A stretch of DNA of 64,000 nucleotides. Source: Tritonibacter scottomollicae (GTDB lineage: Bacteria; Pseudomonadota; Alphaproteobacteria; Rhodobacterales; Rhodobacteraceae). Under the pieces are notes generated by a model. That model was given only the letters and a program-made list of their open reading frames with translations, searched no databases and was not told the origin of the DNA. This document shows positions 1-64,000 of this stretch, one piece after another. Position 1 is the stretch's first letter; each line of letters opens with the position of its first letter. Location: contig NZ_PVUF01000010.1 in NCBI RefSeq assembly GCF_003003215.1, positions 1 to 64,000 of the forward strand. The letters are read 5' to 3'. Position numbers and translations under genes: made by a program.

Positions 1-254
1 GTGCCGTGGGCGCGAAGACCGCATTCATTGCCCCGGGATCACCTTGGGAGAACGGCTACTGCGAGAGCTTCAACGCCCGCTTCCGGGATGAGTTACTAAA
101 CGGCGAGGTCTTCACCACGCTGCGTGAAGCACAGATCCTCATCGAACGCTGGCGTCGCCACTACAACACGGTTAGGCCCCACAGCGCCTTAGGATACCGG
201 CCCCCAGCGCCCAAAAGCATCGTCCTGATAGACCAAAGGCCGACGATGCATTAA
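1..254 (+). CDS. IS3-family transposase (OrfB), C-terminal part only
   Basis: This is the C-terminal end of an IS3-family DDE transposase whose reading frame is already open at the window edge, so the N-terminal part lies outside. The remaining ~84 residues hold the last part of the integrase core: the stretch [12 protein letters not shown] carries the third acidic residue of the DDE triad, followed by [10 protein letters not shown] and the usual C-terminal pattern [18 protein letters not shown]. The protein would cut and join the element's ends together with OrfA. The stop is TAA at 252-254, 34 bases before the inferred element end. Activity of the full element cannot be judged from here. 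Confidence 0.9.
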
Positions 255-288
255 CATTCAAATTGGACCACTCGATGGGGGCACATCA
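1..288 (+). mobile_element. right end of an IS3-family insertion sequence (left part outside window)
   Basis: The transposase C-terminus is followed by a short tail ending in GGGGGCACATCA. Read inward from the other strand this is TGATGTGCCCCC, a form expected for an IS3-family terminal inverted repeat that begins with TGA. I place the outer boundary at 288 because the next bases (289 onward) are in frame with, and clearly belong to, the minus-strand binding-protein gene. The matching left repeat and any target-site duplication lie outside the window, so the boundary is inferred from one side only. Confidence 0.75.
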
Positions 289-990
289 CATGGCGGAGAT
301 GGCATCGTTGAACGCTTGCAAGTGTTCTGATTCTTTCGGAAGCATGATCGCAAACTTGTCGCCGGTTGGGATCTCTGCGGACACCTGAAGCATATCCATC
401 TGTGGCTGCGCAAAAGCGTAGCGCAGGCTGACGATGTCGTTTACCGCCGCTTCGATCCGTCCACTGCGCAGGTCGGTCAGCATATTCGCGGTGGTGTCGT
501 AGCTGGAATAAGCTTTGTAGCCCAGTTCATCCTGACGCTCTTTCAGCCAGTTTTCCGGAAAAGACGTGGCGATCGACCCGATGCGCTTTCCATTGATGTC
601 GTCGATGCTGCTGATGCCTGCATCCTTCTTGGTGCCCACGCCAAGCGCGCCGGAGAAATAGGGCTGCGTGAAGGACTGCGCCTCAAGACGTTCATCGGTG
701 ATCGTCAGCGAGGAAATCACGGCATCCACACGGCCCGAGGCTGTCGCCACGAAAAGGGCACGAAAATCGAGGCCGTTGATCTCAGTCGTCGTGCCGAGGC
801 GGGTTGCGATCTCATTGATGATGTCGACTTCGAACCCCTCAAAGTCACCCGCTTCGTTCTTGAATTCCCAAGGCGGGTTCGCCGGGTAGGCTCCGATCTT
901 AAGGGCCTCCTGAGCCATGGTGCTGGCGCCGGAGAACGTAGTCAGCGCCGCAACTGCGAGGCCGGTGAGCAGATTTCGTGTGGATGACAT
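286..990 (-). pseudogene. family 3 (amino-acid type) ABC substrate-binding protein, 3' end cut off by IS element
   Basis: Periplasmic binding protein of the amino-acid ABC transporter type. The start at 990 is supported by an AAGGGAAA ribosome site and a signal peptide (MSSTRNLLTGLAVAALT, cleavage near STMAQ). The mature part opens with LKIGAYPANPPWEF and contains GFEVDIINEIATRLG, both typical of SBP family 3. The reading frame runs to ...NDAISAM and then meets TGA, which is the terminal trinucleotide of the IS end. Family members normally continue for about 20-30 more residues, so the C-terminal helix is lost and the permease and ATPase genes expected downstream are separated from it. An upstream in-frame codon at 1053 would add 21 residues before the signal peptide and is less likely. 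The shortened protein could still be made, but its fold is probably compromised. Confidence 0.8.
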
Positions 991-1058
991 TGTGGTTTCC
1001 CTTGTTGCGTGGTGAAGCGCGTTTTCGCGTCTTGTTGTCGATATCGTTGGCATGTTTC

Positions 1059-1070
1059 GTATACGGATAC
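1059..1070. promoter_or_regulatory. candidate GntR operator in divergent promoter
   Basis: GTATACGGATAC is a near-perfect 12-bp inverted repeat (10 of 12 positions symmetric) in the 185-bp gap between the binding-protein gene and the divergent GntR gene. A second GTATAC lies at 1156-1161, just before the GntR start. GntR/FCD regulators usually bind short palindromes of this kind next to their own gene. The assignment to this regulator is inference from position and symmetry. Confidence 0.45.
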
Positions 1071-1080
1071 AAACATTTTG

Positions 1081-1100
1081 TTTAAGCTTGAAGTTTATAA
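1081..1100. promoter_or_regulatory. copy 1 of a shared TTYAA-N2-WTRAA promoter motif
   Basis: TTTAAGCTTGAAGTTTATAA contains the palindrome TTTAAGCTTGAA (TTYAAGCTTRAA). The 20-mer shares 14-15 of 20 bases with elements at 30380-30399 and 44130-44149, each 60-105 bp upstream of a minus-strand transport or catabolic operon and all in the same orientation. It sits 91 bp upstream of the truncated binding-protein start and overlaps a possible -35 region on the minus strand. Half-sites of this form suit MarR-type dimers, but the regulator is not known. Confidence 0.4.
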
Positions 1101-1175
1101 TGGCGCTATAGGAGGGTTAAGGCTAAGGTTGCCTGCAACTTAGGACCAAGCTTTAGTATACAGTTAGGGGCGATC

Positions 1176-1835
1176 ATGGCGGACACACCCAAGCGCCACA
1201 TGAAGGACAAGATTTACGAAACATATCTGGGGCGTATCCAGCGGGGCGAGATCACATATGATGATCGCCTCGTCGACACCGCGATCGCGGAGGAGTTTCA
1301 CGTATCGCGTATGCCGGTGCGTGATGCGTTGATGCGCCTGACGCATGAGGGCTACCTGGAAAGCACGACGAGAGGCTTCACCTTGCCCACCCTGCAGTAT
1401 GACCAGATACTCGACATGTTTGAGTTGCGCCGTCTGCTGGAGCCACGTGCGGCTGCGCTGGCCACAGCCAACCTGACCGAGGCCGACCTGGAAACGCTGA
1501 CCGAGGCCGTCGCCCGTTCAGAACGAACTCTGGAGACGGGCGATGTCGAGAGTCTTTACGCCGCTTCAGAGGATATTCGCCGCACCTGGATCATGGCAGT
1601 GCCGAACGTTGAGCTGCGGGAGACCATTCTGCGCTACATGGCGCAAATTCAGTCTGTCCGGCTGGTGACGCTGCGGGATGAGGAGGCACATCACACGCTG
1701 GTCGACCTGCATCGCCAGATGCTGCAGGCCTTTTGCAGTCGCAACGCTGCGCATGTCGAGCTTTTGCTGCTGCGCTATGTCTTTGCCGGGGAGGCCAGCT
1801 TCCTGCGCATAAAGGGGGAGGGGCCTCACGGTTGA
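1176..1835 (+). CDS. GntR-family transcriptional regulator (FCD type)
   Basis: A 219-residue DNA-binding regulator. Residues ~10-75 form the winged helix of the GntR family, including the typical AEEFHVSRMPVRDALMRLTHEGYLE. The rest is the all-helical FCD ligand-binding domain (FELRRLLEPRAAALA, then a region ending ...LLLLRYVFAGEASFL). The ATG at 1176 has an AGGGG ribosome site. The gene is divergent from the IS-truncated binding protein, so it probably controlled that transporter and itself through the GTATAC elements between them. FCD regulators commonly sense sugar acids or amino-acid derived carboxylates; the ligand here cannot be told. The IS insertion may have left it without its original target operon. 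Confidence 0.85.
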   Translation: MADTPKRHMKDKIYETYLGRIQRGEITYDDRLVDTAIAEEFHVSRMPVRDALMRLTHEGYLESTTRGFTLPTLQYDQILDMFELRRLLEPRAAALATANLTEADLETLTEAVARSERTLETGDVESLYAASEDIRRTWIMAVPNVELRETILRYMAQIQSVRLVTLRDEEAHHTLVDLHRQMLQAFCSRNAAHVELLLLRYVFAGEASFLRIKGEGPHG

Positions 1836-2138
1836 AGTCAAGCATTGGCCCTTAATGGAGGCTCGACCGCGTTGTTGCACGAGTCTTCCGATGGAGGATC
1901 CAACGTGCGAATTCATGCGGTTACACGCGCCGCATGCGCAAGGCACCTCCCGCCCGCGATCGCACGACGAACTGGTTCAACAACAGACACCTGCATGGCC
2001 CAATCGGAAACATCCCGCCAGCACAGGCTGACGGGAACCCGTATGCACAGTTCGACGTGCTTGATATGCGCACATGAAAAGAAGCTAGGCCTCCGACAGG
2101 CCCGGGGCGATCCAGTTCGTTTTCTACCCACTATATAT
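1836..2138. other. intergenic region without a recognisable gene
   Basis: This stretch separates the GntR gene from the 3' end of the minus-strand ABC ATPase. Open frames exist (for example a plus-strand frame from 1845) but their translations are low-complexity Arg/Ala/Thr-rich strings without family features, and no ribosome site precedes them. I see no tRNA, repeat or further IS end. Confidence 0.6.
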
Positions 2139-2183
2139 AACCCGGCTGCTGGCGGGTTTCGGCTGCTGAGCCTAACAGCCGAA
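2139..2183 (-). terminator. double stem-loop downstream of the ABC ATPase gene
   Basis: Two adjacent inverted repeats: AACCCG...CGGGTT (2139-2144 with 2153-2158) and a perfect 8-bp stem TTCGGCTG...CAGCCGAA (2158-2165 with 2176-2183). They begin 18 bases past the stop codon of the minus-strand ATPase. Read on the minus strand, the second stem is followed by an AT-rich run (TTATATATAG). This is a reasonable terminator for the IclR-ATPase unit and may also stop read-through from the GntR side. Confidence 0.6.
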
Positions 2184-2200
2184 ATTAGCGGGTCAGGGCG

Positions 2201-3259
2201 CTAGCGAAGCCGCATTTCTGTCTTTGCGTCGAATAGGAAGGCATCATCGTCAGAAAAATCGAGGCTGATGGAGGCGCCTTCATCAAGCGCATCTTCGCCA
2301 CGCGTTTCCACAATGATCTTGGAGCCGTCAGCACAGATCAGGTGATCATAGGCAACCGCGCCCAACCGCTCGCGCAGGTCCAGTGTCGCGGATCCTCCTG
2401 CGCTGACAGTGATTTGCTGAGGGCGCAAGCCCACAATGACTTTGGAGCCTTCTGGGGGAAGCGCCACAGAGGTGGTGATCTCACGACCGCCAAATGCGTC
2501 GACCGTGACCTTGCCACCGCACACCTTGCCTTCGACAAAATTCATGCTGGGAGAGCCGATAAAGCCCGCGACGAAGCGATTGTCGGGGTTGTTGTAGAGG
2601 TCCATCGGTTTCCCGACTTGCTCCACCCGGCCTGCACGTAGGACGACGATTTTATCCGCGAGTGTCATCGCCTCAACCTGATCGTGCGTCACATAGATCA
2701 TGGTCGCGCCGATCTCCTTGTGCAGGCGCGCGATTTCCACTCGCATATCGACGCGCAGTTCCGCGTCAAGATTGGAGAGTGGTTCGTCAAACAGAAAGAC
2801 ATCGGGCCCACGCACGATTGCGCGGCCAATGGCGACGCGCTGGCGCTGACCGCCAGACAGAGCTTTGGGTTTGCGCTTCAGATATGCGTCAAGTTGCAGG
2901 ATGCGGGAGGCCTCAGAGACTTTTTCCTTGATTTCCTCTTTGGGATGGCCGGTCATTTTGAGGCCAAACCCCATGTTTTCTTCAACACTCATGTGGGGAT
3001 AGAGCGCGTAGGACTGGAACACCATCGCGACGCCACGCTCTGCCGCTTCGACGTTGGTCACGTCTCGACTGCCAATATGGATCTGGCCTGAAGTCGTTTC
3101 CTCGAGGCCTGCAACCATGCGCAACAAGGTAGATTTGCCGCAGCCCGACGGTCCGACAAAGACACAGAATTCACCGTCCTCGATGTCGAGGTTCACATCA
3201 AAGATGGTTTGTACTTCGCCGTATTTCTTCACGGCATTGGTTAGCGTTACGCCTGTCAT
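2201..3259 (-). CDS. carbohydrate ABC transporter ATP-binding protein (MalK/UgpC type)
   Basis: The 352-residue ATPase subunit of a CUT1-type sugar importer. Walker A is GPSGCGKST, the Q-loop region is [14 protein letters not shown], the signature is [15 protein letters not shown] and Walker B is [12 protein letters not shown], followed by the H-loop [12 protein letters not shown]. The C-terminal ~120 residues form the regulatory OB-fold (MOP/TOBE) region found in MalK and UgpC. The start at 3259 is chosen over an in-frame codon at 3307 because it has a GAGGAC ribosome site and gives the family's usual N-terminus. It should energise the permease pair at 5641-7412, although it is encoded on the opposite strand behind the IclR gene. 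Such ATPases can serve more than one sugar transporter. Confidence 0.92.
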
Positions 3260-3314
3260 GGATGTTGTCCTCTCTATGGGCGCGGGTGTTTCCTGGCCCG
3301 ACGCCACTCCTCCT

Positions 3315-4106
3315 TCAGGTGGGGAACTGCCAGCTTTCAGCAGCCTCCGCGATCTCGTTTGCGGTCGTAAGCAGCCGTGGCTTCAGCGTGGTGAGCCCTT
3401 CCAGCGATTGCCGTTCGGTGGATGAGGTGATGGAAAGTCCGCCCATGACCCGACCCTTGGAAGAAAGGATCGGGGCGGCGATACAAATGATGCCAGGCTC
3501 ATGCTCTTCGCGGTCAAAGGCGATCCCCTGCGCGCGAATGCTGTCGAGGTCGGCCCGAAAGTCGGTCTCCTTACCCAAGGTGTGAGGCGTGTGCTGGAAA
3601 AACGCTTGCCGCCGGATGGCATCCTCGCGGGCGTCTTCGTCGAGATGTGCAATCATCGCCTTGCCGACACCGGTACAATAGCCGGGGCCGATTTTGCCCG
3701 CCTGGCTGAACATCTCGATCGGGGTGCGGGCGTTGCGCTTGTCCACATACAGCACCTGACCATGATCCAGTTGCGCGAGGTGAATGGTCTCTCCGACTTC
3801 GGCCGATAGCGCATCGAGATACGGGCGGGCGACCGGCGCGAGCGAGCTTTGCCGCCATGCTGCGTGTGCGAGCCGCACCAAACGCAGGCCGGGTGAATAG
3901 GTCTGCTGAACTTCATCGAAGCGCAGCATGCCCTGATTCGTCAGCGTCTGGATTAGACGGTAGAGCGTGGCCTTGGGGTGGGGCGAGGCTGCGAGCAATT
4001 CTCCAAAGCGCACTGGACGCCCATATTCCGCGACCTGATCCAAAACTTCCAAGGCTTTTCCGACGGTTCCGTCGTTGCCGCGCTGCGGCGCATCCGGCGT
4101 TGCCAT
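3315..4106 (-). CDS. IclR-family transcriptional regulator
   Basis: A 263-residue regulator. The N-terminal winged helix spans residues ~12-75 ([34 protein letters not shown]), and the C-terminal effector domain includes LHLAQ-like and [16 protein letters not shown] segments and [17 protein letters not shown], all standard for IclR proteins. It lies directly upstream of the MalK-type ATPase with a 55-bp gap and is divergent from the ten-gene galactoside operon. It is therefore the obvious regulator of both units, probably through the palindrome at 4190-4204. IclR proteins often respond to pathway intermediates, and 2-keto-3-deoxygalactonate or galactonate would be plausible ligands, but this is inference. 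Confidence 0.9.
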
Positions 4107-4189
4107 TGCTGTCCTCCCTTACGTCTCTGAACCCTCGGGTGAAGAGACTGTTGACATTCATAGCTAGAATCTCTCATGGTTTCAATAGT

Positions 4190-4204
4190 TGGAAACGGGT
4201 TCCA
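4190..4204. promoter_or_regulatory. candidate IclR operator for the galactoside operon
   Basis: TGGAA-ACGGG-TTCCA is a perfect 5-bp inverted repeat with a 5-bp centre, extended on both sides by an imperfect ATAGT...ACTAT. It lies 42 bp upstream of the sugar-binding-protein ATG, in the 140-bp gap shared with the divergent IclR gene. Size and spacing resemble KdgR/IclR-type boxes. A TTGACA at 4151-4156 could be a -35 element, but I find no convincing -10 at proper spacing. Confidence 0.5.
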
Positions 4205-4246
4205 CTATGTGAGACCGGCGACCGACAGTCAATAAGGGAGGATACC

Positions 4247-5500
4247 ATGAACTTGCTGAAGGGAACGGCCGCAGGACTTGCGATGGTCGTTGGTTTGACC
4301 GCGTCTGCACAGGCCTCGGAGTTGAGCGGGACGCTCAAGATTTTCTCGGATATGTCGAACCCGGCACCACGCGCGGTGATGGAGAAGCTGGCATCTGATT
4401 TCGACGCCCTGCATCCGGATCTGTCGGTCGAACTGACCGTGATCGACCGCGAGGCCTATAAGACACAGATCCGTAACTTCCTGACCGCGAATGCGCCGGA
4501 CGTGGCCAATTGGTATGCGGCAAACCGTATGCGCCCCTATGTGTCGGCCGGTCTGTTCGAGGATGTCTCTGATCTCTGGGCGGAGCCTGCGATTGCCGAC
4601 AATCTTGCCTCCACCAAGGGCGCGATGACGCTCGACGGGAAGCAGTGGGGCGTGCCGTATACCTACTATCAGTGGGGCGTTTACTACCGCGAAGATATCT
4701 ATGACGAGCTGGGACTGGAAGAACCCAAGGACTGGGAAGCCTTCAAGTCGAATTGCCAGAAGATCCTCGACTCGGGCCGCAAGTGCTTCACCATCGGCAG
4801 CAAGTTTCTTTGGACCGCTGGTGGCTGGTTTGATTATCTGAACATGCGCACCAATGGATATGACTTCCATATGGCGCTGACCAACGGTGACGTGGAATGG
4901 ACCGATGATCGTGTGAAGCAGACCTTCGCAAATTGGCGCGAGCTGATCGATATGGGGGCCTTCATTGACAACCATCAGTCCTACAGCTGGCAGGAAGCTC
5001 TTCCGTTCATGGTAAATGGGGAGGCCGCGGCCTATCTCATGGGCAACTTTGCGGTGGCGCCACTGCGAGAGGCGGGCCTCAGCGACGAACAGCTGGATTT
5101 CTATCAGTTCCCGGTGATCAACCCTGATGTGGAACTGGCCGAAGATGCGCCGACCGATACGTTCCATATCCCGTCAGGCGCACAGAACAAGGAAGCTGCT
5201 CGCGAATTCCTGCGCTACGTGGTCTCCGCCGATGTGCAGACCGAGATCAACGCAGGCCCTGCTTTGGGTCAGTTGCCGGTCAATGCATCGTCCTCGGTGG
5301 ATGCGGACGAAATGCTCAACCAAGGGTTTGAGATGCTGTCCTCCAACAGCCCCGGCGGCATCGCTCAGTTCTTTGACCGCGACGCCCCGGCAGAAATGGC
5401 TTCGATCGCGATGGAAGGCTTTCAAGAGTTCATGGTGTTTCCTGACAACCTGGAAGACGTCCTGAACCGTCTCGAGAAGGCCCGTCAGCGGATCTACTGA
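4247..5500 (+). CDS. carbohydrate ABC transporter substrate-binding protein (SBP family 1)
   Basis: A 417-residue periplasmic sugar-binding protein, first gene of the galactoside operon. The ATG at 4247 follows an AAGGGAGG ribosome site and starts a clear signal peptide (MNLLKGTAAGLAMVVGLTAS, cleavage after AQA). Typical family-1 features are the N-terminal GTLKIFSDMSNPAPR strand, a Trp/Tyr-rich central part (GVPYTYYQWGVYYREDIYDELGLEEPKDWEAF) and the late region IPSGAQNKEAAREFLRYV. It should deliver an alpha- or beta-galactoside to the permeases at 5641-7412, a specificity inferred from the neighbouring GH36 and GH42 genes. A strong stem-loop follows the stop codon. A much longer open frame upstream is not used, since it lacks a ribosome site and crosses the promoter. 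Confidence 0.93.
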   Translation: MNLLKGTAAGLAMVVGLTASAQASELSGTLKIFSDMSNPAPRAVMEKLASDFDALHPDLSVELTVIDREAYKTQIRNFLTANAPDVANWYAANRMRPYVSAGLFEDVSDLWAEPAIADNLASTKGAMTLDGKQWGVPYTYYQWGVYYREDIYDELGLEEPKDWEAFKSNCQKILDSGRKCFTIGSKFLWTAGGWFDYLNMRTNGYDFHMALTNGDVEWTDDRVKQTFANWRELIDMGAFIDNHQSYSWQEALPFMVNGEAAAYLMGNFAVAPLREAGLSDEQLDFYQFPVINPDVELAEDAPTDTFHIPSGAQNKEAAREFLRYVVSADVQTEINAGPALGQLPVNASSSVDADEMLNQGFEMLSSNSPGGIAQFFDRDAPAEMASIAMEGFQEFMVFPDNLEDVLNRLEKARQRIY

Positions 5501-5507
5501 TCGTGAA

Positions 5508-5537
5508 TTTTTGGGCGGGCTCGCTTCCGCCCAAAAA
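5508..5537 (+). promoter_or_regulatory. intercistronic stem-loop between binding protein and permease genes
   Basis: TTTTTGGGCGG (5508-5518) pairs perfectly with CCGCCCAAAAA (5527-5537) around an 8-base loop, 8 bases past the binding-protein stop. The 3' side is followed by A residues and then mixed sequence rather than a U-run, so it is not a classical terminator. Such hairpins after binding-protein genes commonly protect upstream mRNA from 3' exonucleases or cause partial termination, giving more binding protein than permease. Confidence 0.55.
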
Positions 5538-5640
5538 CCGCCACGCGATCTCTATGTCCGTTTCGCCGCAATAACTGACGTTTCGCTCACCCAGCCTGCG
5601 ATCATCCGCAGCGTGGTGCGTGTATCCTGGAGGTGCTCCT

Positions 5641-6564
5641 TTGGTTGACACAACAACTCCGCTTAACGATGGTGCGCCGGGCTGGATCCGGCGCAACCGT
5701 CAGACACTGGCGCCGGCTCTGTTCCTGTTGCCGGGCGTATTGTTCTTCGCGTTCTACGTTATCTTTCCGATTGTGCAGAGCTTTAACCTGTCGTTCTACC
5801 GCTGGGATGGCCTGGGAGAGCCGGTCTATGTGGGGGCGGAGAATTATATTGAGCTGATGGATGACCGCGCCTTTGAGGTCTCCATGTGGAACAACCTGAA
5901 ATGGCTGCTGATGTATCTGCTGGCGATCCCGGCGGGATTGGCGATTGCGCTGTTTCTGAACCAGAACGTTGTCGGTATTCGGCTATACAAATCTCTGTTT
6001 TTCTTCCCGTTTGTGATCAGCCAAGTGGTGGTCGGACTGGTGTTCAGCTGGTTCTACGACCCGACGTTTGGCTTGTTGAATCAGATCCTTGGTTTTTTCG
6101 GCTTTGGTACGGTCAATGTATTGGGTGATCCGAACCTTGTGACCTACGGTATTATTGTTGCCGGTCTCTGGCCGCAAACGGCCTATTGCATGATCCTCTA
6201 CCTCACGGGGCTTAATGCGGTGGACCCCGAGCAAGTGGAAGCCGCCCGTCTGGATGGCGCAAAGGGCATGAAGATGCTGTGGTATGTCATCATCCCGCAG
6301 CTGCGGCCTGCCACATTCATTGCCTTCGTCGTGACGATCATCGGGGCCTTGCGATCTTTCGATCTGATTTCGATCATGACCAACGGCGGACCGTTTGGGT
6401 CGTCCCGCGTTCTGTCCTTTTACATGTTTGAAAAAGCATTGTCAGAATACGGTTTCCGCATGGGCTATGGCGCAGCCATCGCGGTGGTGCTGTTCCTGAT
6501 CATGCTGTCCTTCATCGCCTACTTCCTGTGGTCGATGTACCAAGAAGAGAAAGGGGGCCGCTGA
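5641..6564 (+). CDS. carbohydrate ABC transporter permease 1 (MalF/UgpA type)
   Basis: A 307-residue inner-membrane permease with six hydrophobic spans, the first being APALFLLPGVLFFAFYVIF. The EAA loop that contacts the ATPase is EQVEAARLDGAKGMKMLWYVIIPQL. I place the start at a TTG at 5641 because it follows GGAGG (5629-5633) with a 7-base spacer; an in-frame GTG at 5620 would overlap that ribosome site and has none of its own. It ends by overlapping the next permease gene (TGATG). With that partner, the binding protein and the minus-strand ATPase it would form a CUT1 sugar importer. Confidence 0.9.
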   Translation: MVDTTTPLNDGAPGWIRRNRQTLAPALFLLPGVLFFAFYVIFPIVQSFNLSFYRWDGLGEPVYVGAENYIELMDDRAFEVSMWNNLKWLLMYLLAIPAGLAIALFLNQNVVGIRLYKSLFFFPFVISQVVVGLVFSWFYDPTFGLLNQILGFFGFGTVNVLGDPNLVTYGIIVAGLWPQTAYCMILYLTGLNAVDPEQVEAARLDGAKGMKMLWYVIIPQLRPATFIAFVVTIIGALRSFDLISIMTNGGPFGSSRVLSFYMFEKALSEYGFRMGYGAAIAVVLFLIMLSFIAYFLWSMYQEEKGGR

Positions 6565-7412
6565 TGTTCCCGCGTCCGATCGAGAAATCCTCTCCCGCCT
6601 GGGCCGCCACCTATCAGGCGCTCGTGCCGATGGCGCTGGTACTGTGGCTGTTGCCCCTGATCGCTGTGGCCGTGTTTTCCATCAAGCCGGATGTGGATTT
6701 CACCACCGGCAACTATTGGGGCTGGCCCTCCGCGTTCAAAGGCTTTGAGAACTACGGCAAGGTTTTCTTTGCTTCTGACATGCCGCGCTATCTCCTGAAT
6801 TCGGTGCTGATTACAGTGCCGACGGTGATCGGTGCGGTGGCCCTGTCCTGCATGACCGGTTTTGCGCTTGGCGTGTATAAATTCCGCGGCAACCTCTTGT
6901 TGTTCTTCATGTTTGTGGCCGGGAATTTTGTACCGTTTCAAATCCTGATGGTGCCGGTGCGCGATCTGACGCTGGATATGGGTCTTTATAACACCAAGCT
7001 TGGACTGGTGCTTTTCCATGTGGCCTTTCAGACCGGTTTTTGTACATTGTTCATGCGCAACTTCATCCGCGCCCTGCCGTTTGAGCTGATCGAGGCCGCG
7101 CGGGTCGAGGGGGTCGCGGAATGGCGGATTTTCTGGTTTGTCGTGCTGCCGTTGATGAAGCCTGCGATCGCAGCGTTGTCGGTGCTGATCTTCACCTTCA
7201 TCTGGAACGACTATTTTTGGGCAGTGGTGTTGACCCAGGGCGCCGAGAGCCAGCCGGTTACGGCGGGGATCACCTCGTTTAATGCGCAGTATCGTGCCGC
7301 CTATCACCTGATGAGTGCCGGCTCGATCGTGGCGGCGCTGCCGCCGGTGGCGATGTTTTTTCTGATGCAGCGGCATTTCATTGCCGGTCTGACACTCGGG
7401 GCGGTGAAATGA
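6564..7412 (+). CDS. carbohydrate ABC transporter permease 2 (MalG/UgpE type)
   Basis: A 282-residue permease with six predicted membrane spans. The EAA loop reads FELIEAARVEGVAEWRIFWFVVLPLMKP, as in MalG/UgpE proteins. The ATG at 6564 shares one base with the TGA of the first permease and has AAGGGGG upstream; an earlier in-frame codon at 6528 would intrude into the first permease. The gene also overlaps the following alpha-galactosidase by 4 bp (ATGA), so transport and hydrolysis are translationally coupled. Confidence 0.92.
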   Translation: MFPRPIEKSSPAWAATYQALVPMALVLWLLPLIAVAVFSIKPDVDFTTGNYWGWPSAFKGFENYGKVFFASDMPRYLLNSVLITVPTVIGAVALSCMTGFALGVYKFRGNLLLFFMFVAGNFVPFQILMVPVRDLTLDMGLYNTKLGLVLFHVAFQTGFCTLFMRNFIRALPFELIEAARVEGVAEWRIFWFVVLPLMKPAIAALSVLIFTFIWNDYFWAVVLTQGAESQPVTAGITSFNAQYRAAYHLMSAGSIVAALPPVAMFFLMQRHFIAGLTLGAVK

Positions 7413-9475
7413 GCGCAGGTCTGCAACTTTGGCGGATTGATGCGCCGGGGCAAACGCTCGTGCTGTCATCTGACGGCGGTCTTCCCGGCGCGCTCTATTG
7501 GGGGCCTTCGCTGCACCCGGAGACGGATCTGAGCGCGCTGGCCCGTGCCTGTGAACAGGAAGTGACGGGCGGAATGATTGATCGTCTGCCGCCACTGTCG
7601 CTATGCCCAGAAGCTGCTCTGTCCTTCGAGGGGCAGCCGGGGTTGATTGCCTATCGCGATGGCGTGCCGCTCTATCCGCGTTTCCGGCTGGAAGAGACAA
7701 ATGGCCTTCAGTTCACCTGTCGGGATCGCAAGCTTGACCTGACGCTGTTCATAGACTTCGAGGTGCGGGGCGAGACCATTGCGGCCTCGACGTCGCTGAC
7801 CGCAGAGCAGGAGATCACACTGCATCATCTCGCAGCGCCGGTTTTGCCAGGGCCGCAAATGGGGCAGGAGATCGTGGATTTCTCGGGTCGTTGGATCGGT
7901 GAATTTCAAATGGAACGCGCCCCCTGGCGCGCGGGTATCCACAAGCGTGAGGCACGGTCCGGGCGGTCCGGTCATGAGCACCCGCCTTTGGCCTATTTCC
8001 CAGAAGCGGGCGCGACCAATACCCAAGGTACCGTCTTTGCCATGCACTATGGCTGGTCCGGCGGACATGTGATGTTGGCGGAAGAGCTGCCTTCTGGAAG
8101 GCGTCAGATACAGTGGGGCCATGCGTCCGGTGCGCGCCCTGCCGGCACCAAGTTTCGCAGCGCGCCGCTATATCTGGCGGTGTCTCAACGCGGTTTCAAC
8201 GGATGTGCGACTGCCTTTCAACGCCTGCTGCGCGACCATGTGGTTGACTGGCCAAAGCCCGATATCCCACGCCCGGTGCACTACAATTGCTGGGAGGCGG
8301 TCTATTTCAAGCATGACTTCGGCGTTCTGAGCGAGATCGCAGAGCGGGCGGCCAAGCTGGGCGCGGAACGTTTCGTGCTTGACGATGGGTGGTTCGGGAA
8401 ACGTGATGACGACACCTCATCGTTGGGCGATTGGGACATTGACCGCCGCAAATGGCCCGAGGGGCTGACGCCACTGATCGACCATGTCGAACGCCTCGGC
8501 ATGACCTTCGGCCTGTGGGTCGAGCCGGAGATGGTGAACCTCGACAGCGATCTGGCGCGGGCGCATCCGGACTGGATTCTTGGGCCTGTCGATCAGATTG
8601 AGGGGCGCCAACAGCGCGTTCTGGACCTGTCGAGAGGCGACGTGAGAGACCACCTGTTCGATAAGCTTTCAACGATCCTGAGCACAAACCGGATCGACTA
8701 TCTGAAGTGGGATCACAACCGTTTGCTACCCGTCGCTGATGCGACACAGTCTGAGGGCATTTATACGCTTTTGCGAGACCTGCGTACGGCTTTTCCCGAG
8801 GTCGAAATCGAGAGCTGTGCCTCTGGTGGCGGGCGGATTGATGCCGGAATTCTGAGCCTCACGCAGCGGGTTTGGCTGTCAGACAGCAACGACGCACTGG
8901 AGCGGCTGCGTATCCAGCACGATGCGGCGCTGTTCCTGCCACTGCCGGTCACAGGTTCGCATGTCGGGCCGCGCCGGTGCCATACGTCGGGGCGGATGAT
9001 CGACATCCACATGCGCGCCTGGGTCGCGGCGCAGCGACACATGGGGTTCGAGATGGACCCACGCGAATTAACCGAGGTGGAGGCCGACGTTCTCACCCGC
9101 GTCACCGCCTGGTGGAAAGACAACCGACATTGGCGGATGGGTGCGGACATCCTGCGCCTCGATAGTGCGGATGACAGCGTCATCGCAGAACAGCAGCAGG
9201 CGGCCGACGGCAGTCGATTTGTGGTTTTTGCTGGTAAGGCGCGCACGTCGCATCAGATCATGCCGCGCCCGTTGCGGCTGACTGACCTCGATCCATTCGC
9301 GCTTTACCGGATCGATCTCGTCAACCGCGACGAGCTGCACCACCTTTCTCGGGGACGCACGGCACTGAAGGACGGGGCGCTCACACTCAGCGGTCAGATC
9401 CTGATGCAGCAGGGGCTGACGCTTCCCTGGCAATTCCCTGAAACGATCTGGGTGATCGAAGGAGAAAAACTATGA
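7409..9475 (+). CDS. alpha-galactosidase, glycoside hydrolase family 36
   Basis: A 688-residue enzyme releasing terminal alpha-galactose from oligosaccharides such as melibiose- or raffinose-type sugars or galactosylglycerol. The family-36 layout is visible: an N-terminal beta-sandwich of ~300 residues, then the catalytic barrel with FVLDDGWFGKRDDD, GLWVEPEMVN, the nucleophile Asp435 in YLKWDHNR and the acid/base Asp492 in WLSDSND, and RCHTSGR further on. There is no signal peptide, so it acts in the cytoplasm on imported galactosides. It overlaps the permease gene upstream and the dehydratase gene downstream by 4 bp each. Bacterial GH36 enzymes are usually 700-750 residues, so the length fits. 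The natural substrate is not decided by sequence. Confidence 0.93.
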   Translation: MSAGLQLWRIDAPGQTLVLSSDGGLPGALYWGPSLHPETDLSALARACEQEVTGGMIDRLPPLSLCPEAALSFEGQPGLIAYRDGVPLYPRFRLEETNGLQFTCRDRKLDLTLFIDFEVRGETIAASTSLTAEQEITLHHLAAPVLPGPQMGQEIVDFSGRWIGEFQMERAPWRAGIHKREARSGRSGHEHPPLAYFPEAGATNTQGTVFAMHYGWSGGHVMLAEELPSGRRQIQWGHASGARPAGTKFRSAPLYLAVSQRGFNGCATAFQRLLRDHVVDWPKPDIPRPVHYNCWEAVYFKHDFGVLSEIAERAAKLGAERFVLDDGWFGKRDDDTSSLGDWDIDRRKWPEGLTPLIDHVERLGMTFGLWVEPEMVNLDSDLARAHPDWILGPVDQIEGRQQRVLDLSRGDVRDHLFDKLSTILSTNRIDYLKWDHNRLLPVADATQSEGIYTLLRDLRTAFPEVEIESCASGGGRIDAGILSLTQRVWLSDSNDALERLRIQHDAALFLPLPVTGSHVGPRRCHTSGRMIDIHMRAWVAAQRHMGFEMDPRELTEVEADVLTRVTAWWKDNRHWRMGADILRLDSADDSVIAEQQQAADGSRFVVFAGKARTSHQIMPRPLRLTDLDPFALYRIDLVNRDELHHLSRGRTALKDGALTLSGQILMQQGLTLPWQFPETIWVIEGEKL

Positions 9476-11187
9476 CCAAAGACCGTCGCAGCCGTGGCTG
9501 GTACGGCAAGCTGGATAAGGACGGCTTCATTCATCGGTCCTGGATGAAGAACCAGGGCTTTCCAGATCATGCCTTTGACGGGCGACCGATCATCGGCATC
9601 TGCAATACCTGGTCCGAGTTGACGCCGTGTAACTCTGGCCTGCGTGACCTTGCTGAGGGTGTGAAACGCGGGGTCTGGGAGGCGGGCGGCTTTCCGGTGG
9701 AGTTCCCGGTGATGAGCCTGGGCGAAACTCAGATGAAGCCCACGGCCATGCTGTTTCGCAACCTTCTGGCGATGGATGTGGAGGAATCGATCCGCGCATA
9801 TGGGATCGACGGGGTTGTGCTGCTCGGTGGGTGTGACAAGACCACTCCGGGCCAGCTGATGGGTGCGGCTTCGGTCGACCTGCCGTCTATCGTCGTCTCC
9901 TCCGGTCCAATGCTGAACGGCAAATACCGCGGTCAGGATATCGGGTCTGGCACTGACGTGTGGAAATTCTCTGAAGCGGTGCGTGCGGGTGAAATGACCC
10001 TGAAGGACTTCATGAGCGCGGAGTCGGGCATGAGCCGTTCAAAGGGAGTGTGCATGACCATGGGCACGGCATCGACTATGGCGTCCTTGGTGGAAGCCAT
10101 GGGCCTATCGCTGCCAACCAACGCCGCACTTCCAGCGGTAGATTCACGTCGTATGGCGCTGGCTCATCTCACGGGGAAACGGATCGTCGAAATGGTCGAG
10201 GAAGACCTGAAGCCTTCTGACGTGATGACCAAACAGGCGTTTGAAAACGCCATCCTCGCAAATGCCGCCGTCGGGGGCTCCACCAATGCGGTGGTGCATC
10301 TTCTGGCGATGGCCGGTCGGGTTGGCGTGGAGCTGGACCTGAAGGATTTCGAGATCGGGTCCGAGATCCCATTGCTGGTCAACTGCATGCCCTCGGGCCA
10401 ATACTTGATGGAAGACTTTTGCTACGCTGGCGGCATGCCCGTAGTGCTGAAGGAATTGCAGGACCAGGGTCATCTGCGCAACGCCAAGACGGTGCTGGGC
10501 GGCGATATTGCGGCCTATGCAGACGGGGCTGAGTGCTTCAACGAAGACGTGATCCACCGTTTTGACGCGCCCGTGAAACCCGCTGCCGGCTTGCGGGTGC
10601 TGCGCGGCAACCTTGCACCCAACGGCGCGATCGTGAAGCCCTCCGCGGCTTCGGATCATCTGCTGGAACACGAGGGCGAGGCCTATGTGTTTGAGAGCAT
10701 TGAGGACATGAAGGCCAATATCGACCGCGAGGATTTGCCCGTGACGGCAGAGACCATTCTTGTGCTCAAGGGCTGTGGACCGAAGGGTTATCCGGGGATG
10801 CCGGAGGTGGGAAATATGCCGATCCCACGCAAACTGGTGACCCAAGGGGTGAAGGACATGATCCGCGTCTCTGATGCGCGCATGTCCGGCACCGCTTTTG
10901 GGACGGTCATTTTGCATGTTTCGCCCGAGGCACAGGCGGGTGGACCGCTGGCACTTGTCAAAACCGGCGACCGGATCAGCGTGTCTGCCTCAAGGGGCGA
11001 GCTGGAGCTGTTGATCTCAACAGAAGAAATGGAGGCGCGGCGCACGGCGTGGCGACCGGACGAACCGCACTATACCCGCGGCTATGCGAAACTCTACGTC
11101 GATCACGTCCTGCAGGCCGACAGGGGCGCGGATCTGGATTTCCTGGTGGGTAAGGATACTCGGCCCGTGACAAGGGAGAGCCACTGA
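9472..11187 (+). CDS. IlvD/Edd-family sugar-acid dehydratase, probable D-galactonate (L-arabinonate-type) dehydratase
   Basis: A 571-residue iron-sulfur dehydratase. The three cluster cysteines expected for the L-arabinonate dehydratase subgroup are visible: Cys53 (TPCNSGL), Cys121 (GGCDKTTPG) and Cys194 (KGVCMTMGTAS); the proposed catalytic serine lies in DARMSGTAFG (Ser472). The subgroup dehydrates L-arabinonate and often D-fuconate and D-galactonate to 2-keto-3-deoxy acids. Since kinase and aldolase genes specific for the galactose route follow, I assign D-galactonate as the likely substrate; it would replace the enolase-superfamily enzyme DgoD. A role in branched-chain amino-acid synthesis (IlvD) is unlikely in this operon. 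It overlaps the alpha-galactosidase gene by 4 bp and ends 1 bp before the dehydrogenase ATG. Confidence 0.88.
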   Translation: MTKDRRSRGWYGKLDKDGFIHRSWMKNQGFPDHAFDGRPIIGICNTWSELTPCNSGLRDLAEGVKRGVWEAGGFPVEFPVMSLGETQMKPTAMLFRNLLAMDVEESIRAYGIDGVVLLGGCDKTTPGQLMGAASVDLPSIVVSSGPMLNGKYRGQDIGSGTDVWKFSEAVRAGEMTLKDFMSAESGMSRSKGVCMTMGTASTMASLVEAMGLSLPTNAALPAVDSRRMALAHLTGKRIVEMVEEDLKPSDVMTKQAFENAILANAAVGGSTNAVVHLLAMAGRVGVELDLKDFEIGSEIPLLVNCMPSGQYLMEDFCYAGGMPVVLKELQDQGHLRNAKTVLGGDIAAYADGAECFNEDVIHRFDAPVKPAAGLRVLRGNLAPNGAIVKPSAASDHLLEHEGEAYVFESIEDMKANIDREDLPVTAETILVLKGCGPKGYPGMPEVGNMPIPRKLVTQGVKDMIRVSDARMSGTAFGTVILHVSPEAQAGGPLALVKTGDRISVSASRGELELLISTEEMEARRTAWRPDEPHYTRGYAKLYVDHVLQADRGADLDFLVGKDTRPVTRESH

Positions 11188-11188
11188 T

Positions 11189-11959
11189 ATGGATCTTAAC
11201 GCAACTTTCCGTGACCTTGAGGGGGCCTCCGTTTTCATCACTGGTGGCGGTTCTGGTATTGGAGCGGCACTGACCGAAGGCTTTCTGAAACAGGGGGCGA
11301 AGGTGGCTTTTGTCGGGCGCTCTGACGCCAGTGAGTTTGTCGAACGGATGGAGAGGGAGACCGGCAACAGACCGCTATTTGTCCAATGTGATATTACCGA
11401 TATCTCTGCGCTGAAAGCTGCGATTGCACATGCCGCACACGCGCATGGCCCTATCGGCGTGTTGGTCAATAACGCTGCGAATGATCAGCGCCACGCGACA
11501 CTCGATGTTGACGAGGATTTCTGGGACTGGTCGCAGGCAATCAATCTCAAGGCATACTTTTTCGCCTGCCAGGCGGTGCTGCCGGGGATGCAGCAGCTTG
11601 GCGGTGGCGCAATCGTGAACTTCACGTCGGTCAGCTACATGATGGGGAACAGTGGATATCCGGCCTATACCACTGCCAATTCCGGTATCAACGGCATGAC
11701 CAGGAGCCTTGCGCGTGAATTCGGGCCTGACCGCATCCGTGCCAACGCGCTTGCGCCGGGCTGGGTGCTGACCGACAAACAGCTCGACAAATGGGCGACG
11801 CCGGAGGCGCTTGCCGCGCATCTTGAGCGCCAGTGCCTGAAAGACCATCTCGCACCCCAGGATATTGTTGAATCGACACTCTTCCTGGCGTCCAAATCCA
11901 GTCGCATGATCTCTGGTCAGGCGCTGGTGGTGGATGGTGGCGTTGTGGTGTCAGGATGA
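11189..11959 (+). CDS. short-chain dehydrogenase, probable galactose 1-dehydrogenase, with altered YxxxK motif
   Basis: A 256-residue SDR. The cofactor site is TGGGSGIG (residues ~17-24), with NNAAND and the catalytic serine region NFTSVSYMMGN; the C-terminal part (RIRANALAPGWVLTDKQLDKW) resembles SDR-type galactose and arabinose dehydrogenases. In this operon it should oxidise D-galactose to galactonolactone. The catalytic lysine of YxxxK is Asn164 (Tyr160-Thr-Thr-Ala-Asn164; codon AAT at 11678-11680), which is unusual, because that lysine normally positions the nicotinamide ribose and lowers the tyrosine pKa. Either activity is altered or another residue compensates. The gene overlaps the kinase gene by 4 bp. 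Confidence 0.85.
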   Translation: MDLNATFRDLEGASVFITGGGSGIGAALTEGFLKQGAKVAFVGRSDASEFVERMERETGNRPLFVQCDITDISALKAAIAHAAHAHGPIGVLVNNAANDQRHATLDVDEDFWDWSQAINLKAYFFACQAVLPGMQQLGGGAIVNFTSVSYMMGNSGYPAYTTANSGINGMTRSLAREFGPDRIRANALAPGWVLTDKQLDKWATPEALAAHLERQCLKDHLAPQDIVESTLFLASKSSRMISGQALVVDGGVVVSG

Positions 11960-12870
11960 GTGATCTGAACCATACTCCGGCCCAATGGGTGGCGGTGGAT
12001 TGGGGCACCTCGCATCTGCGGCTTTGGCCGATGGGGGCGGATGGGGTGCCGCTTTGCCGCATCGATTCTGACAAAGGCATGTCGCGGCTGACACCCGCTG
12101 AGTATGAGCAGACACTTTTGAACTTGCTGGAGCCGTATCTGACCTCGGACGGGGAAGTGACAGTGGTGTGCTGCGGCATGGCGGGCTCACGGCAGGGCTG
12201 GGCGGAGGCCCCCTACATGGCAACTCCGTGCAGGCCGCCCTCGTTTGAAACCGCAACACGCGTTGCAACAGGGGACAAGCGTCTTCGCGTGCATATCCTG
12301 TCAGGTGTAAAACAATCCGAACCTGCCGACGTGATGCGCGGCGAGGAAACCCAGATCGCCGGCGTCTTTGCGACCCACTCAAAGCTAGACGGGGTCATTT
12401 GTCTGCCCGGCACTCATACCAAATGGGTTTCGGTTCAAAAGGGCAGTATCACCGGGTTTTCGACCTTTATGTCGGGTGAGTTGTTCCAACTGGTCAGCGA
12501 CCATTCCGTGCTACGGCATACGCTGGCGCATGAAGGCTGGGACGACCAAGCCTTCGACGCGGGGTGTCGGGATGGCGCTGCCAGGCCGGATCACCTGGCC
12601 AACGCGCTCTTTGGTCTGCGGGCTGCAGCTTTGTTGAACGATCTTGATCCGGTCGCAGCACGTGCGCGCGCCTCAGGATATCTGCTCGGCATGGAGGTCG
12701 CGGCGATGCGTGACGCCTGGCGGGGGAGCCCGGTTGTGGTCGTGGGCGACAATGCAATCGCGCAGGCCTACGCCACAGCCCTCAAGATAGGGGGCGCGAC
12801 GGTCGAGATCTTTGAAGCGGAAAAAGCCACGCTGGCCGGTCTCAGCGCCGCCCGCGCTCAAATGAAGTAA
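11956..12870 (+). CDS. dgoK: 2-dehydro-3-deoxygalactonokinase
   Basis: A 304-residue cytoplasmic kinase phosphorylating 2-keto-3-deoxygalactonate to the 6-phosphate. The N-terminal phosphate-binding motif VAVDWGTSHLRLW is typical of DgoK, and the central VICLPGTHTKWV and TGFSTFMSGELF segments are family hallmarks. Length matches the usual ~290-310 residues. It overlaps the dehydrogenase gene by 4 bp and lies 10 bp before the aldolase gene. This kinase fixes the operon as a De Ley-Doudoroff galactose pathway rather than the non-phosphorylated arabinose route. Confidence 0.93.
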   Translation: MSDLNHTPAQWVAVDWGTSHLRLWPMGADGVPLCRIDSDKGMSRLTPAEYEQTLLNLLEPYLTSDGEVTVVCCGMAGSRQGWAEAPYMATPCRPPSFETATRVATGDKRLRVHILSGVKQSEPADVMRGEETQIAGVFATHSKLDGVICLPGTHTKWVSVQKGSITGFSTFMSGELFQLVSDHSVLRHTLAHEGWDDQAFDAGCRDGAARPDHLANALFGLRAAALLNDLDPVAARARASGYLLGMEVAAMRDAWRGSPVVVVGDNAIAQAYATALKIGGATVEIFEAEKATLAGLSAARAQMK

Positions 12871-12880
12871 GGATAAATCC

Positions 12881-13486
12881 ATGAGCCGCAATATTATTGC
12901 CATCCTGCGGGGGCTTACACCCGAGAAAGCATTGCCTGTCACAGACGCGCTTATCGAAGCCGGAATTACGCGCATTGAGGTGCCGCTGAATTCACCCAGT
13001 CCTTTCGACAGTATTTCTGCAATGGTGGATCATGCTTCGGGCGGTGCGCTGATCGGGGCCGGGACCGTGCTTGACACGCAATCCGTCGCGCGTCTTCAGG
13101 ACATTGGTGCGCAGATGGTCGTCTCGCCCGATTGCAACCCAGAGGTCATCGCGGCGAGCAAAGAGGCAGGGATGCTGTCCTTTCCCGGTGTGTTCACCCC
13201 AACTGAGGCACTCACCGCACTGCGCGCGGGGGCGGATGGGCTGAAATTCTTCCCCGCTTTCAAACTCGGAGTTGATGGCTTTAGGGCGATCAAGACGATC
13301 CTGCCTGCGGGTACCGCGACCTATGCGGTGGGCGGCGTGGGGCCTGAGAATTTTGCCGATTGGAAGGCGGCGGGGATCAGTGGTTTCGGGATCGGGTCAA
13401 ATCTCTTTCAGCCCGGCAATACGGTTGCAGAGATCGCAGCCAACGCACGGAAGATGGTTCGTGCCTATGACGAGGCGTTTTCGTGA
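12881..13486 (+). CDS. dgoA: 2-dehydro-3-deoxy-6-phosphogalactonate aldolase
   Basis: A 201-residue class I aldolase splitting KDPGal into pyruvate and D-glyceraldehyde 3-phosphate. The Schiff-base lysine is Lys122 in GADGLKFFPA, and Glu33 in TRIEVPLNSP is the catalytic acid position. The start IIAILRGLTPEKA and the motif GAGTVLD match KDPG/KDPGal aldolases, and the 201-residue length favours the DgoA branch. A short AAGGAT ribosome site precedes the ATG. It overlaps the lactonase gene by 4 bp. Confidence 0.92.
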   Translation: MSRNIIAILRGLTPEKALPVTDALIEAGITRIEVPLNSPSPFDSISAMVDHASGGALIGAGTVLDTQSVARLQDIGAQMVVSPDCNPEVIAASKEAGMLSFPGVFTPTEALTALRAGADGLKFFPAFKLGVDGFRAIKTILPAGTATYAVGGVGPENFADWKAAGISGFGIGSNLFQPGNTVAEIAANARKMVRAYDEAFS

Positions 13487-14328
13487 ACGCGTCGGTTTTC
13501 AGTAATGTGGCCTGTGCACTCGGAGAGGGACCGCTTTGGCACCCGGAGCGCCAGCAGCTCTTTTGGTTCGACATTCTGGGCAAGCGGATGCTCTCGGTCG
13601 AGGGGGATGAGACGCGCATCTGGCAGTTTGACGAATGCGTCTCTGCTGCCGGTTGGGTGGATCATGATACGCTGGTCATCGCCAGCCAAACTGGCCTTTG
13701 GCGGTTCGACCTCTTGAGCGAAGAGCGCGTGCTTTTGTGTCCTCTGGAAGCGGGTAATCCGACAACACGCTCCAATGATGGGCGCGCGGATCCCTGGGGG
13801 GGATTTTGGATCGGCACCATGGGCTTTCACGCAGAAAAAGGGGCAGGGGCCATCTATCGCTACTATCGCGGCGAGTTGCGCCAACTGGTGTCGGATGTGA
13901 CCATTTCAAATGCGATCTGCTTCGCGCCTGATCGCTCCTGTGCGTATTATACAGACACCAATGTGGGCACGATCTTGCGCCAGCCGCTGGCGGTTAAGTC
14001 CGGTTGGCCTGAAGGGAAGGCTGAAGTCTACCTTGATTTCAGCGGAAAGGATTTTGGCGCCGATGGCGCGGTCGTGGACGCGGATGGCAACCTCTGGAAC
14101 GCGCAATGGGGCGCCGGGCGCGTGGCCTGCTACAGTCCTGAAGGGGCTTTGTTGGCATCTGTTTCCGTGCCAACCCCACAGTCCTCCTGCCCGGCCTTTG
14201 GTGGGGCGGATCTTTCCACTCTTTACATCACCACAGCAGCCGAGGGACTGGACCGCTCCCCCGCTGGTCAGACCTTCGCTGCGCCGACATCGGTCGTGGG
14301 GCAGCGTGAACATCAAGTCATCTTGTGA
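13483..14328 (+). CDS. SMP-30/gluconolactonase-family lactonase, probable galactonolactonase
   Basis: A 281-residue six-bladed propeller protein. Metal-binding positions of the family are recognisable: Glu in ALGEGPLWHPE, the RSNDGRADPWGGFWIGTMG segment (Asn and Asp), and GADGAVVDADGNLWNAQWG. In the pathway it would open galactono-1,4- or 1,5-lactone to galactonate, between the dehydrogenase and the dehydratase. The start is GTG at 13483, overlapping the aldolase stop (GTGA). Family members act on many sugar lactones, so the substrate is taken from context. Confidence 0.88.
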   Translation: MNASVFSNVACALGEGPLWHPERQQLFWFDILGKRMLSVEGDETRIWQFDECVSAAGWVDHDTLVIASQTGLWRFDLLSEERVLLCPLEAGNPTTRSNDGRADPWGGFWIGTMGFHAEKGAGAIYRYYRGELRQLVSDVTISNAICFAPDRSCAYYTDTNVGTILRQPLAVKSGWPEGKAEVYLDFSGKDFGADGAVVDADGNLWNAQWGAGRVACYSPEGALLASVSVPTPQSSCPAFGGADLSTLYITTAAEGLDRSPAGQTFAAPTSVVGQREHQVIL

Positions 14329-14335
14329 GACGATC

Positions 14336-16243
14336 ATGAAACGAACCCTTGGCACCTGCTACTACCCCGAACATTGGCCGGAAAAAATCTGGGCTCAGGA
14401 CGCCGCGCGGATGAAAGAGGCAGGCCTTACGTGGGTCCGCATCGGTGAGTTCTCCTGGTCAAAGATCGAACCTAACCCAGGTGAGCTGCACTGGGATTGG
14501 CTTGATCGCGCGATCGAGACGCTTGGGGCGCAGGGCCTGCAGGTGGTATTGGGAACGCCCACAGCGACGCCGCCACGTTGGATGGCAGATCGCCACCCGG
14601 ACATGTTCGCCGTGGATGCACAGGGGCAGGTGCGCGGGTTCGGATCGCGGCGGCATTACTGCTTCAGTCACAAAGGCTACTTTGCCGAGAGCCAGCGCAT
14701 CACCCGTCTGATGGCGGAGCGTTACGGCGGCAATCCCTATGTGGCAGCATGGCAGACTGATAACGAATATGGATGCCACGATACGACCATCAGTTATTCC
14801 GACGCCGCCAAAGTGGCTTTTCACCACTGGTTGTTTGAGACTTTCGATGGCGACATCAATGCCCTGAACGCGGCTTGGGGCAATGTGTTCTGGTCTATGG
14901 AATACCGCAGTTTTTCCGAGATCGGCCTGCCAAACCTGACGGTAACGGAGCCGAACCCCGCGCATGTGCTTGCGTTCAAACGCTTCAGTTCGGATCAGGT
15001 GGTGGCCTTCAACCGCGCTCAGGTGGACATCATCAAGGCATGCTCTACCGCGCCGATTTCTCATAACTACATGGGACGGATCACCGATTTTGATCACTTC
15101 AAGCTGGGAGAGGATCTGGAAATTGCGACGTGGGACAGCTATCCGCTTGGGTTCCTAGAGGACCGCGTTGGTGCGACGCCCGAAGAACAACGCGCCTATG
15201 CACGGCAGGGCGATCCCGATTTCCAGGCGCTGCATCACGATCTCTACCGTGCTGTCGGGCGCGGGCGTTGGTGGGTGATGGAGCAGCAGCCGGGCCCGGT
15301 GAACTGGGCCCCCTACAATCCGGCGCCGTTGCCGGGAATGGTGCGACTTTGGACCTGGGAGGCCTTCGCCCATGGGGCTGAGGCGGTTTGTTATTTTCGC
15401 TGGCGGCAAGCCCCGTTCGCACAAGAACAGATGCACGCAGGACTTCTGCGCCCCGACAGCGAGGACGCACCTGCCATCGAGGAGGCACGCGACGTGGCGA
15501 GGGAGCTGGAAGCCGCGCCTGAGGTCCAGTCCGCACAGGCTCAAGTGGCGATCTTGTTTGATTATGACGCCGATTGGGCTTGGTCGACGCAGCCGCATGG
15601 CGCGGGGCTCAGCTATTTCCAACTGATCCTCGACCACTATAAAGCGCTTCGGCGGGCCGGTCTTACGATTGATATCCTTCCCGCCAAGGCGCGCGATTTC
15701 GCCGGCTATAGGCTGATACTCGCGCCAGGCATGATGCATATGCCAGCGGATTTGAAAGCCTCGCTGGAACAGAGCGATGCCGAAGTCCTTTATGGCCCCC
15801 GTAGTGGCGCGCGGGATGATCACTTCAACATCCCGACCGATCCGCTGCCACCTGCGCTTGTCGGGCTTGATGTGACTGTTTCCCGAGTGGAAAGCCTGCG
15901 GCCGGATATGCCTGTCGCGCTTACGAATGGCGGCGCGGTACACCGCTACCTGGAGGTATTGGAAGGGGACGCCGAAGTGATCCTTGTGACTGCGCAGGGC
16001 GCTCCAGTGGCGATGCGAATGGGCAGACAGACCTATTGCGGCGGTTGGCTTGATGCGGATGGTCTGGATCAGTTGATCACGATCATTGGCACAGCGGCGG
16101 GTCTGGCGTTGCGCAAAATGCCTGAAGGGGTCCGTACCCGCCGCACCGCGACAGAGGAGTTCTGGTTTAACCATAGTGCTGAGCCCGTGCAGACCGAAGC
16201 GGGGCTTTTGCCTCCAGCAGGAATGATCAGGTGTGAGTTGTAG
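14336..16243 (+). CDS. beta-galactosidase, glycoside hydrolase family 42
   Basis: A 635-residue family-42 enzyme, last gene of the galactoside operon. It begins at GTCYYPEHWPEKIW, the usual N-terminus of the family, so the ATG at 14336 is preferred to the longer open frame that runs back through the lactonase gene. The acid/base is Glu144 in WQTDNEYG and the nucleophile Glu316 in VMEQQPGPVNWAP. The C-terminal trimerisation and beta domains follow. No signal peptide is present, so it hydrolyses imported beta-galactosides in the cytoplasm. Having GH36 and GH42 in one operon lets the cell use galactosides of both anomers. Confidence 0.93.
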   Translation: MKRTLGTCYYPEHWPEKIWAQDAARMKEAGLTWVRIGEFSWSKIEPNPGELHWDWLDRAIETLGAQGLQVVLGTPTATPPRWMADRHPDMFAVDAQGQVRGFGSRRHYCFSHKGYFAESQRITRLMAERYGGNPYVAAWQTDNEYGCHDTTISYSDAAKVAFHHWLFETFDGDINALNAAWGNVFWSMEYRSFSEIGLPNLTVTEPNPAHVLAFKRFSSDQVVAFNRAQVDIIKACSTAPISHNYMGRITDFDHFKLGEDLEIATWDSYPLGFLEDRVGATPEEQRAYARQGDPDFQALHHDLYRAVGRGRWWVMEQQPGPVNWAPYNPAPLPGMVRLWTWEAFAHGAEAVCYFRWRQAPFAQEQMHAGLLRPDSEDAPAIEEARDVARELEAAPEVQSAQAQVAILFDYDADWAWSTQPHGAGLSYFQLILDHYKALRRAGLTIDILPAKARDFAGYRLILAPGMMHMPADLKASLEQSDAEVLYGPRSGARDDHFNIPTDPLPPALVGLDVTVSRVESLRPDMPVALTNGGAVHRYLEVLEGDAEVILVTAQGAPVAMRMGRQTYCGGWLDADGLDQLITIIGTAAGLALRKMPEGVRTRRTATEEFWFNHSAEPVQTEAGLLPPAGMIRCEL

Positions 16244-16607
16244 ACTGCTGGGGCAGACGAACAAGTCGAAATGGTGACTCTGCACGAGTTTTGACAGGCG
16301 CGGCGTGCCGCGATGCGCATTGTTCCAGTTGTCTCGGCAGTCGAACGCGGTGTGTCGGTAGCATCGTCGCTATTGCAGGTATGATCGGCGGCGAAGGAAT
16401 CTACTGCGCGTCAAATTGCCAATCACCGAACCGGTGTACCGCCAAGAGATCGTTTTTCTCCGCCAATGAAGTTGGGGAAAGCGCGCAGGTCAGCGGGGCG
16501 TTAAAAGTGGATACTTGTCGCAAAAGAGGGCGTTGGCGCGGGTGGGGCAGGCTAGAACCGTCCATGACCGCATTCTGCAAATTGCTAGGACCGTAAGGAC
16601 GACGTGA
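16244..16607. other. intergenic region, no supported gene
   Basis: These 364 bp lie between the beta-galactosidase stop and the Lrp-type regulator. The only open frames give low-complexity Cys/Arg-rich strings. The stretch around 16496-16525 (GCGTTAAAAGTGGATACTTG) is reminiscent of IS21-type element ends, but there is no partner repeat or transposase, so I do not call an element. The Lrp promoter must lie here; no convincing -35/-10 pair was found. Confidence 0.5.
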
Positions 16608-17138
16608 ATGAAACAGCTTGCCCTTGATGCCGCAGACATTCGTATTCTGAGTGCGCTGCAGAGACACGGCCAGTTGAGCAAAGCAAGACTGGCAGAGATT
16701 TGCAGTCTTTCGGCGACGCCCTGCTGGGCACGGCTGACTCGGTTGAAAGCTGCCGGGTATATTCGCGGCTATCATGCTGACATCGCATTGGCGCAACTGG
16801 CTGATTTCGCCCAAGTGATTGTGACAGTCTCGTTGAGCCGTCACCGGAAGATAGACTTTGATCGTTTCGAGGCCTTCATCAACAGTCGGGACGAGATCAT
16901 TGACTGCATCGCCACGGGTGGCGGGGTCGACTACATCATGAAGGTGATCACCCCCACGCTCTCTGCGTTTCAGGATCTGATGGAAGAGTTTCATGCCGAA
17001 GATCTCGGCATTGATCGCTACATGACTCATTTCGCGACGCGGCAGGTGAAGTCAGCCTTGCCCAGTATCGCAAAGCTGGCATCTGCGAACGTCAAAAATA
17101 GGCAAGCCGGTCCAATCGGTCCTGTTGGAGGGCAATAA
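16608..17138 (+). CDS. Lrp/AsnC-family transcriptional regulator
   Basis: A 176-residue regulator. The N-terminal helix-turn-helix spans ~8-55 (DAADIRILSALQRHGQLSKARLAEICSLSATPCWARLTRLKAAGYI), and the C-terminal RAM/AsnC ligand domain includes FAQVIVTVSLSRHR and DCIATGGGVDYIMKVITPTL. Lrp regulators often respond to amino acids and act on adjacent genes. It stands 127 bp upstream of the GcvT/DmdA-like gene in the same direction, so it is the likely local regulator of that group. It is slightly longer at the C-terminus than the common ~155 residues. Confidence 0.88.
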   Translation: MKQLALDAADIRILSALQRHGQLSKARLAEICSLSATPCWARLTRLKAAGYIRGYHADIALAQLADFAQVIVTVSLSRHRKIDFDRFEAFINSRDEIIDCIATGGGVDYIMKVITPTLSAFQDLMEEFHAEDLGIDRYMTHFATRQVKSALPSIAKLASANVKNRQAGPIGPVGGQ

Positions 17139-17265
17139 ACGGCCTGACCAGACTGCGAATTGAAAAACTTCAGTCCACAGTCGCTGCATCTCTCGGACTA
17201 TATCTCGGACAGAGTTTGGCAGTTTGTGGTCGGGAGGATCACGGACAAAACGGGAGGACGTTTCA

Positions 17266-18405
17266 ATGCACGCAGATGATTTTGGTTTCGGCACACAGAT
17301 CCGCAAATCACCCTATTTTGACGCAACTGTGCGTTGGGGCGCGCAAGGGTTTTCGGTCTACAATCACATGTATATCCCACGTGATTTCGGGGATCCGGAG
17401 CAGAACTTCTGGAACCTCGTGAACGACGCGATCCTGTGTGATGTCGCCGTTGAGCGGCAGGTCGAAATTACCGGTCCGGATGCCGCGCAATTCACCCAGA
17501 TGCTGACCTGCCGTGACCTGTCCAAGATGGCTGTGGGACAGTGCAAATACATTCTGATCACAAACGCCGATGGCGGCATCCTGAATGACCCTATCTTGCT
17601 GCGCCTCGCTGAAAACCACTTTTGGATTTCGCTGGCCGACAGTGATATTCTGCTGTGGGCGCAAGGGGTTGCGATCAATTCCGGCCTTGATGTCACGATC
17701 GGTGAACCTGATGTCTCGCCGCTGCAATTGCAGGGTCCCATGTCGGGTGAGATCATGAAAGCGCTGTTCGGTGACGACATTATGGACCTGCGCTACTACT
17801 GGCTGCGGGAGGTTGAACTGAACGGCATCCCGCTGGTGGTGTCCCGCACCGGCTGGTCGAGCGAGCTGGGGTATGAGATCTACCTGCGTGACGGCTCCAA
17901 GGGTGATCTGCTTTGGGAGACGATCATGGCCGCGGGGCTGGAGTTTGGCCTGAAGCCTGGTCACACGTCGTCCATCCGGCGTATCGAGGGCGGGATGCTG
18001 TCCTATCACGCGGATGCGGACATGGGTACCAACCCGTTCGAGCTGGGTTTTGACCGGCTGGTGAACCTTGACATGGAGGCCGACTTTATCGGCAAAGCCG
18101 CGCTGCGCCGGATCAAGGAAGAAGGCGTCAGCCGCAAGCAGGTGGGTCTGATCCTCGACGGTGCGCCACTTACCGGGCCGAACACGACCTTCTGGGGGGT
18201 GCAGTCCGCCGGTGAGGAAATCGGCAAGGTGACATCCGCGGTCTATTCACCACGTCTGGAGAAGAACATCGCATTGGCTATGGTTGCCGCAGAGCATGCC
18301 AACATTGGCGCAGAGGTCGAGGTGGTGACCAATTCCGGCCCCGCCCGTGCGACCATCTGTGAGCGTCCGTTCTATGATCCCAAAAAGCAGATCGCAGCGG
18401 CGTAA
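17266..18405 (+). CDS. GcvT/DmdA-family tetrahydrofolate-dependent methyltransferase
   Basis: A 379-residue protein of the aminomethyltransferase fold. The ATG at 17266 has a GGGAGG ribosome site; an upstream in-frame codon at 17224 is less likely. The stretch FSVYNHMYIPRDFG, the segments DVAVERQVEITGPDA and CRDLSKMAVGQCKY, and the following GGILNDPILLRLAENHFWISLADSD resemble the dimethylsulfoniopropionate demethylase DmdA more than the glycine-cleavage T protein, as I recall those families. It would transfer a methyl or C1 unit from a substrate to tetrahydrofolate. No GcvH or GcvP gene is nearby, which argues against glycine cleavage. The substrate (DMSP or another methylated compound) cannot be settled by eye. 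Confidence 0.75.
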   Translation: MHADDFGFGTQIRKSPYFDATVRWGAQGFSVYNHMYIPRDFGDPEQNFWNLVNDAILCDVAVERQVEITGPDAAQFTQMLTCRDLSKMAVGQCKYILITNADGGILNDPILLRLAENHFWISLADSDILLWAQGVAINSGLDVTIGEPDVSPLQLQGPMSGEIMKALFGDDIMDLRYYWLREVELNGIPLVVSRTGWSSELGYEIYLRDGSKGDLLWETIMAAGLEFGLKPGHTSSIRRIEGGMLSYHADADMGTNPFELGFDRLVNLDMEADFIGKAALRRIKEEGVSRKQVGLILDGAPLTGPNTTFWGVQSAGEEIGKVTSAVYSPRLEKNIALAMVAAEHANIGAEVEVVTNSGPARATICERPFYDPKKQIAAA

Positions 18406-18430
18406 GGCATCTTCAGCAAAGGCAATTCAA

Positions 18431-18880
18431 ATGTCAGACCTCGCCATTGAGCTGCATTGGCAGCGTGCGGCACCTGTGTTTCAGACAGGGACATATTCCA
18501 ACGAACATACGGTTCAGTACAACAACCGCTATGACATGCTTGTGGACTCCGCCCCAGACTGGGGCGGAGATCCGGACAACACAAACCCCGAACAGGCGCT
18601 GGCTTCGGCGCTGTCCAGTTGCCACATGATGACCTTTCTGGCGCTGGCGGCCAAAGCGGGTTGGCCGGTGGCAAGCTATCACGATTACGCTGAGGCGCAT
18701 CTGGGCAAAAACCCAAAGGGGCAAATGTCGGTGACCCGGATCGATCTGCATCCCGTGGTGCGTTTCGATACCGGGTTTGCCGTTACCACCGAAGAACTGG
18801 CGCAAATGCAGGACCGCGCGCATCGATATTGCTTTATCGCCAATACTTTGGCTGACAGTGTAGAAATCAACATAGTTTGA
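18431..18880 (+). CDS. OsmC/Ohr-family peroxiredoxin-like protein
   Basis: A 149-residue OsmC-fold protein. Both family cysteines are present: Cys64 in LSSCHMMTFLALAAKAG and Cys134 in HRYCFIANTL. OsmC/Ohr proteins reduce organic hydroperoxides with these two thiols. The ATG at 18431 is 25 bases after the methyltransferase stop and gives the normal N-terminus; an upstream frame reaching back into that gene is not used. Its place in this group may reflect protection from reactive sulfur or peroxide species, but that is inference. Confidence 0.85.
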   Translation: MSDLAIELHWQRAAPVFQTGTYSNEHTVQYNNRYDMLVDSAPDWGGDPDNTNPEQALASALSSCHMMTFLALAAKAGWPVASYHDYAEAHLGKNPKGQMSVTRIDLHPVVRFDTGFAVTTEELAQMQDRAHRYCFIANTLADSVEINIV

Positions 18881-18901
18881 AACCCCGAAAGGAGTATCGT
18901 C

Positions 18902-19702
18902 GTGAGCACCTCCGACATCCTGCAGCGTGATCTGGACGCGAGCGGAATTCTACGGCTGACACTGAATGATGTTGGGCGGCGCAATGCACTGTCCGAGGCG
19001 ATGCTGGCAGAGCTCGGCGCGGCCTTTGATGCAGCGGGGGCGGACCAAGCCGTGCGCGTCGTTGTTCTGGCCGCCAACGGTCCTGCGTTTTGTGCCGGTC
19101 ACGACCTGAAGGAAATGACGGCGGGGCGCAGCGCAGACGATGGTGGCAAAGCATATTTTGCCAAGATCATGTCGATGTGTGCGGGCGTCATGCAGGGCAT
19201 CGTGAATTGCCCCAAGCCGGTCATCGCCGAAGTCACCGGTGTTGCGACTGCCGCCGGCTGCCAGCTGGTTGCAAGCTGCGATTTGGCGATTGCGTCGGAT
19301 AGCGCATCATTCAGCACGCCCGGCGTTCATATCGGGCTGTTCTGCTCCACCCCAATGGTGGCGCTGTCGCGCAATGTGGCGAACAAACACGCGATGGAGA
19401 TGTTGCTGACGGGCGATATGACGTCAGCCACGCGGGCGGCGGAGATCGGTCTTGTAAACCACGCCGTTGCGTCAGACGTGTTGCAAGACACGACGATGGA
19501 GCTTGCACGCAAGATCGCATCCAAATCCAGCATGACACTGGCGACCGGAAAACGTGCCTTTTACGCGCAGCGCGAAATGACGCTGTCTGACGCCTATGAC
19601 TACGCCTCCCGCGTGATGGTCGAAAATATGCTGGCGCAGGACGCGCGCGAAGGTATCAGCGCATTCATTGAAAAGCGCAGCCCCCATTGGCAGGACGCCT
19701 GA
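18902..19702 (+). CDS. enoyl-CoA hydratase/isomerase-family protein lacking both catalytic glutamates
   Basis: A 266-residue crotonase-fold protein starting at GTG (18902) behind an AAAGGAG site. The CoA-binding elements are present (RNALSEAML, AFCAGHDLKEM, oxyanion-hole region GVATAAGCQLVASCD). At the two positions that carry the acid/base glutamates in true hydratases it has Gln121 (GCQLVASCD) and Gly141 (STPGVHIGL). This pattern resembles the ECHDC3-like branch. It is therefore unlikely to hydrate enoyl-CoA, including methylthioacryloyl-CoA, by the usual mechanism; a thioesterase-, isomerase- or decarboxylase-like role is possible. It lies 3 bp before the acyl-CoA synthetase gene, so the pair is probably coupled. 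Confidence 0.85.
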   Translation: MSTSDILQRDLDASGILRLTLNDVGRRNALSEAMLAELGAAFDAAGADQAVRVVVLAANGPAFCAGHDLKEMTAGRSADDGGKAYFAKIMSMCAGVMQGIVNCPKPVIAEVTGVATAAGCQLVASCDLAIASDSASFSTPGVHIGLFCSTPMVALSRNVANKHAMEMLLTGDMTSATRAAEIGLVNHAVASDVLQDTTMELARKIASKSSMTLATGKRAFYAQREMTLSDAYDYASRVMVENMLAQDAREGISAFIEKRSPHWQDA

Positions 19703-19705
19703 GAG

Positions 19706-21337
19706 ATGAGTGCGAACCCCTACGATACCGACCTGGACCGCAATCCCGCAAACCACCAGCCGCTGACACCGCTGACATTTCTGGAACGGGCGGCGTTGGT
19801 CTTTCCGGAACACACAGCGATCGTGCATGGCGCGTTGCGTCGCAGCTATGCGGAGTTTTACGCGCGGTCGCGCCAACTGGCGTCTGCTTTGGCGCAGCAG
19901 GCCATCGGGCGTGGGGATACGGTGTCTGCCGTGCTGGCCAATACGCCTGCAATGCTGGAATGCCACTATGGTGTGCCCATGTGTGGTGCAGTTTTGCACT
20001 CGGTGAATACACGCCTTGATGCATCCGTGATCGCGTTTCAGCTGGACCACGCCATGTCGAAAGTGGTCATTGTGGATCGCGAATTCATGCCTCTGGTGCA
20101 AGAGGCGCTGGCACTGGCAACAGTGAAGCCGCTGATCATTCAGTACAATGATCCTGAGTTCTCCGAGCCTGAGATCCAAACTGATCTGCAGGACTATGAC
20201 GCGTTTCTCGCCACGGGTGATCCCGATTTTGACTGGCTGATGCCGCTGGATGAATGGGACGCGATTTCAATCAACTACACCTCCGGCACCACCGGCGACC
20301 CGAAGGGCGTGGTCTCGCATCATCGTGGTGCTTACCTCTTGGCACAGGGCAATGCGCTGACCACCTCGATGGCGAAACATGCGGTCTATCTCTGGACCCT
20401 GCCGATGTTCCACTGCAACGGCTGGTGTTTCCCCTGGACCCTGTCGGCGATTATCGGAACCCATGTGTGTTTGCGCCAGGTCAGGGCAGAGCCGATCTGG
20501 ACCGCCTTGGCGGAGGAGGGCGTCACCCATCTCTGCGGCGCACCGATCGTGATGTCTCTGATGATCTCTGCCCCCGAAGCTCAAAAACGCCCTCTCAGCC
20601 AGACGGTTCAGGTCTTCACGGCCGCCGCCCCGCCGCCCGAAAAGCTGTTGGCAGATATGAAAGCCGCAGGTTTCGACGTGACGCATCTTTATGGGCTGAC
20701 CGAAACCTACGGACCCGCCGTGGTGAATGACTGGCATCAAGACTGGTCAAACCTGCCTGCGGCGGAACAAGCGGCGTTGAAATCCCGTCAGGGCGTGCGC
20801 TATCTGCCGCTCGAAGGTCTTGACGTGTTGAACCCCGAAACCATGCAGCCCGTGCCGCGTGACGGCAAAACCATGGGCGAGGTGATGTTTCGCGGCAACG
20901 TCGTGATGAAGGGCTACTTTCGCAATCCTGCAGCCACGCAGGCGGCTTTTGCGGGGGGATGGTTCCATTCCGGTGATCTGGGGGTGCGGCACGCGGATGG
21001 CTATATCCAGCTCAAGGATCGCTCCAAGGACATCATCATTTCGGGGGGCGAGAATATTTCGTCGATCGAGGTGGAAGAAGCGCTGTATCGCCATCCTGCG
21101 GTTGAGACTGTCGCAGTGGTTGCGATGCCTCACGAAAAATGGGGCGAAACGCCCTGCGCTTTTGTGGAATTGGTCGGCGGTGAAACCGTGGATGCGACAG
21201 TCTTGCGTGCGTGGTGCAAAGAACAGCTGGCGTCCTACAAAGTACCGGGACAGTTCGTGTTCATGCCGATCCCACGCACCTCCACTGGCAAAATCCAGAA
21301 GTTCGTCCTGCGCGAACACGCCAAAGAGCTGGCATAA
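19706..21337 (+). CDS. acyl-CoA synthetase (AMP-forming ANL superfamily)
   Basis: A 543-residue ligase activating a carboxylic acid to its CoA thioester via an acyl-AMP. Visible motifs are the P-loop YTSGTTGDPKG (~residues 190-200), YGLTETYGP, the hinge region GYIQLKDRSKDIIISGGENISSIEVEE and the catalytic lysine Lys529 in RTSTGKIQKFVLRE. The length and N-terminus (NPANHQPLTPLTFLERAA) fit the medium/short-chain synthetase group that also contains methylmercaptopropionate-CoA ligases. The substrate is unknown. It is the last gene of the group beginning at 17266. Confidence 0.9.
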   Translation: MSANPYDTDLDRNPANHQPLTPLTFLERAALVFPEHTAIVHGALRRSYAEFYARSRQLASALAQQAIGRGDTVSAVLANTPAMLECHYGVPMCGAVLHSVNTRLDASVIAFQLDHAMSKVVIVDREFMPLVQEALALATVKPLIIQYNDPEFSEPEIQTDLQDYDAFLATGDPDFDWLMPLDEWDAISINYTSGTTGDPKGVVSHHRGAYLLAQGNALTTSMAKHAVYLWTLPMFHCNGWCFPWTLSAIIGTHVCLRQVRAEPIWTALAEEGVTHLCGAPIVMSLMISAPEAQKRPLSQTVQVFTAAAPPPEKLLADMKAAGFDVTHLYGLTETYGPAVVNDWHQDWSNLPAAEQAALKSRQGVRYLPLEGLDVLNPETMQPVPRDGKTMGEVMFRGNVVMKGYFRNPAATQAAFAGGWFHSGDLGVRHADGYIQLKDRSKDIIISGGENISSIEVEEALYRHPAVETVAVVAMPHEKWGETPCAFVELVGGETVDATVLRAWCKEQLASYKVPGQFVFMPIPRTSTGKIQKFVLREHAKELA

Positions 21338-21538
21338 CGTGAAACGGCAAGGCAACTGGCTCTCGTATGGGTTCACACTTGCGAGCAGCCTGACAGCATA
21401 TGGCGGTGAAAAACGTTGATCGTCGGCGGTTTGTCCTACCGTGTGTAGTGATATCGGAGGCCGGGCACGCAAGCACCAACAACAACTCCACTATGTGTTG
21501 TCCTCAGGCTAAGACAGATCCGCCAAGGCCACCGCGCT

Positions 21539-24500
21539 CTAAAGCTCATGAACAATGGGTGGCGTGGTGCAAACGGCCTTGGCGATCTCGACCACATGCC
21601 GGTGATGGGTCAGGTAAATCGCCTGTCCTCGTCCACCTATGGTTTCCATGACGCGACACGCGGCACTGGTGCGCGCCTCATCGAAGGTTTCAAAAATATC
21701 ATCGCAGAAAAAGGGAAGTGTCGTGCCTTGAGCGACAAGCTGATCATGCGCCGCTGCACGCAGGGCCAGATACAGCTGGAACCGCGTGCCCTTTGACATT
21801 TCATCCGCCCTTTTGCTGACGCCATTATTGTCAACGGCCAGCAAAACCTCGCTATCCTTGTCGATCTGGGTGCTGAGGGAGGGGTAGGCACCATGTGTGA
21901 GGCTGGAGAAACACTGCTCTGTCGCCGTTAGCATTCCGCTGCGGTGACTGTCACGGTAGCGTCGAATTGCGTCGGAGGCGAGGTGATGACCCAAGGACAA
22001 CTCAAGATGCTCCACTGCAGCGTCCTCCAACTGAAGTTCCAGCATCGCCTTTTGTTCGACCAGCGTGGCAACCGCGTCGTCGCCCTTGATCGCGGCAAGG
22101 GCATGTTCCGCCGTGACCCGCGCTTGGATTGATCGGGTCAGCTCTTCTTCGGCGTGGGCAAGGTCGGAGCCGTGGCTTTCCAGTGCGGCCTCCAGTGCGG
22201 TGACCGAGGTTTGAGAAAGCTCAGCCCGAGCCGCCTCCATATCGGTGGTTTCAAGCTCGGACAGGACTTCGCGGGTGCGCTTTTCAAGCAAGGCGCGGTC
22301 TTCGATCACCTTCTGTGCGCGGGTTACGACCTCACGCAGACGATCAACATCCTGCAGCGCGTCAGGCTTCGGGAAGATTGATGCGATCGCCGCGACCTCT
22401 TGATCGATGGCATTTTGCGCTTTTGTGTGGGTGTCTTTGTCGGCCTTGGCGGCCGTTATTGCAGTGTCGATTGCCTCGCGCTTCTCCCGGGCCAAGCGCG
22501 CGTCTTCGGCGAGTGATTTGAGCGCCGCGTATGCTTCGGCGGCCGTGGTTTGGGCTGGAACATCATGAGCGTGCGCTAAGGTGCTGATTTCCGTGATGAA
22601 CTGCCTTTGGTCGGCCTGCATTGTTGTGACCCTTCGCGCAGCATTCGCGCGGGTCTTCTCGTACTCGCGCAAGGCGCGCAGCGGTTCCAAAGAGGCCATC
22701 AGACGTTCTGGCGAAAGCAGCGCTCCGGCAAGGTCATTGACAAGCGCGCGCCAGGTCCGGTCGGCACTTTCCTTGGCTTTAAGTGCGTCTGCGTGGCGCT
22801 CTCTACGACGGCAAAGATCACGTTGCGCCTGTTGCAGTACGTGCTCGGCCTTTACACGCATCTCTGCGCGTTTGCGCTCCTCCTCGGCCAGACGTCTTGC
22901 CGTTTTCAGGGCGATATCGAGATCTGCAGGAGCGACCGGCAGAACAGCTGAAAGCTCTGCCATCAGGGCGTCGGCGCGCTGAAGTGTTGATTGATGCGCC
23001 TCTTGCGTTTCCCAGAGGGCCTGCGCGTCGTCACTGGCCACCTCGTGTCGATGCACCCATTCCAGCCACTCGGCAGGCATGATGCTGGCGGCAAGCCCCA
23101 CTTGGGTTGCTGCCGCATGGACCGCCGCCTCGATGGTAGAGAGTTCTTGGCGCAGGGATGCGAGACGCGTTTCGGTCTGTGCTGCGCGTGCGCGCGCCTC
23201 AGCTTCGGCCTGTGAAATCTCGCGCAGCTGTGCCAGTTCGCGATGCTGCGCCAGTCGCGCATCTGCGGCATTGTCATGCAGTTGCATCGCCGTGTGAAAA
23301 CTGTTGGCAGTGCCGGTGTCTAATGCGGCGAGATGCTCTGACCATCGAGCGTCACGCAGTCCGCGCAACTCCTCAGACTCTGCGTCAGAGACAACCTTTG
23401 CACTCCGTGTCAGTGCGTTGGCGTGGGCGGCGCGCGCCTCCGCATCCTCTAGGTACTCGTCCCGTTTGTCCGTCGTCTTACGAAGCTCGCGCAGCACGTC
23501 CTGATGGCGTTCGGACCAGATTATTGCCTGCTGGCGCGAACTTGGGCAGACGGGCGGCGCGTCGAATGTGACACCGTTAAGGGCGAGCGCCGAAAGGTCT
23601 CGTCGGAGCTTGGCCTGCGCAACCCCGATTGCTTGCAGCGCAGCTGCATGGGCGGGCGCAAGACTGTCCGCATCAAACCGGAGCAGAATGTCACCAACCT
23701 TTTCCGGAGCCTCGGAGGAGGGCATGTCAGCTTGCAAGGCTTGGGTGGCGGCGTCCACGCGCTCTTGCAGTTCTACGACTTCGTCGGCCTCGGCCGCTTC
23801 TTTTGAAATGGCCAAGCGCAGCCGCTCTCCGGCAGTCTCCAATTCGGCGATATCGGCGCTCGACAGGATAAGGTCTTGCAGATCCGTATCCGGCGATGTG
23901 ATGCCTAGATCCACGGCTGCCTGCCGCATGGCTGTCTCTGCCGCTTGATGTTCGTCCTGTCGCCTTTTGAGGTCGAGATGTGCGGTGCGGTCGCGCGCAG
24001 CAAGATCCTCCAGCGCTTCCAAGGCGGTCGCGAGCTCAAGACGCTCTGGCGCAACCGCGAGCGCTGCGCGATCTTTTTCCAGTGCCGCGATTTCATCGGT
24101 CAGGCGTGCAATGTTCTGCGTGGCGACGCCGCGATCACTGCGCAGCTCAATCAGGCGCTCGGGATGAAAGTCGAGATGCTCGGGATAGTCGGACCAAGGC
24201 GCTATGTTTTGCTCAAGCTCGCGTATCTCAGCGATCAGCGGCAGTGCGCGTCGTTGCGCCTCTGTGCGGGCCTTCGCTCTGTTTAACGCATCGCGTGCCG
24301 TGCGCGCAGCCTGTTCGGCGACCTGTGCCTTCCCAAGATCTCGTTTGAGCGCCTTCCACGCGCTGGCGGTCACGTCGCGCGCCTTGATGTCCTTTTCGAC
24401 TTCCATCAGGGCGCGTTTTAGTTCTGCGATGCGTGTGGTGCGGCCGCGTTTTTTCCAGAGCGCGTCAGCTCTTTCACGAATACCGTCCAGAACGCTGCTG

Positions 24501-24976
24501 AGGTCGGCGACCCCCGCCGCAGCAGAAAAGAGCAGGCGCCCTATATCGCCTTCGGCGTTGGCGATTTCTTCGCCGCCCCTTTCGATCGTTTCATCGTCGA
24601 GGCAGAGAAGGCGGCGGTAATCCAGTTCTGATAGGCCGGCCAAATGAGCGGACAGCGCCGCTTCCGGTACGGGAGTACCAGTATCATCCACCAGCGCGCC
24701 GTTACTGGTAGGCAGACGGGTGAAATTTCGCAGCTCCCCGTCGAAATCCAGCATCGCGGAGATTTTCAGGTTCTTGCGCGGGTGCTTGAACGCGTAGCTC
24801 TCGCGTGTTGGAAAGCCGTAAAACAGCCGCAAGACGGCTTCCATCGTGGTGGTTTTACCAGCTTCGTTGGGGCCATAGATGATGTGAAAATCATGTCCAT
24901 CACCCGCAGCTCCGAAGTCGAACTGCCGGTTGGTAAAATGGCCGAAGCGGTCGAGGGAAAGCCGTTGGATCCGCAT
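21539..24976 (-). CDS. YhaN-like (SbcC/RecN-like) AAA ATPase with long coiled coil
   Basis: A 1145-residue SMC-like ATPase. Walker A is GPNEAGKTTT (~residues 35-44) in an N-terminal head with FTRLPTSNGALVDD and an LCLDDETIERGG segment characteristic of YhaN. The middle ~800 residues are almost entirely Ala/Glu/Arg/Leu-rich heptad sequence, meaning long coiled coils. The C-terminal head has the ABC-like signature MSKGTRFQLYLALR and Walker B LPFFCDDIFETFDEAR. It overlaps the nuclease gene by 1 bp (TAATG). Such pairs form Mre11-Rad50-like assemblies acting on DNA ends; the specific role of YhaN-type proteins is poorly known. Confidence 0.88.
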   Translation of the reverse strand: MRIQRLSLDRFGHFTNRQFDFGAAGDGHDFHIIYGPNEAGKTTTMEAVLRLFYGFPTRESYAFKHPRKNLKISAMLDFDGELRNFTRLPTSNGALVDDTGTPVPEAALSAHLAGLSELDYRRLLCLDDETIERGGEEIANAEGDIGRLLFSAAAGVADLSSVLDGIRERADALWKKRGRTTRIAELKRALMEVEKDIKARDVTASAWKALKRDLGKAQVAEQAARTARDALNRAKARTEAQRRALPLIAEIRELEQNIAPWSDYPEHLDFHPERLIELRSDRGVATQNIARLTDEIAALEKDRAALAVAPERLELATALEALEDLAARDRTAHLDLKRRQDEHQAAETAMRQAAVDLGITSPDTDLQDLILSSADIAELETAGERLRLAISKEAAEADEVVELQERVDAATQALQADMPSSEAPEKVGDILLRFDADSLAPAHAAALQAIGVAQAKLRRDLSALALNGVTFDAPPVCPSSRQQAIIWSERHQDVLRELRKTTDKRDEYLEDAEARAAHANALTRSAKVVSDAESEELRGLRDARWSEHLAALDTGTANSFHTAMQLHDNAADARLAQHRELAQLREISQAEAEARARAAQTETRLASLRQELSTIEAAVHAAATQVGLAASIMPAEWLEWVHRHEVASDDAQALWETQEAHQSTLQRADALMAELSAVLPVAPADLDIALKTARRLAEEERKRAEMRVKAEHVLQQAQRDLCRRRERHADALKAKESADRTWRALVNDLAGALLSPERLMASLEPLRALREYEKTRANAARRVTTMQADQRQFITEISTLAHAHDVPAQTTAAEAYAALKSLAEDARLAREKREAIDTAITAAKADKDTHTKAQNAIDQEVAAIASIFPKPDALQDVDRLREVVTRAQKVIEDRALLEKRTREVLSELETTDMEAARAELSQTSVTALEAALESHGSDLAHAEEELTRSIQARVTAEHALAAIKGDDAVATLVEQKAMLELQLEDAAVEHLELSLGHHLASDAIRRYRDSHRSGMLTATEQCFSSLTHGAYPSLSTQIDKDSEVLLAVDNNGVSKRADEMSKGTRFQLYLALRAAAHDQLVAQGTTLPFFCDDIFETFDEARTSAACRVMETIGGRGQAIYLTHHRHVVEIAKAVCTTPPIVHEL

Positions 24977-26211
24977 TACTTCTCCACGCCCTTCATCTGC
25001 GCGAGCACAAGATCTGCGCCCGCTTTCGCGAGGCGCTCGACCAAGGCATCTCGCTCGGCTTCATCCGCCATCAGCCTGTCGCGTATTGTGGCAGGCAGAG
25101 CTTGCAGAACTGTCTCAACCTCGGTGCGCGCGAGCTCCGTGAACCCCGGTTCCGTGCGGATCGTCGCCATGGTTGTGGCCAGCTCGTCCGAGGCGTTGCC
25201 GGCGGTGTCATTCGCGCTTGGTGGTGAAAAGGCGAACAGCAGCTTGTCGATCCAAAGATTTCCAGCGCTCTCGGCGAGTTCGCCCAGTTGTTCGCTCCAG
25301 ACATCTCGGTCCCTGAGGAATTTCCAATGGCGGGCAGGGCAACCGGTCAGAGTCAAGCGGAGGACGCCTGCGGGTGCAGAGATTGCGTGCCGCTTCTCTT
25401 TTAGGTGGGCCTTGAGCAGTGCGCGCAGGGTCTCGTTATTGTCGGCTTCAGTCACGTCCAGCTCGGTATGGACAAATTCTACGACAGATGTGGGCACTTC
25501 ACTCACATTGATGCATCCACGATCAATCGTCAGAAGTGTCGCGGACTTGGGGCCAGCCTCGCCGATATCACGGCCCTGTGGCATGCCGGGCATCACAACC
25601 CATGGTGTTCGCGAATGTACCTGCCGCTTGTGGATGTGACCAAGCGCCCAGTAATCAAACCCCATCTCGGTCAGTGCGGTGACGCTGCAAGGGGCATAGT
25701 CATCATGACCTGCAGCCCCCCCAAGAGAGCTGTGCAGCATGGCAATGTTCACCGCACCCGGCACCGGTGATTTGAAGCGCGGGAGAAGGCTGTCCGGGGC
25801 ATGGCTATCGGCAAAGCTGACACCGTGAATCCAGATGTCATCGGTCAGTTGTTTCTTGCCCCCGCGCGCGTCGAATACATGCACATTGGCGGGCAGGTCG
25901 AGGGCTCCGGCTATCGGATTCTCCGCGTCATGGTTTCCCTTGATGTAGAAGACTTCGATACCCGCTTCACCAAGCCGATCCAGTTCTGCCAACAAGAAAG
26001 CGCCGGTTGTAGCCGTGCGTTCCTTGCCGTCGAAGAGATCACCGGCAATCAGAAATGCGGCGACCTCCTCGGAAATCGCACGGTCGATCAACTGGCTGAA
26101 GGCACTTCGGGACGCTGCTGCAATGGTGTCGCGCAGGCCAGAATTTCTCAGCGCAAGTGATCGGAGTGGTGAATCCAAGTGGAGGTCGGCAGTGTGAAGT
26201 ATTTTTATCAA
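24976..26211 (-). CDS. YhaO-like DNA-repair exonuclease (SbcD/Mre11-type metallophosphoesterase)
   Basis: A 411-residue nuclease with the metallophosphoesterase motifs in order: HTADLHLDSP, AGDLFDG, IKGNHDAENP, MLHSSLGG and ALGHIHKRQ. I start it at TTG (26211) because a GAGGGG ribosome site lies 6 bases upstream and IKILHTADLHLD is the normal beginning of the family; an in-frame codon at 26301 would add 30 unrelated residues. The C-terminal ~200 residues are a capping region. Coupled to the YhaN-like ATPase downstream, it should supply the Mn-dependent nuclease of that complex. Confidence 0.88.
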   Translation of the reverse strand: MIKILHTADLHLDSPLRSLALRNSGLRDTIAAASRSAFSQLIDRAISEEVAAFLIAGDLFDGKERTATTGAFLLAELDRLGEAGIEVFYIKGNHDAENPIAGALDLPANVHVFDARGGKKQLTDDIWIHGVSFADSHAPDSLLPRFKSPVPGAVNIAMLHSSLGGAAGHDDYAPCSVTALTEMGFDYWALGHIHKRQVHSRTPWVVMPGMPQGRDIGEAGPKSATLLTIDRGCINVSEVPTSVVEFVHTELDVTEADNNETLRALLKAHLKEKRHAISAPAGVLRLTLTGCPARHWKFLRDRDVWSEQLGELAESAGNLWIDKLLFAFSPPSANDTAGNASDELATTMATIRTEPGFTELARTEVETVLQALPATIRDRLMADEAERDALVERLAKAGADLVLAQMKGVEK

Positions 26212-26472
26212 TATTGTCCCCTCGTCGGGGCGAATGAAGCAAGAATCCAGGCTCGGAACAATAGAGAAAGCCTTGTCTTGCGTCGTTGAGTAGCCCGCCA
26301 AGCGCTGCTGGCTTTTGTTATCAAGAGTTTGCGGGAGATTACATCAAAAGCTCACCCGCCTGCGGATCTATGAAATCCACCCCCCTGTTTCCGGATCGCC
26401 GTCGTATGGCCGCACAACAGGAGAGGCGGCGCGGCAGATCCTGTCCTGCTTCCGTCAGGCGTCAAAGTAAGG

Positions 26473-27099
26473 TCAGAGGGCGTCGCTGCACAGTTGCTGC
26501 GGTTTTGCTGTGCGGACCCAGCTGAAGGTCTCGCCCAAGTGTTTCTTGCCGATGATGGCACGCGTTGCGTAGGAAACCGTCGCGAATACGGGCAGCTCAC
26601 CGGTGGCGGCAGCCACGCCCAGGTCGACCGCTTCGTCTATGCTGGCTCCGTAATAGGCGCGCGCTTCGATCACATTGTGCGACGTCATTGATATGATGAG
26701 ATTGAGGTCTTCGCCGTCTCCGGGATCATAAAATCGACCTGCATATGACTGAGGCTCTTTGGTTGCTTCGAGATCGGAGATGACGACACTGTTGCAGATC
26801 TTTTCCCCCCAGGCGAAAAGGTCAGGGTTGAAAGCGTCGCGCGCGTTTGGGTCTCCCTCAAAGACAACAAGCCGACCGCAGAGCTTTTCTGATCCCGTCT
26901 CACAGGGTTCTATCAAGACGGTATTGGGGGCATCGCTCAGTGTCCAATACCCTTCCAGCGGGCTGATGGCTCTGGCCACAATCTCCCCTTCCTGATCGGA
27001 GGCCGCACAGGCTCCAACGGCAATGGATACCAAAAGTGCCGTGTCGCGCAGGGTCAGTCCGGATGTCGGCCACCCTCCGCTGGATTTTGTGATTTTCAT
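26473..27099 (-). CDS. DUF2147-like secreted protein, possible lipoprotein
   Basis: A 208-residue exported protein. An N-terminal hydrophobic stretch (LRDTALLVSIAVGAC) ends in VGAC, which could be a lipobox, otherwise an ordinary signal peptide. The mature part has SPLEGYWTLSD, LIEPCETGSEKLCGRLVV and DLNLIISMTSHNVIEARAYYG, the pattern of DUF2147 proteins, small beta-rich periplasmic proteins of unknown function. It stands alone between two operons. Several cysteines (in IEPCE, KLCG, KICNS, QLCSD) could form disulfides. No function is assigned. Confidence 0.7.
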   Translation of the reverse strand: MKITKSSGGWPTSGLTLRDTALLVSIAVGACAASDQEGEIVARAISPLEGYWTLSDAPNTVLIEPCETGSEKLCGRLVVFEGDPNARDAFNPDLFAWGEKICNSVVISDLEATKEPQSYAGRFYDPGDGEDLNLIISMTSHNVIEARAYYGASIDEAVDLGVAAATGELPVFATVSYATRAIIGKKHLGETFSWVRTAKPQQLCSDAL

Positions 27100-27439
27100 T
27101 GGCCGCTCCCTGCCTCTGTCAGATGTTTCGCGAGTTAGCGGCAGAGCGTTGGGATCGCGCGCAGAATATGTGGAGGCGTCGTGAAGGAGGGGCCGATCGG
27201 GTGTCAGGCCGCCGACACAGTTCTGGTCAGCATGTCAGCGGAGGCCGGAATTCGGCCGAGAAGGGACGGGCACAGGATATCGCGCTGGGGCACGCCGGGC
27301 TGCGGCAGATGAACGGGGGCGTCGAGAGCCTTGTGGCTCCGCTTCTCCGGGCCCGCGTCATGGCGGGCCCGGTGAGCGGCACATAGTGCCGTGGTTGGCG
27401 ATCACGTGTCGTCCGGTGCGACTGTTCGGGACAGACGGC
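27100..27439. other. intergenic region with a GC-rich hairpin, no gene
   Basis: These 340 bp separate the DUF2147-like start from the TRAP permease stop. Apart from a small repeat GGCCG-GAATT-CGGCC near 27253 and the hairpin at 27347-27372 I see no gene; an open plus-strand frame from 27099 gives an Arg-rich string without family features. The promoter of the DUF2147-like gene should lie near 27100-27170. Confidence 0.55.
27347..27372 (-). terminator. perfect 10-bp stem-loop downstream of TRAP operon
   Basis: CCGGGCCCGC (27347-27356) pairs with GCGGGCCCGG (27363-27372) around a six-base loop, 67 bases past the stop of the large TRAP permease on the minus strand. No clear U-run follows, so termination may need Rho or the stem may act as an mRNA 3' end protector. 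Confidence 0.5.
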
Positions 27440-28756
27440 TCAGTGCGCCATCAACCCCGGTAGCCAGGTGCCGATCGCAGGTTGCCAGACGATCAATGCC
27501 AATACCGCGAGCTTGATGACAAGGAATGGCGTCACTGCCGCATATATATGCTTCATGCCGATCCCCTCGGGCGCGACGCCACGCATCACGAACAACAGCA
27601 GGCCAAACGGCGGGGTCAGCAGTCCGATCTCCATGGTCAAGAGATAGACGACGCCGAGAACCAGCTCGTTGATGCCCAGTTGCGCCGCCAGCGGCACAAA
27701 CACCGGCACCGTGACCATCAGCATCGAAACCTGATCCACGAAACATCCCAGGAACAGCAGGATCAGGATCATGCCTACCAGCACCATCGTCGGGGTCGGG
27801 TCCACCGCATTGATTGCAGCGATCAGACCATTGGTGGCGCCACTGAACGACAGAACCTGCGCAAATGTCTGGCTGGCCGCCATGATGAAGAGGATCATCA
27901 CCGAGAGTTTGACCGTTTCCATCAATGCCTTGGCGATCTTGCTCAGCGACAGGGCGCGATAGGCGGCCCCGATCACAAGTGCTGCGAGACAGCCAAGAGC
28001 GGCGGATTCTGTCGGGGTTGCAAACCCCATCAGCAGGCTTCCGATCACCACCGCGAACAGCACGGACAGGGGCGCGACGTAGATCATGAAGGGACGCCAG
28101 CGCTCTGCAAGTGTCATCTCAGGCAGATCATCCGGCGGGGCAACGCTGGGGTCCAGGATGCTGCGACCGATGATGTAGACGACAAAGGCACCGGCCAGCA
28201 TCAGTGCAGGGATCACGCCCGCGATCAGCAGGCCCGAGATGGAGATGCCCGCAAGGCTGCCGACCAGAACGGCCAGGGCTGACGGGGGGATCAGCATCGC
28301 GATCGCGCCAGAGGCCATGATCGGCCCCATGGCCATCGTCGGATGGTAGCCGCGTTGCAGCATGCCCGGCATCAATGTGGAGCCCAGCATGGCCGTATTG
28401 GCGATGGTAGAGCCGGACAGAGCGGCAAAGATCGTGCCGCCAAAGACGGTGACCACCGACAGGCGGCCAGGCACCCGGGTCACCACGCGTTCGATCGCAT
28501 CTATGGCCCGGTGGGCAATACCGGTCTGAAACAGAATTTCCCCCATCAGAATGAACAGGGGTATCGGGGCCATCTGAAAATTGGCCACCGACTGGGTGGA
28601 GTTTCGGGCCAGTTGCAGCAGACCACGATCCCCGCCCAACACCTCGAACGCGCCGATCATGGTGACGGTGATAAAGGCAAAGGCGACCGGAAGGCCGATC
28701 AGCAGCAGGACCGCCAGCCCCCCCAGCATCAGCGAAAGCGTGAGAATCCAATCCAT
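27440..28756 (-). CDS. dctM: TRAP transporter large permease (DctM)
   Basis: A 438-residue membrane protein with about 12 hydrophobic spans, the ion-coupled transport subunit of a TRAP system. It begins MDWILTLSLMLGGLAVLLLIGLPVAFAF, a standard DctM start; a longer frame to 28876 is not used because it crosses the small-permease gene without a ribosome site. Family segments include FQMAPIPLFILMGEILFQTG, GPIMASGAIAMLIPPSALAVLVG and MEIGLLTPPFGLLLFVM. It follows the DctQ gene by 11 bp. Substrate is set by the DctP protein. Confidence 0.93.
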   Translation of the reverse strand: MDWILTLSLMLGGLAVLLLIGLPVAFAFITVTMIGAFEVLGGDRGLLQLARNSTQSVANFQMAPIPLFILMGEILFQTGIAHRAIDAIERVVTRVPGRLSVVTVFGGTIFAALSGSTIANTAMLGSTLMPGMLQRGYHPTMAMGPIMASGAIAMLIPPSALAVLVGSLAGISISGLLIAGVIPALMLAGAFVVYIIGRSILDPSVAPPDDLPEMTLAERWRPFMIYVAPLSVLFAVVIGSLLMGFATPTESAALGCLAALVIGAAYRALSLSKIAKALMETVKLSVMILFIMAASQTFAQVLSFSGATNGLIAAINAVDPTPTMVLVGMILILLFLGCFVDQVSMLMVTVPVFVPLAAQLGINELVLGVVYLLTMEIGLLTPPFGLLLFVMRGVAPEGIGMKHIYAAVTPFLVIKLAVLALIVWQPAIGTWLPGLMAH

Positions 28757-28767
28757 GGGATTTCCTT

Positions 28768-29307
28768 TCAGAGGCCGGTCAGCGGCGCAGAGTCTTCGGA
28801 GGGTTGGAAGATTTTGCGCAGGAATTCGATCATGCACAGAAGCATCGACAGCGGCAGGACGGTCAGTGTCCACCATTCAGGAAAGGTGAACGCGGTGCGC
28901 ACCATGGAGCCGCGCGCGTAGGATTGCATCAGGGCCTGCAGCCCGGCCCAGCCAAGCGCGGCACAGGTGATGGCCCCCAGCAGGCAGGTCAGGATTGCGG
29001 CGACGCGGGCCCCACGCGGTGGCAGCCCGCGGGTCACGAGGTCGACCTGTACATGGGCGTCCAATCGCAGCACCCAAGGGGCGCCCAGAAAGGCGATGGC
29101 CATCAGACCGTACTCGATGACATCAAGCGCGCCGTAGATCACCGGCAGGCCGAGGTTGCGCAGAAACACATTTAACGGGATCACCAGCGTGATCGCCGCA
29201 AGGATGGCGGCGGCGAGCACGGCAAGGCCAGTGGTCAGCGCGCCGAAGCAGCGGTTGAAGTTCATCATGGGAACAACGGCGGAGCGACCAGAGGCCGCCC
29301 CAGCCAC
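28768..29307 (-). CDS. dctQ: TRAP transporter small permease (DctQ)
   Basis: A 179-residue protein with four hydrophobic spans (GALTTGLAVLAAAILAAITLVI, IEYGLMAIAFLGAP, RVAAILTCLLGAITCAALG, WWTLTVLPLSMLLCMIEF), the small TRAP subunit that joins DctM. The start is uncertain. A GTG at 29307 follows the DctP stop after one base, suggesting translational coupling, while ATG codons at 29268 and 29265 would give a more usual N-terminus (MNFNRCFGAL); neither has a strong ribosome site. Gene order P-Q-M is the common one. Confidence 0.88.
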   Translation of the reverse strand: MAGAASGRSAVVPMMNFNRCFGALTTGLAVLAAAILAAITLVIPLNVFLRNLGLPVIYGALDVIEYGLMAIAFLGAPWVLRLDAHVQVDLVTRGLPPRGARVAAILTCLLGAITCAALGWAGLQALMQSYARGSMVRTAFTFPEWWTLTVLPLSMLLCMIEFLRKIFQPSEDSAPLTGL

Positions 29308-29308
29308 T

Positions 29309-30277
29309 TCACTTTGTCAGACAGGATTGCAGTTGCTGGCCAAGCTCAGCGTCGATCTCCATCACCTCGCCCCAACCTTCGGATTGGGCGGTCTCAGCCC
29401 ATAGCTCCTTGTCGGCGCCGTCAAAGGTGACGGTTTCAATGCCAGCTTCCGCCTGTGCGTCTGCTTCGGCCTGATTGCGCGCGATGTTTTCTTCGTTCTG
29501 CGTCTCGATCCAGGTGGCGGCCTGTTCCAGCAGCGCCTGTTGATCGGCGCTCAGGTCGTTCCAGCGGTCCATGTTCACCAGGAAGTTCACATCGACCTGA
29601 TAAAAACCAGGGTCGACCCGGTAGGCTGTCTGCTCGTGCCAACCAAGATCAAGAACCCCCTGGCTGGGCCAGCCATAGCCATCAATCGCACCGCGTTCGA
29701 GGGCGGTATAGACCTCGCCCGGGGCGGTACGCACAAGGGTTGCCCCCAATTTTTCAAACATGGCGCGATAGACTGGCGTGGTGCGAATGGTCAGACCGGT
29801 CAGGTCCGGACCCTCCAGCGGTTTCGCCAGATACAGGTGATAGTTCATGTTGTCGCCCACGCGGGCGAGGTATTTCACATTCATCTGCTGCTGGTGAATG
29901 CTGTCGATCAGCTCATAGCAGCCATTGGCGCGTTGGTCCTGAATGGTGTTTTGCGCCAGATGCAGCGCATCACCGGTGGGCAGCAGGTTCGGATAATAGG
30001 CTGTGGTGTTGTTCGCGATATCGACGATGCCAGCCTGAACCGCGTTGCCCAGTTCAAAGGGCGGCACCGCCTCGGGCCCGCCCAGCAGGTCGATCTGAAC
30101 CAGACCTGTGCCGTTTTCATTGACCCAGTCGACAAAGGCTTCGAAGTCGCGGGAGAAAGTTGTGCCGGTGGCAAAGGCCGTGACAGCCTTTAGCGTCACC
30201 TCTTCGGCTTGAACGCCGGCTGCGGTGAAGGTTGAGGCGCCAAAAAACGCGGCAGTGGCGAGTGAGCGGATGGTCAT
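29309..30277 (-). CDS. dctP: TRAP transporter substrate-binding protein (DctP)
   Basis: A 322-residue periplasmic binding protein. The ATG at 30277 has a GGGAGA ribosome site and a signal peptide (MTIRSLATAAFFGASTFTAAGVQA). The TRAP signature around DLTGLTIRTTPVYRAMFEKLGA contains the arginine that normally binds the substrate carboxylate, followed by APGEVYTALERGAIDGYGWP. The ligand is therefore probably a carboxylic acid, unidentified. The upstream region carries one copy of the shared TTYAA motif (30380-30399). Confidence 0.92.
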   Translation of the reverse strand: MTIRSLATAAFFGASTFTAAGVQAEEVTLKAVTAFATGTTFSRDFEAFVDWVNENGTGLVQIDLLGGPEAVPPFELGNAVQAGIVDIANNTTAYYPNLLPTGDALHLAQNTIQDQRANGCYELIDSIHQQQMNVKYLARVGDNMNYHLYLAKPLEGPDLTGLTIRTTPVYRAMFEKLGATLVRTAPGEVYTALERGAIDGYGWPSQGVLDLGWHEQTAYRVDPGFYQVDVNFLVNMDRWNDLSADQQALLEQAATWIETQNEENIARNQAEADAQAEAGIETVTFDGADKELWAETAQSEGWGEVMEIDAELGQQLQSCLTK

Positions 30278-30593
30278 GTTCGGTCTCCCTGGGTGAGTGT
30301 GCTGGCGCGGAGCGGGCGCTTCTGAGCCTCTTGGTGTTCCGTATCCATATCGAAAAGCGTAGAGCCTCATTCTCAATTCTTCAAGCATGAAGCTTTAAGT
30401 CTGAAATAAAAATGCGACGGATCTTGGGGTGTAGTGATTTTTGCAACCTCAATGCGCCAAGTTACGCAAGAATGTGTATATTTCGCCCGCGCAGCGCACT
30501 AGCGCGACGGGGCGATATTTTGATTGTCTCCGTTGGTCCGAACTGGATCTCGCTGCGCCAGCGCCCACTGTGGCGTTGTCTTGTGTTACATGG
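30278..30593. other. promoter region of the TRAP operon and 3' flank of the Opp-type operon
   Basis: No gene is seen in these 316 bp. Besides the motif at 30380-30399, a GTATCCATAT lies at 30341-30350; on the other strand this shares 9 of 12 positions (ATATGGATAC) with the GTATACGGATAC palindrome at 1059-1070. A possible minus-strand promoter is TTGAAG with a 17-base gap to TACGCT, overlapping the motif. Confidence 0.45.
30380..30399. promoter_or_regulatory. copy 2 of the shared TTYAA-N2-WTRAA motif
   Basis: TTCAAGCATGAAGCTTTAAG, 103 bp upstream of the dctP start. The core TTCA-AGCA-TGAA is an inverted repeat. It matches the 44130-44149 copy at 14 of 20 bases, and both are preceded by a TTCTCA element (30370-30375 and 44120-44125), extending the similarity. 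It overlaps the possible -35 region of the TRAP promoter, as a repressor site would. Confidence 0.42.
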
Positions 30594-31460
30594 TCAGTCG
30601 AACCATTTGTCGTCCAGCTCTGGCAGTGGAATCGCATCGAGCAGCAGGCGCGTGATGTCGGATTGCGGGGCGGCAAAGACCTGCTCTACGGGGCCGTTTT
30701 CCAGAATTTCACCACGGTTCAATACAATGACATTGTCGCATAGGTGCCGGATCACGCTCAGGTCATGGCTGATGAAGGCGATGGTCAGGTTCATCTCCTG
30801 CGCCAGCGATTTGAGCAGCGACAGCACCTGCGCCTGGCTGGAGACATCAAGGCCCGAAACGATCTCGTCGGCCAGAATGAACTCCGGCTCTAGTGCGATC
30901 GCGCGGGCGATGCCGACGCGCTGGCGCTGCCCGCCGGAAAGCTCATGCGGATACCGCTCGCCAAAGCTGGGATCGAGGCCGACACGTTCCAGCGCCCGCA
31001 GGGCCTGATCCCGACGCGCGGCGCTTGCGTTGCGGGTGGACGTGTCATTCGCGTAGCGCGCCAGTGGGGCGGCAACGATGCGCCAGATCTTGTGGCGCGG
31101 ATTGAGGGACGACATCGGATCCTGAAAGATCATCTGCAAGTTTCGCCGCAGGGGACGCAACGCCGCCTCGTCCAGCGTGGCGATATCTTGTCCATTGAGC
31201 AGAACCTGACCGGCATCCGGGCGCAACAGACGCACCAGAACCCGCCCCAAGGTCGATTTGCCAGAGCCACTCTCGCCAACGATGCCGGTGATCTGGCCCC
31301 GCGGCAGATCAAGATCGAGACCTTTCAGAACTTCGATCCGGGGTGCGGGGGCAAACAGCGGCTTATGGGCGGTATCGGGAAAGGAAAGGCGCAGGCCGCG
31401 CACCGAAAATAACGCCGGAGCGGGAGCAGTCTGTGGGCAGATCAAGGGAGCGGCCATCAC
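30594..31460 (-). CDS. peptide/opine-type ABC transporter ATPase (OppF/DppF)
   Basis: A 288-residue ATPase, last gene of the catabolic operon. Walker A is GESGSGKST, signature [19 protein letters not shown], Walker B FILADEIVSGLD and H-loop FISHDLSVIRHL. The start is taken as GTG at 31460 because GGAGG stands 7 bases upstream; an ATG at 31457 is equally in frame. It overlaps the preceding ATPase gene by 4 bp. The unusual DEIVSGLD instead of the common DEPTSALD keeps the catalytic glutamate. Confidence 0.92.
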   Translation of the reverse strand: MMAAPLICPQTAPAPALFSVRGLRLSFPDTAHKPLFAPAPRIEVLKGLDLDLPRGQITGIVGESGSGKSTLGRVLVRLLRPDAGQVLLNGQDIATLDEAALRPLRRNLQMIFQDPMSSLNPRHKIWRIVAAPLARYANDTSTRNASAARRDQALRALERVGLDPSFGERYPHELSGGQRQRVGIARAIALEPEFILADEIVSGLDVSSQAQVLSLLKSLAQEMNLTIAFISHDLSVIRHLCDNVIVLNRGEILENGPVEQVFAAPQSDITRLLLDAIPLPELDDKWFD

Positions 31461-32323
31461 AAGATCTCCTCCTGTGCGATCTTTGATTTCATCTGTGCGA
31501 TCAGTTCGGGCGGCACCGGAGAGAAGCTGCGAGCGGGGTCGGCGTAGCTGGGCGTGGCGGCAATCAGCGCGCGCGTATAGGGGTGGGTCGGATTGGAGAA
31601 GATTGCCTCGGTGGTTGAATCCTCCATGACGCGGCCTTGGAACAGCACGGATACTTTCTGGCTGATCTTGGCCACGACCCCCATGTCGTGGGTGACAAAC
31701 AGCACTGCGGTGCCAACTTCCTTTTGCAACTCTCTGATAAGTTTCAGAATCTGCTTCTGTACGGTGACGTCCAGCGCAGTGGTCGGCTCGTCCGCCACAA
31801 TCAGGGGCGGCGAGGGTGCAAAGGCTGCTGCGATCAGAATGCGCTGACGCATGCCGCCGGACAGTTCATGCGGGTAGCTGCGCATGACACGCGCCGGATC
31901 ACGAATTTCGACCCGATCCAGCAATTCCAGTGCCCGCGTCTGCGCACGTTCAGCAGACCAGCCATGGATGCGGGTCAGCGGGTCGGTGATCTGCGGCGCG
32001 ATCCGGCGTACCGGGTTTAGTGCGGTGAGCGGGTCCTGCGGGATCAGGGCGGCGCTCTGGGCAACGCAATGGCGTCTCTGGGCGGCGTTGAGGTGATCCA
32101 GTGCCTGACCCCTGAGGAAGATCTGACCGCGGGTCACCCGTGTCGCCGGGGGCAGGGTGCCCAGAACGGCCTTGCCGATCATCGACTTGCCAGCGCCACT
32201 TTCCCCAACTAGCGCGCGCACCTCTCCGGGCTCTAGCGTCAGGTTGACCTGTCTCAAAAGCGGTAAGCCGCTGCGCAGGGACACGGTCAGATTCTGGATG
32301 TTCAGCGTCGAGGACATGGTCAT
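31457..32323 (-). CDS. peptide/opine-type ABC transporter ATPase (OppD/DppD)
   Basis: A 288-residue ATPase. Walker A is GESGAGKSM, signature LSGGMRQRILIAAAFAPSP, Walker B LIVADEPTTALD and H-loop FVTHDMGVVAKI. The C-terminal HPYTRALIAATPS segment, typical of OppD/DppD, is present. It overlaps the permease gene upstream and the second ATPase gene downstream by 4 bp each (ATGA, GTGA), so the transporter subunits are translationally coupled. Confidence 0.92.
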   Translation of the reverse strand: MTMSSTLNIQNLTVSLRSGLPLLRQVNLTLEPGEVRALVGESGAGKSMIGKAVLGTLPPATRVTRGQIFLRGQALDHLNAAQRRHCVAQSAALIPQDPLTALNPVRRIAPQITDPLTRIHGWSAERAQTRALELLDRVEIRDPARVMRSYPHELSGGMRQRILIAAAFAPSPPLIVADEPTTALDVTVQKQILKLIRELQKEVGTAVLFVTHDMGVVAKISQKVSVLFQGRVMEDSTTEAIFSNPTHPYTRALIAATPSYADPARSFSPVPPELIAQMKSKIAQEEIL

Positions 32324-33186
32324 TGCAGCACCGGATCAAAGCGTTGTTTCAGCCCTTCGCCGAGCTGAGAGAAGCTCAGCACCGTGAGGAACAGGGCGAT
32401 CAGCGGGAACAGCAGCACCCACCAGGCAAAGTGGATGGCGTTGCGTCCCTCGGCAATCATGCTGCCCCAGGTCGCCACATCCGACGACAGAGACAAGTTC
32501 ACGAAGCTGAGGATCGCCTCGACGATCACCGCGATGCCCATCTCCAGCATCAGCAGGGCGACAATCGACGGCAGCACGTTTGGCAGGATTTCCGAAACCA
32601 GGGTGGTCAGTCGCCGCGCGCCGCCGATCTGCGCGCTGTCCACATAATCCATCTGCGCCTGCACCATGGTCTCGGCGCGGATCACACGGGCAAAGCGGGT
32701 CCAGTCAATCAGGGCGATGGCCACGATGACCGAGGTCAGACCAGTGCCCATGACTGCCACCAGCAACACCGCGAACAGCACCGGAGGAAAGGCCATCCAG
32801 ATCTCGATGAGGCGAGAGATCACCCGGTCCCACCAGCCGCCGAAATACCCGGCCAACAACCCAAGGGTCGAGCCCACCAGACAGGTTGCCGTTGCCGCGA
32901 TCAGGCTGACACACAGCGCGATGCGGGTGCCGTAGATGACCCGCGACAGAACGTCCCGGCCCAGACTGTCGGTGCCGAGCCAATAGCCCGGTTCCGTGCC
33001 GGACATGAAGAACGGGGGAAGGCGTTCGAGGAACAGATCCTGATAAAGTGGATCATGAGGCGCGATCAGCGGTGCAAAAAGGGCCGCCAGACCCAGCGTG
33101 GTGATCCAGGCCAATGGCAACCACAGACGCAGGTTGCGGCGCCCTGAGCGGACACGGGGCGTGGTTTGCAGGGAGACATCAGCCAT
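32320..33186 (-). CDS. peptide/opine-type ABC transporter permease (DppC/OppC)
   Basis: A 288-residue permease. After a short cytoplasmic start comes the first span (LWLPLAWITTLGLAALFAPLIAP), then the DppC-type periplasmic stretch ending in GTDSLGRDVLSRVIYGTRIAL, and five further spans. The coupling loop is YVDSAQIGGARRLTTLVSEILPNV. It overlaps the partner permease gene by 8 bp and the ATPase gene by 4 bp. Confidence 0.92.
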   Translation of the reverse strand: MADVSLQTTPRVRSGRRNLRLWLPLAWITTLGLAALFAPLIAPHDPLYQDLFLERLPPFFMSGTEPGYWLGTDSLGRDVLSRVIYGTRIALCVSLIAATATCLVGSTLGLLAGYFGGWWDRVISRLIEIWMAFPPVLFAVLLVAVMGTGLTSVIVAIALIDWTRFARVIRAETMVQAQMDYVDSAQIGGARRLTTLVSEILPNVLPSIVALLMLEMGIAVIVEAILSFVNLSLSSDVATWGSMIAEGRNAIHFAWWVLLFPLIALFLTVLSFSQLGEGLKQRFDPVLQ

Positions 33187-34186
33187 GACGCAACCTCGGG
33201 TTCAAAAGGGTGTAGGACAGATCCACCAGCAGGTTGATGGCCACAAACAGGGCGGCAAACAGCAGCACGATGCCTTGGATCAGCGGCAGATCACGATTGA
33301 TAACCGCATCAATGGCCATGTTCCCAAGGCCGCCGTAAGCAAAAAGGCGCTCCACGATCACCGTGCCACCGATGAGAAAGGTGAACTGCACCCCAACCAG
33401 CGTCAGCGTCGGCAGGGCGGCATTGCGCATGGCGTCCCGCAGGATCACTTGCGTTTCAGAGAACCCGCGCACCCGCGGCAAGGTGGTGTAGTCTTGGATC
33501 AGAACCTCCTTGAGGTTCTGCTTCAGCAATTGTGCAATCAACGCCGCCAATGGCAGCGCCAGCGACAGCGCCGGCATCAGCATATGTGAAAACGCGCTGC
33601 CAGCGACGTCGAAACGCCCCCGCAAAAGTCCCTCGATAGCCACGAAGTTGGTGAGGAAATCGAACTCGAGCCTCGGATCGAGACGCCCGGAAATAGACAG
33701 TACGGGCCAGAGCACACCAAACAGCAGGACAAACAGCAGCCCCCAGAGGAAATCGGGGATTGAGAGCACAGCGCCACTGGTCAGGTCGACAGCGGCCTCC
33801 GTCGGACTGCCCCGTCGACGCGCCCCGATCACGGCAGCCACACCGCCGATGGCGACCGCGATCAGCAAGGCAAAGAATGACAGCTCAAGCGTCGCCGGGA
33901 GGCGGGACAAGACCAGATCGGCGACCGGCTGGCGCAGGGTGATGGAGGTGCCGAAATCGCCCTGAACCACCCCGCCAATCCAGATGAAGAACTGTTCGAC
34001 CAGGCTCTTGTCGAACCCGTAGAGGGCTGTCAGCTGGGCGATGTCGTCCTCGCTCGCACCCGGCGGCAGCATCATGGCGATCGGATTGCCTGGTGCCACT
34101 CGCACCAGAACAAAGACAACAACCGCAACGCCAAACAGCGTGACGAGGGTCGTCAACAGACGGGACAGCACTGTCCTGAGAAACAT
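33179..34186 (-). CDS. peptide/opine-type ABC transporter permease (DppB/OppB)
   Basis: A 335-residue permease beginning MFLRTVLSRLLTTLVTLFGVAVVVFVLVRVAPGNP, the usual DppB start. The coupling loop is DYTTLPRVRGFSETQVILRDAMRNAALP. A GGAG site precedes the ATG at 34186; a TTG three bases upstream is an alternative. With the partner permease it forms the channel for the ligand of the binding protein encoded at 34247-35776. Confidence 0.92.
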   Translation of the reverse strand: MFLRTVLSRLLTTLVTLFGVAVVVFVLVRVAPGNPIAMMLPPGASEDDIAQLTALYGFDKSLVEQFFIWIGGVVQGDFGTSITLRQPVADLVLSRLPATLELSFFALLIAVAIGGVAAVIGARRRGSPTEAAVDLTSGAVLSIPDFLWGLLFVLLFGVLWPVLSISGRLDPRLEFDFLTNFVAIEGLLRGRFDVAGSAFSHMLMPALSLALPLAALIAQLLKQNLKEVLIQDYTTLPRVRGFSETQVILRDAMRNAALPTLTLVGVQFTFLIGGTVIVERLFAYGGLGNMAIDAVINRDLPLIQGIVLLFAALFVAINLLVDLSYTLLNPRLRHG

Positions 34187-34246
34187 CAAAGGTACTCCGC
34201 TTCGATGCCGCCGACCGCAACGGGCCGGCAGCAGGAGATTGACAGA

Positions 34247-35776
34247 TCAGACGGATGTCACGGCCTGGGGCAGCAGGTCGCCCGAGGTATAGGCCGCGAC
34301 GTTCAGATCCGAGCGGTAGACGATGGGCATCACATATTGCAGGAGCGGGATTACATAGCCCTCTTCAGCAATGTAGCGGGATACGTCCTTGTAGCCCTGA
34401 ATGCGCTTTTCTTCGTCGGCTTCCACGAACAGCGGGCCGATCTTTTCCACCAGATCCGGGGTGTCCCAGACCGCGTGTGGCGAGGGGCCGAACATGGAAA
34501 ATCCCGTCGATGTCGACGGATCACCGATCGAATTGCCCCAGTTGTAGAAGGCCGCAGGCGCCAGCTGGTCGGTGGCACGCAGCTCGTAGTGTTTGGCAAT
34601 CTCGTACACTTCGATTTCGGCTTCGATGCCGACACGACGCCACAGTCCGACGATGGCCTGCACCATTTCATAATCCTTGGGCTTAAAGCCCTTGGTCGTC
34701 TGAATGGTGAACTTGACCGGGTTGTCCGTGGAGTAGCCGGACTCTGCCAGCAACGCCTTGGCGCGCTCCGGGTCGTAGGGCACCGTGATGCTGTCGTCGA
34801 AGGCGGCATAGCCGGGCACTTCGAGGGTGGACAGCGGCACGCCATAGCCTTTCAGCAGCCGGTCGATGATCAGCTCCTTGTCGATGGCGTGATGGGCCGC
34901 GAGGCGGACATTCTTGTCGAGCATCGGCCCGATGTCGTTGAGGAAGATCATGCCGATATCGGTGATCGGCACCGCCTGACCGGACAGGCCGTCCTTGGCG
35001 ATCAGGCGGTCGTAATCTTCGTAGGGCATATTGGTGGTAATATCCGCGTTGCCGGATTCCACCTCGGCCACGCGCGAGGTCGCATCGGTCACGAATTTGA
35101 TCGTCACGGTGGAGAACTCCGGAGCCGCCCCCCAATAGCCGTCGTAGGCTTTCAGGCGGACGTAGGCGCCGGGTTCGAATGTATCCACCATATAGGGGCC
35201 AGATCCGATCGGTGCTTTCTCAAACCCTTCGGAGCCGACGCTTTCGTAATAGTCCTTGGGCAGAACAAAGGCCGTCAGAAACGCCATCCATTTGAACAAG
35301 GCCGGTTCGAACTCGATCACATCTGCGGTGATGCGCTGCCCGTCGATTTGGAAATTGCCGATCTTGGACCAGACGAACTGCATCGGGTTTCCGGTTTCGG
35401 ACTGGGCGGCACGGGTCAGCGACCAGACGATGTCATCCGGGGTCAGCGGATCCCCGTTCTGCCAGGTCACCCCTTCGCGGACGGTCATGTGGATCTGGGA
35501 TTTGTCCTCGCTGAACCCCCAGTCGGTCAGCAGCCCGGCGTCAAAGCTGAGATCCGGGTTCTGGCCGACAAAGCGGTCGAACACCGCCAAGTAGATGGAT
35601 TGCAGCACCGGGTTGACCGCAGCAGGGCCGGTGGTCGGATCCCAGCTTTGCACAGGCACGTTATAGGCAATGGTCAGGTCGCCCCCGTTCTGGGCGATCA
35701 CCGGCAGGCCGGATGCCGCAAGAGCGGTGGCAAAGGCTGAGGTGCCTAGGAAACCACGACGGTTCATAGTGTTCAT
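34247..35776 (-). CDS. peptide/opine-type ABC transporter substrate-binding protein (SBP family 5)
   Basis: A 509-residue periplasmic binding protein. The N-terminus NRRGFLGTSAFATALAASG contains a twin-arginine-like motif before the hydrophobic segment, so Tat export is possible. Family-5 features are visible: DLTIAYNVPVQSWDPT, VREGVTWQNGDPLTPDDIVWSLTRA, FEKAPIGSGPYMV and ILAESGY-like ALLAESGYSTDNPVKFTIQT. A ribosome site (AGGAGAG) precedes the ATG at 35776. Family 5 binds peptides but also opines, sugars and other small molecules; given the catabolic genes upstream the ligand may be the pathway substrate rather than a peptide. Confidence 0.92.
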   Translation of the reverse strand: MNTMNRRGFLGTSAFATALAASGLPVIAQNGGDLTIAYNVPVQSWDPTTGPAAVNPVLQSIYLAVFDRFVGQNPDLSFDAGLLTDWGFSEDKSQIHMTVREGVTWQNGDPLTPDDIVWSLTRAAQSETGNPMQFVWSKIGNFQIDGQRITADVIEFEPALFKWMAFLTAFVLPKDYYESVGSEGFEKAPIGSGPYMVDTFEPGAYVRLKAYDGYWGAAPEFSTVTIKFVTDATSRVAEVESGNADITTNMPYEDYDRLIAKDGLSGQAVPITDIGMIFLNDIGPMLDKNVRLAAHHAIDKELIIDRLLKGYGVPLSTLEVPGYAAFDDSITVPYDPERAKALLAESGYSTDNPVKFTIQTTKGFKPKDYEMVQAIVGLWRRVGIEAEIEVYEIAKHYELRATDQLAPAAFYNWGNSIGDPSTSTGFSMFGPSPHAVWDTPDLVEKIGPLFVEADEEKRIQGYKDVSRYIAEEGYVIPLLQYVMPIVYRSDLNVAAYTSGDLLPQAVTSV

Positions 35777-35862
35777 GTCTTCTCTCTCCTGTTGGCGGGC
35801 CTGTTTCGACCCAATTTATTTTTTGTGTTTTGCCCATGCGGGCAGGGGCGACCGCAGGGCGG

Positions 35863-37404
35863 TCAAAGGTCTTGTGCCTTGAAAAACCCCGAACCGGCGC
35901 CGGTGCCGGCGCCTGGCCAGACCGCAGCTCCGATCATGTGCAACCCCTTGATAGGGGTCGTGCCATCGGCGAACCCACGCACCGGGCGGAACAGAAAGTT
36001 CTGCCGCAGATGATGCGAGCCGCAGAGCTGGTCGCCGCCGACGAGGTTGGGGTTGCCAGCTTCCAGATCTCTCGGCGACACTACGGTCTGGGCGAGAATG
36101 CGGTCCCGCACTCCCGGTGCCTGCTCCTCCAGCTGATCAATCACGCGGGCTGCAAATGGCGCTTTGGCCTGATCCCAGTCCCGTGCGGAGATCTTGCCTT
36201 TGGCGTCCCCTGCGATATCCGCAGGCAGGACGCGAACCTGCACCCAGAGCGTCTGTTTGCCCTCCGGCGCGCGTGTTGGATCAAAGACCGAAGGTTGCCC
36301 AACCACCAACACCGGTCTGTCCGGCAGCAAACCGGCCATCGCCTGTTGATAGGTCTGCGCCGTGGCGTCGATGGACTGGCCGACATGCACATAGGCAAAG
36401 CGACCCAATTCGGGGGCAGCCCACGGCACCGGGCCATCCAGTGCAAGGTGAATCATCATCGTGCCAGGTGCGTGGCGGAAGGCGTCAAGCCCGGCATCAA
36501 AACGGGCGTGGCCGCTATCGCCAATCAGCGTGGACAGATGACGCGGCGCCAGTCCGGCCAGCACCGTCTTGGCGGCGATGTCTTCGCCATTGACGCTCAG
36601 GCCCGTGACGGTTCCGTGCGTATGGGAAATGGCGCGGACATCGGCATCGCAGGTGACGCTGCCGCCATGGGCCTCGATCATCCGCACAAGCGCGTCCGTG
36701 ACAGTCGCGGCACCGCCCTTGCCGATGACCATGCCCTGTGCCTGTCCGCCGAGGGCCTCGAGGAACGGGAAGATGGCCCCGCCTGCAACATCCGGCGCAA
36801 AGTCCAGATGCAATCCCCAAGTGGAAAAGGCGCAATGCAATCGGGGATCTTCGAACGTGTCCTGCAGCCAGTCGCGGGGGGAGGTCATCAGCAGGCGGGC
36901 GATATCGGTCATCTTGCCGAGCCCCAGGCTGCGCCACTGTCGCCAAACGAACTTCAGCAGCGCTGTTCGCGTCATTGGCGTCCCCAGAAGCCCACCGATT
37001 ACCGCAGCCTTCTCGGGGAATTCGCGCATCAATGACTGCCAGGTGTCTTTGTCTTGCTCACTGTGAAAGCTCGCCAGCGTTTCGTTGATATCTGTCGACA
37101 CGCCGACAAAATCGCCCGGCGTCATCGCCTGGGCAAAGGGACGATCGACGGACACCAGCTCCAGCCCATGGCGGGCCATCTCCTCGCCATGGCGCGCCAT
37201 GAAGCCGGAGCCTGCGAACATCGAGAGGTTCATCGCGGCCACGTCATGGTGAAAGCCGGGCAGTGTCAGCGCCTTGGTCTGCACCGCCCCGCCGGGGGTG
37301 GGGCCGCGCTCCCAAACCTGAACCTTGCGCCCGCGTGCGGCCAGATCTGCGGCGGCCACAAGACCGTTGATCCCGGCGCCAATGATATGAATGGGGCCGC
37401 TCAT
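35863..37404 (-). CDS. CrtI-like NAD(P)/FAD-dependent oxidoreductase, copy 1
   Basis: A 513-residue flavoprotein of the phytoene-desaturase/amine-oxidase superfamily. The dinucleotide fold is IIGAGINGLVAAADLAARGRKVQVWERG and the C-terminal FAD site is IKGLHMIGAAVWPGAGTGAGSG. Members outside carotenoid synthesis oxidise C-C or C-N bonds of varied substrates. No other carotenoid gene is nearby, so a carotenoid role is unlikely. It overlaps the IorB-like gene by 4 bp and precedes the binding protein by 86 bp. It is a paralogue of the protein at 41702-43273; both have a GNPNLVGGD/MNANLVGGD segment and a related C-terminus. Confidence 0.85.
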   Translation of the reverse strand: MSGPIHIIGAGINGLVAAADLAARGRKVQVWERGPTPGGAVQTKALTLPGFHHDVAAMNLSMFAGSGFMARHGEEMARHGLELVSVDRPFAQAMTPGDFVGVSTDINETLASFHSEQDKDTWQSLMREFPEKAAVIGGLLGTPMTRTALLKFVWRQWRSLGLGKMTDIARLLMTSPRDWLQDTFEDPRLHCAFSTWGLHLDFAPDVAGGAIFPFLEALGGQAQGMVIGKGGAATVTDALVRMIEAHGGSVTCDADVRAISHTHGTVTGLSVNGEDIAAKTVLAGLAPRHLSTLIGDSGHARFDAGLDAFRHAPGTMMIHLALDGPVPWAAPELGRFAYVHVGQSIDATAQTYQQAMAGLLPDRPVLVVGQPSVFDPTRAPEGKQTLWVQVRVLPADIAGDAKGKISARDWDQAKAPFAARVIDQLEEQAPGVRDRILAQTVVSPRDLEAGNPNLVGGDQLCGSHHLRQNFLFRPVRGFADGTTPIKGLHMIGAAVWPGAGTGAGSGFFKAQDL

Positions 37405-38957
37405 GCAGCGTCTCCGGCGAAGCTCTGGACCGTGGCCAGCGCGCCCTCCAGTTGCGCCCCAGACTCATCGGCCAAGGCGGCAGTGCGCAGTCGTCGCATC
37501 CAGTCCGCCGCGTCGGGCCGCCCCTGCAGAATGGGCAGCGCCTGCATGATGCGGGCGAATTTCGAATGGCCGCGCACATGTGTGTCTGAGTAGCCCTTGA
37601 TCAGCCGGTAGTTGGCCAAAAGCTCCGTCGCCAGAGCGCGGTCACGTTGGGCCACTTCTGTCACCGTGGCGAACCACTGGTCGATATGGGCCATCTCTGT
37701 TTCATGTCGCAGCAAAGACCGGCGCCAGGGCCGCAGCGCCGACACCGCCCAGAGCATCAGGAACCCACGCAGCCGGTCGGTTCGGATCCGGCGCCCCTTG
37801 TCTAGATAGCGCGCGTAGAACGCTTCGAGACGGGATGAGTTGCGCAGCCGTTTGCCAAGCCAGCCGGGCAGTGTTGTAGTGAATTCTTCAAAGCGCGGAT
37901 GGAAATACTCGGTCACCATCAACACCTGGTCATCCCCCACCACGACCTCGTCGCGCACACGGGTCATCCGGCTGGCGCGGGTCTTGATGTCGGCGACCCG
38001 CAGAATGTCATCGTAGCACAGCGCGCGGGAGCAGTATTTCGCCCCTGCAATGGTCATCTCGAACGGAGCGCTGTCCGTCACGGCCAGAGCTTCGACCATG
38101 TCCATATACTGCTCGCCGTAGGCAAGGTCCTGATAATCCACCACTTTGGTCAGCCCCAATCCCGCCATCTCCTGGGCCGCGGCGGGCAAGGCATTAAGGC
38201 GCGATTGCAATTGCGCCCATTTGTCCTGATGGCGGGATGGCACATGCAGCGTTTCGATCTGCTTCGTTTCCGCTTCGGGCTGTGGCGGTTGCTGTTTACC
38301 CGTGGCGCAGTCAAACGCATCATTGAAAGCCCGCAGCGAGGCCTCGACGCCCCGGCCTGAGGCGCGGATCACGTCCTCATAGCTCTCCTTGGGAAAGGGC
38401 AGGGCGCCAGACCCGGCCAGCCCGCCCAGCAGCGAGGACGAGATCATCGACCCGGCAGATTTTGCCAGCGCCTCCATGTCGAAGGCCACCGTATGATCGG
38501 CGGCAATGCCCATGGCTTCGATCACCTTCTGACCATCGGCACGCCCATCTCCGGGAACCGTTTTTTCCGCAACCGCAGGAATGCGATGGGTCGAAGCGAT
38601 CAGGGTGGTGCGCCCCGGCGTCACAAAGCCACGCATGATCGCGCGGCCCCCTTCCATCAGTTCGGACGCGATCAGGATGTCGACGTCCCCTTCGGCGGGC
38701 GACAGGGCAAAGACCGGCATACGGCCGGTGTCGCGACACATTTCGACATAGTAGATCGTGGCCCCCGTGCGCTGGGCCACACCCGCGACCGAGGTGGATT
38801 GCGCACGATAGCCATTGGCCTCCGCGACGGCCGTGATCCAGTTGGTCAGGACGCCACCGCCCTGGCCACCAACGGCAAGTGCGGCCAGCGTGATGATTTT
38901 TTCACCTTCTGCGCTGGGCGAACGGCGGGCGGCAATCGAGGTGTTTTGAATGTTCAT
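37401..38957 (-). CDS. indolepyruvate oxidoreductase subunit beta-like protein with C-terminal extension
   Basis: A 518-residue protein. Residues ~20-200 are the 2-oxoacid:acceptor oxidoreductase gamma-type domain (LAVGGQGGGVLTNWI, STSVAGVAQRTGATIYYVE, AEGDVDILIASELMEGGRAIMRG), which in archaeal IorB is the whole protein (~200 residues). The remaining ~300 residues form an extra helical domain (DUF6537-like, as in proteobacterial homologues). The ATG at 38957 gives MNIQNTS; the longer open frame upstream crosses the alpha-subunit gene. It should pair with the alpha subunit at 38971-41115, 13 bp upstream, to oxidatively decarboxylate an arylpyruvate to an acyl-CoA. Confidence 0.85.
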   Translation of the reverse strand: MNIQNTSIAARRSPSAEGEKIITLAALAVGGQGGGVLTNWITAVAEANGYRAQSTSVAGVAQRTGATIYYVEMCRDTGRMPVFALSPAEGDVDILIASELMEGGRAIMRGFVTPGRTTLIASTHRIPAVAEKTVPGDGRADGQKVIEAMGIAADHTVAFDMEALAKSAGSMISSSLLGGLAGSGALPFPKESYEDVIRASGRGVEASLRAFNDAFDCATGKQQPPQPEAETKQIETLHVPSRHQDKWAQLQSRLNALPAAAQEMAGLGLTKVVDYQDLAYGEQYMDMVEALAVTDSAPFEMTIAGAKYCSRALCYDDILRVADIKTRASRMTRVRDEVVVGDDQVLMVTEYFHPRFEEFTTTLPGWLGKRLRNSSRLEAFYARYLDKGRRIRTDRLRGFLMLWAVSALRPWRRSLLRHETEMAHIDQWFATVTEVAQRDRALATELLANYRLIKGYSDTHVRGHSKFARIMQALPILQGRPDAADWMRRLRTAALADESGAQLEGALATVQSFAGDAA

Positions 38958-38970
38958 GTCGTCAATTCCT

Positions 38971-41115
38971 TCAGGCGAAAACCACGCGTTTCGCGTCACG
39001 CCTGCGTTGCAGCCAATCAATGATCTTTTGGGTCCTGCGCGCCTTGCGGCCTTCGCGCGGGGTGGGGTTTGATACGATATCGGCCTGATAGAAACTGGGG
39101 CAGAGCACGGCGGCATCGGCGACCTCGCCGCAATTGCCGCATCCGACGCAGGTCTGGTCGATCGCCGCAACCGGGTCATCGCGCAGTGGATCGCCGGTAT
39201 CCTTGACCGACAGGGACGGGCAGCCCGAAAGCCGCATGCAGGCGTGATCGCCGGTGCAGATGTCCTCATCAACGCCAAAGCGTGGCCGCACGGTGCGCTT
39301 GCCTTCCTTGGTGGCCTTGGCCAGCAGTGGTTTCTCCCGACGCTGTCGGTTCAGCATGCATTCTGAGGAGGCGACGATGACCTTCGGGCCTGCAACTTGT
39401 GTTGTCAGTGCCTCTTTCAGCGTGTCGCGGACCTTGGTGACGTCATAGGTTCTGTCGATCTGGCGGATCCATTTGACGCCCATGCCCTGGCAGGCCTCGA
39501 CGATGGAGTTCTGCGTCTGCTTGGTCTTGTTGTCTGCGCGGGATGATAGGATGTCCTGCCCGCCGGTCGCCGCCGCATAAAAATTGTCGACGATCACGAT
39601 CACATTGTCGGACTTGTTGAAGACCGCATTGCCCACAGACGACGTCAGACCATTGTGCCAGAACCCGCCATCCCCGACGAAGGAGATCGAGCGGCGGCCA
39701 TGCGGGTCTTCGTTGTGAAACGCCGAAGCCGAGGCCGGACCTAGTCCATACCCCATCGTTGTTGCGCCAAGATCAAAGGGCGGCATGATCGAAAACAGAT
39801 GGCAGCCGATGTCCGATGAAATGTGGTGCTCACCCAGTTCCTGCTCGACCAGTTTTGTCGCTGCAAAGATCGGCCGCTCCGGGCAGCCGGTGCAGAACCC
39901 CGGCGGGCGTGCGGGCAGAACGTCGGACAGATCCGGGATCGGCGCCGGTGCTTCGTTCTTGGTGACCGCGGCGGCTGGCATCAGGCCCGGCGCATATGCC
40001 GTCAGAAACTCCCCAAGCCCGTGCAGCATCACCTGTCCGGTATATTCGCCCCCCATCGGCAGCATGCCCTTGCCCTCAAGCGTGACGCGCTTGCCGGCCT
40101 TGTAGAGCATATGCCCGATCTGCTGTTCGATGTAGTTGGGCTGGCCCTCCTCGACGATCAAAACGGCCTCCTTGTCCTCGCAAAAGTCGAGGATTTGGCT
40201 TTCGACCAGCGGGTAGACACAGTTGAGGCAGAGAATATCAAGATCGGTATCGCCATAAAGGTCGGCAAGCCCAAGACGGTTCAGCGCGCGGTTCACCGTG
40301 TTGTAGGTCCCACCCTGGATGATCAGACCGACCTTTCCAGATGGCTGCCCAAACCGCTCGTTCAGGCCGCGTTCCAGAATGAAGCGTTCAGCCGCGGGTT
40401 TGCGTTTGGTCAGCTTCTCCGCCTCATGAAGATAGGTGGCAGGGGGCAGGACGATCCGCTCAAGATCCCGGCGGGGGCTTTCCAGCGCCTGGCTCACTGT
40501 CATATCGGGGCGGCGATTGTCGGAGGCGGCGAAAGAGCCGTGCACATGGCAGGAGCGGATGCCCATCTGCAGCATGACCGGCGTGTTGCTGGCCTCCGAC
40601 AGCTCAAAACCATCCCCAACTGCGGCGACGATCGAGGGCAGGTTGGGGCGCGGGTCCAGCATCCAGACCTGGCTTTTCATGGCAAAGGCATAGGTGCGCT
40701 CCTGCATGATCGAAGAGCCTTCGCCGTAGTCTTCGCCGACAATGATGAGCGCGCCGCCGGTTACGCCGCCCGAGGCCAGATTGGACAGCGCATCGGAGGC
40801 CACATTGGTCCCGACAACGGATTTGTAGGTGACCGCTCCGCGAATGGGGTAATGTACGGATGCCGCCAGCATCGCCGTTGCGGTGGCCTCGCTTGCGGAG
40901 GCTTCAAACCGGACGCCCAGCTCTCCGAGGATCTCCTGCGCATCTGCAAGAACATCCATCAGATGCGAAATCGGCGAGCCCTGATAGCCCCCGACATATC
41001 CAACGCCATTTTCCAGCAGCGCCTTGGTGATGGCGAGGATCCCTTCGCCCGAGAAGGTCTCTCCATCTCCCTGTTTCAGTTTTTGGACTTCCTTGGCAAA
41101 GGAACGTTCAGCCAT
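38971..41115 (-). CDS. indolepyruvate oxidoreductase subunit alpha-like protein
   Basis: A 714-residue thiamine-diphosphate enzyme. The pyrimidine-binding half opens with GEGILAITKALLENGVGYVGGYQGSP; the pyrophosphate half has FCTGCPER (Cys408, Cys411) and the ThDP motif GDGGFWHNG (481-489) ending near VDNF. The C-terminus carries a two-cluster ferredoxin-like domain: cluster one reads C620-x2-D623-x2-C626-x5-C632-P, with Asp at the place of the second cysteine, and cluster two C656-x2-C659-x2-C662-x9-C672-P. It converts an aryl 2-oxoacid plus CoA to aryl-acetyl-CoA, CO2 and reduced ferredoxin in known relatives. An AAGGAG site precedes the ATG. A 143-bp gap separates it from the MarR gene upstream, so it may have its own promoter. 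Confidence 0.87.
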   Translation of the reverse strand: MAERSFAKEVQKLKQGDGETFSGEGILAITKALLENGVGYVGGYQGSPISHLMDVLADAQEILGELGVRFEASASEATATAMLAASVHYPIRGAVTYKSVVGTNVASDALSNLASGGVTGGALIIVGEDYGEGSSIMQERTYAFAMKSQVWMLDPRPNLPSIVAAVGDGFELSEASNTPVMLQMGIRSCHVHGSFAASDNRRPDMTVSQALESPRRDLERIVLPPATYLHEAEKLTKRKPAAERFILERGLNERFGQPSGKVGLIIQGGTYNTVNRALNRLGLADLYGDTDLDILCLNCVYPLVESQILDFCEDKEAVLIVEEGQPNYIEQQIGHMLYKAGKRVTLEGKGMLPMGGEYTGQVMLHGLGEFLTAYAPGLMPAAAVTKNEAPAPIPDLSDVLPARPPGFCTGCPERPIFAATKLVEQELGEHHISSDIGCHLFSIMPPFDLGATTMGYGLGPASASAFHNEDPHGRRSISFVGDGGFWHNGLTSSVGNAVFNKSDNVIVIVDNFYAAATGGQDILSSRADNKTKQTQNSIVEACQGMGVKWIRQIDRTYDVTKVRDTLKEALTTQVAGPKVIVASSECMLNRQRREKPLLAKATKEGKRTVRPRFGVDEDICTGDHACMRLSGCPSLSVKDTGDPLRDDPVAAIDQTCVGCGNCGEVADAAVLCPSFYQADIVSNPTPREGRKARRTQKIIDWLQRRRDAKRVVFA

Positions 41116-41258
41116 GGGTGGTCTCCTTGGGTCGTACCGACCGACATCTGAAGGGGACGACGCGCTGTCGCTGTGCCTCCATGTCGGAAAACTTGGTCAC
41201 ATGCGCGATGCAGGTGGCATGGATCTGCCCCTCATCGGGACAGGGCCGCGAGGGCCTT

Positions 41259-41705
41259 TTAAAAATCGTGCTGGCGGATGTTGTAGAACACGCGCAGCAG
41301 CAGATCGTTCATCATCTTTCTGTCGTCTGGAGAGAGCGCGGACAGCATGACCTCCTGCATCTGCAGCATGGCCGGCCAGGCGGTTTCGTGGACGTGCCGC
41401 CCCGTGTCTGTCAGCTGGATGTGGCGGATGCGGCTGTCTTTGCTGTCGGCCTCGCGCCGGATCAGCCCGGCTGTTTCCATGGTGTCCAGCGTGCGTGACA
41501 GCGTTGATTGCTTGATCACCGTCAGCACGGAGAGTGTATTGATGGTGCAGGGGCCGCTCTCGGTCAGCACCGCCAGCGCGCGCATCTGCGCCACCGTGAT
41601 CCCAACCTCCTTCAGGGCCTCTTCAACACCCTTGTTGTAGCGCGCCATGATGCGGTTCATCAGATAAGGGGTGAACTCCTCCAGATGATCGGGGCCGGTG
41701 GTCAT
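41259..41705 (-). CDS. MarR-family transcriptional regulator (within catabolic operon)
   Basis: A 148-residue winged-helix regulator. The core is EVGITVAQMRALAVLTESGPCTINTLSVLTVIKQSTLSRTLDTMETAGLIRREADSKDSRIRHIQLTDTGR in pieces, the standard MarR fold with the DSKDSRIRHI wing. The ATG at 41705 overlaps the stop of the FAD oxidoreductase gene by 4 bp (ATGA); a much longer open frame upstream overlaps that gene and is rejected. MarR repressors commonly control catabolism of aromatic acids and release DNA on binding the substrate. A palindrome it could bind lies upstream of the first gene of the unit (44130-44149). Confidence 0.88.
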   Translation of the reverse strand: MTTGPDHLEEFTPYLMNRIMARYNKGVEEALKEVGITVAQMRALAVLTESGPCTINTLSVLTVIKQSTLSRTLDTMETAGLIRREADSKDSRIRHIQLTDTGRHVHETAWPAMLQMQEVMLSALSPDDRKMMNDLLLRVFYNIRQHDF

Positions 41706-43273
41706 GCGCCAAGCTCCTTCGCCACGAGATAGCCCGAGCCACCTGACAGACCGGGGCCCGGATGGGTCGAGGCCCCGATGTGATAGAGGCCCTTTACCCC
41801 GGTGGTGTGCCGTTTGCTGTCCGTAAAAGGGCGCCAGAGAAAGAACTGCTCCAGCGAGCAGGCGCCGCCATAGGGGTCGCCGCCCACAAGGTTGGCATTC
41901 ATGCCAGCCAGATCTGCAGGTGAAATGGCCCGTCGTGTCACGACCTTGGAGGAAAAGCCGTCGATATGGCTGGCCAGGATCTGCTCGACACGATCTGCAA
42001 ACGCCTCGCGCAGCTCCGGCGTCCAGCTGCCGTCCTCGGGAACGGAGATTTCGCCCTTGGCATCGCCTTTGACGTGACGTGGGGCCTCTGGCATCTGCAG
42101 CCAAAGAACGGATTTTCCGTCCGGCGCGCGTGTCGGGTCTGCGGCACAGGGTTGGCCGACGCAGATTGTCGGCACCTCCGGCAGCAGGCCGCGCTCTGCC
42201 TCATTTCCGGCCTTGGAGACCCCGTCCAATCCCGGTGTCAGATGCAACAGCTGCACGGTCTCAACTCCCGGCGTGCGCCAGGTCACCGGCCCATCGAGGA
42301 CGTAGTGCAGCTGAAAGTTCCCCTTGCCATAACGATAGCGGCGCAGGTCGTCCGCTTTGCTCTCTCCCTCGAGCAGCGTACCGTAGAGCTGATGCGGCGT
42401 GACCGAGGCCAGTACGGAGGGCGCGGCGATATACTCCGCGTCAGCAAGGGTGACGCCAGTGACCGCCCCGCTGGCCTGTTCAATCCGGCTGACGTCGGCG
42501 TTGGTGCGCACCGTCCCGCCGTGTTCCTCGATGATCGCGCACAGGCCCTGCACCATGGACGCGATGCCGCCCTTGGCGATCGGTGCACCGGCGGCTTCGA
42601 GGGCAAAGCCGATGATCTGTCCCATCTGTCCGGAAAAGGCAGCTTCCGGCCCAAGGCCCGCATGCAGGCACCACGGCGCCCAGAGCGCCTGAGACAGTTC
42701 GGACTGGAAGGAGGTTTCCAGCCAACCCCGCATCGAGGTCAGCGATTCCCCCATGGTCGCGGCAAGCCCGTGGGGGCCACGTTTCCAGGCCTCCTTGCCG
42801 AGCAGCTTGGCAGTTGCGCGGGACCATGGATCGCCGCCCATCAGTCCGAACAGCAGATCAGCCTTGCCGCCGAACGCGTCCAGATCCGCAGAAAGCTGGT
42901 CGCCATCGCCCGCCGCTGCCGCGTTGAAGGCCGCAACATTGGCGGCACGATCCATCTGGTAGACCAGCGACTGACCGTCGGGCAGGAGCACGCCAGTGGG
43001 CGTCCGGGTGGCGCAGAATTCGACGCCGTGACGGGTCAGGTCGTCGCCAAGGGCGGCATGGGCAGCTCCGGTCACCCACAGGACCAACGTGGTCGCCAAA
43101 GGGTCATGGAGCACGCCGTCGCCGAGCGGTTCGGTGCGCATGCAGCCACCTGCCACGGATTCACGTTCCAACAGCACCACGCGCTTTCCGGCCTTGGCTA
43201 GCAGGGCGCCAGAGGTCAGCGCGTTGATGCCTGAACCTATGATGGCAACGTCGAATTCAGTGGCAGATGACAT
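41702..43273 (-). CDS. CrtI-like NAD(P)/FAD-dependent oxidoreductase, copy 2
   Basis: A 523-residue flavoprotein. FAD-binding motif AIIGSGINALTSGALLAKAGKRVVLLERE at the N-terminus and GVKGLYHIGASTHPGPGLSGGSGYL at the C-terminus. The middle includes GGDPWSRATAKLLGKEAWKRGPHGLAATMGESL. It is distantly related to the protein at 35863-37404 but not a recent duplicate. It starts 4 bp after the cyclase stop. Two such oxidoreductases in one operon suggest two successive oxidations of the imported compound or its products, or a two-subunit enzyme. The substrate is unknown. Confidence 0.85.
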   Translation of the reverse strand: MSSATEFDVAIIGSGINALTSGALLAKAGKRVVLLERESVAGGCMRTEPLGDGVLHDPLATTLVLWVTGAAHAALGDDLTRHGVEFCATRTPTGVLLPDGQSLVYQMDRAANVAAFNAAAAGDGDQLSADLDAFGGKADLLFGLMGGDPWSRATAKLLGKEAWKRGPHGLAATMGESLTSMRGWLETSFQSELSQALWAPWCLHAGLGPEAAFSGQMGQIIGFALEAAGAPIAKGGIASMVQGLCAIIEEHGGTVRTNADVSRIEQASGAVTGVTLADAEYIAAPSVLASVTPHQLYGTLLEGESKADDLRRYRYGKGNFQLHYVLDGPVTWRTPGVETVQLLHLTPGLDGVSKAGNEAERGLLPEVPTICVGQPCAADPTRAPDGKSVLWLQMPEAPRHVKGDAKGEISVPEDGSWTPELREAFADRVEQILASHIDGFSSKVVTRRAISPADLAGMNANLVGGDPYGGACSLEQFFLWRPFTDSKRHTTGVKGLYHIGASTHPGPGLSGGSGYLVAKELGA

Positions 43274-43277
43274 AGTT

Positions 43278-44069
43278 TTAGGCCCCCGGAACCAGTGCGA
43301 GAACGCGCACCGGAGATCCTGTTCCGTTGACGATCTTCAGCGGCGCAGTGACCACGATCGCGCCTTTGGCGGGCAGCTCCTTGAGATTGGTCAGCGAGGC
43401 CAGACCATAGCGGTTTGCCTTGTGCAGCAGGTTATGGGCCGGGAAGGGCAGTTCAAAACTGGCCGCTAGTCCGGCGTCGGTCCCAATGCACTGAGACCCC
43501 CAACCAAGCGCATTTTTCTCCATCAGGTATTCGATGCAGTCTGCCGAGGGGCCGGGGGTGTGAGGGCCGTTCTCATCGGTGTTGAGAAACTTGTCCTCGT
43601 CGTGGTTGTACTGATCCCAGTCGGTGCGCATCAGGACCCATTCGCCGGCCTTGATCTCGCCGTGTTCGGCTTCCCAGTCCTGCACGCCCTGCTTGGTCAG
43701 CAGGAAATCATTGTCTTCGGCGGCCTGCGCCGAACAGTCGATGACATTTGCAGGGGCCATGAATTTTTGCGGATCGATCGTGTCGACGGACCCATCCGGA
43801 TAGTCCTTGCCGGTGACCCAATGGTGCGGCGCATCGTAATGCGTGCCCGAATGCTCACCAAGCTTGAGCCAGTTCCAGGCCCAGAACGGACCACGGTCGC
43901 CGTATCTCGAAATCTGATTAATTTCGATCTGGGGCGTGTCGTCTGCGATCTCGGGCGGTAGCTTCAAAAGCGGGGTGTCCGGTCCCAGCGGGGCGGAGCA
44001 ATCGACGACCCTGATCCCCCCATCCAGAAGTCCCGAGGCAAGTGCGGCAAGCGTGTCTGTTTGGTTCAT
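43278..44069 (-). CDS. cyclase-family metal hydrolase, isatin-hydrolase-like
   Basis: A 263-residue hydrolase of the cyclase/kynurenine-formamidase superfamily. The metal motif HxGTHxDxPxH is complete: His73, His77, Asp79 and His83 in GEHSGTHYDAPHH. The flanking segments VVDCSAPLGPDTPLLKLPPE, RGPFWAWNWLKLGEH and ANRYGLASLTNLKELP, and the C-terminus GTGSPVRVLALVP, resemble the Mn-dependent isatin hydrolase described from a marine Rhodobacterales-type bacterium, as I remember it. Such enzymes open a lactam or amide ring (isatin to isatinate). The ATG at 44069 has GAGG just upstream; one at 44078 is possible. It is the first gene of the operon. Confidence 0.85.
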   Translation of the reverse strand: MNQTDTLAALASGLLDGGIRVVDCSAPLGPDTPLLKLPPEIADDTPQIEINQISRYGDRGPFWAWNWLKLGEHSGTHYDAPHHWVTGKDYPDGSVDTIDPQKFMAPANVIDCSAQAAEDNDFLLTKQGVQDWEAEHGEIKAGEWVLMRTDWDQYNHDEDKFLNTDENGPHTPGPSADCIEYLMEKNALGWGSQCIGTDAGLAASFELPFPAHNLLHKANRYGLASLTNLKELPAKGAIVVTAPLKIVNGTGSPVRVLALVPGA

Positions 44070-44129
44070 TGACCTCATCCCTGTTGTTGTTCTCGCTTGG
44101 TATATATGCAGGTGGATATTTCTCATTGT

Positions 44130-44149
44130 TTCAAGTATAAAGTTTCTAA
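44130..44149. promoter_or_regulatory. copy 3 of the shared TTYAA-N2-WTRAA motif, in front of the catabolic operon
   Basis: TTCAAGTATAAAGTTTCTAA, 61 bp upstream of the cyclase start. It shares 15 of 20 bases with the copy at 1081 and 14 of 20 with that at 30380. On the minus strand a TTGAAA inside it could be a -35 box with TGCATA 18 bases on. The region is strongly AT-rich compared with its surroundings, as expected of an operator/promoter. Confidence 0.45.
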
Positions 44150-44496
44150 TCGCAGTGAATATTTTTCTGGACGCTGGTTTTTGGGCGAATTTTCAGGGGC
44201 TTTGTCGGGGGAGTGCCTGTTTTCTCTGCGCTGCAGCATCGGCGAGCAGGCGTCGAGGCGTCGCGAATCCCACCGCGTCGGCCTCTTCCACGGGCCCGCA
44301 GCGCGCCGAAATGCAGCTTTTTACTTTAGGTTCGAAGCAATTCAGTTAGAGCCAGATCCGCAGGTAAGCACACATGCCCGAGGCACGACCGGTTGTTCCT
44401 GCGTGTAATGCAAGGAGACTGTTCATCTCGTCTGAGTGCAGAGATCATCCGCATCTCTGCATCTCTGCATCTCCGCCTGTCTGATATGACGAGATG
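44150..44496. other. intergenic region between catabolic operon promoter and MarR gene, no gene seen
   Basis: About 350 bp without a credible coding region; short open frames give Cys/Arg/Ser-rich strings. It contains short direct repeats of GCATCTCTGCATCTCTGCAT type around 44452-44472 (the unit CATCTCTG three times), perhaps slippage. No stem-loop terminator was found for the MarR gene that ends at 44497 reading leftward. Confidence 0.5.
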
Positions 44497-44985
44497 TCAG
44501 GTGTCGGACGGTCTGTCAGGCTTTTGTCGGATATCCAGCATCACGGATATCGCCCGTGCGACATCCGGCTCTGAGACATGTGACATCAGGGAGTCGATCC
44601 AGGCCAGGTGTTCGCGCACCATCTGATCCATCTTCTCGCGCCCCTCCGGTGTGACCGAAACGACAAATGCTCGGCGGTCGTGCGGCGAGGGGGCCCGTTG
44701 CACCAGACCATCCTTCGCAAGCCGATCCACAACACCAGTCACATTGCCGTTGGAGACCACCAGGTGTTGGGACAACTCGCTCATCTTCATGCCGTCAGGT
44801 GCGGCATGGAGGGCGGCCAGAACGTCAAACCGGGACAGGGTCATGTTGTGCCCTTCGCGCAGTCGTTCGCGCAGGACACCTTCGACGTGGCGCACTGATT
44901 TCAACATCTGCAGCCACAGTCTCAGCCGCTGACGGGCCATCGGTTCGTCTTCGAACAGAAGCTCCTCGGCCATCTCCGGCTCCAT
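44497..44985 (-). CDS. MarR-family transcriptional regulator
   Basis: A 162-residue MarR protein. The winged helix is TLSRFDVLAALHAAPDGMKMSELSQHLVVSNGNVTGVVDRLAKDGLVQRAPSPHDRRAFVVSVTPEG in pieces, with the typical DRRAFVVSVT wing. It has a ~35-residue N-terminal helix-rich lead (MARQRLRLWLQMLKSVRHVEG). It is 163 bp downstream of the AHL synthase gene in the same direction and could be co-transcribed with it. It differs clearly from the MarR protein at 41259-41705. The ligand is unknown; phenolic acids or antibiotics are common for the family. Confidence 0.9.
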   Translation of the reverse strand: MEPEMAEELLFEDEPMARQRLRLWLQMLKSVRHVEGVLRERLREGHNMTLSRFDVLAALHAAPDGMKMSELSQHLVVSNGNVTGVVDRLAKDGLVQRAPSPHDRRAFVVSVTPEGREKMDQMVREHLAWIDSLMSHVSEPDVARAISVMLDIRQKPDRPSDT

Positions 44986-45148
44986 TTATGCAAGTTCGGC
45001 TTTCTCTACAGTCCCGATACCTCGGATGGCAAGCTGATCTGGTGCTTTCAGGCCAGATGTCTGCCTTGCCACAGGCGCATAGCACAGTTTCGGCGTGAGC
45101 GGACGCCGGTATAGCCTGACCAGATTTCGAATGTGACGCACGTCGTAC

Positions 45149-45751
45149 TCAGGCGGCGCGGCTGCGCAAACTGGTTGCATTGACCTTAAGGAGATAGGCC
45201 TGACACGTCTCGCCGCCCGCTTCGAACCGAGGTCCTGCAGCGAGCATGTCCAACCCCGACCGGCGCGTCAGCATCGCCACGGTGACAGAGGTGATGCACA
45301 GAAAGGCATCAATATGCCAGTTCCGAGCGACGCGGGCGAAGTTCAGCCCCATTTGGTCCCGCACTTTCATCCGTTCACGGCTGCTCAGCGTGTCGCCGAC
45401 GAAGACTCTGCTCACCTCCCAGACCTTGGGGTCTTGCGGGGCAGGGTGGTCTAGGATCGTTGGCGGAAGGTCTGGCAACAGACCAAGCTGCGCATCGCGC
45501 AGCATGTAACTGGAATTTACACATTTGGCGGTTGTCGGCGTGACCCTGAAGCCACCGTGCACCTCCAAACCATCGTGGATTGCACAGTATATGCTCTCTG
45601 GCGTGTCATACTGATCGAACTCCAGGCCGCGCACATTCGGAAGTGGCCAGCCACGCGCTTCGATAAAATGATGATACCGTGCGCGCATCAGCTCAGTGAA
45701 AAGAGCCCCTGTCTCGCCAAGGTTTTCAAAAGTGATTTCTGTCGACTGCAT
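45149..45751 (-). CDS. acyl-homoserine-lactone synthase (LuxI family)
   Basis: A 200-residue autoinducer synthase making N-acyl-homoserine lactones from S-adenosylmethionine and acyl-ACP. The family's invariant residues are all visible: Arg25 and Phe29 (RARYHHFI), Trp35 (RGWPLP), Asp46 and Asp49 (EFDQYDTP), Arg69 (GGFRVTPTT), Glu112 and Arg115 (WEVSRVFV). The start is uncertain: ATG at 45751 gives the normal N-terminus but has only weak upstream pairing, and ATG at 45763 or TTG at 45784 are in frame. No LuxR-type receptor gene is adjacent, which is unusual. A palindrome TTTAAATTTGAA lies 55 bp upstream. The nature of the acyl chain cannot be told. Confidence 0.9.
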   Translation of the reverse strand: MQSTEITFENLGETGALFTELMRARYHHFIEARGWPLPNVRGLEFDQYDTPESIYCAIHDGLEVHGGFRVTPTTAKCVNSSYMLRDAQLGLLPDLPPTILDHPAPQDPKVWEVSRVFVGDTLSSRERMKVRDQMGLNFARVARNWHIDAFLCITSVTVAMLTRRSGLDMLAAGPRFEAGGETCQAYLLKVNATSLRSRAA

Positions 45752-45805
45752 GACGGTGCCCATCCACCTTTTCAGTCTTCCCAAAAGCAGCTTTGGGAAA
45801 ATTTG

Positions 45806-45817
45806 TTTAAATTTGAA
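45806..45817. promoter_or_regulatory. TTTAAATTTGAA palindrome upstream of the AHL synthase gene
   Basis: TTTAA-AT-TTGAA fits the same TTYAA-N2-WTRAA form as the elements at 1081, 30380 and 44130, without the downstream AGYTT extension. It lies in an AT-rich stretch 55 bp upstream of the 45751 start. MarR proteins usually bind palindromes of this size, and a MarR gene follows the synthase gene, so local repression is plausible. Confidence 0.35.
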
Positions 45818-46056
45818 AATAGATTCGCCTAAAATAGTAAATTAAGAATTAATTGGGTGGAGAAATGATGGTGTGGCGCCTGAGGCAACCAGACAGTCAG
45901 GGGCGATCAAGTTGTTGGATTGTGAGGTAAGTCATATTGCAAAAATGGAAATTGATTGGGCCATGATCACAGGCATTCGCCGCGCGATGAACGGGCGACT
46001 GATTTGCAACCTTCAGGCGCAAATTTCATAGTTGGGGCTGTGCCGGTTTAGGCGGA
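45818..46056. other. intergenic region between AHL synthase and histidine kinase genes
   Basis: No conserved gene. One tiny plus-strand frame (45865-45930, 21 codons, beginning MMVWRLRQPDSQG) has a good GGTGGAGAAATG ribosome context, and a second possible one starts at 45944 (MEIDWAMITGIRRAMNG). Neither resembles a known peptide, so they are noted but not called as genes. No lux-box-like 20-bp palindrome was recognised. Confidence 0.4.
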
Positions 46057-47796
46057 TCAGGCCACTTTGGAAGACCGGGCGCTGGCGACCCTGCGCATTT
46101 CGGACAGCAGGACGGACTTCTTGACGGGCTTGGCCAGATACCCGGCGGCCCCCAGGCTGCGGCACAGTTCCTGATCTTCCGGTGCGGCATTTGCAGTCAG
46201 CATGATCACCGGCGTCGCGCTGATCCGCCCTCCGCGCCGCGCCATTTCGATCAGGGTCTCCTGACCATCCATCACCGGCATCTTCATATCCAGCAAGACA
46301 AGGTCAACCGAGCGTTCTTCAAGCTGCTCCAGCGCTTCGGCACCGTTGCCAGCGTCGATGATCTCAACATCGCTGTTGTTCAGGAAGGCGCGCACGACCA
46401 TGCGATTGGAGGCCGTGTCGTCGACGAGCAAGACGGACCGGATGCCACCAAGGTCCTGACGCTCATCGGGTTTTGCCTGCGCTGGTATCGCGGGGGCCTC
46501 GGATGCCGGCAGTGCTTCGACCTGGCAGGCCAGTGTGAAGCTGCTTCCCTTTGCCGGGCGGGTGGCAAAGGTGATGTCGCCGCCCATCAATCGGGCCAGA
46601 TGGCGTGCGACCGACAGGCCAAGCCCGGTGCCCGGAACGCTCGGCGCTGTTTTGTCCTCGGCGCGATAGAATTCCGTGAACAGATGGGCCGCCTGTTCTT
46701 CCGTCATGCCGCGCCCGGTGTCGGTCACCTGAACAGTCAGCAGGGTGCTGCCGTCCTGCGGTTCTCCCCACACGTTGACCGAGACGACACCCTTTTCTGT
46801 ATATTTCACTGCGTTGGAGACCAGGTTCCCGATCACCTGACGCAGGCGCAGGGCATCACATTTGGCATAGGTCGGGACGGAGGCGTCCAGTTGGATGTCG
46901 AATTGAAGTCCCTTGTCCGCAGCCTGTGACCGGAACATTTCCACCGTACTTGAGATTTCAAGCCTCAGCTCAGCGGCGTCGAGGTTCAATGCGAAATGAC
47001 CCGATTCTATCTTTGCATAGTCGAGTATGTCATCAAGTATGCCGGTCAGTGCCTGTGCGGATTTGCGCAGCAGATGGGTGCGCTCTTGCAGTAGTTCCGC
47101 GTCGGAATGCCCTTCTTCAATAAGCTCGGACATGCCGCAGATGGCGTTCAGGGGGGTGCGGATCTCGTGGCTCATGGACGCGAGGAAGCGGCTCTTGGCA
47201 CGGCTGCCAGCCTCAGCTTCAACCAGCGCTTCGCGCAATCGGCTGGTCAGGCGGTGCTGCGCCCACATTGCGTTAAGCATGTAGGCCGCCCCCAACACCA
47301 CCACCACCCCGGCAATGGCGATTTCGATCGGGTCGGCAAAGGAATAGAGCAGGCTGCCGATCATGTAGCCGACGACGCAGATGATCGGGACAGCTGTCAG
47401 GATACCAAAGAACATCCAGGCCGCACGCGCGACCACGCAGTGATTGAGCGCGATGGTCAGTAGCATCGCCCCCATCAGTTTGGGGAAGGGATCCGGCTGT
47501 AGAAACAGCATCACGGGGATCGCATTGAAAATCCAGACGCCGCAGAACGCCGAGGATGTGAACAGCAAGACAGCGCCAAATGTGACTTTGCGCGCCAGCA
47601 TTTTGTACACGATGAGACCGATGATCTCGACGAAAGCGTAGATGCAGTAGATTGCCGCGACGGTCCGTATCGGCAGGAAGTACAGCGACATGATCGACAT
47701 CAGTGTAATCGACGCGAACCGGGACGGGAGGTCTGCGCGCACCAGATCATTCTGCGTGGAGACAGAGCGCCTGAGGTCTGGTGACAAAGTAAGCAT
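46057..47796 (-). CDS. hybrid sensor histidine kinase/response regulator
   Basis: A 579-residue membrane kinase. Residues ~25-175 hold about six hydrophobic spans (SLYFLPIRTVAAIYCIYAFVEIIGLIVY and others) with little periplasmic sequence, so it probably senses through the membrane part. Then come the dimerisation/phospho-acceptor domain with His210 (FLASMSHEIRTPLNAICG), the HATPase domain (NLVSNAVKYTEKG, DTGRGM, GTGLGLSVARHL), and a C-terminal receiver with Asp503 (LVLLDMKMPVMDG) and LAKPVKK. The ATG at 47796 is chosen because GAGG stands 6 bases upstream; GTG at 47868 is in frame. There is no output domain, so phosphate must pass to a separate protein. It reads toward the AHL synthase gene but lies 305 bp away. 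Confidence 0.9.
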   Translation of the reverse strand: MLTLSPDLRRSVSTQNDLVRADLPSRFASITLMSIMSLYFLPIRTVAAIYCIYAFVEIIGLIVYKMLARKVTFGAVLLFTSSAFCGVWIFNAIPVMLFLQPDPFPKLMGAMLLTIALNHCVVARAAWMFFGILTAVPIICVVGYMIGSLLYSFADPIEIAIAGVVVVLGAAYMLNAMWAQHRLTSRLREALVEAEAGSRAKSRFLASMSHEIRTPLNAICGMSELIEEGHSDAELLQERTHLLRKSAQALTGILDDILDYAKIESGHFALNLDAAELRLEISSTVEMFRSQAADKGLQFDIQLDASVPTYAKCDALRLRQVIGNLVSNAVKYTEKGVVSVNVWGEPQDGSTLLTVQVTDTGRGMTEEQAAHLFTEFYRAEDKTAPSVPGTGLGLSVARHLARLMGGDITFATRPAKGSSFTLACQVEALPASEAPAIPAQAKPDERQDLGGIRSVLLVDDTASNRMVVRAFLNNSDVEIIDAGNGAEALEQLEERSVDLVLLDMKMPVMDGQETLIEMARRGGRISATPVIMLTANAAPEDQELCRSLGAAGYLAKPVKKSVLLSEMRRVASARSSKVA

Positions 47797-48466
47797 ACGC
47801 ATCCTCATGACGTAGTCCGTTTCTGCGCCTCTTGCGCAGTGTTGCAAGCGGTGATCGAAGCCATTCACCGTATTCGTTAACGGATGGCGACATCTGTTAC
47901 CGTAAAAATAAAGCTAAATGATGACTGATGACTTAACCATTTAAAGGCCAAAGTTCGAAACCAATACTTTGACGTTCAAATACGAGACCACGATCCGGAT
48001 TAACGCACATAAAAGGTGCTATCGCCCTGGATGCCGTTCGATTTTGATTGCTGTCGAGGCATCGGGGAGGCCGAAGGCGACAGGCTCGGAGTTTGAACTT
48101 GGGTAGGCTAGATCCCGAGCAAAAGAAAATCCAGTCGCAATCACACATTAATTTACGGATATGCATGGACCTGTCCATGATTGAGGCGTGTCGCGCTGCG
48201 CGGGCCATATTGCTTCGGTCCGTTATGTATTTGCCAGTCTGCACCTCAGTGGTGCCGGGGGCTGAGGGGCGGCGGTGTGTGCTCGGCATGCGGCCCTCTG
48301 CTCGGAGCGTTGGTGTAGCACAAGTTGCTCTGCCCGGGATCGTGAGCGATGTGGCGACGTCGCCAAGGCATGGTAGGTTCGGTCAGGGAAACCCGCACGA
48401 ATTCATGTGTTTAATCGACGGCAGCAAAATTTTCCCTCGAAAGCCAGAAAAATGGCGTTTCTGCGC
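47797..48466. other. gene-poor region upstream of the tRNA-Asp array
   Basis: About 670 bp without a supported gene. Open frames at 48048-48470 (plus) and 47933-48289 (minus) have no family features and no ribosome sites. Two perfect palindromes stand out: CATGGAC-CT-GTCCATG (48164-48179) and GGCGACGTCGCC (48353-48364). No transposase remnant, integrase or CRISPR-like repeat was seen. Confidence 0.5.
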
Positions 48467-48496
48467 TTGACGGCCCCTGCGACCTGCGAATATTAC
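48467..48496 (+). promoter_or_regulatory. probable promoter of the tRNA-Asp array
   Basis: TTGACG (48467-48472) with an 18-base gap to TATTAC (48491-48496), about 37 bases before the first tRNA. The -35 box is close to consensus and the location just upstream of three stable-RNA genes supports it. Confidence 0.5.
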
Positions 48497-48533
48497 ACCC
48501 CAACGTTCAGACACGGTGCTGAACGCACAGCAA

Positions 48534-48610
48534 GCGGTTGTAGCTCAGATGGTTAGAGTACCGGCCTGTCACGCCGGGGGTCGCGGGTTCGAGCCCCGTC
48601 AACCGCGCCA
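48534..48610 (+). tRNA. tRNA-Asp (GTC), copy 1
   Basis: A 77-nt tRNA with CCA encoded. Acceptor arms GCGGTTG and CAACCGC pair fully; the anticodon arm CCGGC-CTGTCAC-GCCGG gives anticodon GTC; the T loop is TTCGAGC. It differs from copies 2 and 3 at three positions (D loop A for C, position after the D stem A for G, variable region G for A). Confidence 0.95.
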
Positions 48611-48694
48611 CTGCTGCCCTGCCTGAGGGGCCTCGTCAGAGGATCAGGACCGTCCCGGATGGGAAGCGCTGGCGAAGGTCAGCATTGAAAATGC
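48611..48694 (+). repeat. inter-tRNA spacer, duplicated unit A
   Basis: This 84-bp spacer contains CAGAGGATCAGGACCGTCCC and GGATGGGA followed by AAGGTCAGCA and ATGCGCG, the same order as in the second spacer (48772-48852). The shared blocks show that tRNA plus spacer was duplicated as a unit. Confidence 0.8.
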
Positions 48695-48771
48695 GCGGTT
48701 GTAGCTCAGCTGGTTAGAGTGCCGGCCTGTCACGCCGGAGGTCGCGGGTTCGAGCCCCGTCAACCGCGCCA
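48695..48771 (+). tRNA. tRNA-Asp (GTC), copy 2
   Basis: A 77-nt tRNA identical to copy 3, anticodon GTC in CTGTCAC, CCA encoded, acceptor GCGGTTG/CAACCGC. Confidence 0.95.
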
Positions 48772-48852
48772 CTTTCACTCCGCCTGAGGGCCCTCGACAG
48801 AGGATCAGGACCGTCCCGGATGGGAGCTGCTGACCAAGGTCAGCAAAAATGC
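48772..48852 (+). repeat. inter-tRNA spacer, duplicated unit B
   Basis: This 81-bp spacer repeats the core of the first spacer (CAGAGGATCAGGACCGTCCC, GGATGGGA, AAGGTCAGCA, ATGCGCG). Its first bases (CTTTCACTC) recur after copy 3 at 48930, so copies 2 and 3 share downstream sequence, consistent with a recent tandem duplication. Confidence 0.8.
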
Positions 48853-48929
48853 GCGGTTGTAGCTCAGCTGGTTAGAGTGCCGGCCTGTCACGCCGGAGGT
48901 CGCGGGTTCGAGCCCCGTCAACCGCGCCA
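48853..48929 (+). tRNA. tRNA-Asp (GTC), copy 3
   Basis: A 77-nt tRNA identical to copy 2, anticodon GTC, CCA encoded. It is the last of three in the array; the following 150 bp lead into the thioesterase gene and show no integrase or attachment-site repeat. Confidence 0.95.
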
Positions 48930-49078
48930 CTTTCACTCTCTTTTACAAAAAATTCCAAAAGACTGGCATTCGCCGTTCCTTCGCGCATTCAGGCTGCTGT
49001 TTTGCCTTTTCCTGCGCAAATACTGGCGACACAGTGGGGCAGATCCCAGCCATCCGTTGAACAGACGAAAGCCCATTC

Positions 49079-49483
49079 ATGCCCGTGTCAGAAAATCCGC
49101 CTGAAAGCCCACCTGAATCCCAGCCCACGATCCGCGTGATTGCCATGCCGACTGACACCAATCCGGCAGGCGACATCTTCGGGGGCTGGTTGATGAGCCA
49201 GATGGACCTCGCAGCAGGCACAATCGCCGCGCGTGTATCCAAGGGGCGCGCTTCCACCGTTTCGGTGGAAGAGATCCAGTTCCATCGCCCGGTTCTGGTC
49301 GGCGATGAGGTCTCTCTTTATGCGGAGATGTTGAAGGTCGGGCGCACCTCGATGCGAATTCGTGTTCACGCGTGGCGTCGTGCCCGCCATCAGGAAGAGA
49401 CCCAGCAGGTCACCGAGGCGATCTTTACCTTTGTGGCGCTGGATGATGACGCGCGCCCAAGGCCGGTGCTGCGCGAGGAGTGA
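49079..49483 (+). CDS. acyl-CoA thioesterase, hotdog fold (YciA type)
   Basis: A 134-residue thioesterase hydrolysing acyl-CoA. The YciA-type core is MPTDTNPAGDIFGGWLMSQMDLAAG, with the catalytic Asp and the GGW turn, followed by VSVEEIQFHRPVLVGDEVSLYAE. An N-terminal Pro/Glu-rich tail of ~15 residues precedes it. It is a single gene, convergent with the M20 peptidase gene, with a terminator hairpin between them. Preferred chain length is not predictable by eye. Confidence 0.9.
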   Translation: MPVSENPPESPPESQPTIRVIAMPTDTNPAGDIFGGWLMSQMDLAAGTIAARVSKGRASTVSVEEIQFHRPVLVGDEVSLYAEMLKVGRTSMRIRVHAWRRARHQEETQQVTEAIFTFVALDDDARPRPVLREE

Positions 49484-49556
49484 CACGAGGGCAGGGACCG
49501 CCCTTAAAAACAAAGGTATCGGCTGTCGGCTCAATCCAGGGCTTTGTCCTGCGCAG

Positions 49557-49583
49557 GCGTGGGGGCGCCCATCGCCCCCACGC
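49557..49583. terminator. bidirectional hairpin between convergent genes
   Basis: GCGTGGGGGCG (49557-49567) pairs perfectly with CGCCCCCACGC (49573-49583) around CCCAT. It lies between the thioesterase stop and the M20 peptidase stop, which face each other, and can serve both. ATTGTTAACTT follows on the plus strand. Confidence 0.65.
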
Positions 49584-49592
49584 ATTGTTAAC

Positions 49593-50984
49593 TTAGGCTT
49601 TGCTCAGTGCATCCAGCACGCGCGCCCAGGAGCGAATGCCTTTGTGGAAGCTCTCCAGATCGTATTTCTCGTTCGGAGAGTGGATCGCGTCATCTTCATT
49701 GGCAAAGCCGATCAACATCGCATCCATGCCCAAGATCGACTTGAAATAGCCGGCCACCGGGATGGAGCCTCCCATGCCGGAGAACACCGCCTCACGGTTC
49801 CATTCCTCGGTCAGTGCGCCACGGGCGGCCTCGAACTCGGGGCGGGTGGTGTCGATCACATAGGCAGGGGCGCCGTCCAGATCGAGATCCCATTTTACGG
49901 TGCAATCTTTGGGCAGACGGGCCTCCACATGGGCGCGGATCTTCTTGCGCAGCGCGGCGGGGTCCATGTCACCGACCAGACGGCAGGTGATCTTGCAATG
50001 TGCCTCTGACGGGATCACCGTCTTGGTACCCGCGCCCTGATAGCCGCCCCACAGACCGTTGATTTCCAGCGTCGGGCGGGCCCATTGCTGCTCCAGGGTG
50101 GAGTATTTCTTCTCGCCATGGGCCACCGTGTAGCCAGCGTTCGACAGGTAGTCTTTTTCGTCGAAGCCGCAGCCCTGCCACTGGCGCAGGATATCGGCGG
50201 GCACCTCATGCACACCTTCATAGAATCCATCCACGGCAACGGCACCGGTTTCGGGATCGTGAAAAGAGGCGATGATATGGGAAATCTCGCGCAGCGGATT
50301 GAGGCCGGGACCGCCGTAGTGGCCGGAGTGCAGGTCGATCTTCGGCCCGATCAGGGTGAATTCGTCCTTCATCATGCCGCGCAGCTGCGAGGCCACCGAC
50401 GGCACGCCACGGGCCACCATCGAGGTGTCGCAGATCAGCGCGATATCCGCAGACAGCTCTTCCTGGGCAGCCTTCAGGAAAGGGATCAGCGAGGGAGAAC
50501 CCGATTCTTCCTCCCCCTCAAAGAAAAAGGTGATGCGGCAGGGCAGGGTGCCATGCACCGCCTGCCATGCGCGGCAGGCCTCGACGAAGGTCATCAGCTG
50601 GCCCTTGTCATCGGATGCGCCACGCCCCCGGATCACGGTGCCGTTTTTGGTCTCTTCCATCTGCGGCTCAAACGGGGGCGTGTTCCACAGGTCAAGCGGG
50701 TCCACCGGTTGCACATCATAGTGTCCGTAAAACAGAAGATGCGGGCCTTTCGTGTTTTCCTCGCCCACATGGCCCACCACCATCGGATGGCCGGGAGTTG
50801 TGCGCTTTTCGGCCTTGATGCCGATGCTGTTCAAATCTGCCACCAGCCAATCCGCGGCGGTCTCGCAGTCGGCCTTGTAGGCGGGGTCGGTTGAAATGGA
50901 CGGGATGCGCAGCAGCTCCAACAGCCGGTCGGTTGCAGCCGAGATATCGGAATCGATCTTGTCGAGAACGGGGGTAAGGGACAT
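49593..50984 (-). CDS. M20-family metallopeptidase (dipeptidase)
   Basis: A 463-residue zinc peptidase of the ArgE/DapE/ACY1/CPG2 group. Metal-ligand motifs appear in order: LLFYGHYDVQPVD (His, Asp), IRGRGASDDKG (bridging Asp), FFFEGEEESGSPSL (Glu pair) and, later, the Asp in ALICDTSMVARGVPS; a dimerisation (lid) domain with KIDLHSGHYGG follows. It has no signal peptide. Such enzymes cleave dipeptides or N-acyl amino acids in the cytoplasm; the precise substrate is unclear. It is divergent from hemA with a 464-bp gap. Confidence 0.9.
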   Translation of the reverse strand: MSLTPVLDKIDSDISAATDRLLELLRIPSISTDPAYKADCETAADWLVADLNSIGIKAEKRTTPGHPMVVGHVGEENTKGPHLLFYGHYDVQPVDPLDLWNTPPFEPQMEETKNGTVIRGRGASDDKGQLMTFVEACRAWQAVHGTLPCRITFFFEGEEESGSPSLIPFLKAAQEELSADIALICDTSMVARGVPSVASQLRGMMKDEFTLIGPKIDLHSGHYGGPGLNPLREISHIIASFHDPETGAVAVDGFYEGVHEVPADILRQWQGCGFDEKDYLSNAGYTVAHGEKKYSTLEQQWARPTLEINGLWGGYQGAGTKTVIPSEAHCKITCRLVGDMDPAALRKKIRAHVEARLPKDCTVKWDLDLDGAPAYVIDTTRPEFEAARGALTEEWNREAVFSGMGGSIPVAGYFKSILGMDAMLIGFANEDDAIHSPNEKYDLESFHKGIRSWARVLDALSKA

Positions 50985-51274
50985 CGGTCTCTCCTGAAAA
51001 TAGTGCTTTTCCGCATGCGGGCCTTGTGGTCGAGGCGCTGCTGGCGGGTCTCGGGGCGGAGCCTAGCAGTGGGATAAATCAAGGGCCAGTCGCACAATTG
51101 TATCAGAACACCGGCGGCGGTTTTTCGGCGTCGTCTCGCTTCGGAACAGCTGTTTCCGATCCGCAACCATTGCGCTTGTCTGCGGCGTTTTGCGCTGCTT
51201 TCGCATGGCGCCATTGCGGTCTCTGGCGCTTGCCTGAAACTCAGAATGGTTCTAAAAGCCCAGAAAAGGTTTAT

Positions 51275-51288
51275 TTGACCTGTATCAA
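51275..51288. promoter_or_regulatory. FNR/FnrL-type box upstream of hemA
   Basis: TTGAC-CTGT-ATCAA differs from the FNR consensus TTGAT-N4-ATCAA by one base. hemA of Rhodobacter species is known to be activated under low oxygen through an FnrL site, so the position 161 bp upstream of the hemA start supports the assignment. Confidence 0.7.
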
Positions 51289-51300
51289 GGATGCTGGAGC

Positions 51301-51317
51301 CGTGACACTCTATCACG
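51301..51317. promoter_or_regulatory. CGTGA-N7-TCACG inverted repeat in hemA promoter
   Basis: CGTGACACTCTATCACG has perfect 5-bp arms around 7 bases. The arms are the same as in the element at 51348-51363, whose start is 47 bp further on, about 4.5 helical turns. The GTGA/TCAC form is that of Crp-superfamily half-sites, but the regulator is unidentified. Confidence 0.45.
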
Positions 51318-51347
51318 TTGTGCAGGACAGGGGTGCCGGTTAGAGAC

Positions 51348-51363
51348 CGTGAAATATATCACG
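51348..51363. promoter_or_regulatory. CGTGA-N6-TCACG inverted repeat in hemA promoter
   Basis: CGTGAAATATATCACG has perfect arms and the 6-base centre typical of Crp sites. It lies 86 bp before the hemA start and could overlap the promoter itself (AATATAT centre), so binding may repress or activate. Confidence 0.5.
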
Positions 51364-51448
51364 ACGCTCATGCTTCATCAGCAGGGCCGTTCGGGATCAA
51401 GACGCAGCCAGGCCGGTCAGGCAACGGCAGACAGCTATGGAGATGACG

Positions 51449-52672
51449 GTGGATTATACCTCACAACTCGACGCAGCGATTGAACGCCTTCACGAGGAAG
51501 ATCGCTATCGGACGTTTATTGATATTGAACGCCGTCGTGGCCAGTTTCCCCATGCCGTCTGGACACGCCCCGACGGGACAGAGCAAGACATCACCGTCTG
51601 GTGCGGCAATGATTATCTCGGGATGGGCCAGCACCCGGTGGTGCTGAAGGCGATGCGCGATGCGCTGGACGCCACCGGCGCCGGATCGGGGGGCACCCGC
51701 AACATCTCTGGCACAACGGTCTATCACAAGGAGCTCGAGGCGGAGCTGGCTGACCTGCATGGCAAGGAAGCATCTCTGCTGTTCACCTCTGCCTATGTCG
51801 CCAATGACGCCACGCTCTCGACCTTGCCAAAGCTGCTGCCCGGCCTGATCATCTACTCCGATGCGCTGAACCATGCCTCCATGATCGAAGGTGTGCGCCG
51901 GAATGGCGGTGCGAAACGTGTCTTCCGCCACAATGATGTCGCCCATCTGCGCGAGTTGCTGGCAGCGGACGACCCGGCTGCTCCCAAGCTGATCGCGTTT
52001 GAGTCGGTCTATTCCATGGATGGGGATTTTGGCCCGATCGAGGAAATCTGCGACCTCGCCGAAGAGTTCAACGCACTTACATATATTGATGAGGTCCACG
52101 CGGTTGGCATGTATGGTCCCCGCGGTGGCGGTGTTGCAGAACGTGACAATCTCGCCCATCGCATCGACATCATCAACGGCACACTCTCAAAGGCCTACGG
52201 CGTCATGGGCGGCTATATCGCGGCATCGGCCAAGATGTGCGATGCCATCCGCTCCTACGCGCCGGGCTTCATCTTCACCACATCGCTGGCACCGTCGATC
52301 GCGGCGGGTGCAGCAGCCTCCGTGCGGCATCTGAAGACCGCTCAGGAATTGCGCGACAAGCATCAGGAGCAGGCGCGGTATCTCAAAACCCGTCTCAAGA
52401 TGATGGGTCTGCCGATCATCGACCACGGCACGCACATCGTGCCGGTCATTGTCGGAAACCCTGTCCACACCAAGAAATTGTCGGACATGTTGCTGGCGGA
52501 TTACGGGATTTACGTGCAGCCCATCAATTACCCGACCGTGCCGCGCGGCACCGAACGGTTGCGCTTCACGCCCTCGCCGGTGCACGGACCGAAGGAAATG
52601 GATCATCTGGTGCGCGCCATGGACAGTCTATGGTCGCATTGTGCGCTAAATCGTGCCGAACTAGCCGGATGA
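51449..52672 (+). CDS. hemA: 5-aminolevulinate synthase
   Basis: A 407-residue PLP enzyme joining glycine and succinyl-CoA to 5-aminolevulinate, first step of tetrapyrrole synthesis in Alphaproteobacteria. The Schiff-base lysine is Lys248 in [13 protein letters not shown]. Other family segments are [48 protein letters not shown] at 51449 is preferred as start: GGAG lies 6 bases upstream and [10 protein letters not shown] matches the usual N-terminus; ATG at 51437 would add four residues. Regulation by oxygen is suggested by the FNR-type box. Confidence 0.95.
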
Positions 52673-52710
52673 GCTACTGCTAAGTGTTCATTAAACAGAA
52701 TTGTGTTATC

Positions 52711-52726
52711 GTTTCATCAATGAAAC
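52711..52726. promoter_or_regulatory. perfect palindrome upstream of the RodZ-like gene
   Basis: GTTTCAT-CA-ATGAAAC has 7-bp arms with a 2-base centre, 39 bp after the hemA stop and 75 bp before the RodZ-like start. It could be an operator or a small mRNA hairpin; the lack of GC pairs argues against a terminator. Confidence 0.4.
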
Positions 52727-52800
52727 TGCGCTGACGAATCGAGAATCGGTTGGTACAGCGCATATGTCGCAAAACGGCAGGTATTGATGGGACAGCAGGC

Positions 52801-54018
52801 ATGATCGGGCGCCTTACGCAGCGCAGTTTCCGAGGTCGTCAAAATACAACAGAGCCGCCCCGCGGCTTTGATGATTTCGAGGTGCGCCTTGGTGACATGA
52901 TGCGCGGCGAGCGGGCAACCATGGGTAAATCGCTGCTTGATGTGCAGCGTGAACTCAGGATCAAGGCCTCCTATATCGACGCCATCGAGAATTGCGACCC
53001 TTCTGTCTTTGATACTCCGGGTTTTATTGCCGGATATGTGCGCTCCTACGCCCGTTACCTGAACATGGATCCGGAGAAGGCCTTCAATGGCTTTTGCGCC
53101 GAGAGCGGGTTTTCCGTGGCGCATGGGATGTCCTCCGAGGCCTCTGTTCGCAAGCCCAAGGAACTGACCTACGGCGCTGGAAAAGGGCTTGGGGCAGACG
53201 CCTTTACCAACTCCACCACGCCCTTCGTGCCCGTGACCGACAGTCTGCTGAGCCAGGTTGACCCGCGCGCCATCGGCTCCCTGCTGGTCTTGTGCGGTGT
53301 CATTGGCGGTCTGACCTTCGGGGGGTGGAAGCTGCTGCACGAAGTTCAGCAGGTGACATTTGCTCCGATAGAGCAAACGCCCGAGGTGCTTGCCGAACTC
53401 GACCCACTGGCCACTGCCGCCTTGGCGACGGGGGATGTGACCGACGATCCCGCAACGGAAGCGCTGGATCGTCTCTATCGCCCGCAGGCCCTGGATGTGC
53501 CGGTTCTCGTGGCGCGCGATGCGCCGATTTCCACCCTTGATCCGCGCGGTCAGGGTAATTTCGCGGGCACGGAGCGTCCCGGCCTGATGCTGGCGGAGGC
53601 AATGGTTCCAGCGAATGAGGCAACGGATCTCTCGGTGCCGCAGGTTCTCGAAGACGTTGCACCGTCAGTCGAGATGCTTGCTGTCCGACCATCTTGGGTT
53701 CAGGTGAAGGCCGCCGATGGCAGTGTAATCTTTGAAACCATCATGGAACCGGGGCAGACGTTTGAGGTGCCGTTGACCGAGGATGCGCCGCGCCTGCGCA
53801 CCGGCGAAAGCAGCGCTATCTACTTCGCCGTCAATGGCCAGCATTACGGTCCTGTCGGCGGGCGTGGTCAGGTGACAAAGAATGTCGAACTTTCGCCGGA
53901 TGCGCTGAGCGGACGTTTCCAGCTCGCGGATCTCGAGGCTGATCAAAACGAGGCACTGGCCACGATGGTTGCACAGCTGCGGGCGGTTCAGACCACCCCG
54001 GGGTCCGTCTCGGACTGA
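52801..54018 (+). CDS. RodZ-like helix-turn-helix membrane protein (DUF4115)
   Basis: A 405-residue protein. Residues ~25-105 form a Cro/C1-type helix-turn-helix (VRLGDMMRGERATMGKSLLDVQRELRIKASYIDAIENCD), which in RodZ contacts MreB rather than DNA. One membrane span follows near residue 165 (AIGSLLVLCGVIGGLTFGGW), then a Pro/Ala-rich periplasmic linker and a C-terminal DUF4115-like beta domain (SWVQVKAADGSVIFETIMEPGQTF). Role in cell shape is inferred from the family. ATG at 52801 is chosen; a longer frame to 52750 lacks a ribosome site. It sits between hemA and ispG and ends in a strong terminator. Confidence 0.82.
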   Translation: MIGRLTQRSFRGRQNTTEPPRGFDDFEVRLGDMMRGERATMGKSLLDVQRELRIKASYIDAIENCDPSVFDTPGFIAGYVRSYARYLNMDPEKAFNGFCAESGFSVAHGMSSEASVRKPKELTYGAGKGLGADAFTNSTTPFVPVTDSLLSQVDPRAIGSLLVLCGVIGGLTFGGWKLLHEVQQVTFAPIEQTPEVLAELDPLATAALATGDVTDDPATEALDRLYRPQALDVPVLVARDAPISTLDPRGQGNFAGTERPGLMLAEAMVPANEATDLSVPQVLEDVAPSVEMLAVRPSWVQVKAADGSVIFETIMEPGQTFEVPLTEDAPRLRTGESSAIYFAVNGQHYGPVGGRGQVTKNVELSPDALSGRFQLADLEADQNEALATMVAQLRAVQTTPGSVSD

Positions 54019-54062
54019 CATCACGATCACGCAGACCCTGCGTTCCCGTTACGGATTTACCT

Positions 54063-54098
54063 GACACCCCGGACAGCCATTGCAGGCTCCGGGGTGTC
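54063..54098 (+). terminator. strong stem-loop after the RodZ-like gene
   Basis: GACACCCCGGA (54063-54073) pairs perfectly over 11 bp with TCCGGGGTGTC (54088-54098), 45 bases past the stop and 42 bases before ispG. The following GGCCTATTTAAG is only moderately T-rich. It separates the RodZ-like gene and ispG into distinct units or attenuates read-through. Confidence 0.65.
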
Positions 54099-54139
54099 GG
54101 CCTATTTAAGGGGGACGCGACAAGCAGGACGAGGCAGCC

Positions 54140-55273
54140 ATGTCCATGAATCACATTCGCCCCTGGCGTAACATCGAACGCCGCAAGAGCCGCCAGATCC
54201 ATGTCGGGAATGTTCCCGTTGGCGGGGATGCCCCGATTGCGGTGCAGACCATGACCAACACGCTGACCACCGACATCAAGGGCACGATTGCCCAGGTGCA
54301 GGCGGCTGCGGATGCGGGCGCTGATATCGTGCGGATCTCCGTGCCGGACGAGGCCTCCTCGCGCGCTTTGAAAGAGATCGTGCGCGAAAGTCCGGTCCCC
54401 ATCGTTGCCGATATCCATTTCCACTACAAACGCGGCATCGAGGCCGCCGAGGCGGGGGCGGCCTGTCTGCGCATCAACCCGGGCAATATCGGGGACGAGA
54501 AACGCGTGGCCGAGGTGATCCGCGCGGCGCGCGATCATAACTGCTCGATCCGCATCGGGGTCAATGCCGGCAGTCTGGAAAAGCATCTGTTGGACAAATA
54601 CGGTGAGCCCTGTCCCGACGCGATGGTCGAAAGCGGCATGGACCACATCAAGATCCTGCAAGATCATGATTTCCACGAATTCAAAATCTCCGTGAAGGCC
54701 TCCGACGTCTTCATGTCTGCCGCCGCCTATCAGATGCTGGCGGAGGCCACTGACGCCCCCATCCACCTCGGCATCACCGAGGCGGGTGGGCTGATGTCTG
54801 GCACCATCAAATCTGCCATCGGTCTTGGGCAGCTTTTGTGGATGGGCATCGGTGACACCCTGCGCGTCAGCCTTTCGGCGGACCCGGTCGAGGAGGTCAA
54901 GGTCGGCTTTGAGATCCTGAAATCGCTTGGGCTGCGCCATCGCGGCGTCAATATCATCTCCTGCCCCAGCTGCGCGCGGCAGGGCTTTGACGTCATCAAG
55001 ACGGTCGAAACGCTGGAAGAACGGCTGGAACACATCAAGACGCCGATGAGCCTGTCGATCATCGGATGCGTGGTCAATGGCCCCGGCGAGGCGCTGATGA
55101 CCGACGTGGGGTTCACCGGCGGGGGCGCAGGCTCCGGCATGGTCTATCTGGCGGGCAAGGCGAGCCACAAGATGTCCAACGACCAGATGATCGACCACAT
55201 TGTTGAGGAGGTCGAAAAGAAAGCCGCCGCACTCGATGCTGAGGCGGCGGCGGTAGAGCAAGCGGCAGAGTAA
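54140..55273 (+). CDS. ispG: 4-hydroxy-3-methylbut-2-enyl-diphosphate synthase (flavodoxin/ferredoxin)
   Basis: A 377-residue [4Fe-4S] enzyme converting methylerythritol cyclodiphosphate to HMBPP in the MEP isoprenoid pathway. The N-terminal barrel has [19 protein letters not shown] and [29 protein letters not shown]; the cluster ligands lie in [12 protein letters not shown] and [13 protein letters not shown] ~20-residue Ala/Glu-rich tail follows the conserved part. A GAGG site precedes the ATG at 54140. Length fits the bacterial IspG without the plant-type insert. Confidence 0.96.
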
Positions 55274-55311
55274 TCTCTGTCCTTCATCTTTTCATAAATA
55301 TCTCGGGGGTT

Positions 55312-55328
55312 TGGGGGCAGAGCCCCCA
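55312..55328. terminator. hairpin between ispG and the DsbA-like gene, in a motif recurrent in Rhodobacterales
   Basis: TGGGGGC-AGA-GCCCCCA (7-bp stem, 3-base loop) preceded by TCATAAATATCTCGGGGGTT. The genes on both sides converge, so it can end either transcript. From memory, this AAATATCTCGGGGG / GGGGGCAGNGCCCCC arrangement recurs in intergenic regions of many Rhodobacterales genomes and may be a dispersed terminator-like repeat; that recollection was not checked. Confidence 0.55.
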
Positions 55329-55402
55329 TGCTCTTGGTGTCTTGGCTGCCCCCCGGACGTCATAGCGGCCGGGCCACTCGCGCCCGTCGAAGGTGGCGTC
55401 CC

Positions 55403-56167
55403 TCAGCTGCGCGCGGCGCGGATTTCCTCGATCATGATCTGTATCTGATCCGCAGGCAGGTAGCCGCGCAGCATTTCCTCTTCCAGCACGAAGGTCGGCG
55501 TGCCGGAAATCGACAGGGTTTGCGCCAACGTTCGGGTGCGCCGCAATTGCTCGTTCACCTCGGGCGCATCCATCTTGGCCAGGATCGCGTCGGCATCCAG
55601 CGACAGCCCTTCGGCCATACGGCGCATTGCGACCTCGTTGGGTTCGCCTTTGAAGGCGAGCAGCGTGTCGTGGATGTCCTTGTAGGCCGCGTCACCGGCC
55701 ACCAGTTTGGTGGCGATGGCAAAGCGCGAGGACAGGACAGAGGCGTCGCCCAGGATCGGGAGCTCCTTGATCACAAAACGGATATTTGAATCTGCGGCCA
55801 GCAATGCCTCGACCTCCGGAGCGGCGCGGCGGCAATAGCCGCAGCGGTAGTCCATGAACTCCACCAGCGTGATGTCGCCATCGGGATTGCCGCCAACCCA
55901 GGAATAGCCGTCGTCCTGCAACTCCTGCAGATTGGCCGCGACCAGTGCTTCGTCCCGCCGGGCGTCTGCCTGAGCCTGCTGTTGTTCCAGCACGTCGACG
56001 GCCTCCAGGATCACCTCGGGGTTTTCCATCAGATAGCTGCGCACAGCTGCGCCAAAGGCCGTCTGCTCGGCCTCGGTCATGTCGTTCAGATCAAGCGCCC
56101 GCGCCGCCGGAGCGGTGAGAGAGAGCGCGCAGGCCGCCATCAGGGCCATGCGTGTCGGGGCAATCAT
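55403..56167 (-). CDS. DsbA-family thiol:disulfide oxidoreductase
   Basis: A 254-residue periplasmic protein with a signal peptide (MIAPTRMALMAACALSLTAPAARA). The thioredoxin-fold active site is Cys109-Gly-Tyr-Cys112 (VEFMDYRCGYCRRAAPE) and the cis-proline loop is SGTPTFV. An extended helical N-terminal part (residues ~27-85) links it to the Com1/BdbD/ScsC-like branch rather than classic E. coli DsbA. It overlaps the M48 protease gene by 4 bp, so both periplasmic proteins are made together. It may oxidise or isomerise disulfides; which is not clear. Confidence 0.9.
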   Translation of the reverse strand: MIAPTRMALMAACALSLTAPAARALDLNDMTEAEQTAFGAAVRSYLMENPEVILEAVDVLEQQQAQADARRDEALVAANLQELQDDGYSWVGGNPDGDITLVEFMDYRCGYCRRAAPEVEALLAADSNIRFVIKELPILGDASVLSSRFAIATKLVAGDAAYKDIHDTLLAFKGEPNEVAMRRMAEGLSLDADAILAKMDAPEVNEQLRRTRTLAQTLSISGTPTFVLEEEMLRGYLPADQIQIMIEEIRAARS

Positions 56168-57486
56168 TTGTTCTTCCTTTTCTCGTCTTGTTCAAATGCA
56201 ATCAGCACATCCTGTGCCCGGCGCCATGCCGGGGAGCCGCGTGGCAGAATGCCAGTGGCGCGCTTGGCGTGAGGGCCAGCATCTTCCAGTCGTCCCCGCA
56301 ATGCGTATCGTTCTGCCGTGACCAGTGCGGCCATACCGGTTTGCTTGGTCTTGGCATAAGCCAGCGACATGTCGCGAAGCAAGGTTGCGTTGCGAAAATC
56401 GAGGCTGCGCGCCTTTTCCATTATGTCCAGTGCCGCGCGTGGATTGCCGGCAGCAAGCTGTGCCCGTCCCAGGCTGGCCAGGATCAACGGTTCGTTCGGG
56501 GCGAGTTGTGCTGCGGTGGCAAAGGCAGAGACCGCAGCGGGCCAGCGCCGGTTCTCATAGAGGATCTGCCCCCACAGCTCATGATAGTATGCGTCCTTTG
56601 GGCGTGCCGCGAACAGCGCCTGCATCTCGGCCTGTGCCCGACCGAGGTTGTTCTGGCGGTGGTGGGCCACCGCGACCCGCATGCGTTTCAGATCCGCATA
56701 ACGCTCGGAGGACACCCGCCGTTTGGTCCAGCTGGGCGCGCGGGTGAAGGCAGACAGTTTGCCCTGGACCCGCGCCAGCCAATAGGCGGCTTGCGGATCG
56801 GTCGGGGCGCCGTCTCCGGCGCTAGCCACGTAGGCCTGCGCAGCGCGGATACGATCCCGGCTCAGCGGATGAGAGCGCATATAGGGATCCTGACTGGCCG
56901 GGCTCAGTACCTCCTGGCCGGCAAAGATCCGATGCAACTCCACCATTCCCTTCGGGTTGATGCCCGCGGCGGTCATGTAGCCGATGGCGGATCGGTCGGC
57001 AGAGGATTCCTCCGCACGGGTGTGCGACAGGAAATTTCGCAAGGCCGAGGACTGCACCCCGAACGCCACTCCCGCTGCGGCGCGCCCGCCCCCCGCAGCG
57101 GCGGCCAGCATGCCCAGAGCGGCGCCAAACCCGGCGGCCGTGCTTGCGGATCTCATGTTTTGGATGCGGCGTCCAATATGGCCATTGGCGATATGAGCGG
57201 CTTCATGCGCCAGCACCGCCTGCAGCATTTCCGGCGTATCCGACTTCAGAATCAGCCCGTAGTTGACGAAGATCGCCCGCTGGTCGATCACAAAGGCGTT
57301 GAAGCCACTGTCATTGACCACCAGTATCCGCACCCGTCGCGGGTTCAGACCTGCGGCTCGCAGGATCGGGCGGGCCAGTTCCGTCAGCCCATGCTCGATA
57401 TCTGCATCGCGCAGCAAACGAATTGATTGCGCCTGCGCCGTCATTGGCGTCAGCACCAGCGCAACGACGACCGCAGCGCCCGTCAT
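56164..57486 (-). CDS. M48-family zinc metalloprotease with TPR region (BepA/YfgC-like)
   Basis: A ~440-residue periplasmic protease. The zinc site is HEAAH (residues 94-98, VLAHEAAHIANGHIG), the third ligand Glu160 (RAEESSADRSA). The C-terminal ~200 residues form tetratricopeptide-like repeats (AKDAYYHELWGQILYENRRW, PNEPLILASLGRAQLAAGNPRAALDIM). The family acts in outer-membrane protein quality control. The start is uncertain: ATG at 57486 gives MTGAAVVVALVLTPMTAQAQ and leaves 121 bp for the divergent promoters; ATG at 57585 would add a basic N-region (MSFDRVFSSASIPGRR) but crowd the opposite start. It is co-transcribed with the DsbA-like gene. Confidence 0.85.
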   Translation of the reverse strand: MTGAAVVVALVLTPMTAQAQSIRLLRDADIEHGLTELARPILRAAGLNPRRVRILVVNDSGFNAFVIDQRAIFVNYGLILKSDTPEMLQAVLAHEAAHIANGHIGRRIQNMRSASTAAGFGAALGMLAAAAGGGRAAAGVAFGVQSSALRNFLSHTRAEESSADRSAIGYMTAAGINPKGMVELHRIFAGQEVLSPASQDPYMRSHPLSRDRIRAAQAYVASAGDGAPTDPQAAYWLARVQGKLSAFTRAPSWTKRRVSSERYADLKRMRVAVAHHRQNNLGRAQAEMQALFAARPKDAYYHELWGQILYENRRWPAAVSAFATAAQLAPNEPLILASLGRAQLAAGNPRAALDIMEKARSLDFRNATLLRDMSLAYAKTKQTGMAALVTAERYALRGRLEDAGPHAKRATGILPRGSPAWRRAQDVLIAFEQDEKRKNK

Positions 57487-57607
57487 GCGCCCACGGTGAA
57501 ACAGGCCGCAAACGGCATGGAAAAGAAGCGGCCACAGGCGCCTGCCCGGGATTGACGCGGAGGAGAATACACGGTCAAAACTCATGGCCGCACCATGGGA
57601 GATCAGC

Positions 57608-58753
57608 ATGCGAAACTCAAGCCGGTCCAAAGTCGATCCCTTCATTGTGATGGACGTGATGGAAGCCGCCCGCAAGGCGGAGGAACAGGGACGTCATATC
57701 ATCCATATGGAGGTGGGCCAGCCCGCCACCGGCGCGCCGGAAGCGGCGCGGCGCGCATTGTCGCAGGCGTTCGAGACGGACGCCATGGGCTACACCGTCG
57801 CGCTGGGTCTGCCAGCGCTGCGCCGTCGTATCGCGCAGCTTTACGGCGAGTGGTATAACGTCGATCTGAACCCGGAACGCGTTGTGATCACGCCCGGTTC
57901 GTCGGGTGCGTTTATCCTCAGCTTCACGGCGCTGTTTGACAGTGGGGATCGCGTCGGCATCGGCGCGCCCGGCTACCCGTCCTACCGCCAGATCCTGAGC
58001 GCGCTTGGCATGCAACCCGTAGACATCCAGACCGCGCCGGAACATCGCTTGCAGCCTGTCGCCGTCGATATCCGCGATCAGAACCTTGCGGGTCTGATGG
58101 TGGCAAGCCCTGCCAACCCGACGGGCACCATGCTCGACAGGCCGGCGCTGGCCTCCTTGATGGACGCTGCAGCCGACGAAGGCGCCAGCTTCATCTCCGA
58201 TGAAATCTATCACGGCATCGAGTATGAGGCGAAGGCGGTGACGGCGCTGGAGATCTCGGACGAGGCCTATGTCATCAATTCCTTCTCCAAGTATTTCTCC
58301 ATGACCGGTTGGCGGGTCGGATGGATGGTGGTGCCAGAGGACCATATCCGAACGGTGGAGCGCATCGCGCAGAACATGTTCATCTGCGCCCCGCACGCCA
58401 GCCAGGTTGCCGCCCTTGCTGCGATGGACTGTCATGAGGAGCTGGAGGCCAACCTTGCGGTCTACGCAAAGAACCGCGCTCTGATGCTGGAGGGGCTGCC
58501 CAAAGCCGGGTTCACCAAGATCGCGCCGCCGGATGGGGCCTTCTACGTCTATGCGGATGTGTCCGACCTGACCAACGACAGCCGCAGCTTTGCCGTGGAA
58601 GTGCTTGAAAAGGCAGGAGTTGCGGTGACGCCCGGGTTGGATTTTGATCCTGTGCGCGGCGCCACAACGCTGCGGTTTTCCTATGCGCGATCTACGGCGG
58701 ATATCGAGGAAGGTCTGTCCCGGCTCAAGGCGTTTATGGAAGGCCGTCGCTGA
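57608..58753 (+). CDS. PLP-dependent aminotransferase, class I/II
   Basis: A 381-residue fold-type I aminotransferase. The Schiff-base lysine is Lys228 in NSFSKYFSMTGWRVGWMV; other motifs are HMEVGQPATGAPEAA, SPANPTGTM, and FLRFSYAR-like TLRFSYARSTADIEEGL at the end. The ATG at 57608 has a GGAG ribosome site; an in-frame ATG at 57584 would overlap the divergent protease region. It overlaps the amidase gene by 1 bp (TGATG), so it is the first gene of that unit. Substrate is unknown; close relatives act on aspartate, aromatic or branched-chain amino acids. Confidence 0.9.
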   Translation: MRNSSRSKVDPFIVMDVMEAARKAEEQGRHIIHMEVGQPATGAPEAARRALSQAFETDAMGYTVALGLPALRRRIAQLYGEWYNVDLNPERVVITPGSSGAFILSFTALFDSGDRVGIGAPGYPSYRQILSALGMQPVDIQTAPEHRLQPVAVDIRDQNLAGLMVASPANPTGTMLDRPALASLMDAAADEGASFISDEIYHGIEYEAKAVTALEISDEAYVINSFSKYFSMTGWRVGWMVVPEDHIRTVERIAQNMFICAPHASQVAALAAMDCHEELEANLAVYAKNRALMLEGLPKAGFTKIAPPDGAFYVYADVSDLTNDSRSFAVEVLEKAGVAVTPGLDFDPVRGATTLRFSYARSTADIEEGLSRLKAFMEGRR

Positions 58754-59976
58754 TGCGGGGACTTGCGACTATTCTGACGTGCGTGCTTTTGCTGTTGCCG
58801 GTCGGGGCAATGGCGCAGGGGTTCTCGGCTCTGGCGCGGGTGCTGCCCGAGGAAAGCCGTCTCAGCGATGATGGCTCCGGTGTGCAGCTTGAACTGGGGC
58901 TGAGCCAGGGGGTTCCGTTTCGGGTCTTTACCCTCAGTGATCCGCGCCGGGTGGTGCTGGATTTTCAGGAAGTGGACTGGACGGGACTGGATGCGGCGAC
59001 CTTTCTGCAGGCAGCGCCAGTCAGCAACGTGCGCTTTGGCGGCTATGTTCCCGGCTGGTCCAGGCTGGTGCTGGAATTGGCCGAGCCGATGCAGGTGAGG
59101 TCCGCCGCGATGGAAATTGATCGCGAAACCAGCGCTGCCACCCTGAAACTGGCGCTGGCGCAGACCAACGCCGAGGCCTTTGCAGCAGCGGCCGGGGCGC
59201 CCTATGACCCGCGGCTGGATTTGCCCGCGCCAGCACAGATCGAGGGCCTGATGCCGCGCGACACAGAGGCCCCCCTCGTGGTGATGCTGGATCCGGGCCA
59301 CGGCGGACTTGATCCCGGGGCAGAGGCAGAAGGCGGCATCGCCGAAAAGGATCTGATGCTCGCCTTTGCCTATGATCTCGGCGAACGATTGGTGCGCTCC
59401 GGCGCATTCGAGGTCTTGCTGACGCGGGAGGGCGATTACTTCGTTTCTCTGGAGCGCCGCATCGCCATGGCGCACCAGCAGGGCGCGGATATCTTCATTT
59501 CTCTGCACGCGGATTCGGTAACAGAGGGCATGGCCCATGGCACCGTTATCTACACCCTGTCGAAATCCGCCTCTGATGTGGCCTCGGCAAAACTGGCGGA
59601 ACGCCATGATCGCGCCGATCTTCTGGCGGGCAGCGATCTGAGCGAAGCGGATGATGTGGTAACGGATGTTCTGCTCGATCTGGCGCGCCAGGAGACGCAT
59701 CCGCGATCAAAGGCACTGGCGCAATCGGTGATCGAGGCGCTCATGGAGCAGGGGGGACCGGTCAATCGCCGCCCGCTGCGCTCTGCCGGGTTTTCGGTGC
59801 TGAAATCCGCGGATATCCCGTCAGTGCTGATCGAGTTGGGTTTCATGTCCAGCCCGCGCGATCTGGAGTTGCTGACCGATCCGGCGTGGCAGGCGAGAAC
59901 GGCACAAAGCATCCTCAACGGTCTTCTGGCCTGGCGTGAGGCCGATGTCGCGCGCCGCGCGTTGGTACGGCAGTAG
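58753..59976 (+). CDS. amiC: N-acetylmuramoyl-L-alanine amidase (AmiC type)
   Basis: A 407-residue periplasmic cell-wall amidase. Signal peptide MRGLATILTCVLLLLPVGAMAQ; then an AMIN domain (~residues 30-140, VQLELGLSQGVPFRVFTLSDPRRVVLDFQ) that targets the septum; then the catalytic Amidase_3 domain with zinc ligands at His183 (LDPGHGGLDPG), Glu in GIAEKDLML, His in SLHADSV and the catalytic Glu in VLIELGFMSSPRD. It splits peptides from murein glycan strands in daughter-cell separation. It is followed by PBP1A 264 bp on, a common neighbour in Alphaproteobacteria. Confidence 0.92.
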   Translation: MRGLATILTCVLLLLPVGAMAQGFSALARVLPEESRLSDDGSGVQLELGLSQGVPFRVFTLSDPRRVVLDFQEVDWTGLDAATFLQAAPVSNVRFGGYVPGWSRLVLELAEPMQVRSAAMEIDRETSAATLKLALAQTNAEAFAAAAGAPYDPRLDLPAPAQIEGLMPRDTEAPLVVMLDPGHGGLDPGAEAEGGIAEKDLMLAFAYDLGERLVRSGAFEVLLTREGDYFVSLERRIAMAHQQGADIFISLHADSVTEGMAHGTVIYTLSKSASDVASAKLAERHDRADLLAGSDLSEADDVVTDVLLDLARQETHPRSKALAQSVIEALMEQGGPVNRRPLRSAGFSVLKSADIPSVLIELGFMSSPRDLELLTDPAWQARTAQSILNGLLAWREADVARRALVRQ

Positions 59977-60240
59977 CCACCCTCCGGCGGGACGGCAACA
60001 CAGCGCGACGCAGCAACTGTGACGCCGCGTGCGGGGATCTCCCCCTTGTGCGGTTGCGACTCTGCTGGTTTTTGCCGGTCGGGGCCCCACATTAGATTGT
60101 GAGAATACAGACCCCAGCGCATCTGCTATGATGTGCTCTACCCTCCATCCGGTGGCGTTTCATGCGCCGCCATAACTCGTTTTGACCCTTGTCACCTTGC
60201 CCCCTATAAGGAGCCGCATCGTGCGAGAGAGGCCCACACC

Positions 60241-62748
60241 GTGATCAGGTTCATTCTGTCCATTTTTGGATCCATTTTCAGTACCATCACCCTTGGAATC
60301 GGGGTGGGTGCCCTGTCCATCGGGGCGATCTTCTGGGTCTATGGCCGGGATCTGCCTAGCCATGAGTCGCTGGCGCAGTACCAGCCGCCGACCATCAGCC
60401 GGATTTTCTCCGGCGAGGGGCAGCTGATCGACGAGTTCGCCAAGGAACGCCGTCTGTTTACCCCATCGGAAGAGGTTCCCGATCTGGTAAAGCAGGCCTT
60501 CATCTCGGCGGAAGACAAAAACTTCTACTCCCACGCCGGCTATGACGCGCGTGGTATCCTGGCCGCCGCCATCGAAGCGGTGAAATCCCGCGGGGAGAAC
60601 GTCCGCGGTGCCTCCACCATCACCCAGCAGGTCATGAAGAACTTCCTGTTGTCCGGCGACCGCCGTGCGGAGCGCAAGATCAAGGAAATCATCCTCGCCA
60701 CACGGCTTGAGGAGACCCTGTCAAAGGACAAGATCCTTGAACTTTATCTGAACGAGATCTTCCTCGGTCAGAACTCCTATGGGGTGACTGCGGCGGCGCA
60801 GACCTATTTCAACAAGACGCTGGGCGAGCTGGAACCGCATGAGGCAGCCACGCTGGCCGCGATGCCCAAAGCGCCGTCTGACTATCATCCGGTTCGTGAA
60901 AAAGAGCGCCTTCTCCAGCGCCGCAACTATGTGCTGCGGGAGATGAAAGAGAACGGCTACATTTCCGAAGCGGTCTACGAGGTGGAGCGCGAACAGGAAT
61001 TGCGGTCGGTCCAGAACGGCGATTTCGACGCCTTCCGGACCGCACTGCCGCCGCGCGATTACTTCACCGACGAGATCCGCCGCCAGCTGTCGGATGACTT
61101 TGGCGAGGGCGAGTTCTTTACCGGCGGCTTTACCATCCGTGCGACGATCGACGAGGAAATGCAGACCGAGGCCGCGCTGGCAATGCGCAAGGGGCTGGAA
61201 GAGTTCGACCGCAGCACCGGTGTCTGGCAGGGGCCGGTTGCAGAGATTGACCCGGCACTCCTGGACGCAGAGGACGACTGGCGTGCGGCATTGGGCGATG
61301 CGGATATTTCGCGTGACATCATTACGGAGGATGGCGCCTGGCTGCCCGCCGTGGTGATGGCGGTTGAGGCAAACGCCTTGACCATCGGGATTGAGAGCGT
61401 CACCGGAACCGGCACCGTTCCACGGTCGGATATCAAGTGGCTCCGGGGCGATTTCTTCGACAACTTCAAACCGGGCGATGTGATCCATGCCCTTGCAGTG
61501 CGCGACGGCGACGCAGTGAAGCATTGGTCGGTGCGGCAGGTGCCAGAGGTTCAGGGCGGCTTTGTCGCCATGGATGTGAACACGGGCCGTGTTCTGGCCA
61601 TGCAGGGCGGGTTCTCCTACCAGGATTCGGTGTTCAACCGCGCCACACAAGCCCAGCGTCAGCCCGGCTCCAGCTTCAAACCGTTTGTCTATGCCGCGGC
61701 GCTGGATAGCGGGTACAGCCCGGCGACGATCGTGATCGACGCTCCGATCGAGATCAACACCCCGCAGGGTGTCTGGCGACCGAAGAACTCCAACCACAAG
61801 TTCTACGGCCCCACGCCCTTGCGCACCGGGATCGAGATGAGCCGGAACCTGATGACCATCCGTCTGGCGCAGGAGGTCGGCATGCCAGTGGTTGCCGGCT
61901 ATGCGGAGCGCTTTGGCGTCTATGACAACATGGGCACGTTCCTCGCCAACTCTCTCGGGTCGGAAGAGACCACCCTCTACAAGATGGTCGCGGCCTATGC
62001 GATGTTTGCAAATGGCGGCGAACGGGTGGAGCCAACGCTGGTGGACCGTATCCAGAACCGCTTTGGTCAGACCATCTATCGTCACGATGATCGCGATTGC
62101 GTGGACTGCAGCTTTACCGAACTCGACGCGGGCCGCGCGCCCAAGATCGTGACCAACCGCGAACAGGTGATGGATCCGATCACTGCCTATCAGCTGACAT
62201 CCATGCTTAAAGGTGTGGTTGATCGCGGCACCGCCTCGCGGCTCATTAACCTGCCGGTGCCGGCTGCAGGCAAGACCGGGACAACCAATGACGCGCGCGA
62301 CGCGTGGTTTGTCGGCTTTACCTCCAACATCGTTGCAGGGTGCTACTTCGGCTATGACAATCCGCGTCCGATGAAGGGGGGCCGCGGTTACGGTGGCACC
62401 CTGTGTGGCCCGGTGTTCCAGCAGTTCATGACCAAGGCGACCGAGAAGTTCGGGGGTGGTCCGTTTGACGTGCCGCCGGGCGGCCATTTCATCAAGATCG
62501 ACCGCTATACGGGCGGGCGTTTGCCCAACGGCGCGGGCGGTGCCAATGTAGTGGCGGAATATTTCCGCGACGGGGAAGAGCCGATCTTTGGTCTGACCTT
62601 CGACGGGGGCTTTGGCATGGGATCGAACCTGCCATTGTTCGAGGAAGTCAGCGAATCTGGTCGTCAGGTCACCACCTCCAGCGGCGGCACTGCTGTGCTG
62701 GGTCCCAAGGCGACCTTTGGCGACGTCAGCTCCGGCGGGCTCTACTGA
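60241..62748 (+). CDS. mrcA: penicillin-binding protein 1A (bifunctional transglycosylase/transpeptidase)
   Basis: An 835-residue class A PBP that polymerises and cross-links peptidoglycan. The start is GTG at 60241, beginning with a basic-hydrophobic membrane anchor (IRFILSIFGSIFSTITLGIGVGALSIGAIFWV); a longer open frame from 60133 is not convincing. The GT51 domain has catalytic Glu91 (ISAEDKNFYSHAG), GASTITQQVMKNF and KILELYLNEIFLGQNSYG. An OB-like insert follows (~residues 320-450). The transpeptidase has Ser477-x-x-Lys480 (PGSSFKPF), SRN (MSRNLMTI) and KTGTT. A terminator hairpin follows the stop. Confidence 0.95.
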   Translation: MIRFILSIFGSIFSTITLGIGVGALSIGAIFWVYGRDLPSHESLAQYQPPTISRIFSGEGQLIDEFAKERRLFTPSEEVPDLVKQAFISAEDKNFYSHAGYDARGILAAAIEAVKSRGENVRGASTITQQVMKNFLLSGDRRAERKIKEIILATRLEETLSKDKILELYLNEIFLGQNSYGVTAAAQTYFNKTLGELEPHEAATLAAMPKAPSDYHPVREKERLLQRRNYVLREMKENGYISEAVYEVEREQELRSVQNGDFDAFRTALPPRDYFTDEIRRQLSDDFGEGEFFTGGFTIRATIDEEMQTEAALAMRKGLEEFDRSTGVWQGPVAEIDPALLDAEDDWRAALGDADISRDIITEDGAWLPAVVMAVEANALTIGIESVTGTGTVPRSDIKWLRGDFFDNFKPGDVIHALAVRDGDAVKHWSVRQVPEVQGGFVAMDVNTGRVLAMQGGFSYQDSVFNRATQAQRQPGSSFKPFVYAAALDSGYSPATIVIDAPIEINTPQGVWRPKNSNHKFYGPTPLRTGIEMSRNLMTIRLAQEVGMPVVAGYAERFGVYDNMGTFLANSLGSEETTLYKMVAAYAMFANGGERVEPTLVDRIQNRFGQTIYRHDDRDCVDCSFTELDAGRAPKIVTNREQVMDPITAYQLTSMLKGVVDRGTASRLINLPVPAAGKTGTTNDARDAWFVGFTSNIVAGCYFGYDNPRPMKGGRGYGGTLCGPVFQQFMTKATEKFGGGPFDVPPGGHFIKIDRYTGGRLPNGAGGANVVAEYFRDGEEPIFGLTFDGGFGMGSNLPLFEEVSESGRQVTTSSGGTAVLGPKATFGDVSSGGLY

Positions 62749-62765
62749 CACCACTGACAGTTCTG

Positions 62766-62800
62766 GTGCGGGCAGGCAGGATACACCTGTCTGCCCGCAC
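62766..62800 (+). terminator. strong hairpin after the PBP1A gene
   Basis: GTGCGGGCAG (62766-62775) pairs with CTGCCCGCAC (62791-62800), with an inner CAGG/CCTG extension, making a ~14-bp interrupted stem with a small loop. TCTTGTAG follows. It lies 18 bases past the stop and 63 bases before prfB. Confidence 0.7.
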
Positions 62801-62862
62801 TCTTGTAGTGGTCCCGGTGCTGCGGTATCACGCAATCTCAAACAAGATTTCAAGGAATGCTC

Positions 62863-63987
62863 ATGCGCGCCGAGATCCAGACCATCGTGGCCGATATCGA
62901 AAAATCGCTCGACCTGCTTGCCCAGCGGATGAACTGGGAGACGGCGGAATTTCGGCTTGAGGAATTCAACGCAAGGGTCGAGGATCCCAACCTCTGGGAT
63001 GATCCGGCAGCGGCGCAGAAGCTGATGCGGGATCGCCAGTCGCTGGTTGATGCCATCGACACCTACAAGGGCATCCGTCAGGATCTCGACGACAGCGTCG
63101 AGCTGATCGAGATGGGCGAGATGGAAGAGGACGAAGAGGTCGTCACCGACGCCGAGAACACCCTGAAGGCGCTGAAGGAAAAGGCCGCCAAGAAGGAGCT
63201 GGAAGCGCTGCTGGATGGCGAGACCGATGCCAACGATGCCTTCCTGGAGATCAAGGCTGGCGCCGGCGGCACCGAGGCCTGCGACTGGGCGTCGATGCTG
63301 GCGCGGATGTATGTACGCTGGGCCGAAAGCCGTGGCTTCACCGTAGACCTGCAGGAAGAGCAGGGGGGCGGCGAAGCGGGCATCAAATCCGCCACCTATC
63401 AGATCAAGGGCCACAACGCCTATGGCTGGCTGAAATCCGAGAGCGGCACGCATCGCTTGGTGCGGATTTCGCCCTTTGGCAAGGGCACGCGCGAGACGTC
63501 CTTTGCCGCCGTCGGTGCCTATCCGGTGATTGATGATAATATCGAGATCGAGGTCAATCCGGCCGATATCCGCATCGATACCTATCGGTCGTCCGGTGCG
63601 GGCGGTCAGCACGTGAACACCACCGACTCTGCGGTGCGGATCACCCACACGCCGACGGGCATCGTTGTGACCTCCTCTGAGAAATCGCAGCACCAGAACC
63701 GCGACATCGCCATGAAGGCCCTGAAATCGCGGCTCTACCAGATGGAGCTCGACCGCCGCAACGCTGAGGTCAATGCGCTGCATGAGGCCAAGGGCGATGC
63801 AGGCTGGGGCAACCAGATTCGGTCCTACGTGATGCAGCCTTACCAGATGGTCAAAGACCTGCGGACCAACTTCGAGACCGCTGACACCAAAGGGGTGCTG
63901 GATGGTGACCTCGACGGGTTCATGGCGGCAACGCTCGCGATGAAGGTGGCCGGCAAGAGCCGGGCCGACGCCCAGGGCGAGGACTAA
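62863..63987 (+). CDS. prfB: peptide chain release factor 2
   Basis: A 374-residue factor ending translation at UGA and UAA. The GGQ loop is SSGAGGQHVNTTD, and the codon-recognition tripeptide SPF typical of RF2 is in RISPFGKGTRE. The N-terminal domain is helical and Glu-rich. Start is placed at ATG 62863 because AAGGA stands 6 bases upstream; ATG at 62857 is in frame. There is no in-frame UGA or frameshift site near the start, unlike E. coli prfB, in line with Alphaproteobacteria lacking the autoregulatory frameshift. Confidence 0.95.
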   Translation: MRAEIQTIVADIEKSLDLLAQRMNWETAEFRLEEFNARVEDPNLWDDPAAAQKLMRDRQSLVDAIDTYKGIRQDLDDSVELIEMGEMEEDEEVVTDAENTLKALKEKAAKKELEALLDGETDANDAFLEIKAGAGGTEACDWASMLARMYVRWAESRGFTVDLQEEQGGGEAGIKSATYQIKGHNAYGWLKSESGTHRLVRISPFGKGTRETSFAAVGAYPVIDDNIEIEVNPADIRIDTYRSSGAGGQHVNTTDSAVRITHTPTGIVVTSSEKSQHQNRDIAMKALKSRLYQMELDRRNAEVNALHEAKGDAGWGNQIRSYVMQPYQMVKDLRTNFETADTKGVLDGDLDGFMAATLAMKVAGKSRADAQGED

Positions 63988-63991
63988 GGCC

Positions 63992-64000
63992 ATGAAGAGA
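63992..64000 (+). other. possible start of the next gene, cut by the window edge
   Basis: ATGAAGAGA begins 4 bases after the prfB stop, with AAGG (TAAGGCC) just upstream. Three codons are too few to identify anything; it is noted only because the spacing suggests a gene co-transcribed with prfB. Confidence 0.25.

Follow-up and report, generated by a model that had tools for sequence, protein, structure and literature searches.

A putative isatin catabolic gene cluster in Tritonibacter scottomollicae and related bacteria

Introduction

Isatin is an oxidation product of indole, and isatin hydrolase has long been known, including its crystal structures and kinetics. In the parts covered of a review from 2018, the role of this enzyme in indole breakdown was called open (PMC6221969). 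A gene for an isatin-hydrolase-like cyclase was identified at the head of a cluster of eleven genes in Tritonibacter scottomollicae, within the 64,000 nucleotides analysed here (the window). This raises the question of which compound is degraded by the products of the cluster. From the comparisons presented below, it is moderately likely that the locus is an isatin catabolic module, forming a side branch of indole breakdown. If so, a purpose would be suggested for isatin hydrolase, in a cluster which is widely conserved.

Organization and Distribution of the Gene Cluster

The eleven open reading frames are intact, each with one terminal stop, and are all located on the minus strand (Table 1). 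In the order of transcription, and with 43278 as the end of the cyclase gene, the gaps are 4 bp (cyc-crt1), -4 bp (crt1-marR), 143 bp (marR-iorA), 13 bp (iorA-iorB), -4 bp (iorB-crt2), 86 bp (crt2-sbp) and 57 bp (sbp-permease), followed by -8, -4 and -4 bp. Pfam scans identified Cyclase PF04199 (119 bits), Amino_oxidase/NAD_binding_8 in two proteins, MarR, TPP_enzyme_C, and POR with DUF6537, and for the importer SBP_bac_5, BPD_transp_1 in two proteins, and ABC_tran/oligo_HPY; for the last ATPase (30594-31460), scanning was limited to NCBIfam. The original prediction of eleven genes on one strand, coding for a cyclase, two CrtI-like FAD enzymes, an IorAB-type pair, a MarR regulator and a family-5 ABC importer, was confirmed. 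The predicted absence of a ring dioxygenase, a CoA ligase and an anthranilate gene holds within the cluster; outside of it, contig C1 of this genome carries genes for beta-oxidation enzymes, for a CoA ligase and for a homologue of 2-aminobenzoyl-CoA monooxygenase (ABM). Beyond the limits of the cluster as originally predicted, the last ATPase gene is followed on the same strand, after a gap of 316 bp, by the genes for a TRAP transporter.

Table 1: Predicted features of the cluster and its flanks, with positions in the window.
Feature	Position	Strand	Basis
cyc, isatin hydrolase type B (predicted)	43278..44069	-	263 aa; LaIHB identity, PF04199
crt1, CrtI/CrtO-fold FAD oxidoreductase	41702..43273	-	PF01593/PF13450
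marR, MarR-family regulator	41259..41705	-	PF12802/PF01047; 4 bp overlap with crt1
iorA, TPP subunit of split 2-oxoacid oxidoreductase, Fe-S-type cysteines	38971..41115	-	TPP_enzyme_C
iorB, POR gamma-type + DUF6537 subunit	37401..38957	-	PF01558, PF20169
crt2, second CrtI/CrtO-like FAD oxidoreductase	35863..37404	-	family scans; 34% identical to crt1
Family-5 solute-binding protein (sbp5), Opp-type importer	34247..35776	-	PF00496, 239.5 bits
OppB-like ABC permease	33179..34189	-	PF00528, PF19300
OppC-like ABC permease	32320..33186	-	PF00528
OppD-like ABC ATPase	31457..32323	-	PF00005, PF08352
OppF-like ABC ATPase	30594..31460	-	best NCBIfam NF008453, 254 bits, below cut-off of 408
dctP, Bpro_4736-type TRAP binding protein	29309..30277	-	PF03480
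dctQ, TRAP small permease	28768..29307	-	ORF; 41% match adjoining iorAB in locus L020
dctM, TRAP large permease	27440..28756	-	ORF, start presumed from the MDWIL... reading; 59% match adjoining iorAB in locus L020
TGCATAT half-site, candidate MarR operator	44104..44110	.	motif enrichment upstream of cyc

Among 292 Rhodobacterales genomes, IorA (at least 64% identity) was identified in 46 and the cyclase in 43, comprising 31 genomes with a copy of at least 60% identity and 12 with copies at 44-52% only. All 43 cyclase genomes contain IorA, while the cyclase is missing from three of the 46 IorA genomes. The co-occurrence in other Rhodobacterales, on which the original prediction depended, is therefore conserved, the cluster being shared across many genera. 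Since the identical gene set was found again in other genera, it represents more than a chance grouping. Minimal operons of the composition cyc-marR-iorA-iorB are present in Sulfitobacter indolifex, on two Paracoccus plasmids and in Pacificibacter. As points against an isatin module, 22 of 80 named loci have no cyclase gene in the flanking DNA covered, with some of the flanks being short, and in R. pomeroyi and Shinella iorAB are found in a different setting. Relatedness by descent inflates every p-value of this survey.

The Cyclase as a Predicted Isatin Hydrolase

The cyc product shares 63.8% identity across 260 residues with isatin hydrolase LaIHB from Labrenzia aggregata (PDB 4j0n/4m8d). 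Conserved are the LaIHB residues H73, H77, D79, H83, W65, W84, F209, H212 and the GLAS sequence (222-225). The metal site is complete: the Mn-binding sequence HxxxHxD, contained in HxGTHxDxPxH, and the catalytic His after it are both present, with H92, H96, D98 and H102 of cyc corresponding to LaIHB H73, H77, D79 and H83. The pocket sequence WAW is located at 82-84 and GLAS at 241-244. LaIHB differs in F63, which is replaced by Trp in cyc; however, in the parts covered of the family description, both WxW and FxW pockets are given, together with GLAS for type B (IHB) and GLQC for type A (IHA) (PMC6117287). The assignment of cyc as an isatin hydrolase of type B, converting isatin to isatinate, is thus well supported by the sequence, and the original proposal of an isatin-hydrolase-like cyclase was borne out, cyc not being grouped away from isatin hydrolases. 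Assignment as kynurenine formamidase KynB was rejected (TIGR03035, 24 bits, cut-off 223).

A translational start of cyc at 44069 (MNQTD...) is more likely than one at 44126, because in the longer version the homology to LaIHB does not start before residue 23, and because a recurrent upstream motif falls between the two candidate starts.

LaIHB itself is 92-93% identical to cyclases encoded next to iorAB in Tritonibacter and Roseibium, both with the full cluster, and in Leisingera, where the locus is a cyc-marR-iorAB-TRAP variant. No gene cluster is described in the parts covered of the family description, the text of which contains neither the word "operon" nor the term "gene cluster" (PMC6117287).

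IorAB and the Link to 2-Aminobenzoyl-CoA Monooxygenase

For IorA, the best NCBIfam model is TIGR03336 (indolepyruvate ferredoxin oxidoreductase alpha), with a score of 292 bits that lies below the equivalog cut-off of 651, and IorB scores 660 bits with NF006179 (indolepyruvate oxidoreductase beta family), above the subfamily cut-off of 348. Like the phenylglyoxylate and indolepyruvate:ferredoxin oxidoreductases, IorAB has TPP and POR-type subunits and conserved C-terminal cysteines, with seven cysteines (at 620-672) invariant across eight IorA sequences. It differs from these enzymes in being split into two subunits with a DUF6537 domain, and in the score below the indolepyruvate equivalog cut-off. 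Elsewhere, the genome also encodes two IOR proteins of the long, fused form, which share 27-28% identity with IorA and have reading frames of 1141 and 1165 aa.

The ABM homologue on contig C1 (68% identity) is encoded in one row with an SDR, an enoyl-CoA hydratase, an acyl-CoA dehydrogenase and a CoA ligase. It scores 1311.5 bits with NF006101 (bifunctional salicylyl-CoA 5-hydroxylase/oxidoreductase; cut-off 1078); since this model is named for salicylyl-CoA, the amino substrate of the homologue is a presumed one. ABM homologues were identified in 45 of the 46 IorA genomes, in three of these at 48-49% identity only, versus 74 of the 246 others (Fisher p = 2e-19, a value inflated by shared descent), and are widespread in any case (119 of 292 genomes). 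For IorAB relatives at 51-56% identity (seven genomes), no association with ABM was detected (p = 1). An ABM gene is present in the cluster flanks of 17 of the 80 named loci, and also in Alloyangia and G001.

Isatinate, the product of the hydrolase, is 2-aminophenylglyoxylate, an arylglyoxylic 2-oxo acid. IorAB is proposed to act as an isatinate:CoA oxidoreductase. The original prediction, by which IorAB converts arylpyruvates to arylacetyl-CoA, became less likely, since the product of the neighbouring hydrolase is itself a 2-oxo acid, and by the co-occurrence of IorA with the cyclase and ABM.

The FAD-Binding Oxidoreductases

Compared to all NCBIfam carotenoid models, crt1 is far below the cut-offs. 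Assignment as CrtI or CrtO was rejected for both proteins, with scores of 108 and 131 bits for crt1 and of 133 and 152 bits for crt2, versus cut-offs of 238 and 1000. In its predicted structure (pLDDT 82.8), the folds nearest to crt1 are carotenoid desaturases, followed by the nicotine oxidoreductase NicA2.

All 24 crt1 genomes among the 292 contain both ABM and a cyclase of at least 60% identity, and in 22 of them crt1 lies within 35 bp of cyc. In Azospirillum, the genes are arranged in the row SDR, StyA-type monooxygenase, flavin reductase, transporter, crt1 and cyc. Because crt1 adjoins the hydrolase gene and, in Azospirillum, sits between it and an indole-monooxygenase module, its product may form isatin. 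Moreover, crt1 is present in 24 of the 26 crt2 genomes. Genes crt2 and sbp5 were each found in 42 of the 80 named loci, and sbp5 is present in 38 of the 42 loci with crt1.

Transporters and Regulator

DctP belongs to family PF03480 (106 bits). A search of the structure database retrieved 4mnc/4mni with E = 2.6e-79, the second-best match having 4.9e-13. R165, invariant in eight sequences, would be the carboxylate-binding arginine; the structure model is of low confidence (pLDDT 61) and adds little. The TRAP transporter probably belongs to the cluster, since all 17 genomes with DctP among the 292 contain IorA, though the genes are mostly not adjacent: the distance to iorA is about 5 kb or less in four genomes and ~10 kb in a fifth, and in 12 DctP is encoded far from iorA or on another contig. 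Among the 80 named loci, DctP adjoins iorAB in eight, in seven at 61-78% identity.

The motif TGCATAT occurs in 27 of 57 regions upstream of cyc, versus a mean of 2.3 and a maximum of 8 in shuffled sequences. MarR probably controls the cluster through an inverted repeat of this motif, of which the window keeps a single half-site.

Proposed Pathway and Alternative Explanations

In the proposed pathway, crt1 would oxidize oxindole, indoxyl or dioxindole to isatin, the lactam ring of which would be opened by cyc to give isatinate. IorAB, using thiamine and Fe-S clusters, would convert isatinate and CoA to anthraniloyl-CoA and CO2 by oxidative decarboxylation, and anthraniloyl-CoA would enter the ABM route, encoded on contig C1 here and inside the cluster in close relatives. 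Isatinate or arylglyoxylates would be imported by the TRAP transporter, and crt2 and the Opp-type importer would act on some imported precursor. Contig C1, with its ABM homologue and adjoining CoA ligase gene, resembles the ABM pathway of Azoarcus evansii and Arthrobacter; here, anthraniloyl-CoA would also be formed without the ligase, the ATP of which would be spared. A wider claim is made tentatively and jointly, namely that crt1 and crt2 form a new CrtO-like class of flavoenzymes, which need no ring dioxygenase to provide isatin from dioxindole, indoxyl or oxindole, and that the split IorAB family, including iadAB, is a new aerobic isatinate (2-aminophenylglyoxylate):CoA oxidoreductase forming anthraniloyl-CoA without ATP. 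If this shared role is true, isatin, indole and auxin breakdown would be joined to the 2-aminobenzoyl-CoA pathway. Sharp predictions follow for cultivable and genetically tractable bacteria, like Tritonibacter, Sulfitobacter and Mesorhizobium.

Formation of indoleacetyl-CoA or another arylacetyl-CoA from arylpyruvates by IorAB, with the cyclase cleaving a later lactam, would agree with the name of the top NCBIfam model of IorA, which is also used in public annotations. It is nevertheless quite improbable, considering the low score with this model, the two fused IOR proteins as better candidates, the absence of phenylacetyl-CoA or indoleacetyl-CoA genes from the cluster, and the minimal operons, in which isatin hydrolase is the only partner of IorAB. 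It is also unlikely that IorAB oxidizes several arylglyoxylates, like phenylglyoxylate from mandelate, isatinate being one of them. In favour of this broad activity, a cyclase gene is missing from the flanks covered in seven of the eight iorAB-TRAP loci, and the nearest solved relative of DctP, Bpro_4736, binds benzoylformate; yet IorA accompanies the cyclase in all 43 genomes. In addition, ABM acts on 2-aminobenzoyl-CoA and not on benzoyl-CoA, according to the parts covered of PMC3534580.

Isatin is a bioactive indole product, and the small plasmid-borne cyc-marR-iorAB units without an oxygenase would fit its detoxification better than its use for growth. This is very unlikely, since the two importers encoded in the window, Opp-type and TRAP, are unsuited to detoxification, and given the association with ABM. 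Somewhat unlikely is a main substrate in form of a larger conjugate or peptide-like molecule, which the Opp-type system would import and crt2 or crt1 would cleave, with isatin as a mere intermediate: crt2 and the importer travel together, but a recurrent peptidase or glycosidase gene is lacking among the loci examined.

Comparison to the iad and iif Systems

An indole-derived substrate, as originally predicted, is likely, because clusters of relatives adjoin genes for an indole monooxygenase or iad-type Rieske proteins, and because cyc has the sequence features of an isatin hydrolase. A StyA-type indole monooxygenase was matched in G260 and G025, but neither in the genome studied here (G000) nor in G001, G016, G124 and G196. 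For the Rieske oxygenase IadDE or IadCDE, no match was obtained in G000 at E <= 1e-20, while both iad control genomes (via L107 and L115) matched the IadDE-type Rieske query, at 70 and 78%. The lack of matches to both oxygenase types in G000 is, with regard to the source of isatin, a point against the isatin model.

In some relatives, the SDR, StyA-type monooxygenase and flavin reductase resemble iifB, iifC and iifD of the Acinetobacter indole cluster, a system included in the review PMC6221969. This set is absent from the present genome, and crt1, isatin hydrolase and IorAB would replace the direct oxygenase of the iif system, which converts dioxindole to anthranilate.

The iad loci of Variovorax, Achromobacter and Bradyrhizobium share with the cluster iadA/iadB, the intermediates isatin and isatinic acid, and control by MarR. 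The original view of a route different from iac and iad applies to the entry: IadCDE is not matched, a type-B isatin hydrolase takes the place of the IadI-like one, and crt1, crt2, the Opp-type importer and the TRAP transporter are additional. It does not apply to IorA/IorB, which equal iadA/iadB, used as markers of auxin-degrading iad loci in the parts covered of PMC9613470. According to the parts covered of PMC12633357, anthranilate is restored in Variovorax by a set of nine iad genes, iadC-K2, from which iadAB are missing, so that an IorAB-type enzyme is dispensable there for free anthranilate; this is a point against a role in converting isatinate to anthraniloyl-CoA. In a single tree, IorA proteins from iad, TRAP and cyc loci are intermixed, and the reference sequence, IorA of Alloyangia, shares 69% identity with IorA from an iad-like locus of Bradyrhizobium. 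IorAB genes were found together with iad-like Rieske genes in three of the 80 named loci and in two plasmid loci.

Organisation and conservation of the cluster

The eleven intact genes that extend in the window from the cyclase gene cyc to a family-5 ABC importer form a genuine, widely conserved module, predicted to be isatin-catabolic. The genes of a TRAP transporter, dctPQM, are located beyond the importer.

Features of the window and their coordinates
Feature	Position	Strand	Remarks
cyc, crt1, marR, iorA, iorB, crt2, five-gene family-5 ABC importer	44069 (or 44126) down to 30594	-	In this order
dctP, dctQ, dctM	30277-27440	-	Starts 316 bp beyond the ABC importer, same strand
TGCATAT half-site	44104-44110		Single, ahead of cyc
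Second MarR gene, upstream of cyc	44497-44985	-	Shares 76% identity with the MarR gene of genome G001 that separates RidA-ABM from cyc
Autoinducer-synthase-like protein	45149-45784	-	PF00765, 31.5 bits (cut-off 24)
Three consecutive tRNA genes	48534-48926	+	Rfam
GH36 alpha-galactosidase, IlvD/EDD dehydratase, SDR, 2-keto-3-deoxygalactonokinase, KDPG-type aldolase	7409-13486	+	In a run
Metallophos protein and 1145-aa AAA_27 protein	21539-26301	-	Tandem; resemble an SbcD/SbcC-like pair

Co-occurrence of these genes in other Rhodobacterales, as expected from the original prediction, was found in a sample of 292 genomes, searched with thresholds of E <= 1e-150 for IorA, E <= 1e-55 for the cyclase and E <= 1e-90 for crt1; the numbers are plain counts which include shared descent. 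IorA matches were identified in 50 genomes, 46 of them with at least 64% identity, and all 43 genomes with a cyclase belong to these 46. The crt1 gene was present in 24 genomes, each of which also contains IorA, a cyclase of at least 60% identity and a 2-aminobenzoyl-CoA monooxygenase/reductase (ABM), and in 22 of the 24 it lies at most 35 bp from the cyclase gene. For crt2, 26 genomes were identified, 24 of them with crt1 (the exceptions are G148 and G289). A cyclase gene on the same strand is located within 5 kb of iorA for 29 of 48 iorA copies.

A scan of named genomes gave at least 595 stretches, of which the best 80 loci were analysed; these cover Rhodobacterales, Mesorhizobium, Rhizobium, Hoeflea, Roseibium and others. 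Among these best 80, iorB adjoins iorA in 78, the cyclase was found in 58, and crt1, crt2 and the gene of the family-5 solute-binding protein in 42 each, with a cyclase present in 41 of the 42 crt1 loci. ABM was identified in 17 of the 80, and a StyA-type monooxygenase and a Rieske protein of the indole-3-acetate degradation (iad) type in three each. Gene context was also taken from thirteen annotated plasmid regions. Three layouts were distinguished: besides the one-directional form of the window, Tritonibacter and Mesorhizobium have the genes in two divergent arms, and in Rhizobium the cluster is split. In a tree calculated by a quick method with SH-aLRT support only, IorA proteins of cyclase, iad and TRAP loci interleave, and the IorA of the window falls within a supported set of ten, all from cyclase loci.

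The full cluster was also seen in a planctomycete bin (a Blastopirellula MAG); its IorA is nested among Sulfitobacter in the tree, and the contig is probably misbinned. IorAB proteins of this family are also encoded in a different gene context, on a Ruegeria pomeroyi megaplasmid and a Shinella plasmid, where iorAB occurs with a thioesterase gene and two MarR genes and adjoins genes for a nitrilase-type hydrolase, a cupin and a fumarylacetoacetate-hydrolase-family protein.

The cyclase as a predicted isatin hydrolase

The similarity of the cyclase to isatin hydrolases, noticed in the original prediction, was borne out. Its best solved relative is isatin hydrolase B of Labrenzia aggregata (LaIHB, 4j0n; E = 2.9e-118), with 166 of 260 residues identical, followed by 5nmp, 5nna and 5nnb with E values of about 1e-84. 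The LaIHB residues listed in the part of PMC6117287 considered are retained in the alignment, except that Phe63 is replaced by Trp; the resulting WxW is likewise given there as a motif of the isatin hydrolase family. LaIHB is 92-93% identical to cyclases from two Tritonibacter mobilis records, Roseibium and Leisingera. The Tritonibacter and Roseibium copies are part of a full cluster and the Leisingera copy of a cyc-marR-iorAB-TRAP variant, which implies that LaIHB, the characterised enzyme, represents the type encoded by the cluster. Assignment of Cyc as an isatin hydrolase is thus strongly supported at the sequence level. A kynurenine formamidase was ruled out (24 bits, cut-off 223). The genome encodes one other PF04199 protein, whose surroundings showed no link to the pathway.

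The CrtI/CrtO-like FAD oxidoreductases

Crt1 and Crt2 share 34% identity. The top NCBIfam model for both is carotenoid ketolase CrtO, with 131 and 152 bits, respectively, against a cut-off of 1000, and a role as carotenoid enzymes was ruled out by scores this far under the cut-offs. The fold of the Crt1 model (pLDDT 82.8) matched carotenoid desaturases first, followed by N-heterocycle (nicotine) and amine oxidases, a result that does not single out a substrate. In Azospirillum, genes for an SDR, a StyA-type monooxygenase, a flavin reductase and a transporter are followed by crt1 and cyc, and StyA-type oxygenase modules are also close to the cluster in Alloyangia, Gemmobacter and two further genomes (G025 and G260). 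Because of this gene row and the neighbouring oxygenase modules, Crt1 would be placed between indole oxygenation and isatin hydrolysis. A search of the T. scottomollicae genome for a StyA-type oxygenase and the iad Rieske protein identified neither; its starting compound may therefore be external oxindole, dioxindole or isatin. Genes similar to crt1 are also present in settings that lack cyc, one example being Mesorhizobium loti NZP2037; on a plasmid of Sulfitobacter sp. DSM 110093, a crt1-crt2-importer block is separate from cyc-iorAB.

IorAB and the predicted formation of anthraniloyl-CoA

Isatinate is an arylglyoxylate and hence belongs to the 2-oxo acids, on which enzymes of the IorAB superfamily act. 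IorAB, a split TPP-type oxidoreductase, would convert isatinate to anthraniloyl-CoA, the substrate of ABM, a compound that can be monitored at 365 nm (PMC3534580); an analogous step may have been proposed for anaerobic indole degraders. The conversion by IorAB is a well-supported prediction, since the compound is a 2-oxo acid, the smallest units consist of cyc-marR-iorA-iorB (Sulfitobacter indolifex and Paracoccus), and ABM co-occurs: it was found in 45 of the 46 IorA genomes versus 74 of the 246 others in the Rhodobacterales sample, kinship ignored. In G001 and Alloyangia relatives, ABM and RidA are encoded directly upstream of cyc. One contig of the T. scottomollicae genome encodes ABM together with an SDR, an enoyl-CoA hydratase, an acyl-CoA dehydrogenase and a CoA ligase (374.8 bits, benzoate-CoA ligase cut-off 375.25). 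Cluster-type ABM proteins, 83-85% identical to that of Alloyangia, were also seen in two Rhodobacterales genomes without an IorA match at E <= 1e-150 (G197:C39:9510-11789 and G207:C187:12523-14796).

Evidence against the IorAB step comes from Variovorax, which reaches anthranilate with iadC-K2 alone, according to the part of PMC12633357 considered. In the same section, strains overexpressing iadC-K2 are the only ones reported to build up large amounts of a compound C8H7NO3, for which no name is given. By its formula this may be isatinate, and the larger pool would be consistent with a lack of iadAB. Among the open-licence papers searched, none was found that contains both isatinate and anthraniloyl-CoA, and none of the papers listed deals with the gene cluster itself. 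The original proposal of a catabolic locus stands in part; arylpyruvates would more likely be converted by two long fused IOR proteins encoded elsewhere in the genome.

Transporters

Among solved structures, DctP is closest to Polaromonas Bpro_4736 (4mnc/4mni), described as a benzoylformate complex, with E = 2.6e-79 compared with 4.9e-13 for the following match; the predicted DctP structure (pLDDT 61) is too weak to add to this match. DctP was identified in 17 of the 292 genomes (eleven at >=67% and six at 39-46% identity), all with IorA, kinship ignored; it is encoded within about 5 kb of iorA in only four, about 10 kb away in one and elsewhere in twelve. Among the 80 loci kept as the best of at least 595 stretches, dctP adjoins iorAB in eight, seven of which show no cyclase in the flanking DNA examined, as would be expected if the oxo acid itself were taken up. 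The Opp-type importer accompanies crt1 and crt2, and solved relatives of its binding protein bind dipeptides, agrocinopine or nickel.

Candidate regulatory elements and neighbouring genes

A TGCATAT inverted repeat was found upstream of cyc in 27 of 57 loci, a count raised by near-copies such as the Mesorhizobium loci (200 shuffles: mean 2.3, maximum 8). Within the window, no convincing operator common to cyc, iorA, sbp and dctP was identified, and the Rfam scan gave no riboswitch, only the tRNAs. Near the second MarR gene, the RidA-ABM part seems to have been lost. The neighbours scanned around the autoinducer-synthase-like gene encode a MarR protein and a hybrid histidine kinase, with no LuxR among them. 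The run beginning with the alpha-galactosidase gene would correspond to a De Ley-Doudoroff-like galactose pathway.
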